From positions 1-31,182 of the IMG/VR virus record IMGVR_UViG_3300032046_000139: DNA of 31,182 bases; one strand, written 5' to 3'. The stretch is from a virus. Below the pieces are notes generated by a model. It had not been told where the DNA came from and did no database searches. It saw only the letters and a list, made by a program, of their open reading frames with translations. How positions within the stretch are numbered: position 1 is the first letter of the stretch; each line of letters opens with the position of its first letter. Below, one piece after another: positions 1-31,182 of the stretch. The position numbers and the translations under genes were made by a program.

Positions 1-127
1 AGAGGCTGAAAGAAAAAAGAAGGGGTCTAGGGTCCTTATGTAGTTTTAGGCGCCAGTTTCAAGAGGACCCTTCTCATGACGTCTATGACAAACAGCAACA
101 CAACGGCATACTGTACGGGAATGAACT
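1..127. repeat. Direct terminal repeat (copy 1; copy 2 at 31056-31182)
   Basis: The first 127 bases are identical to the last 127. The repeat spans a non-coding stretch and the 3' end of the first minus-strand gene. A perfect 127-base end overlap is what a de Bruijn assembler with k=127 leaves on a circular molecule, so the simplest reading is a circular genome of about 31,055 bp. A genuine viral terminal redundancy cannot be excluded from sequence alone. Confidence 0.95.
9..21 (-). terminator. T-rich terminator after the leftward structural operon
   Basis: Read on the minus strand, the sequence shortly after the TAA stop at 36-38 is a T-rich run, TTCTTTTTTCTTT. Oligo-T tracts without a required hairpin are typical archaeal intrinsic terminators. 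This sits where the long leftward transcript through the head and tail genes should end. A second T run follows about 20 bases further on, across the circle junction. Confidence 0.5.
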
Positions 128-428
128 GGGCAACCAATATGAGCAGGGGCTCGTAGTAATAGAAGGTTTCACCGAAGCTTTTCAAGTCAAATGTTTCGTT
201 CTTTTTGAAGACTTTCTGCATGAATCCGCTTGTAGCGCCCACAATCACCGTTGCCACGAGACCCACGAACGCGGGGTTCTCGAGGAGTTTGTCAGCTCCA
301 TTGCTCAAGTTGCCGAGGGCTTCAATCTTGATCTGGTTCATCCAAATCAGGCCCTCAATAATCAGGAATACGGCGGTGACTATGATTATGATGAGGGCTA
401 AGTTGCTGTTTATTTTTTTCTCACTCAA
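36..428 (-). CDS. Holin-like protein with three membrane segments
   Basis: About 130 aa. The start chosen is TTG at 428, five bases after a strong AGGAGGTGA ribosome-binding site. The open frame extends upstream to 548, but that part is not needed. Three hydrophobic stretches are visible: residues near the N-terminus (LALIIIIVTAVFLIIEG), a middle one (FVGLVATVIVGATSG) and a long C-terminal one (LLILVAQFIPVQYAVVLLFVI), with charged linkers rich in Lys. It is the last gene of the leftward structural operon, directly before a T-rich terminator, where tailed viruses often keep lysis genes. A holin role is inferred from size, topology and place only; no family is recognised and no endolysin lies beside it. 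Confidence 0.7.
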   Translation of the reverse strand: MSEKKINSNLALIIIIVTAVFLIIEGLIWMNQIKIEALGNLSNGADKLLENPAFVGLVATVIVGATSGFMQKVFKKNETFDLKSFGETFYYYEPLLILVAQFIPVQYAVVLLFVIDVMRRVLLKLAPKTT

Positions 429-577
429 TACATTCACCTCCTTTTCTGACCGAGAAGACCCGCAGACTCCGACCTGGAAATAGGAGAAGGAAGAGATTTG
501 AAGGAAAAAAACGGAGCCTGCGAGCCCTGTAGCAAAGTCGGCCATCAAGAAAGGGCCTTCGCTACCGTGAAAACTGA

Positions 578-934
578 CTAGACCTCTTGCAATGCTAACG
601 TGAAGCGCCGGACGTTTTTGCCGGCTAAATCTGCCGCGTCAATGGTCATTCCAAGAATATAGACGGTCGTGCCTATGACGCGGACCTCATCGGTGACTGT
701 GAACGTGACGGTTGTTCCCGCTGCAGCTGTATCCTGGAAGCTTTTGGCTTGGCTGCTGGACCATGCAACGGCGCTTTCTACGCATTCAAGGGTCCAGGTT
801 CGAAGGACGCCGAGGACCTTGACTTTCCGTTTGTAAGCACCGTTTTCGGAGTCGTCGCCTTGGATATGGATGATTTCGAAGCCTTCGCTCAGGCTTTTGC
901 AGTCTAAGGTTTTACTGTCAAGCGTGACTGTCAT
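578..934 (-). CDS. Small beta-rich virion-associated protein, unknown
   Basis: 118 aa, rich in Thr and Val, with alternating hydrophobic residues typical of beta strands; no membrane segment, no cysteine cluster. ATG start with AAGGA six bases upstream. Its start overlaps the stop of the preceding two-helix membrane gene as ATGA, so the two are probably translated together. It lies downstream of the tape measure and distal tail genes, which suggests a tail-tip part, but I do not recognise the family. Confidence 0.75.
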   Translation of the reverse strand: MTVTLDSKTLDCKSLSEGFEIIHIQGDDSENGAYKRKVKVLGVLRTWTLECVESAVAWSSSQAKSFQDTAAAGTTVTFTVTDEVRVIGTTVYILGMTIDAADLAGKNVRRFTLALQEV

Positions 935-1188
935 TTTGATTCCTTTTTAGGTTCATCGTTCCAGAGCCATACCGAAGCGAAGAGCACGAGCATTCCCACA
1001 AACATTAGGATGAAGCTGAGGTCGTATGTGGCGCCGTTTGTCGTATGCAGACCCCAGACGATTGTGTGCGGCAAAAGCCAGTCTGTTCCCCGCCATGACG
1101 CTAAAATCTCTTGCAACTGTTCGAAGCCAAACATGAATATAGCGACGGCCGCGAATATGCCGATGACATTCAACAGGTGTTTCCGCAT
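931..1188 (-). CDS. Holin-like protein with two membrane segments
   Basis: 85 aa. Two hydrophobic helices (about residues 7-24 and 56-76) flank a short polar loop, and the C-terminus is charged (ending PKKESK). ATG start with GAGGT eight bases upstream. Small two-helix proteins in this place are often holins or antiholins. A second, three-helix candidate lies two genes downstream, so the two could form a pair. No homology claim is made. Confidence 0.75.
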   Translation of the reverse strand: MRKHLLNVIGIFAAVAIFMFGFEQLQEILASWRGTDWLLPHTIVWGLHTTNGATYDLSFILMFVGMLVLFASVWLWNDEPKKESK

Positions 1189-1194
1189 CTTGTT

Positions 1195-2187
1195 TTACCT
1201 CATATCAACTGCGACATAAGCGAGGCAGGCGCCTAATCCACTGGCAAAAACCGAGACGGTGGGCACTTTGACAATTTCAAACGTGTAGCTGTGGCTGAGG
1301 ATCCCTGTTCCCGAGGCGGCGCTGTAATAGTCTGTCGTGTCACCGTAGCTTACGGATCGTATTTTGCCTATTTTGCTGCTTTTAGTTGGATCCACATCCA
1401 GAGGCTCATAGGTGAGATAGAGGGTGCTGAGTTGCAGGAAATCAAGGTTCATAGGCTCGTTTAAACTTGCGAAGAGTAGCCAGGGACACCCAATAATGCT
1501 GATGTGGACGACGGTGTTGGCATTGTCTTTTGTGATTGCGAAAGTGTGTGCTGAGCCGACGCTGAGACTGCAATAGTAATAGGCGTAAGCATTTTCATAC
1601 GGCGTTGTGTCCTGGATCCTGTCTGTCCACGTGATTTGAGTTCCGTCGACTGCAAGGCTAACGCCATTGGTTAATGCGTCTCCTGGATTCTCAAAGTTAG
1701 TCTGACCAGCAGGCGTGTAGGCCCAAACGTGCACGGCGAACACGGCGTTTTTCAAGGTTCCGAAGAAACTGGCTGGACTCCGCTGCGCTACGGTTTTGCT
1801 GATTTGAGTTGAATAAGCGGCTAGGGCACTGTAGATTTGATCGTTGAATTTGGCTTTTCCAAGTTGAAACAGGCGGATTTGTCCTGAATTCGGGGCGTTA
1901 CGTTGTTCCATGACGACGGCGTGGGTTCCAGCGGCTACGAAGGCGATTCCCGTGTAGGTTGCAGCCGCGTAGCAGCCGTGAACGTAGAAGCTGCCGATTT
2001 TCAGGCGGTAAGCACTTGCATTGTCAACTGTAACTTTGAAGATTACGAGGCTGTCTTCGCTCAACGTGATGTTGCCGTAACTGTGAATTGTGCCCCATGC
2101 AGCATTATCACGCGTGTAGGTAGCGCTGTCGTTGATGAGTCGTTCTTCACTTGCAAGCTGCCTGACCTGTTCGCCTAACAAAACCAT
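1195..2187 (-). CDS. Distal tail / minor tail protein (putative)
   Basis: 330 aa, beta-rich, with many aromatic residues and few charges, and no membrane segment. It begins at ATG directly after the TAA of the tape measure gene; a GGAGGT lies inside the end of that gene. The position immediately downstream of the tape measure is the classical place for the distal tail or tail-tip protein in siphoviruses. The sequence itself does not show a motif I can assign, so the call rests on gene order and composition. Confidence 0.75.
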   Translation of the reverse strand: MVLLGEQVRQLASEERLINDSATYTRDNAAWGTIHSYGNITLSEDSLVIFKVTVDNASAYRLKIGSFYVHGCYAAATYTGIAFVAAGTHAVVMEQRNAPNSGQIRLFQLGKAKFNDQIYSALAAYSTQISKTVAQRSPASFFGTLKNAVFAVHVWAYTPAGQTNFENPGDALTNGVSLAVDGTQITWTDRIQDTTPYENAYAYYYCSLSVGSAHTFAITKDNANTVVHISIIGCPWLLFASLNEPMNLDFLQLSTLYLTYEPLDVDPTKSSKIGKIRSVSYGDTTDYYSAASGTGILSHSYTFEIVKVPTVSVFASGLGACLAYVAVDMR

Positions 2188-3858
2188 TTAGGGTTGTGGA
2201 CCTCCCATTTTTCCGTAACGATTCCAATTATACAAGCCACCAACGCTCCTGGTCATTGAGCTTGTTGTGCTACTGCCAAGGCGAATCTGGCTTTGACCCG
2301 TCGGCGCACTCACGCTTGTAGCTTCAATCACGACGTTTTTCAAAGCATCCTTAATCAGTTGCGCGCACATCCGGGCAGTCTGAAGATCCGCGGCGCCTTC
2401 AACGTTGACCAATGGAGCATTGATCTCCACAATCACTGAAGACCCTCCGCCTATTGGCGCCGAGGGCCAGCTAGGCATTGAACCTCGAACGGCCTGTTCT
2501 ATTTCAAGGGCTTTTTCTGCGTTGGCCCATTCCCAGCTGCGGGCTTCACGATTCCATGTATACAATGGTTCCGCGGCTGCTTCCCCTGTTTTCGCAGTGT
2601 CCGCAAGTTTAGCCATCAACTCGTCAAGAATATTCACGGATTCTTCAAGGCTGATGTTCATGTCAGTTGCAAATTTCTTGGCCGCGGTCATGACGCTGAC
2701 CATCATTCCAGACTTCCAAGCTTTCGCGTAGGCCTCAACGTATTTGTCGCCTAGTTCCCGGGCCTTATCAAGGTTCCAATGAGACTGCAACTGATCGAAG
2801 AGAGCGGCTACTGGATCGATTGCTTCAGTGATTTGCGTGCTTATTTCTTCAACGACTGAGGGAATTTGTTCGAGAGAGGCGAGAAAATTATCTATTGTCT
2901 TGCGGGCGTCGTCGATGCTGATGCCAAATGTCTCGGCAAAATCGAGGAGGACCCATGTTGCTTTGTCAATGTTGCCGCCAGTGAGTGCCTTGTCAAATTC
3001 GAGGGCGATCTTTTGGAGGGCCTCTGAACCTGCCGCCTGCAAAAGCTTGAAGTCATTTCTCAATTGTCCTGCAGTGTCTGACCATAGTTTATTGTCTTCT
3101 TTGACTAATTCATAGAATTCCTTGTAAGCTGCAACCATCTTTCCTTCAGGTGACAAACTATAAGCAAGGTCATCAACCCCTTTTTGCAAAGTTTGGAATT
3201 GAATGTCCAATTCTCCAATGGCTTGTTTCAATTTATCAAATTCAGTGCGAGAAGCATATATTTGCTTGTACTCTTCTCTAAGAGCATCGGCCGCGGAATT
3301 GACTACCAAAGTAAGTGTAGTAATGGCACCAGCCACTATGCCTATTGGTCCCAACGCAGCACTTAGACCGATGCCCATTGCTTTTAACGCGGTCGTTAAG
3401 CTTGTAACGGCGGTTATAACTGTAGGCACAATGCTGACGGCGAACATGAGCATGGTTTGACCAACGTCTTCCTGTGCAAGTTGTTGTCTTTCATATGCAA
3501 CGGTTAGACTTTCTTGTGCAATCTTCAGTTTATCCAAGGCATCTGCAGCTTCAGCACTCTTGAAACCGTATTTTGCGACTGTTTCATTATAGTTTTTGGT
3601 TATCTGGTCCAAGCTTTCTGTTGAACGTTGCACCATCAAGTTTGCACGATCAAGTGAGACCTGAGACTTGTGTATTCTGTCGAAACTCATGTAGAGGCTG
3701 AAGGCCGCTGTGGTTACTCCGCTGAGACCAACAGCAAGATCCTTGAATGAAGTCTTCACTTCATCAGTGCTACGGCCAATAGTTCGAAGTTTCGCTGAGG
3801 CTTGGTCGATAGCTGTAACTAGGATATCTATCCTTGTTTGTCCACCTGCATACGCCAT
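2188..3858 (-). CDS. Tail tape measure protein
   Basis: 556 aa. Fixes tail length during assembly and is expelled during DNA ejection. Residues 1-60 are a helical N-terminus; 60-130 are predicted coiled coil; 136-187 form a long hydrophobic, Gly/Ala-rich stretch typical of tape measure proteins; 190-420 are again long amphipathic helices; the C-terminus is Ser/Gly-rich. GAGG lies seven bases before the ATG. It follows the overlapping chaperone pair, the diagnostic order in siphoviruses. At roughly 1.5 angstrom per residue the protein would specify a tail of about 80 nm, short for the group. The role is strongly supported, although the sequence itself is divergent. Confidence 0.9.
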   Translation of the reverse strand: MAYAGGQTRIDILVTAIDQASAKLRTIGRSTDEVKTSFKDLAVGLSGVTTAAFSLYMSFDRIHKSQVSLDRANLMVQRSTESLDQITKNYNETVAKYGFKSAEAADALDKLKIAQESLTVAYERQQLAQEDVGQTMLMFAVSIVPTVITAVTSLTTALKAMGIGLSAALGPIGIVAGAITTLTLVVNSAADALREEYKQIYASRTEFDKLKQAIGELDIQFQTLQKGVDDLAYSLSPEGKMVAAYKEFYELVKEDNKLWSDTAGQLRNDFKLLQAAGSEALQKIALEFDKALTGGNIDKATWVLLDFAETFGISIDDARKTIDNFLASLEQIPSVVEEISTQITEAIDPVAALFDQLQSHWNLDKARELGDKYVEAYAKAWKSGMMVSVMTAAKKFATDMNISLEESVNILDELMAKLADTAKTGEAAAEPLYTWNREARSWEWANAEKALEIEQAVRGSMPSWPSAPIGGGSSVIVEINAPLVNVEGAADLQTARMCAQLIKDALKNVVIEATSVSAPTGQSQIRLGSSTTSSMTRSVGGLYNWNRYGKMGGPQP

Positions 3859-3861
3859 GTT

Positions 3862-4394
3862 TTATCCTCTCACATTTCTCAACCATCTGACAGTTTCGAC
3901 AAGAAAAGTGGCTTGAGACGGAGTTAACGCTAGAACTTTGTCAAAATCTAACGTGCGATATTCGTGCATAATCAACCCAATGATCTGGGCGTCTGGAGAG
4001 CATCGAAACCATAAAGCTATTTCTTCGCTAGGGGCCGTAAAAAAGACGCATGTTTGCCGACTACATCGAAGAGGCGATTGGCTTTCTCGAATGGAAAAGC
4101 TTTGATATCCTGCCAAGTAAGGTCGGGATACGCTTTTTGCAGCATGAAATAGACGACTTTCAAGCCTCTTTCATCTGCATCCTCAGTTTTGTTGATTTCA
4201 AAAGCCTCTATGATTGATAGACCGCCGAATTTGACTTCACCGAGAACAGGATCCTGGACTGTTATGATTTTATGGGCGTCTGCAAGGAGTTGCCGGGGAT
4301 CGAATTTTTTGGCTGTCTCTCGCTCCGCTGCCTCTTCTTTTTCGAACAGTTCACGCCCAACGTCTGCAGGACTCTTCTTCTGTGTTTTCGACAA
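3862..4394 (-). CDS. Tail assembly chaperone, -1 frameshift fusion (gpGT-like)
   Basis: This is the long product of a programmed -1 frameshift. Ribosomes read 119 codons of the upstream chaperone frame from 4394, slip back one base on T TTT TTA (4038-4044) and continue with TAPSEEIALW... to the TAA at 3862, giving about 177 aa. The downstream frame has no well-placed start of its own, but its reading is protein-like. In lambda and many siphoviruses a short G protein and a longer GT fusion, made in a fixed ratio, coat the tape measure and recruit tail tube subunits. The location between tail tube and tape measure genes is exactly that of G/GT. The coordinates span both frames, so this is not one continuous frame. 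Confidence 0.85.
4017..4394 (-). CDS. Tail assembly chaperone, short form (gpG-like)
   Basis: 125 aa; the unshifted product ending at TAG (4017-4019). The start appears to be TTG at 4394, with AGGAG about eleven bases upstream. The N-terminal 40 residues are very charged (KTQKKSPADVGRELFEKEE), the middle has a folded segment around VLGEVKFGGLSIIEAFEI, and the C-terminus (ASFLRPLAKK) overlaps the slippery site. Lies just downstream of the tail tube gene. It is expected to be the abundant partner of the frameshift product. Confidence 0.85.
   Translation of the reverse strand: MSKTQKKSPADVGRELFEKEEAAERETAKKFDPRQLLADAHKIITVQDPVLGEVKFGGLSIIEAFEINKTEDADERGLKVVYFMLQKAYPDLTWQDIKAFPFEKANRLFDVVGKHASFLRPLAKK
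4038..4044 (-). promoter_or_regulatory. -1 ribosomal frameshift slippery heptamer (T TTT TTA)
   Basis: Read on the minus strand in the frame of the short chaperone, the codons are GCG TCT TTT TTA CGG. The heptamer T TTT TTA fits the X XXY YYZ rule for simultaneous -1 slippage and is one of the best known slippery sites. Only a weak stem can be drawn downstream by eye, so the stimulator, if any, is undefined. Confidence 0.85.
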
Positions 4395-4408
4395 CCTTTC
4401 CAGGGCTC

Positions 4409-4810
4409 CTAAGTGTATGTTGCGAGTCCTAATGCTGCTGCTTCGCCGCTTCCGTCTTCAATGACTATGCCTGCTTGCTCGTCTCGCCAGCCATGATGAA
4501 AGATTATAGCGTTGGTCAAAGTGTATTTCGGTTGGCCTACTGGTGTGCAGTTTGCAGGACCCAGCAAAATCGTCATTTTCGTTCCTGCCAAAACCAAGGC
4601 CGCATATACCGTGTCGATGAACATTTTTTGAAAACTGAACTTGAAGGTTTTGTTTCCGCTTTCCAAGACTGCGGGGACGTCGCTTGTGAACTTGTAGTCT
4701 TTGATCACGTCTGCGTCAAGGTCGAAGGTTACGCCTTTGATGTAGCCTGCTTCAGCTCCGTTTATGGTTATGCTTCCGTTTCTACCTATCGCGGGAGTTA
4801 TGTTTACCAT
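4409..4810 (-). CDS. Major tail tube protein
   Basis: 133 aa with a beta-sandwich pattern: NGSITINGAEAGYIKGVTF near the N-terminus, then KFSFQKMFIDTVYAALV and a C-terminal Ala/Gly-rich end. The ATG lies twelve bases after GGAG across an A-rich leader. It sits directly before the chaperone pair and tape measure, the standard place of the tube subunit. No sheath gene accompanies it, so the tail should be long and non-contractile. The call combines context with the general shape of small tube proteins. Confidence 0.85.
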   Translation of the reverse strand: MVNITPAIGRNGSITINGAEAGYIKGVTFDLDADVIKDYKFTSDVPAVLESGNKTFKFSFQKMFIDTVYAALVLAGTKMTILLGPANCTPVGQPKYTLTNAIIFHHGWRDEQAGIVIEDGSGEAAALGLATYT

Positions 4811-4816
4811 TTTTTT

Positions 4817-5356
4817 TTATATCTCCTTTTTTTCTTGTTTTGCGGAGAACCGATCAAAGTCGATTCTCATTCGCAACAAGTTTGAAAGATGAGCTGTCAA
4901 CATCATATCGAGGAATTCGCTTTTGTGAAGTTGAAAATGTGATTCGGCAACATGGAGATGCAGTTCCCATTGACGTGAATATTCACGGGTAAACATGTCT
5001 CTCGAGAGACCTTTCAGCGCGCGCTCATACTCTTCATGCACCGTGACGAAAGCGAGGCCGATCCACGCCCGGTAATACCGGTCATTTTCGCCCACATACA
5101 ACAGGATTTTCCGTGTTGCTGACAGGAACGTGAGGAAATTGCGGTCCTCGAGGCCGCCTAAAGTTTGATGGGGCACGTCATCAAAACGTCCGCCCCACAC
5201 CTCGAGGCAATAAGCGTTAAACAAGTGTTGGAAAACGTGTTTAGCCATACACGTCTGAGGATAATTAACTGTGGGTTCGGGAACAAGTTTGTCTATGACC
5301 CGCATACAGAGGTTGATGACTTTCTTGAGTAAGTGCTCTTTTAGCTCCTTGTGCAT
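4817..5356 (-). CDS. Unknown helical protein between tail terminator and tail tube
   Basis: About 179 aa, largely alpha-helical, with a His/Tyr/Arg-rich centre (HEEYERAL, HLHVAESHFQLHKSEF) and a lysine-rich C-terminus. The ATG at 5356 is preferred because AGGTG precedes it by six bases; an in-frame GTG lies three codons upstream. Gene order (tail terminator, this, tail tube) suggests a tail component, but I know no counterpart in model siphoviruses. Not recognised. Confidence 0.8.
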   Translation of the reverse strand: MHKELKEHLLKKVINLCMRVIDKLVPEPTVNYPQTCMAKHVFQHLFNAYCLEVWGGRFDDVPHQTLGGLEDRNFLTFLSATRKILLYVGENDRYYRAWIGLAFVTVHEEYERALKGLSRDMFTREYSRQWELHLHVAESHFQLHKSEFLDMMLTAHLSNLLRMRIDFDRFSAKQEKKEI

Positions 5357-5365
5357 ATGGAGCAC

Positions 5366-5791
5366 CTAAGGCGTGAACAAAACTATTGCAGAAAAGCGCA
5401 CGACCCCGCCGTAATAGAGTTTTCCTTGTGTGCGGATCTCGCCTGGACTAAAGAAGATTGGATTCACATCTTTGACGGTTCCATTCAGAGTTGAGTCGGC
5501 TATGATTGCGTCCATGACGTCGCCCATGGGTGAAAGGATGTCTGCGAACCAGTCGGAGGGCTCGGTTTCGCGGATCATAACTATTACGGAGAATGTGACT
5601 TTGCATTCAAGTCTCGTTCCGAGGGTTGCCAATGCGATATCTGTAGGCTCCGGATTGATTGTGGCCATAGGCAACTCTGTAACCTTGAACTGTTCGCCGA
5701 GGACCACGCGTTTGATTGAATCAACTGCCTCGAGGTCCACTTTGACCCGGTCAAATAAATTCTTGTAACTGGTATAGAATTTGTTGGTCAC
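5366..5791 (-). CDS. Tail terminator-like protein
   Basis: 141 aa, mixed alpha/beta. The N-terminal helix (YKNLFDRVKVDLEAVDSIKRV) is followed by strands and a C-terminal GGVVRFSAIVLF strand, the layout of small tail-terminator and neck proteins that cap the tail tube. It starts at GTG, overlapping the stop of the HK97-gp10-like gene as GTGA. The order connector, gp10-like, this protein, tail tube matches siphovirus maps. The function is inferred from this order. Confidence 0.75.
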   Translation of the reverse strand: MTNKFYTSYKNLFDRVKVDLEAVDSIKRVVLGEQFKVTELPMATINPEPTDIALATLGTRLECKVTFSVIVMIRETEPSDWFADILSPMGDVMDAIIADSTLNGTVKDVNPIFFSPGEIRTQGKLYYGGVVRFSAIVLFTP

Positions 5792-6219
5792 TTGATTTCG
5801 TCTCTTGCTATTTCATTCCACAACTCCGGAATCTTCTGGCCGGTTGCCTCAGCAGTTTCTCGTATGAATGGTTGCGCTCGTGTTCCCGGGTGATGCACGA
5901 GATGTGTGAAAATGATTCTGCCTCCAACCTCGAACCTGAGGACAGAGGCGTTGACAGGTTGGATCTCATGAGGGGCCGTGCCATACTCAACGTAAATGGC
6001 ATAGGGCACTGTCGGCCCGATTGTTGCCTCGAGGCCTCGCACGTCTTTCCGGATGCTGCCTAACATTCGCCCGGTTCTCACTGGGGCCTTGGCCGACATC
6101 AATGCGTAAGCGTATTCTGCAGCGTTCTTCACGAGCAACGGCAATAGTTTGCTGTCAACTTGGTCGGATAAGAGTTGGATGTCTAGGCCGCGCTGTTGAA
6201 TCTCGATGGTTATGCTCAT
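5788..6219 (-). CDS. HK97 gp10-like neck/tail-completion protein
   Basis: 143 aa. It shows the signature of the HK97 gp10 family: an N-terminal helix, APVRTGRMLGSIR, then YAIYVEYGTAPHEIQP, a strand pair, VHHPGTRAQPFI and a C-terminal helix. These proteins act at the head-tail joint or in tail completion. The ATG at 6219 overlaps the connector stop as ATGA, and is preferred over a TTG two codons earlier. One of the clearest family assignments in the window. Confidence 0.92.
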   Translation of the reverse strand: MSITIEIQQRGLDIQLLSDQVDSKLLPLLVKNAAEYAYALMSAKAPVRTGRMLGSIRKDVRGLEATIGPTVPYAIYVEYGTAPHEIQPVNASVLRFEVGGRIIFTHLVHHPGTRAQPFIRETAEATGQKIPELWNEIARDEIK

Positions 6220-6827
6220 CCGCAAACAACCATTTTGCGAATGAAAGGCGTAAGCATCACTTGGAGCTCTCGAGTGAACACGTCTGGAAAAATGACTTTC
6301 AAACTGAAATCATCAATGCGGCTTACCGGGTTGACTTTTCTCTGGAGGATCTCCTGGAGGCTGTTGGTGCAGATTTGGATGCACACGTGTTTGACGGCTG
6401 TTGGCACGGCGGCGTACCCTGCCGTGTAGCTTACCCTCACGCTTTGCTCGGGGATTGCAGGGGTCTTGTTGACGAGCATGAGTTGTCCCGTGTCCAGGTT
6501 GAGGATGTAGTCGATGGCTGCGAGTGTTACCCAGTTTGCAGCGATTCCGTAGCCTTGATCGTTGTATTCGACTTTTGAAATTGTTACAATGGGGTAATAG
6601 CGGAGGTCTATCCAGGGATACTTGTAGTCGTAGAGTTGGTTTGTGAAGGCTTTTCCTGCTGCATCGAAGAATCCGAGGGGGGCGTTGCAATAGTTTTCTA
6701 TCAAGCCTTGGGCCTGCAAGATGAGTGTGTCGAGGAAGGTGTTGAATGCTGTCTCATTAGCGTAGCCGAGGTCTTCATACGTGATTTTGTTGAAGGCTCT
6801 GATTTCATCTTTTGTGCAGTAAACCAT
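6216..6827 (-). CDS. Head-tail connector (gp6-like adaptor)
   Basis: 203 aa. The N-terminal helices (FNTFLDTLILQAQGLIENYC) are followed by a strand region with RYYPIVTISKVEYND, then VRVSYTAGYAAVPTAVKHVCIQI, a pattern characteristic of gp6/gp15-type connectors that dock under the portal. The C-terminus is somewhat longer than in short phage adaptors. Overlaps the next gene as ATGA. The family call is confident; which ring of the neck it forms is not visible. Confidence 0.9.
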   Translation of the reverse strand: MVYCTKDEIRAFNKITYEDLGYANETAFNTFLDTLILQAQGLIENYCNAPLGFFDAAGKAFTNQLYDYKYPWIDLRYYPIVTISKVEYNDQGYGIAANWVTLAAIDYILNLDTGQLMLVNKTPAIPEQSVRVSYTAGYAAVPTAVKHVCIQICTNSLQEILQRKVNPVSRIDDFSLKVIFPDVFTRELQVMLTPFIRKMVVCG

Positions 6828-6832
6828 TCACA

Positions 6833-7180
6833 TCACTCATATACGTCGCGGAATTTGATTTCAAACTCGGCTTTCGTGGGGAAGGTCATGACTTTGCCAT
6901 CTGCAAAGGTGATTTCGAATTCGGCCTCGTAAAGCACGTATCCGTCAGCCTCTAGGGTGACGTCTGTGTCTCCTACAATCCAGTCATAACGGACCTGGCC
7001 ACTGGTTGCGGGCGATACGATTGTTGCGGTTGCGTTAACCTTGACTGTGGAGCCTTTTTTCATGTGGAATTTAGCTGTGCATCCTGTTAGGTCCACAGTC
7101 GTCCCATCTGAATATTTTAAGGTGGCTAATACGGAGGGTTTGCGGTCGCCTTTGACCATTTCAAAAGTTGTTTTAGTCAA
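6833..7180 (-). CDS. BppU N-terminal-like baseplate/fibre domain protein
   Basis: 115 aa. The order MVKGDRKPSVLATLKYSDG, DLTGCTAKFHMKKG, a VRYDW strand, and ITFADGKVMTFPT is typical of the N-terminal domain of phage upper baseplate protein BppU, which attaches receptor-binding organelles to the virion. Here the domain stands alone. The start is TTG at 7180, nine bases after GGGAG; it overlaps the end of the preceding small gene by eight bases. Known mainly from phages of Gram-positive bacteria, it is unusual to see next to an archaeal-style gene set. Confidence 0.75.
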   Translation of the reverse strand: MTKTTFEMVKGDRKPSVLATLKYSDGTTVDLTGCTAKFHMKKGSTVKVNATATIVSPATSGQVRYDWIVGDTDVTLEADGYVLYEAEFEITFADGKVMTFPTKAEFEIKFRDVYE

Positions 7181-7385
7181 GAGTTACGGCTCCCAGGTTT
7201 CCTTCAAGATTTATGCTGCCAATATTGACTTCGAGGGTGATGGATCGTGTTATGATGTTGGTTTCGGTCGTGATTTGGGGGATGCTGTGTGTATAATGGG
7301 GAGAAAGGGTTTCATCGGAGGAGACGTTGATTATTTGAGTTGGCGCCGCCTCGTTACGGCTCGGCCTCGAACTTGCAAGACTCAT
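7173..7385 (-). CDS. Small Ser/Thr-rich protein, unknown
   Basis: 70 aa. Low in aromatic residues, rich in Ser, Thr, Ile and Asn, with a beta-like C-terminal half (SITLEVNIGSINLEGNLGAV). The ATG overlaps the stop of the lectin-like gene as ATGA, and its own end overlaps the BppU-like gene. Probably a linker or small appendage protein of the adhesion cassette. Not recognised. Confidence 0.65.
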   Translation of the reverse strand: MSLASSRPSRNEAAPTQIINVSSDETLSPHYTHSIPQITTETNIITRSITLEVNIGSINLEGNLGAVTLD

Positions 7386-7639
7386 CTAAGTATCACTACA
7401 TTGAAAGTTTTGTTTTCTATCACCATCGTGCCGAAATGAAGGATGAAGGTTGTTGCTGTTGGCGCGTCTGCCCAAGCGCCGTATCCCTGGGGATCTCCTT
7501 GGAAGGTCGGGATTATTTTGTCAACTGTCGGTGCATACCCGAGGCCATGTGTGACGGTCACGGTTTCAGCGCCTGCTAAAATTGTTGCTGTCCCTCGCCA
7601 TGCAACCGCATTGGTTTTGCTAGGCCTCACTTGAACCAT
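7382..7639 (-). CDS. Small lectin-like / fibre-tip beta protein
   Basis: 85 aa from the ATG at 7639, which lies four bases after the stop of the repeat fibre gene and nine after GGGAG; the open frame could start 14 codons earlier. The pattern ETVTVTHGLGYAPT, then PTFQGDPQGYGAWAD, then NKTFNVVILR is a compact beta-sandwich seen in small phage fibre-tip proteins that resemble H-type lectins. A receptor-binding role is inferred from neighbours. Confidence 0.7.
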   Translation of the reverse strand: MVQVRPSKTNAVAWRGTATILAGAETVTVTHGLGYAPTVDKIIPTFQGDPQGYGAWADAPTATTFILHFGTMVIENKTFNVVILR

Positions 7640-7643
7640 AATC

Positions 7644-8819
7644 TTACGCTCCCAAGTCTCTCTCGAGGTGACGGTAAGCAATTGTTCTCGTCACTGTCAC
7701 ATCGGTTGAGCATTGAATTGTTACTTTGCAGTAGCCATGAACTAGGTTGATTTCGACGCTTGGATATTCATTCTCTTGTCCGACCACGTATTCGGCATAG
7801 GCTGAGGGTTTGTCACTGTAGTTAGTACCGTCAATTTTGTTGTAAACGCGGATTTTGACTGTTCCGCCCTCCGCCGCCGTCTCCAAGACATCAAGATCAA
7901 AGAAGACTGATAACGCGTAGATGCCTGTCTTCGCAATTTCCACAACCTGCGTTTCCGCCTTATCATTGGCAGTTGTGATGTCATGCGTCAAGTTTCCCGC
8001 GTCAACCGCGTTCTCAACTTTTCCCTCAACATCCGTTGCTTCCTGACTGCTTAATCCGAGGGTGCTTTCCTTCGCTTTCAAATATGCATGAACATTCAAC
8101 GTTGTGCAACGAAGATTAAGCAATTCAGCATTGTTGAGGTTGTCAAGGTATCCTGCTCGTGCCGCGCTGAGTCGAGTCAACAATGTTGCGACATCAGAGG
8201 ACAATGCTACGGCGCCTGCACTCAAGTTATCAAGGTATCCTGCACGGAGGGCAGATAACCGTGTGAGTAAAGTATCTATGTCTGCGGGGATATTTGTCGC
8301 ACCTAATTCTCCGAGTCTCACATCGGTGCAGACAGAAGCTAAAGCGACTGCGCCGCCGCTGAGATTATCAAGATAACCCGCGCGAGCGGCAGATAAGCGA
8401 GAGAGGACCGTTGCCATATCGGCGTTGAGTGCAATGGCGCCTCCTGAAAGATTGTCTAGGTAGCCTGCTCTTGTCGCTGTCAATCGTGCAAGCAAAGCAT
8501 CAAGGTCTGTGTTGAGTGCAGAAAGTCCATAGGTGCCGTTTATGAGTAAGGCTTCATTGCCGACTCCGACTGGAAAAGCTAAGCCGCCATATTGTTCAGG
8601 CGACGCGCATGAAAACTTGATTGCCCAAACACCCGCAGTATCAGGCGTAAACTGGGCATAGTAGAGGCCGCCTGCAATTTCCGTGACTGTGGGCGTGCTG
8701 AATTGGGTGAAGGTTTCATCGTAGACGATGGCGGTGACGGTTTTGCCTGTTGCAGGCTTACCAGTCGACGGATCAATCAGGAAGAAAAGGGAAGAGATAA
8801 CTTCGTTTATGGCATACAT
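7644..8819 (-). CDS. Fibre protein with four RAGYLDNL repeats
   Basis: 391 aa. Residues 1-90 form an Ig/carbohydrate-binding-like beta domain (GKTVTAIVYDE, GGLYYAQFTPDTAGVWAIKF). Residues 100-230 carry RAGYLDNL four times, each within a heptad-like helix (LLTRLSAARAGYLDNLSGGA), at 117, 146, 192 and 221. The C-terminal 150 residues form another beta domain. RAGYLDNL segments are common in trimeric phage fibre shafts. It lies between the spike and the lectin-like protein, so it is likely a structural shaft of the receptor-binding apparatus. Confidence 0.85.
   Translation of the reverse strand: MYAINEVISSLFFLIDPSTGKPATGKTVTAIVYDETFTQFSTPTVTEIAGGLYYAQFTPDTAGVWAIKFSCASPEQYGGLAFPVGVGNEALLINGTYGLSALNTDLDALLARLTATRAGYLDNLSGGAIALNADMATVLSRLSAARAGYLDNLSGGAVALASVCTDVRLGELGATNIPADIDTLLTRLSALRAGYLDNLSAGAVALSSDVATLLTRLSAARAGYLDNLNNAELLNLRCTTLNVHAYLKAKESTLGLSSQEATDVEGKVENAVDAGNLTHDITTANDKAETQVVEIAKTGIYALSVFFDLDVLETAAEGGTVKIRVYNKIDGTNYSDKPSAYAEYVVGQENEYPSVEINLVHGYCKVTIQCSTDVTVTRTIAYRHLERDLGA
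8136..8471 (-). repeat. Intragenic RAGYLDNL-encoding repeats
   Basis: Four repeats within the fibre gene, spaced 29, 46 and 29 residues apart. The spacing suggests two duplicated pairs separated by an insertion of 17 residues. The DNA copies have diverged at synonymous positions, so the duplications are not recent. Confidence 0.85.
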
Positions 8820-8820
8820 C

Positions 8821-10911
8821 TTATACGCCCCATACGGTGACTGTGGGTGCGGTTGTCCATGTGCATGTGAACGTCCAACTTCTTGGAATTCGGAATGCTG
8901 TTAATGTTGCGGCTGCATCTATGATCTTAGTTCCTCCAGAAGGAAAGGCTATGGTCACGTTGACTCCTGTTCCTCCTGAGACGGTTATGTAATATTCAGT
9001 GTTGAAGGTGATGTAGGTTGTCGTGTTTGTTGGGGTTGCCGCTGTTCCTTGCGCTAGGAATATTCCGTAGTGGCTGCCAAACGAAGCGAATGGAAGTGCA
9101 ATAGCAATAGGAGGCGGATACGACGTGTCGTTGTAGAAAGTGCAGTCGAAGACTTCTGTGCGGATGCCCCATCGAAGCATAGCATTAGTAATAGTGAGTC
9201 CGCCACCAAATTCGACGTTTTTAATCTTGTTTTGGCGGCTTGCATAGTCCGTTCCAGCGTAGTTTGTGCCATCATACCACACATAGCTTGAACCAGCAGC
9301 CATGTAGATTTGCCCGCCATCCATCGTAACATGTCTCGTGCCACTTACCATGTAAACGGCGGTGTTCTTGATCCCCCACATTCCCGTATTGATGAATTGA
9401 ATGTCTTCGGAAAAGCTTGAGCCGTCACTCTGTATCCAAACACCATAATCCATGTATTCGATAATGCTATTGTAGAAACTCATCCTACCCCCCCAAGTGA
9501 TGTTAACCCCAGTTTGCCCTGTTCCAGAAAGCCCAGACTCACTATCTAAAATCTCCAAACGATGAAACTCAAGAGCATTTATGATGTCGTTCCCTGAGGC
9601 TGCACCGCCCTCTAATTTCAGACCTGTACCGCCATTATGAACACCAATAATTATGTCAGCGAGATATGACTCGCCGCTATTGAAATTCGTCGCGCTGTTG
9701 TATAGATAGATGCCTGTCCCATAAGTGTCCATTCGGACATGCTGTATGTTCAATAGCATTGTTTGACCTAGACTTATGCCAGCATACCCCGCCTTTATCT
9801 CTCTAATTATCACGTTGTCGATTGCACCACCCCATTTATTGCCAGTATGAGTTGGCCATACACCGTAGATGCCATTGCCGCTTTTCTGGTTCATGTCGAT
9901 CTGTAAATTGCTGATTTCCCAGTCGCTATAAATCGAGTCATCTGTCCCGTTGTTGATCCAGAAACAATCGGTATTTGCCGTAACATTAAACACGGTCATC
10001 ATGGAAGAACCCTGTATTTTGGTTTGCCTTCCTAGACCGATCCTAGTATCAATGTTATAATAGGCATCAAGAACGAGAATCGACCCTGCCTTTGCAGCCG
10101 CGTTTAATCCGCTTGAGCTTTCGCCACTTGACAAGTTACCCACCGCATTGTTGAGAACGGCACTTGCATTAGTGCTAGTCGTCAATGTTCCATCATACTT
10201 CTCTGCGTAATACGTGGAACCAGTCTTGTAGACAGTATATGTGAAAGGCAAAGTGTATGAGCTGGCGCTGCCTCCGCCGATACTGGGAAAAGTCACAACG
10301 GCGCTGCCATTCCAATATTTGTAAGTGTCCTCTACTGTGTTGTACCAAGTGTAGCCTTGTTCTGGTTGCCCCCACCCCGCAGTTGAGGGGTCTGCCGCTA
10401 GTTGCGTCCATAGAACAGTTCCGCGAGTATTGAACCATTGAAGTACGCCACTGTAGGATTGGCAAACTATTTGTGTGCTTGTCAAAGCCAAGCTTGAATT
10501 GTGAGTGCAATCTTTCAGATACAAGAGGCCTGATGTCATGTTGCCTAACGCGTATTGCTCGACCAGTGTCTTGTTTGTGCTGTAGAATTCGAGGCGCCCT
10601 GCACGGTCATCCGTCCCGTTGAAAAGACAGTAATAGGTGCTATGGGGGGCGATGATGTAGTTTGCTTCTTTCACCATTGCTGAAACTGTGCTGTTCACGG
10701 GAATGTTGATCTGTGCTTTGGTCTCATTGATCTCCTTAGCCATTTCGTCGATGTAAACTTGAAAATCAGCGTTGATCTTGACTTCTGCACCCTGCCGTGC
10801 AGCCCACCCCCCTGCCAATGTAAGACCAATAAGTAGGAAGAGAAGTATGGCTGCTTGCCACCATTTCAAACTGAAAATTGCTGTTTTCAAACTAGGTGTT
10901 TCTTTACTCAT
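8821..10911 (-). CDS. Membrane-anchored right-handed beta-helix spike
   Basis: 696 aa from the ATG at 10911. Residues 1-16 are polar, 18-38 are one hydrophobic helix (QAAILLFLLIGLTLAGGW), and the rest is predicted outside. From about residue 265 the protein has pectate-lyase-like beta-helix features: AKAGSILVLDAYYNI, then many short Asn/Gly-turn rungs (GIYLYNSATNFNSGES, IEYMDYGVWIQSDGS). Beta-helix tailspikes usually bind or cut surface glycans. It has many Asn-x-Ser/Thr sequons. The N-terminal anchor is not usual for a virion spike. It could be a host-envelope protein or a spike anchored in a virion membrane; which one cannot be read here. No catalytic site identified. Confidence 0.85.
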   Translation of the reverse strand: MSKETPSLKTAIFSLKWWQAAILLFLLIGLTLAGGWAARQGAEVKINADFQVYIDEMAKEINETKAQINIPVNSTVSAMVKEANYIIAPHSTYYCLFNGTDDRAGRLEFYSTNKTLVEQYALGNMTSGLLYLKDCTHNSSLALTSTQIVCQSYSGVLQWFNTRGTVLWTQLAADPSTAGWGQPEQGYTWYNTVEDTYKYWNGSAVVTFPSIGGGSASSYTLPFTYTVYKTGSTYYAEKYDGTLTTSTNASAVLNNAVGNLSSGESSSGLNAAAKAGSILVLDAYYNIDTRIGLGRQTKIQGSSMMTVFNVTANTDCFWINNGTDDSIYSDWEISNLQIDMNQKSGNGIYGVWPTHTGNKWGGAIDNVIIREIKAGYAGISLGQTMLLNIQHVRMDTYGTGIYLYNSATNFNSGESYLADIIIGVHNGGTGLKLEGGAASGNDIINALEFHRLEILDSESGLSGTGQTGVNITWGGRMSFYNSIIEYMDYGVWIQSDGSSFSEDIQFINTGMWGIKNTAVYMVSGTRHVTMDGGQIYMAAGSSYVWYDGTNYAGTDYASRQNKIKNVEFGGGLTITNAMLRWGIRTEVFDCTFYNDTSYPPPIAIALPFASFGSHYGIFLAQGTAATPTNTTTYITFNTEYYITVSGGTGVNVTIAFPSGGTKIIDAAATLTAFRIPRSWTFTCTWTTAPTVTVWGV

Positions 10912-10956
10912 TTTGCATGTTTTCTCTTTGCATCTACACCGATGCACCTGAACAAC

Positions 10957-11142
10957 CTATACTCTGACAACTGCGATCCATCCGACCTCTTGATCGAGGA
11001 AAATTACTCGGATGACCCTGATATTTCCGTCCGTGTGAAACAGTTTCTTCCCCTCGCTCCGTGCAATGGCTACGACGTCGCCGACGTCTCTGAACTTGTG
11101 CTGGTCGTCACGGATAACGAGGGCCTTGAGGATTACGCTCAT
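10957..11142 (-). CDS. Small unknown protein coupled to the zinc-binding protein
   Basis: 61 aa, with alternating hydrophobic and charged residues (KALVIRDDQHKFRDVGDVVAI, ending VGWIAVVRV), probably a small beta fold. Its ATG overlaps the stop of the upstream gene as ATGA, and AAGGA lies just before it. The plus-strand frame across the same bases is considered a shadow. Function unknown. Confidence 0.65.
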   Translation of the reverse strand: MSVILKALVIRDDQHKFRDVGDVVAIARSEGKKLFHTDGNIRVIRVIFLDQEVGWIAVVRV

Positions 11143-11597
11143 TTCTTTCCTTTCCCTTCATGCCATAAAGCAATGAATTCAACCAAGGCTAACAGTTTCT
11201 TGACGAGCCATGCCTGCAGCCCCTCGAATTGACGGTTCGTGCCCATTGAAAGCACATAGACTTTTACAGGCACGAGAATGGGGAGCTCGCCTTTCTGAAT
11301 CTTCCGAAAACGGCAGACATGACAGGTGAAATGCGGACGCCTCAAATCGTGGCCGCACAAGTTGATGCATCGAGGCGCAAAACGAGCCTTATGGATATCC
11401 GCTTTGGGCTCTGGTAAACTGTAAACCGCGAATGTATTCCCACTCTCATCAAACCCGTACAAGATGCTGTCATTCAATTTGTAGAAGGGCGTTATGCCAT
11501 AGGCAAGGGCCCGCAATTCAACAGGACTCAACTTTAAGAGTGGCTTGTAGAGGTCTTTCATGTCAAGCCAAACGCCCTCTGTTGATGATTCTGCCAT
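11139..11597 (-). CDS. Zinc-binding protein downstream of the capsid gene
   Basis: 152 aa. Residues near the centre show CINLCGHDLRRPHFTCHVC, a C-x3-C-x-H ... C-x2-C arrangement suited to bind one zinc ion. The C-terminus is a helical LQAWLVKKLLALVEFIAL stretch ending in Lys/Gly. It follows the major capsid gene after a 72-base gap and is coupled to the next small gene. An alternative start is the ATG twelve codons in. Role unknown; a decoration or assembly factor is possible. Confidence 0.75.
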   Translation of the reverse strand: MAESSTEGVWLDMKDLYKPLLKLSPVELRALAYGITPFYKLNDSILYGFDESGNTFAVYSLPEPKADIHKARFAPRCINLCGHDLRRPHFTCHVCRFRKIQKGELPILVPVKVYVLSMGTNRQFEGLQAWLVKKLLALVEFIALWHEGKGKK

Positions 11598-11669
11598 TTT
11601 CAGTTACAACCTTGTGAATGTGAAATTCCCTAGAAAAAGGGGAAGATGATGTGAAGCATCGAGGTGAAA

Positions 11670-12713
11670 CTAGCTTTGATATGTGATGGTGCAGATGCTG
11701 TTTGCGCTGCCATATTGGGCGCCGCCATCCAGGTGAGTGATCACGTAGCTTCCAAGTTCAGTCGGGACACGATACAATTCTACAAGCGGCTCATCTTGCA
11801 ATGCACCCCAGATTGCGCTTTGTCCCTTCAGTCCGACGTAAGCAAGTTTCTTATGAGCAGCTAAGAACGTTGTATCCCAGTATGGGTCTGCGTACCAGTC
11901 GAGGCCGAGGGCATGCGCTTTCTTGCCGAGTCCACTGACCATCAGGTCGTTGAGTGAACCGTAGTATTGGGTCATGGCGTCGGTTGTGCTGAATGCGGTC
12001 CACATGCTGCTTGGTGAAGTTATGATGAAGTCTGAAGTGAACCCGTCTGCAGCGTTCAGTTTGATTGCGTTTCGCACATCTGTGAAGGTCAATACTGAGG
12101 TTGCAGCAGCACTTACGGTGTTGCCTGCCCCTGCAGAGAGGACGACAGCGACCTTTTCAAAGATGCCTTGACGGACACATCCACCGTGGATCCTGCCGAT
12201 CTCTTCCACGAAGTTGATGGCTGAGGTGTTAGCAAGCAAGTCGCTGATCTGTGTGACTTTGCCGAATGGCGCCAGTGTAATAGTTCGCTTGGCAACTGTT
12301 GGGTCTGCAGCGCTTAATGCTGAACCTTCAGTCCAGCTGCCATAGGCAGGCGCCGTGAGCACTTGGGTGTCGATGGTTTTGCCAGCGCCTTTAGGAACCT
12401 TTATAGTCATGCATATTTCGCGGAGGTCTGCCCAGTTGTTGAGTTCCAAGAGTGCTCTTGCCTGAACCATTGTTGGTAGGGCTATGTTGCTTGTGCCACT
12501 GAGGAGTTCTTTCAGCGTCATTGCGGCCGTGTCGCTTTCATTGAATGTGCGAAGTTTCTCGCTGAGGGCTCGTTTCCTCTGTGCAGCATAGATTTCTCGG
12601 GCAGTCATATTGAAGTATGGAGCAAGGTCTTCTTTGCCCGCCAATTGTTCGAGTGCCTTTGTGATTCTGTCATCTATGGATTTAGTAGCTTCTGCGATTT
12701 TTGGATCATCCAT
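11670..12713 (-). CDS. Major capsid protein, HK97 fold
   Basis: 347 aa. Residues 1-75 are a charged, helical delta-like region; the rest has the HK97 layout: LPTMVQARALLELNNWADLREI, PAYGSWTEGSALSAADPTV (E-loop side), APFGKVTQISDLL, the spine helix FVEEIGRIHGGCVRQGIFEKVA, an A-domain with FTDVRNAIKLN and FIITSPSSMWTAFS, and a closing VPTELGSYVITHLDGGAQYG. GGAG lies nine bases before the ATG, after a 109-base intergenic leader. It follows the protease-scaffold gene in the standard packaging-head order. Very likely the shell protein. Confidence 0.93.
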   Translation of the reverse strand: MDDPKIAEATKSIDDRITKALEQLAGKEDLAPYFNMTAREIYAAQRKRALSEKLRTFNESDTAAMTLKELLSGTSNIALPTMVQARALLELNNWADLREICMTIKVPKGAGKTIDTQVLTAPAYGSWTEGSALSAADPTVAKRTITLAPFGKVTQISDLLANTSAINFVEEIGRIHGGCVRQGIFEKVAVVLSAGAGNTVSAAATSVLTFTDVRNAIKLNAADGFTSDFIITSPSSMWTAFSTTDAMTQYYGSLNDLMVSGLGKKAHALGLDWYADPYWDTTFLAAHKKLAYVGLKGQSAIWGALQDEPLVELYRVPTELGSYVITHLDGGAQYGSANSICTITYQS

Positions 12714-12822
12714 ATTTTCATTCTCCTTTTGCGTTTACTTCCCACATTTCGCTCTAGGGCTCACCCCAGAGAGTCGGAGGGTCAACTCGCCGCCAACCAA
12801 AACTAAAAACTGAATTGAATTG

Positions 12823-14118
12823 TTACTTGGACTTCTTGGTCTGTGCTTCAATGACTTCTAGGCTTACAAGTCGGAATGCATCTGCTTTGTCGAGGCCTTC
12901 ACTGCGGAGTTGGTGAAAACGAATCCAGAACCCTTCCTTCGTCAAAACACATTTACATGGTTCCTTGTTTGCTTCTGGTTTCGGAGGCTCCGGCTTCTTG
13001 AGTTCCGCAAGTGTTGCTTCGAAAGTTTTGAGTCTGGTTTCTATGTCAATGAGCTTTTCCTTAGTCTCGTAGTCCCCGACGCCTGCATCCTTAGCCGCTG
13101 CAACCAGAACCTTTTGAGCCGTGGCTCGGAGGTCCGCTGCGGTTATGCTGTCAGTTACTGGTTCTATCTGGTTCATTCTGGCGAGGGCGTTGCGCAAGTG
13201 TGGAAGGTCAACTGTTCCGTCTTTGTCTTTGAAGGGCAAGTGCCGGCAGCGTTTGTCCTGGGTTTTGTCGGGGTATGCAGGTTCGACTACGGCGAAACTG
13301 GAGTCTGGTAATTCGTTGATGTATGCGGCGGTCCATTCTGCCTCGAGGCCTGCAGGATCCGAGGCGGCCAGCGGGGTTTGAGCAGGAGTAATCGGAGGCG
13401 GTGTTGCTGGCGGTTGTGTGGGAGGCGACGCTGGAGTTTGTCCAGGTATTGGATTTTGACTGTTTGGTTCATTCAAGTTTGTCACGCTCGTGACTGTGAA
13501 GGATTCAACCAGTTTTTCAACCGGCATAATACGACTGAGAGGTACCCCGGGTAGGACGTCTTTCGTGAGTAATGCGAGGCCTGTGAAAACGAGGCCAAGA
13601 CACACGTTGCCTTCCGGCGTCTGTTCCGTACCTCGGAGACAATCTGCCTCGATACTGACTTGGAGGATGTCGCCTTTCTCAATCAGTTTCAGGGCTTTAC
13701 TTTCCTTCTCTATCCGGAGGAGGCATTCGACGCAGTTGTCCTCGTATTGAGCATCGTAAATGGTGACTTCAGGAAGCTTCTCATCTGTATGATTGAGGTC
13801 TACGGTTTTGCCGACCAATGACCTGGCTGCCTGCAGCAACTCATCTTTCGTGTAAACATTGTTGTTCATGCTGGAAAGGGGAAAGAGGGCTTCAACTTTG
13901 AAGTATTTGGCTTTTTCATCTTCTTTCAGAAATTTGAGGTATGATTTGGTCCAACTGAATTTTTCCTGAAGAGTCTCATACGGTTTGGTGTCGTCTAATC
14001 CTAGTTTGTTGAGCCAGGCGTAGTAAACTCGTTTTCCCTCTTCACATTCCTTTTTGTCTTTGCAGTAACGCCACATGAAGGCGTCAAATATTTTTTGGAA
14101 ATCCTTATGTCTCGGCAT
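12823..14118 (-). CDS. Prohead protease fused to scaffold-like region
   Basis: 431 aa. Residues 60-205 match the prohead serine protease fold: TVDLNHTDE with the probable catalytic His110, QVSIEADC with the probable nucleophile Ser155, then FTGLALLTKDVLPGVPLSRI. Residues 211-275 are a Pro/Thr/Gln-rich linker. Residues 280-345 carry a second small domain (SSFAVVEPAY, HLPFKDKDGTVDLPHLRNALARM, AQKVLVAAAKDAGV) seen fused to head proteases and minor head proteins in other phages. Residues 346-431 are coiled-coil and then Cys/His-containing. It should mature the capsid and help scaffold it, consistent with its place before the capsid gene. Confidence 0.88.
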   Translation of the reverse strand: MPRHKDFQKIFDAFMWRYCKDKKECEEGKRVYYAWLNKLGLDDTKPYETLQEKFSWTKSYLKFLKEDEKAKYFKVEALFPLSSMNNNVYTKDELLQAARSLVGKTVDLNHTDEKLPEVTIYDAQYEDNCVECLLRIEKESKALKLIEKGDILQVSIEADCLRGTEQTPEGNVCLGLVFTGLALLTKDVLPGVPLSRIMPVEKLVESFTVTSVTNLNEPNSQNPIPGQTPASPPTQPPATPPPITPAQTPLAASDPAGLEAEWTAAYINELPDSSFAVVEPAYPDKTQDKRCRHLPFKDKDGTVDLPHLRNALARMNQIEPVTDSITAADLRATAQKVLVAAAKDAGVGDYETKEKLIDIETRLKTFEATLAELKKPEPPKPEANKEPCKCVLTKEGFWIRFHQLRSEGLDKADAFRLVSLEVIEAQTKKSK

Positions 14119-14130
14119 TTCAATTCACCG

Positions 14131-16113
14131 TTAATATCCGATTTCTAGCAGGATCAATAAGCAGCGACAGTGAGGATGCGCATTTGGCAGGATTAATGTG
14201 TAATCTGTGTCGTCGCGGTTTGGGAATTGCATGTCAATCTGTTCTCGCGTGAATGTTTTGGTGTCGTGCTGCATGCAATGCTCGCAGGTTTTATCATCGA
14301 CAACCGCGACAAACATGTATGTTAACGTGAGTTCGATTCCAAGCAACTCGAGGACGAGATCCAGCCGCTGCTTCCCTGTGACTGGAAGTTGCGCGGTTAC
14401 TTGTTCAAGTTTCTTGCCTTGCAGGTTACCTTTTGCTTGGACGGATCTTACGGCTTTACCATAACCTTGCAGATTCAGGGCCTTGTGAACAGTGTGAAAA
14501 TTGATTGTGAGATCCTTGCGGACTGGTTTGATAGCTATTCCATGCGCTTCTAGGTTGAGGCGTTTGGGATGTATGCTTTTGCCAGTAATTTCTTTCTTGA
14601 GACTTTCAAGATAGACGGCACGTCCAGTTGCAAGATATTTCTGCAATAATCGGAAGGGAAGAACTACCCCCCACTTGTGCAGGGCAGGGGCAATTATCGT
14701 TTCAATGTCAGGTATCACTTGAGCGATGACAGCGGCATCAAAGTACAGCGATATTAACACGACAAGCTTTTCAATGATCACGTCAGCGAAAGCGTTGACG
14801 ATTGCGTTTTTTTCAACGGTAAAGGTTGTTTCTGTCTGTAGATCTGCTAGAGCGGTTGATATGGCGTCTTTGACAAGATTGTATGTTGCCTCAGAAGTCA
14901 CTGAGGCTAAGGCTTCGGTTTTGGCGTCTGCGAAGACATTGAAACTTGTCTCTTGGGAATGAAGGGCCCGAGCCTGCACAACTGCGTCTTTCAAGATTTC
15001 GATGAAAGCCTCGATAATTATGGTTGCAGATGCATTTACTAAAGCATCTTTATTGATGTTAAACGTGGTTTCGAGGTTAAGTTGGGCTAGGGCCTGAATG
15101 ATTGCTGTTTTCGTAATATTGAAGAGTGTTTCATATGTAGAGAGGGCTTGCACGGTTACTTGCGCGTTTTTTGTAATGTTGAATGTCAACTGTTCAGAGG
15201 GTATGGCGGTTGCTTTAGTTATTGCTTCTGCAGAGAAGCTAAGTTCGAAAGCCAAACTTGATAGGGCGCGACTAATGGCGTCCTTCGGAAGATTAAACGT
15301 TGTTTCACGTGCATGAACACTTTGCGATGAGACCGCCGCGTCTTTCGCAACGTTGAAAGTGCACTCTTTCGCGGGGGTTGCAGAAGATTGGCAAACTGCA
15401 TTGACATTTATCTCGTAGGTTGTTCCGCTTGGTGCCGCTTTGAAAGTTGCGATACACCCCGCCCAACCAAAAGTTGCTGCGCACGTAGCACCTGTGTTAG
15501 CTGTTCCTATTGCAGAAACAATCTTTTCAAAATAACCGCATGTCTCTTTCATTGCGGAACCGTAAACTGCTCCATCTAGCAAAGTAAAACCGTTTGTAGG
15601 GCTACTTTGCGGTGTACTTAATGCAGAACTGCTTTGAGTAGCTGCACCTATCCATAATTCGCTTGCTTGTGTTGTCGTTGCTGTAGTACCCGTATCAAGC
15701 GGTGTGCTAATACCACTGTTAGTGGCGGTTTTATCAAGAAAACTTGCGGTAAGAACTCCTGAATATTCACAAACGTCAGCAACCGCAGCGCGGTCATAAG
15801 TTGTAGCACTCATGGTTATAGTTATGGTTACGCTGGCTCCAGCACCTACGACCCCAAACCAAATTTCTGTATCTGTATAAGTTGTTACCGTGGTTTTTGT
15901 TTGGGATATTTGTTTTGTCCATGTTACTCCTGTTTCAGCTATGCTTGACACAGTCAAAATTGCGTTGAGTCGAGATAAACTTATCACGGCAACAAGCACG
16001 TTTCCACTTATCGGCGTAGAAGCCAGCGTCACAATAAAGGTAGCACTATGAGGACCATACCCGTCGCCATAAGTCACTCCTCTTGCGTTGCCCTGAACCC
16101 TAACGATCGCCAT
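14131..16113 (-). CDS. Fusion of beta-domain, 20-residue repeats and MuF-type head domain
   Basis: 660 aa. Residues 1-230 form a Thr/Ser-rich beta domain of the phage surface type (VLVAVISLSRLNAILTVSSI, ELWIGAATQSSSALSTPQ). Residues 241-440 are about ten tandem repeats, mostly exactly 20 residues long, of the type ETTFNITKDAIVQALAQL. The C-terminal 200 residues end in KTCEHCMQHDTKTFTREQI and LPNAHPHCRCLLIL, the signature of MuF/gp7-type minor head proteins (D-x-TC-x2-C ... HPxCRC). The gene sits between portal and protease, the normal MuF place. The DNA-ejection role of MuF is known; joining it to a repeat stalk and outer domain is unusual. Confidence 0.85.
   Translation of the reverse strand: MAIVRVQGNARGVTYGDGYGPHSATFIVTLASTPISGNVLVAVISLSRLNAILTVSSIAETGVTWTKQISQTKTTVTTYTDTEIWFGVVGAGASVTITITMSATTYDRAAVADVCEYSGVLTASFLDKTATNSGISTPLDTGTTATTTQASELWIGAATQSSSALSTPQSSPTNGFTLLDGAVYGSAMKETCGYFEKIVSAIGTANTGATCAATFGWAGCIATFKAAPSGTTYEINVNAVCQSSATPAKECTFNVAKDAAVSSQSVHARETTFNLPKDAISRALSSLAFELSFSAEAITKATAIPSEQLTFNITKNAQVTVQALSTYETLFNITKTAIIQALAQLNLETTFNINKDALVNASATIIIEAFIEILKDAVVQARALHSQETSFNVFADAKTEALASVTSEATYNLVKDAISTALADLQTETTFTVEKNAIVNAFADVIIEKLVVLISLYFDAAVIAQVIPDIETIIAPALHKWGVVLPFRLLQKYLATGRAVYLESLKKEITGKSIHPKRLNLEAHGIAIKPVRKDLTINFHTVHKALNLQGYGKAVRSVQAKGNLQGKKLEQVTAQLPVTGKQRLDLVLELLGIELTLTYMFVAVVDDKTCEHCMQHDTKTFTREQIDMQFPNRDDTDYTLILPNAHPHCRCLLILLEIGY
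14794..15393 (-). repeat. Tandem 60-bp coding repeats (20-residue units)
   Basis: The aromatic position of the repeat falls at residues 253, 273, 293, 311, 331, 351, 391, 411 and 431, with an isoleucine at 371. The period is thus 20 residues (60 bases), with one 18-residue unit. The consensus is roughly E-x-T-F-N-x-x-K-D-A-x3-A-x-A. Nucleotide identity between units is modest, so they are old and kept by selection at protein level. Confidence 0.9.
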
Positions 16114-16135
16114 GTTTTATTTCTCGAAATCACGA

Positions 16136-16609
16136 TTAAGCCGCTTGGAACTTCGGAGTATAATATATTTTCACTGTATCGCCCGACACAACGTTCTTGA
16201 CAGCGTAGGCGTCACGGCAATAAAGCGTTCCGCCTGACGAATTGTTAAGGATCCCGCATTCTACGAGGGCATATGTATTTGTGATGTTGAACGTTGCATC
16301 CATGCTGCACTCGCCTGTAGGCCCGTCTTTCCCATACGTGCCTTTCACCCGCATCACTTCCGTTTGAAGTGTCGTATCAGCCGCAAGCGTCGCGTTTGTA
16401 CCAGTTCCAATAGCAATGCTGTTGAACACTGCAGGCCTGCCTCCGCTTTCGTCAAAGCCTTGTCCACAGAGCGCGTTCAATCCAGCATTCACGACTATGT
16501 CTTTCGCATCAATGAATTTCTCATCAATCGATACGAGTTTTCCTTTCCGCCAGACTTCAATCCGTCTTTCGACGCCGACTAATACCTTGCTTTTCACATT
16601 TTTTTCCAT
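16136..16609 (-). CDS. Phage fibre/collar-like protein
   Basis: 157 aa from the ATG at 16609, with GAGG eight bases upstream. The pattern IVVNAGLNALCGQ, FNSIAIGTGTNATLAADTTL, then ALVECGILNNSSGGTLYCRD and VSGDTVKIYYTPKF is common in small phage tail-fibre or collar proteins. It lies between the portal-linked small genes and the MuF fusion, so it may sit on the head or neck rather than the tail tip. The assignment is by recognisable pattern; the location in the virion is inferred. Confidence 0.8.
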   Translation of the reverse strand: MEKNVKSKVLVGVERRIEVWRKGKLVSIDEKFIDAKDIVVNAGLNALCGQGFDESGGRPAVFNSIAIGTGTNATLAADTTLQTEVMRVKGTYGKDGPTGECSMDATFNITNTYALVECGILNNSSGGTLYCRDAYAVKNVVSGDTVKIYYTPKFQAA

Positions 16610-16619
16610 ATTCAATTCC

Positions 16620-16934
16620 TCATGTGCGAGCATGAATCTTCCCGTCATCCACATCAACATTAGCTAGATTCCAAACCTTATTTCTCGCCGTAGCAATTGT
16701 TATGTGTGGACTGTTGGGAAACCTGAGAAACGTGTAAACAGCATACTTCGTGAAGACTAGAAAGAACGGCGGTTTTTGACGCCGTAGTTTCATTCTGAAA
16801 AGGCAGCAGTAATAGCAGAAGTTTATTTTGCTATCACAGAACGCATTGAACTTGTTCCCGCCCGTGATTATCTGTTTTAGGAGTTGCTCCAACTTGCGAA
16901 TCGGCTTAGGAATTGCATCGCCAGAATACTTCAT
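16620..16934 (-). CDS. Unknown basic Cys-rich protein in the portal region
   Basis: 104 aa with an FCDSKINFCYYCCLF cluster that could bind a metal, flanked by basic residues (FRMKLRRQKPP) and a beta-rich C-terminus. ATG start with no clear ribosome-binding site. Directly downstream of the Ig-like gene and upstream of the fibre-like one, in a tightly packed operon. Not recognised; might assist head assembly. Confidence 0.7.
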   Translation of the reverse strand: MKYSGDAIPKPIRKLEQLLKQIITGGNKFNAFCDSKINFCYYCCLFRMKLRRQKPPFFLVFTKYAVYTFLRFPNSPHITIATARNKVWNLANVDVDDGKIHART

Positions 16935-16940
16935 TTTTGA

Positions 16941-17231
16941 TCAACCGTAGACTTCTTCAGCCTTCGCCTCGAAACCGCATTTAAGGCCCCGTTTCACTTC
17001 CAACTGTGGAATCCAAGTAAACTCAACTTCCCCGATCTCACCAGACTTAAGGCTCTTGGAAGCGGAAACCTTCACATTCGGATCTGAGACAACGATCTCA
17101 ATCTTCCGCAGTTCACCTTGACTATCATTCTTCAAAAAGACTTTTACAGACTGAGACGTGCCAACTTGAACCTCTCCAAAATCAAGCGATTCAGCACGCA
17201 TTTTACAGTCTTTGTCCTTGAAAAACTGCAT
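16941..17231 (-). CDS. Small Ig-like (ASH/MSP-type) protein
   Basis: 96 aa with a beta-sandwich pattern: SLDFGEVQVGTSQSVKVFLKN, then GELRKIEIVVSDPNVKV and GEVEFTWIPQLEV, closely resembling ASPM-SPD2-Hydin/MSP-type Ig domains in secreted and virion proteins. Its ATG overlaps the portal stop as TAATG. Ig-like extras often decorate capsids; here that is an inference from fold and location. Confidence 0.8.
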   Translation of the reverse strand: MQFFKDKDCKMRAESLDFGEVQVGTSQSVKVFLKNDSQGELRKIEIVVSDPNVKVSASKSLKSGEIGEVEFTWIPQLEVKRGLKCGFEAKAEEVYG

Positions 17232-18613
17232 TAAGAACCCTGCTTCAATATTTTTTGGAGAGCCTTTTTCTTGAGTTGCTCCATTTCCCCACTCATCGAC
17301 GGAACAAACCGACTATCCATAACCGTGCCCTTCCCCGCCTCATCAGGATAACCCAATGTTTTCCGAGCCCACGACGGACTGACAACGCCATGCTCAATTT
17401 CACCCTGCAACTTCGTGCTGAGGCTTGTTTTATCCTCTTCTTTCATAGGCCGCCAAACCATCTTAACAGGCTTTGCGGTCTGAACAAGACTGAAAAGGTT
17501 GGCTTCATGAAACCGTTTCAAAACGCGTTGGTAAGCCCTGACTTCCGCCTCGAGAATCCTCTCTTGATAGTCGGCTGTGGCCATTGTGGTTGTGCCTCCG
17601 AATCCGAGGGCGGGTTCTGGAACGCCAAGGCCTGCAACCAAGTTACGTGTGAAGTGAGCGAGAATAGGCTCAACCGTCTGACGGCCGCCAACACTTGCAC
17701 TTTGATAAACCTCTTGGATCTGTTCTATTGTTCCATCGTTGAATATGTCTTCACCTGGCTTCCGGTTAATCACGCCGTTCTTCACTCTATCATAAGTGTC
17801 CTTGTCAACTGGATTGTCTTTACCGCCTATCTGAATGTGAAGCATCGGATCCGCACGGCGTCGCGCTATCCAAGGCAGTTTTTCCTCCATGAAGAGCAAG
17901 GCTTTGATTGTTGGCAAAACGCAGCGGAGGCAGCTGACGCCGAAGAATGCCCAGGGTTCAGCGTTGAATTTGAGATGCAGGACTTCTTCAGGTTTTAAAC
18001 GGTCAACCTTGCCGAAGCTAGGTTCATAATGGTACTCTATGATTTGCTGGGTACTATCAAGTTTCAAGCCTATTTTCAGCGGGTTCAAAGGCTTGTATGC
18101 CTGGTCTTTCTGTTTTTGCCAGTACATGTTTCCAGTGATGAGAGCGAAAAGGGCTCCGTCACGAAACACCGTGTCTGCCTGCAAGTTAGTTAGCAAGTCT
18201 GTAATGGCTTGTTTGCTTGTGTCGTCCTCTGATTCGAGGTCGTAGCCCATTTGCCAAATCATGAATTGTTTGATGTCAACCGCTCGAGCCACGTAGGGAA
18301 TGTAGTTGTATGCGTCAAGGTAATCCTGGAAGTCATTGAAGTCATCAGGGTATTTGACGCCGCTAACGGTGCCTACACTGACTTTCACGGCTGTAGCAGG
18401 ATTCACGGAGACTTCAATGAGTTTAGCGGTTTCAAGCCTGCCTCGAATACGAGTCTCGCTTGATTGGGGTTGGTCCGAGCTTGAAATGAGGTAGGGTCCT
18501 GGAGTTGGACCTTGCACTGTGACGAGTCCTTGCAGCTTAATCGGAGGGGGAACTTTAGGTTTTGGATGAAACTTATTAAACGGCCAAGGCCAGGATTCTT
18601 CTTTCTTGCTCAT
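17231..18613 (-). CDS. Portal protein
   Basis: 460 aa. It shows the phage portal layout: an N-terminal Pro-rich tail, helices with DYLDAYNYIPYVARAVDI, a clip/stem region with KPEEVLHLKFNAEPWAFFGVSCL (the conserved loop after the wing domain), PWIARRRADPMLHIQIG, then FTRNLVAGLGVPEPALGFGGTTTMATADYQERIL and a C-terminal helix. The dodecameric portal forms the vertex through which terminase packages DNA. The start overlaps the terL stop as ATGA. Strong call from sequence pattern and position. Confidence 0.92.
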   Translation of the reverse strand: MSKKEESWPWPFNKFHPKPKVPPPIKLQGLVTVQGPTPGPYLISSSDQPQSSETRIRGRLETAKLIEVSVNPATAVKVSVGTVSGVKYPDDFNDFQDYLDAYNYIPYVARAVDIKQFMIWQMGYDLESEDDTSKQAITDLLTNLQADTVFRDGALFALITGNMYWQKQKDQAYKPLNPLKIGLKLDSTQQIIEYHYEPSFGKVDRLKPEEVLHLKFNAEPWAFFGVSCLRCVLPTIKALLFMEEKLPWIARRRADPMLHIQIGGKDNPVDKDTYDRVKNGVINRKPGEDIFNDGTIEQIQEVYQSASVGGRQTVEPILAHFTRNLVAGLGVPEPALGFGGTTTMATADYQERILEAEVRAYQRVLKRFHEANLFSLVQTAKPVKMVWRPMKEEDKTSLSTKLQGEIEHGVVSPSWARKTLGYPDEAGKGTVMDSRFVPSMSGEMEQLKKKALQKILKQGS

Positions 18614-19902
18614 TTGTCTCCGACAACTCCGAAACTCACGAGGCCCCTCGGTCTGCCTCGAGCAACAATCGCGAAGGCACCGCTTACGGCATCAACCTGG
18701 TCGTCATGTACGCCTCCTGGAAAAGCTTCAGCCTCGTCAAGAAAATCGTTTATCCACGGGCCCCTGACCAGTTTCACATTGCCGGCCTCGGCAGCTGAGC
18801 TCACTGGGTTTGCCCGGATCTCTTTGCTGCCCGTTGTCTTCTGCCCGTGAAAACTGAAGCCAACAAGAACATGCCGGGCGTAGTGGTCGATGTTTGCGAT
18901 GCCGGCACTGCCAGGTTCAAGTTCCATGTGAATGTCAATTTCATGGCCGTCGGTTTCCGCTGTCTGTTTTATGAGGTCTCCGACGTCTTTCGGGGTGCCT
19001 CGAGCGCGTTTTATGTCAATGATGTAGTAGACGCCGTCTTTCTGTGTGAGGAGAGCTCCTACCGTGTAGTCGGGATCCTTGCCCTTTGCCGCCTCGGTTG
19101 CAGCAAGATCCCAATACCGAGCCTTTACGGCGCCTCGAGGGTAATCGTCAACTATCTTGAACCATTCACGTCTGAACTTGCCTCCAGTGGTTCTTGCGGA
19201 CCAGTCGCCATTCAAGAGTTGTGCTCTTGTTACCGGGTCTAATTCGCTGAGGCTGGCACGATATGTTTTCTGGTCCAGGTAGGGATTGTCCTCGAGTTTT
19301 GCAGGAATGAAGACCCGGCCTTTTTCGCGGCCTTCAATGAGAAATCGTTGCTTGACCCATTCATGGCCGACGCCGCCGGGATTAGTGGCTGATCGCATTC
19401 GGAGGGGAACAGGACTCGTTTCGAGGCGGCGTAACCGGCTGAACATGAAGCGGTATTCTGCCTCGAGAAACTGGACAACCTCATCGAAACCTATAAACTG
19501 GAAGGCGGCGCTTTGATACCGGTATTTATCCGTCTCGGTTTCCATGTAGCCGAAGCATAATCGTGCAGTCGACGGAAAAGTCCAAGTGTGGTTTTCACCG
19601 TTCCACTTTGCAGGTGTGGGTCCGAGCCATTCTTGAGCGCGATCCATCAACGCCTCCGGGAGTGAAAGGTCTTTGTAGGTGCGTCGGAAAAGGATAGCTG
19701 TGTATCCGGGTATGTCGACGAATTGCAGAGCAGCCATTAAGAGGGCGTCTGATTTGCCGCCTCCGGCAGCTCCTCCGTAGAGGACTTCGCGTTCTGTTGT
19801 TACGAGGAATTCAGCTTGTTTGAGTGTTGGCTGATGCGGGATCCACCTGTTGCTGAGAACTGTCTTTGCTAGGAACTGTTTTTTCCAGGAAGAGAGTGTC
19901 AT
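18610..19902 (-). CDS. terL: Terminase large subunit
   Basis: 430 aa from the first ATG at 19902, overlapping terS by 92 bases; an in-frame TTG at 19941 would add 13 residues. ATPase: Walker A GGAAGGGKS at 43-51, Walker B FIGFDE at 136-141, coupling motif SATNPGGVG at 171-179. RNase H-like nuclease: YWDLAATE with Asp265, LEPGSAG at 328-334, and HDDQVDA around Asp400/401. Together they pump and cut viral DNA through the portal. Complete and intact by these motifs. Confidence 0.97.
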   Translation of the reverse strand: MTLSSWKKQFLAKTVLSNRWIPHQPTLKQAEFLVTTEREVLYGGAAGGGKSDALLMAALQFVDIPGYTAILFRRTYKDLSLPEALMDRAQEWLGPTPAKWNGENHTWTFPSTARLCFGYMETETDKYRYQSAAFQFIGFDEVVQFLEAEYRFMFSRLRRLETSPVPLRMRSATNPGGVGHEWVKQRFLIEGREKGRVFIPAKLEDNPYLDQKTYRASLSELDPVTRAQLLNGDWSARTTGGKFRREWFKIVDDYPRGAVKARYWDLAATEAAKGKDPDYTVGALLTQKDGVYYIIDIKRARGTPKDVGDLIKQTAETDGHEIDIHMELEPGSAGIANIDHYARHVLVGFSFHGQKTTGSKEIRANPVSSAAEAGNVKLVRGPWINDFLDEAEAFPGGVHDDQVDAVSGAFAIVARGRPRGLVSFGVVGDK

Positions 19903-20293
19903 ATTTTGTGAGGAGGTCTGCAATGTCTTTTCCCTTGTCAACAGCGATATCCAGTTTGCCCTCTGTTTTACTCTCTACTTTCCTCGGCATCATTTTCTCA
20001 AGTAACTTGTCGCGGTAATGGAGGCGTGTTCCAGTCTTTGCAGCCACGATATCAGCGAGTTGCTCTCGGACCAAGGCGTCTATGAAGGCTTGTGTAGACT
20101 CGTCTTTGAGGTTGCGGCGTATGGTTGACTCGTTGCATTTCAGTTCGGTTGCAATCTGTTCAAGAGTGTAGCCTTTAACGCGGAGTTCAAGGATTCTGCT
20201 GATTCGTCCTGCTTTTTTGACTAGGGCTCTTTTTCGTTTCGGCTTTGGCAACAGGGGTAGCATGAGAGGCGGATTCTGTGCATTATCGTGCAT
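19811..20293 (-). CDS. terS: Terminase small subunit
   Basis: 160 aa. Residues 26-65 contain a helix-turn-helix (RILELRVKGYTLEQIATELK, then NESTIRRNL) for binding packaging sites, followed by a long charged helix and a Ser/Gln-rich tail. The ATG at 20293 follows the upstream stop by seven bases without a clear ribosome-binding site. The overlap with terL and the DNA-binding motif support the call. Confidence 0.88.
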   Translation of the reverse strand: MHDNAQNPPLMLPLLPKPKRKRALVKKAGRISRILELRVKGYTLEQIATELKCNESTIRRNLKDESTQAFIDALVREQLADIVAAKTGTRLHYRDKLLEKMMPRKVESKTEGKLDIAVDKGKDIADLLTKYDTLFLEKTVPSKDSSQQQVDPASANTQTS

Positions 20294-20300
20294 TCTGGGT

Positions 20301-20534
20301 TCACGTCAATGCATTGGTGCCTATTGCCACGAGGATAGCGATTAACGTCATGACTGTGAAGATGAGGGTAGCCATGATTTTTCTGTTGATAGACTTTGTT
20401 GCTTCTTCTAGTATGTTGATTCTGAAGTCTACGACCTTGTGTTTTTCAACGCAGAGGTCTTGGACTTTGCTCATTTGAACTTCATGAACGTCTTTGCGAA
20501 CGTATTTCTCGTTCGGGTTTCTGTGTTCACTCAT
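20301..20534 (-). CDS. XhlA-like coiled-coil membrane protein
   Basis: 77 aa from the ATG at 20534, with GAGG about eight bases upstream. Residues 10-50 are a coiled coil (KYVRKDVHEVQMSKVQDL, EKHKVVDFRINILEEATKS), and the C-terminus is one membrane helix (IMATLIFTVMTLIAILVAI). This is the build of haemolysin XhlA/holin-like proteins of phages. Here it precedes terS rather than sitting at the end of the tail genes, so a lysis role is possible but uncertain. Confidence 0.75.
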   Translation of the reverse strand: MSEHRNPNEKYVRKDVHEVQMSKVQDLCVEKHKVVDFRINILEEATKSINRKIMATLIFTVMTLIAILVAIGTNALT

Positions 20535-20566
20535 TTCTCGGTTCCTCAAAACGTTGAAGATGCATG

Positions 20567-20758
20567 TCAAAGGCTCTTCGCCTTGAATTCCTGAATTTTC
20601 TCAATGAGTTGCTTGGCAAACTCATCAGGGTCGATCTTGACTACAACCATTGCAACCATGAGTTTTGCCGCCTCTGAATAATTCTTCTCATCAAGTAATT
20701 TATTGATCTTTGCCCTGACCTTTTTCTCTTGCTCTCCCGTCAATTCATTGCGTTGCAA
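20567..20758 (-). CDS. Small helical protein, unknown
   Basis: 63 aa, entirely helical and charged (GEQEKKVRAKINKLLDEKNY, FAKQLIEKIQEFKAKSL). Starts at TTG six bases after AGGAG. Lies in the operon leading into terS. A protein-protein adaptor is plausible, but nothing specific can be said. Confidence 0.65.
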   Translation of the reverse strand: MQRNELTGEQEKKVRAKINKLLDEKNYSEAAKLMVAMVVVKIDPDEFAKQLIEKIQEFKAKSL

Positions 20759-20767
20759 CGGAGACTC

Positions 20768-21013
20768 CTACAAAATGGTGATTTGTTTGTCGAGGCTGCC
20801 CTGACCTCTCGCGTCAGTTAACACTTCTCCCTCGATTACGCGGGCTTCGAAAGGATGAAAGGGGAAGCCTATGGTTTGCATGTAGAGTGTGATTTCGCCT
20901 GGTGATAGGGTGTTGATGGTTTCACTGTGTTTCTTGTCGAAGAAAGAGGATGACATAATGATGTTGCGTAGGGCTCGTTTTCTGTTTTTGAATGGTGTTG
21001 GTTTGTGGGGCAT
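20768..21013 (-). CDS. Small unknown protein at the head of the packaging operon
   Basis: 81 aa with a basic N-terminus (HKPTPFKNRKRALRN), a Ser/Phe-rich patch and a beta-like C-terminal half (FPFHPFEARVIEGEVLTDA). ATG at 21013 with no clear ribosome-binding site. It is the first gene downstream of a near-palindromic site (21033-21049), so it may begin the packaging transcript. Not recognised. Confidence 0.65.
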   Translation of the reverse strand: MPHKPTPFKNRKRALRNIIMSSSFFDKKHSETINTLSPGEITLYMQTIGFPFHPFEARVIEGEVLTDARGQGSLDKQITIL

Positions 21014-21032
21014 ACCGTCTCACATCACACTG

Positions 21033-21049
21033 CTCTCGCTAGCGGAGAG
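21033..21049. promoter_or_regulatory. Near-perfect palindrome, possible operator
   Basis: CTCTCGCTAGCGGAGAG reads almost the same on both strands: CTCTC and GAGAG flank a GCTAGC core, with one extra G. It lies between the RHH gene (ends 21077) and the 81-aa gene (starts 21013). RHH proteins bind short palindromes as tandem dimers, so it could be the operator of that regulator. It has no T run, so a terminator is less likely. Confidence 0.4.
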
Positions 21050-21076
21050 AGGCGAAAAGTGAAAACTGGAGGCTTG

Positions 21077-21256
21077 TTAACTTGTGTTTTGTGGAGATGA
21101 GGCTTTTAATGTTTTATCTCCTTTCCGTATGGTAGAAAGATAGTGAATACATGCCTCTTTCATGAAGTCTGTTCGCGTGATATGTAGTAGGGTTGCGGCG
21201 TTGTCGATGGTTTTTAACAGGTTTTCGTCAAAACAGCACTCAACACGACGTCTCAT
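21077..21256 (-). CDS. Ribbon-helix-helix regulator (59 aa)
   Basis: Only 59 aa. The N-terminus is a beta strand (RRRVECCFDENLLKTIDNA) followed by two helices (LLHITRTDFMKEACIHYLSTI), the CopG/Arc fold in which the paired strands read the DNA major groove. It stands between a low-complexity region on one side and a palindrome on the other, which suits a local repressor of the packaging operon. No ribosome-binding site is obvious before the ATG. Confidence 0.75.
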   Translation of the reverse strand: MRRRVECCFDENLLKTIDNAATLLHITRTDFMKEACIHYLSTIRKGDKTLKASSPQNTS

Positions 21257-21437
21257 TTAGTCATGATATCTCCGACTATTTTGACCTTGCCAAACCACAC
21301 CTTACCTTACCCGACCCCAACATACCGTACCGTTGCCCGACCTTACCTCACCAATCCACAGCTCACCAATCCACAGCAGACCTTACCGCACAGCACCTCG
21401 CTCAACCAAACCTTACAATTCCTAACCAAACCTCGCA
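21257..21437. repeat. Low-complexity CA-rich non-coding region with short repeats
   Basis: The plus strand is nearly free of G and full of CCTTACC/ACCAAACC-like words; CTCACCAATCCACAG occurs twice in tandem (21347-21361 and 21362-21376). The minus strand is correspondingly G/T-rich. A proline-rich reading frame crosses it, but this is composition. It lies between the RHH gene and the 178-aa gene, so it may be an untranslated leader, a regulator-binding array or a replication start. No function can be fixed from sequence. Confidence 0.6.
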
Positions 21438-21974
21438 TCACTCAGCTTTGAAATGAGTGACTATGAACCCGCCGAATCGAGGACGGTAATCTCCGAGCCC
21501 TACGTTATACCCCGCGTAGTCCAGAATCCTCTTGATCGTTTCGGAATTTATCTGCTCTTCCAAAACTTCAATGTCGAACTCTAGGTTCCAATCATCAAAC
21601 CGAGGTCGTATTCTCATTAGTCTTCCACGAGTCGCGGGAATGACGACGCTTCTTTTATCAGGTATCCAAGTTTGGTGCTTGTGAATGATAGCTTCTGGTG
21701 TGATGACTACACTGCTCTGTATGATGTCTTTGTAGGTTTTCTTTCCTTTTCCGCCGATCGTGAAGTTTGTAGCTGCCTTGACCATGCTTCTGAGAATATG
21801 CTCGGCAGGCTGATAGATGCGCCCATCTGGTAACTTGTATAGGCGTTCTTGGGGATCATCTGCCTTATGCGAACCCACGCGAGTTTTCACTTTGCTTTCG
21901 GCTTCGAACGTCTCATCTGGAAATCTGTTCTGTAATAAAGGTCTGATTCCTTGAATCTCACAATGAATCTTCAT
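21438..21974 (-). CDS. Conserved phage-type protein with a GxG...GG C-terminus, unknown
   Basis: 178 aa from the ATG at 21974, eight bases after GGGAGGTGA. The order of elements (EIQGIRPLLQNRF, LYKLPDGRIYQPAEHILRSM, RLMRIRPRFDDWNLEFDI, AGYNVGLGDYRPRFGGFIV) resembles a family I remember from many phage genomes as a hypothetical protein. The terminal glycine pattern recalls RAMP-type RNA-binding folds, which is only a hint. It sits with regulators and DNA-modifying genes, so an early nucleic-acid-related role is likely. Confidence 0.85.
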   Translation of the reverse strand: MKIHCEIQGIRPLLQNRFPDETFEAESKVKTRVGSHKADDPQERLYKLPDGRIYQPAEHILRSMVKAATNFTIGGKGKKTYKDIIQSSVVITPEAIIHKHQTWIPDKRSVVIPATRGRLMRIRPRFDDWNLEFDIEVLEEQINSETIKRILDYAGYNVGLGDYRPRFGGFIVTHFKAE

Positions 21975-22079
21975 ATTTCCATTCACCTCCCTTTCCTTAT
22001 CTCGTTCTCGTAATCTAGCCTTCAAATCCCAAGGCAACGTCTTCAACTCTTCAGTTGAAAACCACGCAAAGGCATCAAG

Positions 22080-22319
22080 CTAACTCTCCTCGAGGCGTGC
22101 ATCTTCATCAGGAGCTCTATGCAAATCCAACAAGTGATACTTGATGATGTCGCCCTTCTTGATTTTATGCAGTCTCACAGTCACAGGATCCAACGGAATA
22201 TACAGCACTCGGCTATGCCTTCTGACCTGCCCGAACTGGACAAAATAGAGTTTTTCCACATTTTTTCTGGTCTCGGGAATCTGCACCATGCGCTCAATTT
22301 TTTCTGATGTTCTGGTCAT
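22080..22319 (-). CDS. AbrB-like small DNA-binding protein (putative)
   Basis: 79 aa. The middle (FGQVRRHSRVLYIPLDPVTV, then LHKIKKGDIIKYHLL) resembles the swapped-hairpin AbrB/SpoVT fold, in which a strand with Arg residues and a KKGD turn are typical. ATG at 22319 with AGAGGT nine bases upstream. It ends at TAG, but the same frame stays open for a further 35 codons into the next gene. Likely a regulator; moderate certainty. Confidence 0.7.
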   Translation of the reverse strand: MTRTSEKIERMVQIPETRKNVEKLYFVQFGQVRRHSRVLYIPLDPVTVRLHKIKKGDIIKYHLLDLHRAPDEDARLEES

Positions 22320-22423
22320 TCATGGTTTACCTCTTTTATGATTCGTAACTGACAGAAGAAACTGTGAGCCTCTGACATCTACACTAAACCGTGTAATTGG
22401 GGGGTTCGTGGAAGCATGGACAT

Positions 22424-22537
22424 TCAACATTGTTTCATGAACCTCCACACTTTTGGTCCAAGGTCTTCCGCCTCTTTCCTATGCACTTCACAGAACCATT
22501 CACACCTGTCATTTGAGAACCTTCCACAAATCCGCAT
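22424..22537 (-). CDS. Possible 37-aa zinc-binding micro-protein
   Basis: The frame ATG 22537 to TGA 22424 encodes MRICGRFSNDRCEWFCEVH... with a C-x7-C-x3-C-x2-H pattern and a helical tail ending VWRFMKQC. It overlaps the end of the RHH-zinc gene by 29 bases in another frame; AAGGA lies two bases before the ATG, closer than usual. The ending resembles the zinc end of the upstream protein. It may be a real mini-protein or the remnant of a duplicated C-terminus. Confidence 0.35.
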   Translation of the reverse strand: MRICGRFSNDRCEWFCEVHRKEAEDLGPKVWRFMKQC

Positions 22538-22904
22538 GGTCCTTGATGTCTTTAGCATGAATAGAACAGTAGCCATACTCTTCATTTCTAGGCACGTAAA
22601 ACGCAACACCAACAGCGTCACGCATACAATCTTTAAACCCGCAAATCTTACTTGGGCTATGATAAGCTTTGCCAATCTTCAAAATCGTGTCTAACCTTTG
22701 TTGAGGGTTACCAGGTTCATGAAGTCTAACATAATCTTGTGCGTAGTCAAGAACCCATGAACTAAAACTCTTACCATCCCTCTTGAGAATCTCTTGCAGA
22801 CTCTCATAGATTCCTCGGCGGTGTTTATTGATGTAGATTTGGACTATGCGGATATGCTTTTCATCAAAGTAGTTTCGTTTTCTTCCTCTTCTCGCTATAT
22901 ACAT
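22509..22904 (-). CDS. RHH-type protein with C-terminal zinc site
   Basis: 131 aa from the ATG at 22904; the longer open frame runs into a GA-rich microsatellite and is not believed. Residues 20-75 show an RHH-like strand and helices (RIVQIYINKHRRGIYESLQE, DGKSFSSWVLDYAQDYVRLH), followed by EPGNPQQRLD, common in archaeal relatives. The C-terminus has ICGFKDC ... YCSIH, a likely zinc site. Probably a DNA-binding regulator. Its ribosome-binding site must lie within the GA repeat. Confidence 0.75.
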   Translation of the reverse strand: MYIARRGRKRNYFDEKHIRIVQIYINKHRRGIYESLQEILKRDGKSFSSWVLDYAQDYVRLHEPGNPQQRLDTILKIGKAYHSPSKICGFKDCMRDAVGVAFYVPRNEEYGYCSIHAKDIKDHADLWKVLK

Positions 22905-22919
22905 ATCGCTATATACATA
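22892..22919. repeat. Tandem duplication of a 14-bp unit at a gene start
   Basis: TCGCTATATACATA is repeated exactly twice. On the minus strand each copy contains an ATG. The copy nearer the gene gives the 131-aa protein, while the other ATG stops after seven codons. The duplication therefore lies precisely over the translation start. Confidence 0.9.
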
Positions 22920-22986
22920 CTCTCTACTCTCTATACTCTCTCTATCTCTCTCTATCTCTCTGCTCTCTCTCTCCTCTCTCTCCCCT
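22920..22986. repeat. CT/GA microsatellite upstream of the RHH-zinc gene
   Basis: The plus strand is an almost pure run of CT with scattered A and G (CTCTCTCTATCTCTCTCTAT and similar); the minus strand reads GAGAGATAGAGAGA, which offers many GAGAG ribosome-binding words before the ATG at 22904. Such runs change length easily during replication. Confidence 0.9.
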
Positions 22987-23007
22987 ATCTCATCTGAACT
23001 CAAAAAC

Positions 23008-23256
23008 CTAAACACCCTCCGTTTTGGCTTCTTCAAATTCAGGCAAGACTTCTGCCTGTTCCTTATGTTTCTTGATGAAATCGAGTAATGCAATGAGAAA
23101 ACCTTGGCTGACCCGTTTACGCCTCAGTATCGTTGTGATACTGAAGTGTTCACCTTTGAAAATAGGAACTATCCATTCAGGCTCGTAGGTGATGTGATGA
23201 GGTTGCACCACATACGTCGACGGTTTCCTTCGCTTTCTTTTAGCGCGCACACTCAT
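23008..23256 (-). CDS. Small basic protein, unknown
   Basis: 82 aa from the ATG at 23256; a GTG three codons upstream is the alternative. The N-terminus is highly basic (RAKRKRRKPST), the centre has HHITYEPEWIVPIFKGEHFS, and the rest is a helix. It follows the stop of the upstream gene by one base. The basic tail could touch nucleic acid. Not recognised. Confidence 0.75.
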   Translation of the reverse strand: MSVRAKRKRRKPSTYVVQPHHITYEPEWIVPIFKGEHFSITTILRRKRVSQGFLIALLDFIKKHKEQAEVLPEFEEAKTEGV

Positions 23257-23257
23257 A

Positions 23258-23788
23258 TTAGGCACCCTTCGTTTTGGGGACAGTGATGATTTTGTCGTAG
23301 GCCTTCTGTTCTTCCTGCAAGTTTTCTCTGTGTTCTAGTGCTTGGTATTCGCTTAGTTTTGGCAGGATGAGTTCTTTCAGTTGAACGCCGTTAGCGCCTT
23401 GGATGTAACCGAGGAATGCGACTGTTTTGCTGCTTTGCATTGCGTAAGCCGCGTTCAAATGTGTGTAGATGAAATGTCGCATGGCTCTCATGCTTACGCT
23501 CCAGTTGATTGCTTCAGGTTTTGGCGGTCTGCCCTTCGGTTTGGCACGGTCCCAAATAGTAGGGGAATCAACGCGGACGTTGACCATTACTGGCAACTGG
23601 TTGACAACTTCTTCAAGTTTGAACATTACGTAGACGCTGTTGTGTTCAGGGTCATAATGCCAATAGATGTCTTTGACTTCGTATTCAGCGAGAATGCCGT
23701 CGATCTCATGTTTCGTGCGTTCCGCTGGAATCGTTGTACTTGTGTATTTGATTAAGGAGTCATCACTGTAGATTTTCTTCAAACTCAT
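23258..23788 (-). CDS. Conserved hypothetical early protein
   Basis: 176 aa. A mixed fold with RTKHEIDGILAEYEVKDIYW, a VYVMFKLEE strand, a VNVRVDSPTIWDRAK segment with a Lys/Pro-rich loop, and helices including MRAMRHFIYTHLNAAYAM. It resembles in layout a hypothetical protein that I have seen in many phage early regions, whose function is unknown. Lies between a methyltransferase and small basic genes. Confidence 0.8.
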   Translation of the reverse strand: MSLKKIYSDDSLIKYTSTTIPAERTKHEIDGILAEYEVKDIYWHYDPEHNSVYVMFKLEEVVNQLPVMVNVRVDSPTIWDRAKPKGRPPKPEAINWSVSMRAMRHFIYTHLNAAYAMQSSKTVAFLGYIQGANGVQLKELILPKLSEYQALEHRENLQEEQKAYDKIITVPKTKGA

Positions 23789-23856
23789 TTTCTATTTCAA
23801 CTCCCAATTACCTTGATGTTTTCCTGATAACGGCAAAACAGAGGAAAGACGAAGCT

Positions 23857-24477
23857 TCAAGTGTGGGCCTCCGTGAGTTTGTCATAGCATGCTTTGCCAA
23901 GGGGGACCGAGAGTGGGAGGGGAATTTTTGCCCGAAAGAAAGAACGCAATGGATTGAACGCGAAGACCGAGTTTAGGCGATCATGCGCTTTAGCACGGAC
24001 TGAACCTACGGGGAAATCTGTTTTTGACGGAAAGTTTGATTGCGGAAAGAGAAAGGGCGGTAATATTCCCCATAAATACCAAGGCTTGATGATTACTGCA
24101 GGCGGCCCGAGCAATGGTTCAATATGTTGCAGTGACCCTTGGACGTTTTCCAAGATCCAAAACTTCGGGTTTACTTCTCGAATTATCCTTATGCTTTCTC
24201 TGACAAGTTCCAGCCCTTTAGCAGGATCTGCAGATTTACGTTGGCCTCTGCTGACTGCAAGGCGGACTAATGTGCTGAATTCGGTGCACGGAGGCGATGC
24301 AGTAACAACGTCAAAAGCTTCATTGGGATGATAATCTTTAAGGTCCATTTTCACAAGTTTATATGGATATCCAATGTCAAGAATGTCCACTCCAGTACAA
24401 TCAAACCCTGCCCTGTAGAAGCCTATGCTCCATCCGCCTAAGCCGCAACAAAGGTCCAGCAACTTCGGTGTATCCAT
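23857..24477 (-). CDS. DNA (cytosine-5-)-methyltransferase
   Basis: 206 aa. Motif I LLDLCCGLGGWSIGFYRAGF (SAM binding) at 6-25, motif IV SPPCTEFS with the catalytic Cys64, motif VI WILENVQG with ENV at 110-112, and a C-terminal FRAKIPLPLS segment like motif X. The region between is short, so target recognition must be minimal; the protein is shorter than typical bacterial enzymes. No restriction endonuclease is next to it, so it is an orphan enzyme that probably protects viral DNA or affects regulation. It starts three bases after the stop of a Cys-rich mini-gene. Confidence 0.93.
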   Translation of the reverse strand: MDTPKLLDLCCGLGGWSIGFYRAGFDCTGVDILDIGYPYKLVKMDLKDYHPNEAFDVVTASPPCTEFSTLVRLAVSRGQRKSADPAKGLELVRESIRIIREVNPKFWILENVQGSLQHIEPLLGPPAVIIKPWYLWGILPPFLFPQSNFPSKTDFPVGSVRAKAHDRLNSVFAFNPLRSFFRAKIPLPLSVPLGKACYDKLTEAHT

Positions 24478-24480
24478 TCC

Positions 24481-24657
24481 TTATCCCTTCAGGCTGTAGT
24501 CTTTGAACCACCTGATTTTGACAACGCAACTTTCCACTTTCGAATTTGGCAAGTCACGTTCTGGACATAGCAAGTTGCCGCATGGCTCCTCGGTGCCAGG
24601 ATAGTGAAGGCAGGGGTCAGGCCAGTCAGCACGACTATTTTTCTGCAGTCTGCCCAT
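24481..24657 (-). CDS. 58-aa Cys-rich protein coupled to the methyltransferase
   Basis: 58 aa; the middle reads PCLHYPGTEEPCGNLLC, a C-x-H ... C-x4-C arrangement that could hold zinc. GGGGAGAG lies nine bases before the ATG, which overlaps the end of the Myb/zinc-ribbon gene. Its stop is three bases from the methyltransferase start, so the two are probably co-translated. It may be a partner of the enzyme, but this is inference. Confidence 0.65.
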   Translation of the reverse strand: MGRLQKNSRADWPDPCLHYPGTEEPCGNLLCPERDLPNSKVESCVVKIRWFKDYSLKG

Positions 24658-25603
24658 TGTTTATCTCTCTCCCCTGGATGTCCCAGACAACAAGTTCTTC
24701 ACCGCATTTGGAACAGAACTTCCAAACTTTGCTATCCTCGGCAGATCCTGAGTCTTTGCAATTTCGGCAGTGCCATTGAAAATAGAAAGTCCTCGGTGCC
24801 AACAAGTCTCTTATTTCTCTGAGTAGACTCACAACTTCAATAGGAACCGTTTGAAGAGGAGCCACTTTCTCTACTATTTCTACCTCTTCCTTCGGAGTCA
24901 GGAACACTTTTTCAGGTTCACGTGACACATGAAGTTCTTTGAGAGGCTGCAACGTCTTATTTCTGGGTCCTGGCTGCCGCTTCTCAATTTTGCCTGCCTT
25001 CTTCAATCGCTGAATAAGCATTCTGACGCTTTTTGGTGTGCGGCCTGGAAACGCTTTTTCAATCTGGCTTTTAAGCATCGGTCCATTCCATAAGGTGATC
25101 AGTTTCTCAACGTCTTTGCCAGACCATTTTCCGCCTGAACCTCTCATAGGAGTTGACTGTTTTGACGTGCGGTCTATTTGGTCGTAGTGACATGTGATGG
25201 CGTGGGCGTTTCGTCCTGGAAACAAGGGCACAAGACTTCTAGCTTTTTCCGCGATTGTCCCGCGAGCCCTGGGCCACTCATACAAGAGACGAGTATCTTC
25301 CTCCTGGGTCCACCGGGATGTTTTGCTGCCCTTCTTATGGCCGCGAGACTTCTCAACATGTTCGGGTCCTGACACTATCTCTTCATGTTTCTCGGTGACT
25401 GGCGGTTTTGGAGGCGGCGTGTAAACAGTTCTTTCCTCAGAGACCTCACCAGTTTTCCGCATAGAAACAAGAGCAACAGGCCTCCGATCCAATTCGACAA
25501 GATGCACTTTGAAACCTTGATCTTCAAGTTGAAATTCCCAGTCAGGATCAAACTTGTCTCCAGGCACGATTACGCATTCACCGTGAGGCGCCACGTTTCT
25601 CAT
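24635..25603 (-). CDS. Myb/SANT-like DNA-binding protein with zinc ribbon
   Basis: 322 aa from the first ATG. Residues 1-50 form a small alpha/beta domain; 96-140 a SANT/Myb-like helical unit (SRWTQEEDTRLLYEWPRARG, FPGRNAHAITCHYDQI); 158-205 a second one (GKWSGKDVEKLITLWNGPML, FPGRTPKSVRMLIQRLKKAG); the C-terminus is a zinc ribbon (HCRNC ... FCSKCGEEL). It probably binds DNA and may regulate transcription. An upstream extension beginning at a non-standard codon (25639) is possible: GGAGG lies seven bases before ATA, and twelve protein-like codons follow. Confidence 0.8.
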   Translation of the reverse strand: MRNVAPHGECVIVPGDKFDPDWEFQLEDQGFKVHLVELDRRPVALVSMRKTGEVSEERTVYTPPPKPPVTEKHEEIVSGPEHVEKSRGHKKGSKTSRWTQEEDTRLLYEWPRARGTIAEKARSLVPLFPGRNAHAITCHYDQIDRTSKQSTPMRGSGGKWSGKDVEKLITLWNGPMLKSQIEKAFPGRTPKSVRMLIQRLKKAGKIEKRQPGPRNKTLQPLKELHVSREPEKVFLTPKEEVEIVEKVAPLQTVPIEVVSLLREIRDLLAPRTFYFQWHCRNCKDSGSAEDSKVWKFCSKCGEELVVWDIQGREINNGQTAEK

Positions 25604-25635
25604 GCCGTATTTGGCTTTGAGCTCTTCAATAGAGA

Positions 25636-25881
25636 TTATGGTTCCGCCTCCTCGGGTCGGTTGAGGTTGAATGTTTCACGGAAACTGGCCAGATGCTTTT
25701 CAAGTTGCACGCGTCTGCGACTATCCATCACGTTAGCTGTAAGCATGCCGAGAAACTCTAGCTCCTTTTCAACCGCAATTTCCAGATTACACATGCGTTT
25801 CTCGTGATTCCGTAGCCTGTCGCAGAGTTTGAACCAGGGATAGCAGAGGTCTTCTAGCAGATCCCTAATTTCTTCTTTCAT
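25636..25881 (-). CDS. Small coiled-coil protein, unknown
   Basis: 81 aa, predicted helical throughout (IRDLLEDLCYPWFKLCDRLR, EIAVEKELEFLGMLTANVMD). The ATG overlaps the stop of the preceding zinc-binding gene as ATGA, and its own stop overlaps the possible ATA start of the next gene. Probably co-translated. Function unknown. Confidence 0.75.
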   Translation of the reverse strand: MKEEIRDLLEDLCYPWFKLCDRLRNHEKRMCNLEIAVEKELEFLGMLTANVMDSRRRVQLEKHLASFRETFNLNRPEEAEP

Positions 25882-26189
25882 ATTTCGATCACTCCTTGTT
25901 GACTGGGAGTTTGAACTTGACGTCCACAGTGCGGACAGAAGGGTTTACGATGCAAACACCAGTCGTCTCCGAAACAGCTTATGTCCTGTTCGAAATTTGC
26001 TTCTGTCCCATCGAAACGAGCATAACATTCTTGACAGTCATACCAGGTTTCGCGTGCCGTCAACAAACAACCATGATGATAGAGCCGGCCGTCTTTGTCT
26101 TGGTCGATGTTTCTGAGGATCGGTTCGTTGCACCATGTGCAGATTCGTGCCTGCGTAGGAATGCTCTCATATAGACGGCGGAGATTCAA
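25878..26189 (-). CDS. Multi-CxxC zinc-finger protein
   Basis: 103 aa. Starts at TTG 26189, seven bases after GGAGG, in a TTGA overlap with the ParB-like stop. Cys/His clusters are ICTWC, YHHGC, YDCQEC, CFGDDWCLH and FCPHCG, enough for two to three zinc sites, the first resembling LIM-type fingers. It may act as a protein adaptor or nucleic-acid binder. No specific family assigned. Confidence 0.75.
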   Translation of the reverse strand: MNLRRLYESIPTQARICTWCNEPILRNIDQDKDGRLYHHGCLLTARETWYDCQECYARFDGTEANFEQDISCFGDDWCLHRKPFCPHCGRQVQTPSQQGVIEI

Positions 26190-27580
26190 TATTTCGCCTC
26201 CAAGCAATGCTCAATTTTGCCGTCTGCTCGTTTCACGTGAAGAATCTGGAATTTGAGTTGGCATTCGGGGCAGCAAAATTCGAAGCCAGTGTCAATCTTC
26301 TCGTCTTTGACATGAGGGCTGGGAATAGATTCCTTGTTGGGTTCATGCGCTTTCGAAATGGATTCCGTGTCTTTTTCAGGAATGGTCTCAATGCCGTCTG
26401 CATACAAGGGGCCTTCATCCTCTTCTTCACTTTCACCCGCCCCCTCGGATGGGCCTTCAGCAAACCTTTCTTTCACAGCGGTTTCCAACACTTCTTTCCC
26501 GGCAGGAGTATCCAAGAGCTCGCGGGCTTTGCCAACTGTCATATCTTGAGGTTTCACAGTTCCGATCGGAGGCGCTTTCTCTTCAGGATGAACGATGCTG
26601 TGGATTTCCCGGGCAGAAGGCACTTCCCCAGTCTTATTGATTTCATCAATGATTTCCTGTTTCTTTGCTTCTGGAGCAGCGAGGATCTCACGAGCCTGAC
26701 GCTCAGTAAACTCCCCACTCTCCATTGTACCCCGGGGTACAATGTTATCAAGGTTCAACATGTCGAGGTGACGTGTAACCCAGTTATGTTCCTTGCCAAA
26801 AACGTCGGCAAGATTCGCTTGCGTGGGATAGGTTTTCGGATACTTGTCCATTAAATGTTTCAGGGCTTTTGCAAGATCATAATCTGACATATCCTTGCGA
26901 GCCACATTCTCCATCAGTCTGATCCGGTCAAACTCTTCGTCAGCAAACTCCTTCACGATCACTGGAACGACGCCGAGACCCATTTTCCTCGCAGCTAAAA
27001 GCCTACGTTCCCCGCAACCAACTTCGATGTAACCGGATGATGCTGGTGCTGGCCTACAGACCAACGGCTCTAGAATAATGGCGATTTCATGTCCAGCTTT
27101 AGTTGTTGCAATCTGCTCGATAAACTCTTCAATACCATCCTCAATGTTCGACCGAAATTTGTGGACAGGTGATAATATGTTGCAGATAGCAAACTTGGCG
27201 TAGTAACCAGGCTTTATCGGGATAGGGCCGAGGTCTAGTGGCTTGCTTTTGTCGTCTTTCACAACGTTAGGAGTAACTGCTGTACCCGCTGTAACTGGTG
27301 TAGACGTGCCCTGAGGCGTAACGCCGCCCTTCTTTGCAAACGGTCCAGGCACCGCCCAAGCCTTGGCACCCTGCAAATAGTCCTGGCCACCCAAGTCCTT
27401 CACAAGTCTACACATGGCCCTGAACTGAAATTTGTCTAGGAATTGCTTCGACTTCAAGACAGCATAGAAAAACCCGTCTTTCCGCTCTTCAATGTCAAAG
27501 AGTTGTTCGACAATCTCGGTCTTGATGGTGAGGGTGTCCGCGATTTTCTTAGCGAAATCGATCGGAAGTTTGAGGCTCAC
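26186..27580 (-). CDS. ParB-like nuclease/partition protein with zinc end
   Basis: 464 aa. Residues 1-85 carry an extra N-terminal domain; 115-210 the ParB N-terminal fold with GYIEVGCGERRLLAARKMG (GERR at 190-193) and VPVIVKEF; 223-240 MENVARKDMSDYDLAKAL; 250-278 a helix-turn-helix (TQANLADVFGKEHNWVTRHL). The rest is acidic and disordered, ending in CCPECQLKF, a half zinc ribbon. The GTG start overlaps the preceding stop as GTGA, seven bases from GGAGG. No ParA partner is present, so it may be a CTP-dependent clamp for regulation or a recruiter for host partitioning. Confidence 0.88.
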   Translation of the reverse strand: MSLKLPIDFAKKIADTLTIKTEIVEQLFDIEERKDGFFYAVLKSKQFLDKFQFRAMCRLVKDLGGQDYLQGAKAWAVPGPFAKKGGVTPQGTSTPVTAGTAVTPNVVKDDKSKPLDLGPIPIKPGYYAKFAICNILSPVHKFRSNIEDGIEEFIEQIATTKAGHEIAIILEPLVCRPAPASSGYIEVGCGERRLLAARKMGLGVVPVIVKEFADEEFDRIRLMENVARKDMSDYDLAKALKHLMDKYPKTYPTQANLADVFGKEHNWVTRHLDMLNLDNIVPRGTMESGEFTERQAREILAAPEAKKQEIIDEINKTGEVPSAREIHSIVHPEEKAPPIGTVKPQDMTVGKARELLDTPAGKEVLETAVKERFAEGPSEGAGESEEEDEGPLYADGIETIPEKDTESISKAHEPNKESIPSPHVKDEKIDTGFEFCCPECQLKFQILHVKRADGKIEHCLEAKY

Positions 27581-27795
27581 TCAGAGGCCTCCGATAGTTT
27601 TCGTTGAGGATCATGCAGTTTCAAGCTCACGACTTTTCCAAGCGGGTACACGTCGAACAATGAGGCTTTCTCACTTTTCACGGTCAACTTGAACTCGGAT
27701 GCTTCGAGGACAGCGTCAGTTTTGCCGACAAAAGTCACAGTGAACCAGGGATGTTTCTTTTCGGTTTCGCCGTGGCCGTGAGCTTTGACTCGCAT
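27577..27795 (-). CDS. Small unknown protein before the ParB-like gene
   Basis: 72 aa from the ATG at 27795, five bases after GAGG. A His/Gly-rich N-terminus (KAHGHGETEKKHPWF) is followed by beta-like TVTFVGKTDAVLEASEFKL and a lysine-rich end. It lies eleven bases after the stop of the GTG-started mini-gene. Not recognised. Confidence 0.7.
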   Translation of the reverse strand: MRVKAHGHGETEKKHPWFTVTFVGKTDAVLEASEFKLTVKSEKASLFDVYPLGKVVSLKLHDPQRKLSEASE

Positions 27796-27806
27796 ATCAA
27801 CCTCAA

Positions 27807-27944
27807 TCACTGCAAGTCGCCTCCGTTCGGATGCTTTGCTTTGAATGCTTTCCTGATGGCCACAAACTCTTCCCGCGTAATGTAACCGAGTTTCCAAGCG
27901 GCTTTAGCCGTGCACTTGCCATGCCAATCCACTTGTTGACTCAC
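27807..27944 (-). CDS. 45-aa SHOCT-like mini-protein
   Basis: 45 aa. GTG start seven bases after GGAGG, overlapping the previous stop as GTGA. The sequence HGKCTAKAAWKLGYITREEF followed by VAIRKAFKAKHP is a compact helical element resembling the short domains that end many proteins with a GYITREEF turn. It is part of a chain of tiny coupled genes. Function unknown. Confidence 0.6.
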   Translation of the reverse strand: MSQQVDWHGKCTAKAAWKLGYITREEFVAIRKAFKAKHPNGGDLQ

Positions 27945-28081
27945 GTCGAAGCCTCCGGCTTCTTCGATTTCTCCAACACTTTCAAGTGGATCTCATGGAT
28001 CACTTCGAAGAATTCACGTCGAAGCTTGGCAACCTCGTCATGCGATCGACGACCAGAAACCAAAACTAAGCCCCCTGCCAT
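27941..28081 (-). CDS. 46-aa helical mini-protein
   Basis: 46 aa, a Gly-rich start and then a long charged helix (HDEVAKLRREFFEVIHEIHL). Its ATG lies within the end of the RHH gene (16-base overlap), and its stop overlaps the next gene. The coding pattern is plausible only because of the interlocked arrangement. Not recognised. Confidence 0.5.
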   Translation of the reverse strand: MAGGLVLVSGRRSHDEVAKLRREFFEVIHEIHLKVLEKSKKPEAST

Positions 28082-28218
28082 TCTTCCATACGACGACGAG
28101 CAGCTTCACTCAGGAACTCCGGAACCCCGCGGTAGCGTTTGTCCTTTTTCAGGTGCTCCTCAATAGCCCCTATGAGTTCGGCTCTGAGGCTTACACTTCT
28201 GAATTTCGGTTTCCCCAT
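28066..28218 (-). CDS. Ribbon-helix-helix regulator (50 aa)
   Basis: Only 50 aa: strand KFRSVSLRAELIGAIEEHL followed by helices with GVPEFLSEAARRRMEEW, a CopG/ParD-type fold. It is the first leftward gene from the AT-rich intergenic region, divergent from a second RHH gene with related sequence order (YRTVSMKTEFIDYLEEFI ... FLEDASRRRLEEL). Likely represses its own and/or the opposite promoter and could decide between lysogeny and the lytic cycle. Confidence 0.75.
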   Translation of the reverse strand: MGKPKFRSVSLRAELIGAIEEHLKKDKRYRGVPEFLSEAARRRMEEWQGA

Positions 28219-28356
28219 AGTTCAAACATCCTTTAAAGTTAATTCATTCCTAAGGGATAGAAAGACTATTTAAGATTTTAGTTTAAAATTATGTTAACTT
28301 TGAACTATCGGAATAACATATTTATACTTTAATAATGCTTTAATTATTGGGAGATA
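28219..28356. promoter_or_regulatory. Divergent promoter/operator region
   Basis: 138 bp, strongly AT-rich. Rightward, TTTATACT (28321-28328) is a TATA-like box about 32 bases from the ATG, so the message would have almost no leader. Leftward TATA-like AT stretches lie near 28270-28290. Inverted words are AGTTCAAAC (28219-28227) and AAAGTTAA (28235-28242), matched by GTTAACTTTGAACT (28293-28306). Such arrays suit RHH dimers bound to both sides. Confidence 0.7.
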
Positions 28357-28746
28357 ATGAGCACCAAACCACCCTACCGCACGGTCAGCATGAAAACAGA
28401 GTTCATCGACTACCTAGAAGAATTCATCAAGACCAATACGCAATACGGCTATCGTAGTCTTGCACAGTTCCTTGAAGATGCAAGCCGTAGAAGACTGGAA
28501 GAATTGAAAGCTGCAGAAAAAGAGTTACCTCGAATGGAACAGATAAATTGTGATGAAAATGGCTGCAAAATCTTGGATCGCAAACTTCATAGAGTAGCCG
28601 ACATTGCCCTGAAGCCTTCCGGGATCGACTGTAGCATAGACCGGACTGACAGTTGCGACCATGTCAAGTTTGCTTTGGCACAACGGGACATCCGAGGCAT
28701 AATAGCCAAGAAACGAAAGGAAGGTTGGAAGCTGCCAGACGTCTAA
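28357..28746 (+). CDS. RHH regulator with archaeal CxHV-type C-terminus
   Basis: 129 aa. Residues 6-48 are a ribbon-helix-helix (YRTVSMKTEFIDYLEEFI, YRSLAQFLEDASRRRLEEL). The rest has CDENGCKILDRKLHR, then GIDCS and SCDHVKFALAQRDI, ending KKRKEGWKLPDV, a layout I associate with archaeal RHH proteins that carry a small zinc-like domain ending in a Gly-Trp motif. ATG with GGAG three bases upstream. It opens the rightward operon and probably regulates the divergent region. Confidence 0.85.
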   Translation: MSTKPPYRTVSMKTEFIDYLEEFIKTNTQYGYRSLAQFLEDASRRRLEELKAAEKELPRMEQINCDENGCKILDRKLHRVADIALKPSGIDCSIDRTDSCDHVKFALAQRDIRGIIAKKRKEGWKLPDV

Positions 28747-28764
28747 TGGAGGTGAAGATATCCA

Positions 28765-28926
28765 GTGTCCGAAAAGAAAGAGGAAATTAGCGAGAAAGAG
28801 TTGCTTGAAAAAATTGAGGATCACCTCAATGGTATTGAAACTTTGATGATCATCAGTTTCTTAATGGGCCTCGGTGCGCTCGTGGTGGTTGTGTTTCTCT
28901 CCGTTCTCGGCATTCGCATCATCTAG
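28765..28926 (+). CDS. 53-aa single-helix membrane protein
   Basis: GTG start nine bases after GGAGGTGA. A charged N-terminal helix (SEKKEEISEKELLEKIEDHL) is followed by a long hydrophobic segment (MIISFLMGLGALVVVVFLSV) and ends at TAG. It lies between the RHH gene and the secreted double-FxLYD protein, with short spacings, so all three are likely one operon. Might alter the host membrane or anchor the regulator. Not recognised. Confidence 0.65.
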   Translation: MSEKKEEISEKELLEKIEDHLNGIETLMIISFLMGLGALVVVVFLSVLGIRII

Positions 28927-28941
28927 GAGAGATCAGAGACT

Positions 28942-29691
28942 ATGAACAAACAAATGGTACGTACGATCATTCTGGCGCTGGTTTTACTGTGCACATTGTC
29001 AACCAGAGTTTCGGCCCTAGACATAGATTTCCTCACAACAAGTGAAGTTATAGATACGCTCGGATATCTCCATGTTTTCGGAGAAGTTCAGAATAATGGA
29101 AGTCAAACCCTAAAATATGTGGAAATCGTGGGCACCTTCTACAATGCTGGTCATGTCGTTATCGAGACCGAATATACTTTTACTCTACTCGATCAGCTTG
29201 AACCAACACAAAAGAGCCCCTTCGACCTCTTCATAATGAACACAAACACTTCAGCTGACGTGACGTCGTATAAACTGACCGTAACAGGCAGTGAGGCGAA
29301 CCCCAAACCGCGAGGCCTACAAATCTTATCCCATAGTAGCTCGATCGATCAGCTTGATTACCTGGAGATTGTTGGTGAGATCCAAAACCTGCAGAATAAT
29401 TCAGCTTCTTATGTCGAAGTCATCGGAACCTTCTATGACCAAAATGGCACCGTCATCGGTTGTGACTACACCTTCACGGATCCAACCGACCTGGCAGGCG
29501 GCCAAACAGGACCTTTCAAAATCGTATTCATGTACGAGGCGCTCTCTAGTCTCGTTTCATCCTATACACTGACGGCTCAATCAAACGAATACTCGATGAT
29601 CCCAGAATTCCCGCTAGGGCCCGTTTTCCTGCTGCTGGCCACAACCCTTTTCATTACCATTCTCACACGACGAATACGAGTCAGACCTTGA
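28942..29691 (+). CDS. Secreted double-FxLYD surface protein with PEF-type anchor
   Basis: 249 aa. Residues 1-25 are a signal peptide (TIILALVLLCTLSTRVSA). Two FxLYD domains follow, about 26-120 and 125-215, each with a GYLHVFGEVQNNG or DYLEIVGEIQNLQ core and a matching YVE strand. The C-terminus (IPEFPLGPVFLLLATTLFIT, then Arg residues) is a PEF-type motif, membrane helix and basic stop, as in archaeal surface proteins processed or anchored at the membrane. No virion role is evident; it should appear on the host cell, so lysogenic conversion or superinfection exclusion is a reasonable inference. Confidence 0.85.
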   Translation: MNKQMVRTIILALVLLCTLSTRVSALDIDFLTTSEVIDTLGYLHVFGEVQNNGSQTLKYVEIVGTFYNAGHVVIETEYTFTLLDQLEPTQKSPFDLFIMNTNTSADVTSYKLTVTGSEANPKPRGLQILSHSSSIDQLDYLEIVGEIQNLQNNSASYVEVIGTFYDQNGTVIGCDYTFTDPTDLAGGQTGPFKIVFMYEALSSLVSSYTLTAQSNEYSMIPEFPLGPVFLLLATTLFITILTRRIRVRP

Positions 29692-30874
29692 TTTTTCCTT
29701 CTCTATAATCTGCAATAAGCTCTCTCATCGCTTCAATCTCATCATCGTTCAATCCTTCATGCTCTTGTCCCGGTGGTTTTCCAGTGTAAATGTTGATGTA
29801 AGGCTCCAATTTCGCGTATTCCCGTTCAACCGCGTCCGCATGAGTAAACGGCGCCTGATCATACGTGCCCCCCGGAATATCCAGTTGATCAAGCTCTTCC
29901 TTGTCAACAGAATGACCCATCATAAACCGCACGTAATCCTTGCTTATGCCTCGGTCCGGGGGACTGGCTTCTGACTCGAAAATCTTGCGGAACATGTGAA
30001 AAATCACGGTGTAAGGCCCCTTGTAAACGTCGTGCCTTTCCAAACGTTCTCTGAAGGGACTTCTCCAGGCTTCCGGCGTCAACTTCGACCCGTCACGTTT
30101 AATGAACAGGTAGGGGCTCTTTTTGCCGTTGAGCCATTTCCTCCGGAGGGGCAGCCACTCTTGAATCTCCGTTATCGCGTCAAGCGAACAGAAAGTGTAG
30201 TATCGGAAATCATTGCCCTTGCGCCCATCAAAATTAAACCGGATCCGTTTCCTGCCCTGACTGATCATTCGCGCTATGTATTCGTACTGATCATTAATGT
30301 CGTTGAGGACCTGCATTATGCTCTGCCCCGTCTGCAACCCTAACATGCAGATTGCGCGGTCACGCTTATTCAATGCACCAATGACTTTCTTAGCTAAACC
30401 AACAGTGTAGGGATCCGGCCGATATTTCCGGTGCTTCTTCACGCCATAAAACCCGCGCGCGCTAGTCAACTCAACTTCATGAGCCTTACAGAACAAATTT
30501 ACGCTCTTGAGCATGGCGCCATAAAGCAGAGCGTGAGATTTGCCTTTTAAATCAGGGTTATCCCGGGTGAACTCCAAAACAAGATTCCGCCCCCAACCCC
30601 GATCCTCAACAACCCTGCTCAACCGCTTCTCACACAACACCTGCAAAAACTCACTCGGCTTCATCACCAAACCCTTACGGATCTGCAACCACTTGAAAAA
30701 CATGCATAAATACCGACTGAAACCGCGTTTGGTCGATTCAGCATACTTGCCCAAAAACTGCTTCACACACAAATTAGCAGCAACAAACGCGTCAACCTCA
30801 ACCCCCGAAACACCATAATCATAACGCCGCCGCCAATCCACAACCCTACACCCAAAAACAGAGGAACACCCCAC
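29681..30874 (-). CDS. int: Tyrosine recombinase/integrase
   Basis: 397 aa from the outermost start (GTG 30874). A SAM-like N-terminal domain reaches about residue 160 and the catalytic domain follows. Present: HMFRK (the H-x-x-R box), MGHS after it, and EREYAKLEPY with the likely nucleophile Tyr. The usual first Arg (TGLR-type motif) is not seen; the place reads LGLQTGQSIMQVL. A TATA-like box abuts the GTG, so the true start may be a GTG at 30841. It converges with the rightward operon by 11 bases. Should insert the genome into and excise it from host DNA; the missing Arg leaves activity unsure. Confidence 0.85.
   Translation of the reverse strand: MGCSSVFGCRVVDWRRRYDYGVSGVEVDAFVAANLCVKQFLGKYAESTKRGFSRYLCMFFKWLQIRKGLVMKPSEFLQVLCEKRLSRVVEDRGWGRNLVLEFTRDNPDLKGKSHALLYGAMLKSVNLFCKAHEVELTSARGFYGVKKHRKYRPDPYTVGLAKKVIGALNKRDRAICMLGLQTGQSIMQVLNDINDQYEYIARMISQGRKRIRFNFDGRKGNDFRYYTFCSLDAITEIQEWLPLRRKWLNGKKSPYLFIKRDGSKLTPEAWRSPFRERLERHDVYKGPYTVIFHMFRKIFESEASPPDRGISKDYVRFMMGHSVDKEELDQLDIPGGTYDQAPFTHADAVEREYAKLEPYINIYTGKPPGQEHEGLNDDEIEAMRELIADYREGKIKV
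29692..29705 (+). terminator. T-rich terminator of the rightward operon
   Basis: Directly after the TGA at 29689-29691 comes ATTTTTCCTTCTCT, a T-rich stretch on the plus strand that fits an archaeal intrinsic terminator. It lies within the end of the convergent integrase gene. Confidence 0.45.
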
Positions 30875-30883
30875 ATAATATAA
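30875..30883 (-). promoter_or_regulatory. TATA-like box of the integrase gene
   Basis: The minus strand reads TTATATTAT immediately before the outermost GTG. An archaeal TATA box lies about 25 bases before the transcript start, so the message would begin near 30850, and translation would use a GTG inside the frame at 30841. A short hairpin-like GCCTC/GAGGC pair lies behind it (30890-30909). Confidence 0.4.
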
Positions 30884-31055
30884 CCATGCGCCTCAGATAC
30901 CCTAGAGGCGAGGGAGTGTTTCAGGGTAGTATGGGGTGTAGAGGGTTTTGTGTGGTTGCGGGTGCTTGGGGTGTGAAGGAGTTTGTGTTGTATTTTGGTG
31001 TAAAAGTGTAGGTAGAAGAGAGCTCTCGCTGACTCTTGATGGATTGACGAAAAAC
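30884..31055. other. Non-coding G/T-rich region, candidate attP or origin
   Basis: Together with 1-35 this forms about 200 bases without a credible gene in the circle. The plus strand is G/T-rich (GGGTAGTATGGGGTGTAGAG and similar). No tRNA-like segment is visible. As the only long gap next to the integrase gene it is the natural place for attP, but no core site can be named without host sequence. Confidence 0.4.
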
Positions 31056-31182
31056 AGAGGCTGAAAGAAAAAAGAAGGGGTCTAGGGTCCTTATGTAGTT
31101 TTAGGCGCCAGTTTCAAGAGGACCCTTCTCATGACGTCTATGACAAACAGCAACACAACGGCATACTGTACGGGAATGAACT

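What the first reader, a model, noticed from the sequence alone, without database searches (positions are those of the whole stretch)
14131..16113. MuF-type head domain fused to a 20-residue repeat stalk and a surface domain
The C-terminus carries the CxxC ... HPHCRC motif of MuF minor head proteins, while residues 241-440 are about ten 20-residue repeats and residues 1-230 a beta domain of the phage-surface kind. MuF fusions with toxins or enzymes are known; a repeat stalk with a beta cap is not one I recognise. It could be an ejected effector, a virion fibre on the portal vertex, or a packaged length ruler.
Basis: partly seen in the sequence, partly recalled or inferred. Interest (0 to 1): 0.75.

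Follow-up and report, generated by a model that had tools for sequence, protein, structure and literature searches.

The report
Swappable viral surface fibre on MuF
A tailed virus, probably one that infects an archaeon, carries a surface-fibre module (a tip plus a repeat stalk) whose relatives lie at three different places of other virus genomes, and here it has been joined to a small head protein that probably pins it to the neck of the virus particle.

Summary
The 660-aa ORF at 14131-16113(-) holds an N-terminal beta domain (1-228), about ten 20-aa repeats (250-447) and a C-terminal CxxC...HPHCRC MuF-type motif (610-651). It is a real fusion under purifying selection; the nearest relative found, L002, has the same order. 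Of 27 portal relatives (window included), 15 have a free 87-132-aa MuF gene beside the portal, two a free 201-219-aa 'linker-MuF' gene, two the fusion, and in eight no MuF was found. Stalks without MuF lie in the tail-protein region of other viruses (L047, L051, L052, L127) or between capsid and connector genes (L096, L130, L007); L047 and L096 also carry a homologous cap. One of two companion-gene types stands upstream, directly or within a few genes. Between window and L002 a 2.2-kb block (companion, cap, stalk) is exchanged, and one edge lies inside the ORF at the stalk/linker joint. So this is a portable surface-fibre module on a MuF C-terminus, most likely shown outward at the portal vertex. 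Presence in the virion, orientation and receptor are inferred, not shown. Ejected cargo stays possible; a length ruler gets no support. New variant of a known kind.

The parts
14131..16113 (-). 660-aa fusion gene: cap - repeat stalk - linker - MuF zinc-motif domain
   Evidence: same architecture in L002 (569 aa)
15430..16113 (-). cap, aa 1-228, beta-sandwich
   Evidence: AF2; 46 BFVD matches of the whole model at E<=1e-3, three of them named minor tail protein, aligned ranges not given; homologues in L002, L047, L096, L081, L083, L082, L068, L112
14701..15429 (-). stalk, aa 229-471; core 20-aa repeats aa 250-447 (14773-15366)
   Evidence: same repeat family in L127 and L130 (E 1.1e-38 and 2.9e-48)
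14359..14700 (-). linker, aa 472-585; among the portal relatives seen only in window, L002, L005 and L032
14134..14358 (-). MuF zinc-motif domain, aa 586-660; CxxC at 14286-14275, HPHCRC at 14178-14161
16136..16609 (-). small companion gene (longest ORF starts at 16660; likely start the ATG at 16609, GAGGAA upstream); matches phrog_5417 and the 'tail fiber protein' family phrog_4176
   Evidence: (E 6.8e-12 and 1.7e-9); homologues in L127 and L130
16941..17231 (-). ASH/Ig-like 96-aa gene between portal and cassette (Pfam ASH E 1.8e-5, 25.3 bits, cut-off 27)
17231..18613 (-). portal protein (used to find relatives)
   Evidence: phrog_9232 E 3e-25; Phage_portal below cut-off
12823..14118 (-). 431-aa neighbour downstream of MuF; relatives of it stand in the same place (read by eye)
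   Evidence: no family assignment (best E 0.059)
11670..12713 (-). probable major capsid protein
   Evidence: Phage_capsid_4 E 8.9e-4, 20.1 bits, below the cut-off of 27

Best explanation
The gene encodes a virion surface fibre. A distal N-terminal beta cap, probably an adhesin for host surface glycans or S-layer, sits on a 20-residue-repeat stalk. A C-terminal linker plus MuF-type zinc domain docks the fibre to the portal vertex or neck. Cap, stalk and the small companion gene upstream form a portable cassette: related cassettes sit in the tail-protein region or between capsid and connector genes of other viruses, with other C-terminal ends there. In this lineage the cassette sits beside the portal and its stalk is joined in frame to a linker-MuF protein that is a separate gene in relatives. 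Shown by sequence: the domains, the fusion, the exchange of companion+cap+stalk as a block between window and L002, free-standing MuF relatives, stalk (and cap) relatives without MuF. Inferred: that the protein is in the virion, that it faces outward, that MuF is the anchor, that the cap binds the host.
For: Free mini-MuF (15) or linker-MuF (2) genes in 17 of 27 portal relatives, L032 and the window counted in the 27. Stalks without MuF among tail genes in L047, L051, L052, L127; tail assignment rests on PHROG hits (L047 minor tail protein 3.2e-23, L052 minor tail protein 1.6e-6) and on L051 and L127 proteins homologous to these (45-74% identity). Stalks after the capsid gene and before connector genes in L096 and L130 (major head protein 1.2e-8 and 5.5e-14, connector 3.1e-15 and 3.9e-15) and L007. 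Exchange block between window and L002 in 200-bp bins: 0.81-0.96 from 18,500 to 16,901, 0.21-0.62 from 16,900 to 14,701, then 0.88, 0.88, 0.78. Companion type goes with repeat type and not with slot: window-type companion with window-type repeats in 3 of 3 (window, L127, L130), the other type with GHG/DSG repeats in 6 of 6 (L002, L047, L051, L052, L053, L096). Three of the named viral-model matches of the cap are minor tail proteins. dN/dS about 0.20 (cap; dS 1.5, near saturation) and 0.12 (linker-MuF) against L002. No second MuF in the window.
Against: SPP1 gp7, the studied MuF protein, is targeted to the procapsid interior (PMC6316719, passages). No virion data exist for any of these viruses. 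The MuF match is below Pfam's cut-off and covers half the profile, so the docking partner is uncertain. The stalk fold is unresolved: block pLDDT 30-61, and the helices drawn there are not trustworthy. No solved structure matches at E<=1e-3, so no ligand is indicated. The companion rule is loose: L007 pairs the second companion type with a third repeat type, L024 has it with no stalk identified, and the two companion types may be distant kin (best E 0.001). The cassette label is not significantly clustered on the portal tree (87 of 500 shuffles as low). A separate MuF start inside the ORF is not excluded: six in-frame start codons lie at aa 440-600, none with a ribosome-site motif, but the gene's own start shows none either.
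Confidence: 0.55

Rival explanations
1. Internal or ejected cargo: the MuF end targets the protein through the portal into the procapsid, and cap+stalk are delivered into the host with the DNA.
For: SPP1 gp7 goes to the procapsid interior through the portal, and MuF fusions with toxins are known in temperate phages (PMC6316719 and PMC5576092, passages). The window has an integrase-like ORF at 29681-30874 (PHROG integrase E 0.0011), so the virus may be temperate.
Against: The extension is N-terminal, not C-terminal. No toxin or enzyme domain was found; no search for an immunity gene was made. Related cap and stalks lie among tail genes elsewhere.
Confidence: 0.2
2. Polyprotein: the fusion is translated as one chain but cut, so that linker-MuF works alone in the head and cap+stalk assemble separately.
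For: Linker-MuF is a separate gene in L005 and L032.
Against: None direct; cleavage was not tested and no cleavage site was looked for. The exchange edge at the stalk/linker joint keeps the frame in both window and L002, which a cut product would not need in one chain.
Confidence: 0.12
3. Length ruler or assembly spacer packaged in the particle.
For: A regular repeat array.
Against: A separate tape-measure-like protein is present (2188-3858, phrog_1686 E 7.9e-8). The array is replaced in L002 by a repeat not detectably related, and the window repeat model finds none in L005 or L032. ORFs matching the window's tape measure are 352, 456, 1340 and 419 aa in L002, L005, L032 and L009 against 556 in the window, with no tie to stalk presence.
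Confidence: 0.03

Closest known systems
MuF minor head proteins (PF04233; SPP1 gp7, Mu gpF)
   Same: CxxC...HxxCxC motif; gene close to the portal gene
   Different: Only the C-terminal half of the Pfam profile matches, below cut-off; a large extension at the N-terminus made of a fibre module
MuF polymorphic toxins (PMC5576092, passages)
   Same: MuF domain used as carrier for another module
   Different: There the variable part is C-terminal and in part toxic; here it is N-terminal with no toxin domain found
T4 Hoc capsid fibre (PMC10385173, abstract and passages)
   Same: C-terminal capsid-binding end with a string of variable N-terminal domains
   Different: No sequence relation claimed or tested; repeats are 18-20-aa units, not Ig domains; the proposed site is the portal vertex
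HFTV1 capsid turrets (PMC12494034, PMC9973310, abstracts and passages)
   Same: Tailed archaeal virus whose head touches the cell and carries proposed glycan-binding domains
   Different: Turrets sit on capsid hexamers; homology and MuF linkage not tested
Mycobacteriophage minor tail proteins with DSGxGxD-type repeats (Patience gp38 and others)
   Same: Repeats related to those of L047 (32-35% identity, E 7e-4 to 4e-3 in the 20 rows listed of 55 records; 15 of the 20 annotated minor tail protein); Patience gp38 follows tape measure and three minor tail genes
   Different: This is the repeat type of L002/L047, not of the window; bacterial hosts; MuF not sought there

Membership tests
Phage_Mu_F (PF04233) | Score at or above the curated Pfam cut-off | tested here: not met
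   25.2 vs 29.6 bits; also below for L002, L005, L003 and psiM100 ORF11
Phage_Mu_F (PF04233) | Full-length domain | tested here: not met
   profile positions 66-112 of 112 only
   invariant in 15 of 15 aligned rows
Phage_Mu_F (PF04233) | Gene in the portal-to-capsid interval | tested here: met
   portal by phrog_9232, capsid gene only probable
Phage_Mu_F (PF04233) | Binds the portal / is a virion component | not testable with these tools
   needs biochemistry
MuF polymorphic toxin | C-terminal extension carrying a toxin | tested here: not met
   HPHCRC ends 9 residues before the C-terminus; no toxin domain in Pfam, PHROGs or NCBIfam
Tail-fibre / minor-tail-type surface protein | Homologues of cap or stalk among tail genes of other viruses | tested here: met
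   L047 (cap), L127 (window-type repeats):
Tail-fibre / minor-tail-type surface protein | Present on the virion surface | not testable with these tools
   no virion data
Known fold for the cap | Match to a solved structure | tested here: inconclusive
   no PDB hit at E<=1e-3; best VIA Z 5.8, rmsd 7.3, 188 aligned

The most novel reading that the evidence does not exclude
A MuF-type domain serves as an outward-facing anchor at the portal vertex for exchangeable host-binding fibres, and one kind of fibre cassette (companion + stalk + cap) moves between neck, capsid and tail slots of archaeal-type siphoviruses by changing its C-terminal dock, so that first host contact can be made from the head side.
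Probability: 0.4. Interest if true: 0.75.

Novelty: new variant of a known kind. Interest (0 to 1): 0.55.

Why it matters
MuF proteins are widespread and poorly understood; the family paper describes short forms and C-terminal extensions (PMC5576092, passages). An N-terminal surface fibre on a MuF end would mean that the domain can carry something outward. The cassette also gives a sequence handle on head-side adsorption, which has been reported for an archaeal tailed virus (HFTV1). Three slots, several stalk types and two companion types make clear, testable predictions.

Tried and rejected
Single-sequence AlphaFold2 of the whole protein gave mean pLDDT 36 and was not used. Genome scan with the portal alignment: 64 stretches, no relative; with the terminase alignment: 116 stretches, two relatives, one on a contig filed under a Guaymas Bacteroidetes MAG and one in Cytobacillus. 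So the host is not identified; the closest named terminases are psiM100/psiM2 of methanogens, 51-52%. DNA-pattern scans were mostly chance: one search gave 5 loci, 1 real (L047); one search gave 64 loci, 7 with a cap match (L068, L081, L082, L083, L084 = L002's record, L096, L112); one search gave 5 loci, 2 real (L127, L130). Plasmid collection: no match to cap or stalk. Phage collection with the window protein: only E 0.3 to a minor head protein of one Methanomassiliicoccales virus, two records; with L002's protein: no match. PDB by sequence: one chain at E 0.91 for the cap, none for MuF. Kinship of the two repeat types was tested with hhalign and not found. The end of L053's 808-aa protein resembles the linker only suggestively (hhalign probability 15-17%), and the linker HMM did not reach it. 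L053's N-terminus looks cap-like by eye, but the cap model did not match it. Hydrophobic periodicity did not settle the stalk fold (window beta z 2.3, alpha z 1.2; L002 alpha z 3.9; the cap, a beta control, gave beta z -0.4, so the test is poor). Literature listings showed no paper on a MuF domain fused to an N-terminal fibre; the library is open-access only.

Full report
1. The thing itself. The ORF at 14131-16113 on the minus strand encodes 660 aa. The repeat signal is strong: lag-20 score 1.05 against a best of 0.14 over lags 5-59 in 1000 shuffles. A repeat HMM, built from the same repeats, covers aa 250-447. The C-terminus matches Phage_Mu_F at E 2.8e-5, below the curated cut-off and only over the second half of the profile. 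The putative zinc ligands are invariant in 15 of 15 aligned rows. With an 18-row alignment AlphaFold2 gives a beta cap (block pLDDT 75-97 to aa 130, 47-84 to aa 230), a modest MuF domain (62-82), and no usable model for stalk (30-61) or linker (27-45).

2. Where it lies. The window is a 31.2-kb virus record. Its terminase is 51-52% identical to that of psiM100/psiM2, viruses of methanogens. The head module reads terminase, portal, ASH/Ig-like 96-aa gene, companion gene, the fusion, a 431-aa gene, probable capsid gene. psiM100 carries a small protein with a C-terminal CDTC...HPFCRC motif (ORF11, 201 aa) in the matching place. Pfam scores it far below cut-off (13 bits) and the profile link is weak (E 1.4e-4, probability 53%).

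3. Relatives by portal. A scan with the portal gave 25 records; a MuF scan added L032; with the window that makes 27. Fusion: 2 (window, L002). Separate linker-MuF gene: 2 (L005 219 aa, L032 201 aa). Mini-MuF gene of 87-132 aa: 15, among them three pairs with identical or nearly identical portals. None found: 8 (L013, L014, L016, L022-L026); L026's contig ends soon after its partial portal, so it is no test. The ASH-like gene and the linker occur in the same four records of the 27. A portal tree of 25 of the 27 (L025 and L026, partial portals, left out; states assigned by me) needs three changes of the cassette state, at least two forced by well-supported branches; the sister pair of window+L002, L003+L004, has mini-MuF. 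Shuffled labels do as well in 87 of 500, so the state is not significantly clustered.

4. The block that moves. Window and L002 have 93% identical portals. In 200-bp bins identity is 0.81-0.96 from 18,500 to 16,901, 0.21-0.62 from 16,900 to 14,701, and 0.88, 0.88, 0.78 after that; the bin above the portal start is also low (0.66), where the terminases differ. BLASTN breaks at 16,936 and 14,705, that is at the end of the ASH gene and at the first codons of the linker. The exchanged 2.2 kb is companion plus cap plus stalk. The caps are homologous (58-64% aa). The stalks are not detectably related: 20-aa ETTFNIxKDAxVxAxA units against 19-aa FxDxGHGxDxFxIPFKAxG units. Linker-MuF is 88-90% identical. 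A second low patch lies in the next gene, 13,500-13,101.

5. Stalks elsewhere. L047 has a homologous cap plus sixteen GHG units and no MuF motif, behind a 1138-aa protein in a module with a minor tail protein (3.2e-23). L051 and L052 have the same stalk type and C-terminal ending with other N-termini. L127 has window-type repeats in a matching place: its upstream fragment is 64-74% identical to the L047/L051/L052 tail proteins, its 95-aa gene 95% to L051's, and its first 40 aa 70% to those of L051's GHG stalk, so the stalk is exchanged there too. L096 (homologous cap) and L130 (window-type repeats, other N-terminus) have the stalk gene after a major-head gene and before connector genes. L053, with a portal of the same PHROG as the window's (phrog_9232) although the window-family profile did not match it, has portal, ASH-like gene (E 1.2e-15), companion and a GHG-repeat protein, again beside the portal. 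L007, in the window's own family, has a free mini-MuF beside the portal and, after its probable capsid gene, a companion and a protein with an unrelated N-terminus and a third, 18-aa repeat. The MuF profile matched none of the seven records L127, L130, L047, L051, L052, L053, L096; all are classed linear and several are short fragments.

6. Companion and slot. Window-type companions stand upstream of window-type repeats in 3 of 3; phrog_23653-type companions stand upstream of GHG/DSG repeats in 6 of 6 and of a third type in L007; L024 has that companion with no stalk identified. The distance ranges from directly adjacent to about 4.5 kb (L130). The two companion types may be distant kin (E 0.001). 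The ASH-like gene was found in the five genomes with surface-type genes beside the portal (window, L002, L005, L032, L053), with one further weak hit in L015 (E 0.0046). It was not found near the other cassettes, but only L130 and L007 have their portal region at hand, so only these two are a test. I read the companion as a stalk partner and the ASH protein as a local base; both are inference.

7. Why a surface fibre. Foldseek against viral models gives 46 matches at E<=1e-3 for the whole model, three named minor tail protein; most span 220-300 columns, as fits the cap. The GHG repeats match 55 mycobacteriophage records at E<=0.01; 15 of the 20 listed are annotated minor tail protein. In Patience the gene follows tape measure and minor tail genes. 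The tail modules of window, L005, L009 and L032 have a 328-345-aa protein after the tape-measure ORF and no large fibre gene in what follows, but the records of window and L005 end soon after; L002 has an extra 550-aa beta-helix protein there. HFTV1 shows that an archaeal tailed virus can touch its host head first (PMC9973310, PMC12494034; abstracts and passages). T4 Hoc shows the plan of C-terminal dock and N-terminal string (PMC10385173; abstract and passages).

8. What speaks for the inside. SPP1 gp7 binds the portal, goes to the procapsid interior and is dispensable for assembly (PMC6316719, passages). Toxins fused to MuF proteins are proposed to be delivered into the host (same passages). 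Nothing here measures topology. I therefore hold external display at 0.55 and cargo at 0.2.

9. Verdict. The fusion is real, and a fibre on a MuF dock is the best fit. It is a new variant built of known kinds of parts rather than a new kind.

Noticed in passing
window 8821-10947(-), 7644-8819(-); also L005, L006, L009, L020: Second variable slot after the capsid gene: proteins with an N-terminal hydrophobic stretch and bodies that look, by eye, beta-helical, deacetylase-like (L009) or phosphoesterase-like (L020).
   Followed up: partly
window 18610-19941(-); L002, L003, L005: The terminase is swapped: window and L004 share one type (86%), while L002, L003 and L005 carry a different ORF of 395-412 aa there (terminase-like by eye).
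   Followed up: partly
L024:9332-10003: A 223-aa protein that by eye resembles a Cas4/RecB-type nuclease stands directly after the portal, where MuF would be.
   Followed up: no
L047:10918-12405, L051, L123, L125, L127: A protein of about 481-495 aa, ATPase-like by eye, recurs near the end of the tail module of quite different viruses.
   Followed up: no
window 28942-29691(+): ORF with a signal-like N-terminus, two similar halves and a C-terminal membrane-like stretch; possible cell-surface protein of a lysogen.
   Followed up: no
L005:10604-11221: Cys-rich 206-aa gene beside the portal; no family match except Pfam at E 4.9.
   Followed up: no
L003:9334, L006:6300 and 13 others: All 15 mini-MuF ORFs, as called mechanically, overlap the 3' end of the portal gene by 50-128 bases in another frame.
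   Followed up: no
L029: psiM-type terminase (55%) on a short contig filed under a Bacteroidetes MAG from Guaymas; may be a misbinned virus.
   Followed up: no
L059:351-749: A weak match to the window-type companion (E 2e-8) in a contig fetched by the cap pattern scan; context not examined.
   Followed up: no

Follow-up and report, generated by a model that had tools for sequence, protein, structure and literature searches.

The SSV1 protein F55 is a proven archaeal lysogeny regulator that maintains lysogeny (PMC9608457), holding the virus dormant by covering start sites and BRE elements (PMC9608457, PMC5569661). In the archaeal virus AFV6, the stretch that separates the promoter of the RHH protein AvtR (gp29) from the promoter of a second RHH gene, gp30, is under AvtR control (PMC5569661), and in haloarchaeal tailed viruses lysogeny is under repressor-operator control through phiCh1 Rep and the phiH1 repressor (PMC8371274). 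Among bacterial phages, P22 has two divergent RHH paralogues in its immI locus, mnt and arc, which flank a common promoter region; one is short, at 53 aa, and the other, at 83 aa, is extended at its C terminus. Their products regulate an antirepressor, in a role subordinate to that of the C2 repressor; phiCh1 Rep and the phiH1 repressor are winged-helix proteins. Outside Sulfolobus and the haloarchaea, almost nothing is known of how lysis and lysogeny are controlled in archaea, and the Bathyarchaeia virus literature that we searched makes no mention of RHH switches.

Here, we describe a pair of divergent RHH genes in IMG/VR record IMGVR_UViG_3300032046_000139, which we analyzed over its whole length of 31,182 bases (the window). 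Because its ends carry an exact 127-base direct repeat (1-127 = 31056-31182), the record represents a complete virus genome of 31,055 bp. Its terminase shares 51% identity with the terminases of two methanogen viruses, psiM2 and psiM100, so that this is a tailed virus, probably archaeal, with a host that is probably an archaeon. All major ORFs between 28218 and 36 run leftward, and only the transcript of the larger RHH gene runs rightward. The first-pass annotation had reported a 50-aa and a 129-aa gene diverging across 138 AT-rich bases, and the ORFs, their lengths and the gap are as it described (Table 1); we refer to the two genes as RHH1 and RHH2. Its account of the flanks also stands, since the leftward side leads, past genes of 46, 45 and 106 aa, to a ParB-like protein with ParB_N/HTH_ParB and a C5 methyltransferase, and the rightward side to a surface protein operon encoding a membrane-type and a secreted/anchored protein.

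Table 1. Features of the divergent RHH locus and its surroundings (positions in the window)
Feature	Position	Strand	Remark
C5-type DNA methyltransferase, leftward block	23857..24477	-	
ParB-like protein, leftward block	26186..27580	-	ParB_N/HTH_ParB
RHH1, 50-aa RHH-only protein, first gene of leftward block	28066..28218	-	Proposed Cro-like (lytic-side) repressor
Candidate operator ATAGTTCAAA	28217..28226	+	Over RHH1 start codon; weak statistics
Shared control region, 138 bp	28219..28356	.	Between RHH1 and RHH2
Leftward core promoter GACTATTTAAGATTT, BRE/TATA-like AAATCTTAAATAGTC	28264..28278	-	Shorter matches in L003, L012
Candidate degenerate third site AGTTTAAA	28280..28287	+	
Candidate operator, inverted copy TTTGAACTAT	28299..28308	-	Immediately upstream of RHH2 core promoter; weak statistics
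Rightward BRE/TATA-like GGAATAACATATTTATAC	28310..28327	+	Similar (G)GAATAACGCATAAAT in L013, L015
RHH2, 129 aa: N-terminal RHH (1-56), conserved C-terminal domain (58-129)	28357..28746	+	Proposed lysogeny repressor
Predicted membrane protein, 53 aa	28765..28926	+	18 nt past RHH2; same transcript likely
Predicted secreted/anchored protein, 249 aa	28942..29691	+	Signal peptide, two repeats, C-terminal IPEFP-type anchor; candidate lysogenic cargo
Tyrosine integrase	29681..30874	-	Convergent with RHH2 operon

Two further stretches of the leftward block deserve mention. A third RHH gene of 59 aa (21077-21256, - strand) has just upstream of it about 180 noncoding bases (21270-21450) that are rich in ACCTTACC/CTCACCAATCCACAG repeats and have a G-poor strand; together with the ParB-like protein, this gene and repeat stretch might form a partition locus or a replication origin. 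Within a 194-aa ORF (22509-23093) lies a 70-bp CT-rich microsatellite (22920-22991) encoding charged repeats, EREERESREIERDRE, possibly a contingency sequence or a low-complexity linker.

RHH1 and RHH2 are paralogues, with 44% identity over 48-50 aa, and both match phrog_38461, a family of unknown function (E 7e-4 and 2e-6). Neither window protein reached a Pfam model because both are too diverged; RHH_1, RHH_8 and NikR models are matched by other members of their family. A profile of the small-protein (RHH1) family matches NikR RHH domains (E 1.5e-5), and with most NikR chains, which also have a C-terminal nickel-binding ACT domain, the match covers the RHH part only. In an AlphaFold model of RHH2 (mean pLDDT 90), all 12 of the top 12 structural matches to residues 3-60 are solved RHH proteins (Z 5.0-5.8), namely the RHH domains of ParB(pCXC100), ParD/PrpA, HicB, NikR and TraM. 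The strand and two helices of an RHH transcription factor, related to solved RHH proteins, are thereby identified, and the earlier assignment of both proteins to this class is borne out by the phrog_38461 matches, their mutual identity, the NikR profile match and the structural neighbors of RHH2.

Both RHH domains also resemble F55 of SSV1, which scored 62 and 83 against them (shuffled means 21, sd 4; z 9.9 and 15.2). F55 also matches locus L007 (43% identity, E 7e-5), and the F55-type half of the RHH set, including both window domains, is homologous to it. The F55 gene, known from experiment, lies at 5510-5677 of NC_001338.1, the public record searched, which annotates no CDS for it.

A Cro/CI-style choice made with RHH proteins, as the first-pass annotation proposed, predicts conserved divergence, one DNA specificity shared by the two proteins and operators specific to each virus. 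We scanned IMG/VR with RHH2, the integrase and RHH1 (L-numbers label the loci found) and identified 16 virus groups in which a small RHH gene diverges from a second RHH gene across a shared control region (relatives L003-L008, L010, L012, L013, L015, L035, L036/L037 and L039-L043). The second gene carries an RHH2-type C-terminal domain in 15 of the 16, the exception being L012, and the gap between the genes in the relatives is about 100-190 bp (start codons of some relatives were picked by eye). The cleanest test of the pairing was a search with RHH1 only, using a three-sequence alignment as the query: it returned 10 loci, all 10 with a divergent RHH2 that includes the C-terminal domain. A viral scan with the single RHH1 protein found nothing. 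Two scans of the genome collection, with RHH2 profiles and narrow patterns, gave no confirmed integrated copy, and the plasmid collection gave no match.

In most relatives, an integrase adjoins the pair. L007 and L008 have a different integrase type and different early genes, and packaging genes lie near the pair in L041-L043; these differing viral backbones argue that the pair is a module and is not hitch-hiking. The pair is not universal: RHH2 stands without a small partner in L026, and a single RHH gene is all that L014 and L029 have. In the early blocks of L003 (4033-4860) and L005 (4201-5061), we also noted proteins that carry a variable number of long WASVRDSV-type repeats.

The two RHH domains of a pair change type together, and the C-terminal domain stays. 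Between the window and L003, the C-terminal domains are 58% identical and the RHH domains are unalignable (score 23). Over 16 viruses, the summed similarity between the small RHH proteins and their own partners is 1640, versus a permuted mean of 848 (sd 123), and none of 100,000 random re-pairings was as good as the real one. The excess persists inside the F55-like type alone (1046 versus 777, sd 56), inside the other RHH type (p 0.003) and with one virus kept per close group (p 3e-4). In the tree, small and large RHH domains are sisters in L003, L007, L010, L012 and L036. Pair members also agree closely in the strand residues predicted to contact bases (register inferred from CopG-like RHH proteins), and the third predicted contact position is identical in all 10 F55-type pairs, including an unusual K in L010 and T in L041. 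Such joint change would follow if both proteins must read the same DNA or if they must form mixed dimers, and either fits.

The gaps of the relatives bear on this choice. Several contain short repeated words: TCGCAC in L003 (6 of 8 copies in the locus), TGTAACA in L012 (3 of 3), TGCAGTAA in L035 (3 of 3), repeated CATTAC/ATTACG in L010 and TATGCC in L036 (3 of 13). In L003, L010, L012 and L035, the gap holds at least half of the copies that the locus contains. By dinucleotide shuffling, p <= 0.005 is reached by 5 of 16 gaps, and p <= 0.01 by 2-3% of control windows (combined Fisher p 4e-7). The repeated words stand near both gene starts and change with RHH type, which points to a shared DNA specificity. 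Matched RHH domains together with virus-specific gap repeats are the pattern of an immunity region.

RHH1 could instead be a protein antagonist that acts through mixed dimers with RHH2, with no competition for operators. RHH domains dimerize through a shared beta ribbon, and the co-variation within each virus extends to positions that do not face DNA, both as this mechanism would have it; the repeats near both starts that change with RHH type argue against it, and we consider it unlikely. The mixed-dimer and shared-operator mechanisms are not mutually exclusive.

In the window gap itself, AGTTCAAA occurs at 28219 (+) and 28299-28306 (-), within an inverted repeat of 10 nt that is exact (ATAGTTCAAA/TTTGAACTAT). 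The inverted pair has p = 0.033 against 300 shuffles, and in the general repeat test this gap is not above chance (p 0.3-0.5; 0.46 by dinucleotide shuffle). The form AGTT[CT]AAA, a degenerate version picked after viewing the sequence, occurs six times in 31 kb, three of them in the gap. These inverted-repeat and AGTT[CT]AAA sites are plausible candidate operators. Of the opposed half-sites in the first-pass annotation, then, the AGTTCAAA pair is present, with weak statistics, and GTTAAC falls away as a separate half-site: its one copy in the gap is a self-palindrome, so there is no repeated half-site.

The TATA-like boxes that had been noted are present in both directions, and the core promoters look archaeal in type. 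A scan for bacterial sigma-70 promoters was not above shuffles, and that model is inapplicable to archaea. The leftward core promoter GACTATTTAAGATTT has a match of 15 identical nt in L010, similarly placed, and the L010 RHH domains belong to another subtype.

The second domain of RHH2 spans about 70 residues, with invariant C92, C100, H102 and GWK. It has no convincing Pfam or NCBIfam match, Foldseek against the PDB and viral models gave nothing significant, and structural matches to residues 58-124 all have Z of about 3 or less. In the Nitrososphaera provirus Pro-Nvie1 (L033, 1824-2204), an unannotated protein in the host flank, at the provirus/host junction, combines an RHH-like N terminus with an RHH2-type C-terminal domain; an archaeal cellular origin may therefore apply to this architecture.

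Taken together, we put at roughly three in four the probability that a temperate tailed virus, probably archaeal, has its immunity region here, built as a two-repressor switch of RHH paralogues. The proposed Cro/CI-style choice gains support from conserved divergence, matched domains and F55 homology, and from virus-specific operators in part of the 16 groups. RHH2 would be made in the dormant state, together on one transcript with the membrane/surface cargo, and would bind sites in the 138-bp gap and shut the leftward promoter. That promoter would serve RHH1 and then the ParB-like, methyltransferase, packaging and structural genes. During productive growth, RHH1 would bind the same sites and shut RHH2. 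We infer this division of roles, the occupancy of the operators and the part played in lysis-lysogeny: RHH2 would be the lysogeny repressor by analogy with F55, given its extra domain and tight cargo linkage, and RHH1 the Cro-like partner, by analogy, as it heads the lytic block.

The RHH pair might also be a secondary immunity locus like P22 immI, in which the two proteins control each other and an accessory module (the surface cargo or an early gene) and an unrecognized repressor elsewhere decides lysogeny. The arrangement of mnt and arc is the precedent, and the third RHH gene in the window fits. However, the small gene of the window heads the whole leftward block, the pair sits beside an integrase, and among the major ORFs, all leftward from 28218 onward, no second divergent regulator pair is seen. 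Nor does an antirepressor-like gene follow the small gene, as family scans matched none of the 46-aa, 106-aa and ParB-like proteins to an antirepressor family. We therefore regard such a secondary role as distinctly improbable.

The cargo after RHH2 differs among viruses and is often a membrane or surface protein, as in the window, L004, L005, L012, L013 and L041. It could have a role at the host surface or, as a guess, in superinfection exclusion. A C-terminal anchor of (IP)EFP type recurs on different surface proteins near the integrase, in an equivalent place (window 28942-29691; L004 6226-6708; L012 8311-9558; L014 9175-9648; L029 589-972). RHH proteins often autoregulate, and with RHH2 so tightly linked to variable membrane/surface genes, the pair could be cargo autoregulators of an Aca or toxin-antitoxin kind that take no part in lysogeny. 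This would leave unexplained both the second divergent RHH gene heading the opposite block and the joint change of the two RHH domains, and the cargo scanned against Pfam contains no toxin family; we judge it very improbable. That two unrelated RHH genes diverge by accident, common as such genes are in archaeal viruses, is ruled out by the conservation of the pair, with a partner at every locus of the RHH1-only search and no re-pairing matching the real one.

If the two-repressor switch is real, its co-varying DNA-binding domains would make operators, immunity groups and temperate lifestyle predictable from sequence for many uncultured viruses. A broader proposal, tentative and more doubtful than the switch, is that of a widespread archaeal-virus immunity system in which a conserved sensor/oligomerization domain (C-x7-C-x-H with a GWK tail) carries RHH reading heads that can be exchanged, each swap taking the small RHH antagonist and the operators along. 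If true, heteroimmunity groups among archaeal tailed viruses would be defined by this system, and the Cys/His domain would be its induction sensor.

Several elements of the switch are already known: divergent RHH paralogues from P22 mnt/arc, an RHH pair from AFV6, an RHH lysogeny repressor from SSV1 and repressor-operator control of lysogeny from phiCh1. New here are the RHH pair in many viruses, the jointly exchanged reading heads and the conserved C-terminal domain, a combination not described in the literature searched. Like the window, SSV1 has its F55 gene divergent from an early transcript, and F55 has sites in its own promoter; it differs in being a single 55-aa RHH protein without a divergent RHH partner across the control region and without a C-terminal domain. 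Its site, a tandem ATAGATAGAGT, is absent from the window gap (28219-28356), and the relatives have other sites. Dormant-state expression and RadA-linked release on DNA damage are traits of F55-type regulators. AvtR of AFV6 differs in having two fused RHH motifs in a monomer and in belonging to a filamentous virus, with no integrase or lysogeny role described (PMC5569661), and phiCh1 and phiH1 have a repressor that is not RHH and no RHH pair. P22 immI shares with the window a short and a long RHH paralogue diverging from a common control region (~90 bp in P22), but it belongs to a bacterial phage and has an antirepressor gene after the short RHH gene, for which the family scans gave no counterpart in the window; the switch would be a second, independent case, besides Mnt/Arc, of RHH proteins as opposed regulators, and no Arc or Mnt chain was among the matches of our profile searches. 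Lambda CI and Cro are helix-turn-helix proteins acting at bacterial promoters and share no homology with the RHH fold of the window. The likeness to lambda would instead be one of logic: divergent regulators with matched DNA-binding domains on operators proposed to be shared, an integrase nearby, putatively exchangeable immunity regions and a candidate co-transcribed lysogenic cargo, which after RHH2 occupies the place where lambda has rex.
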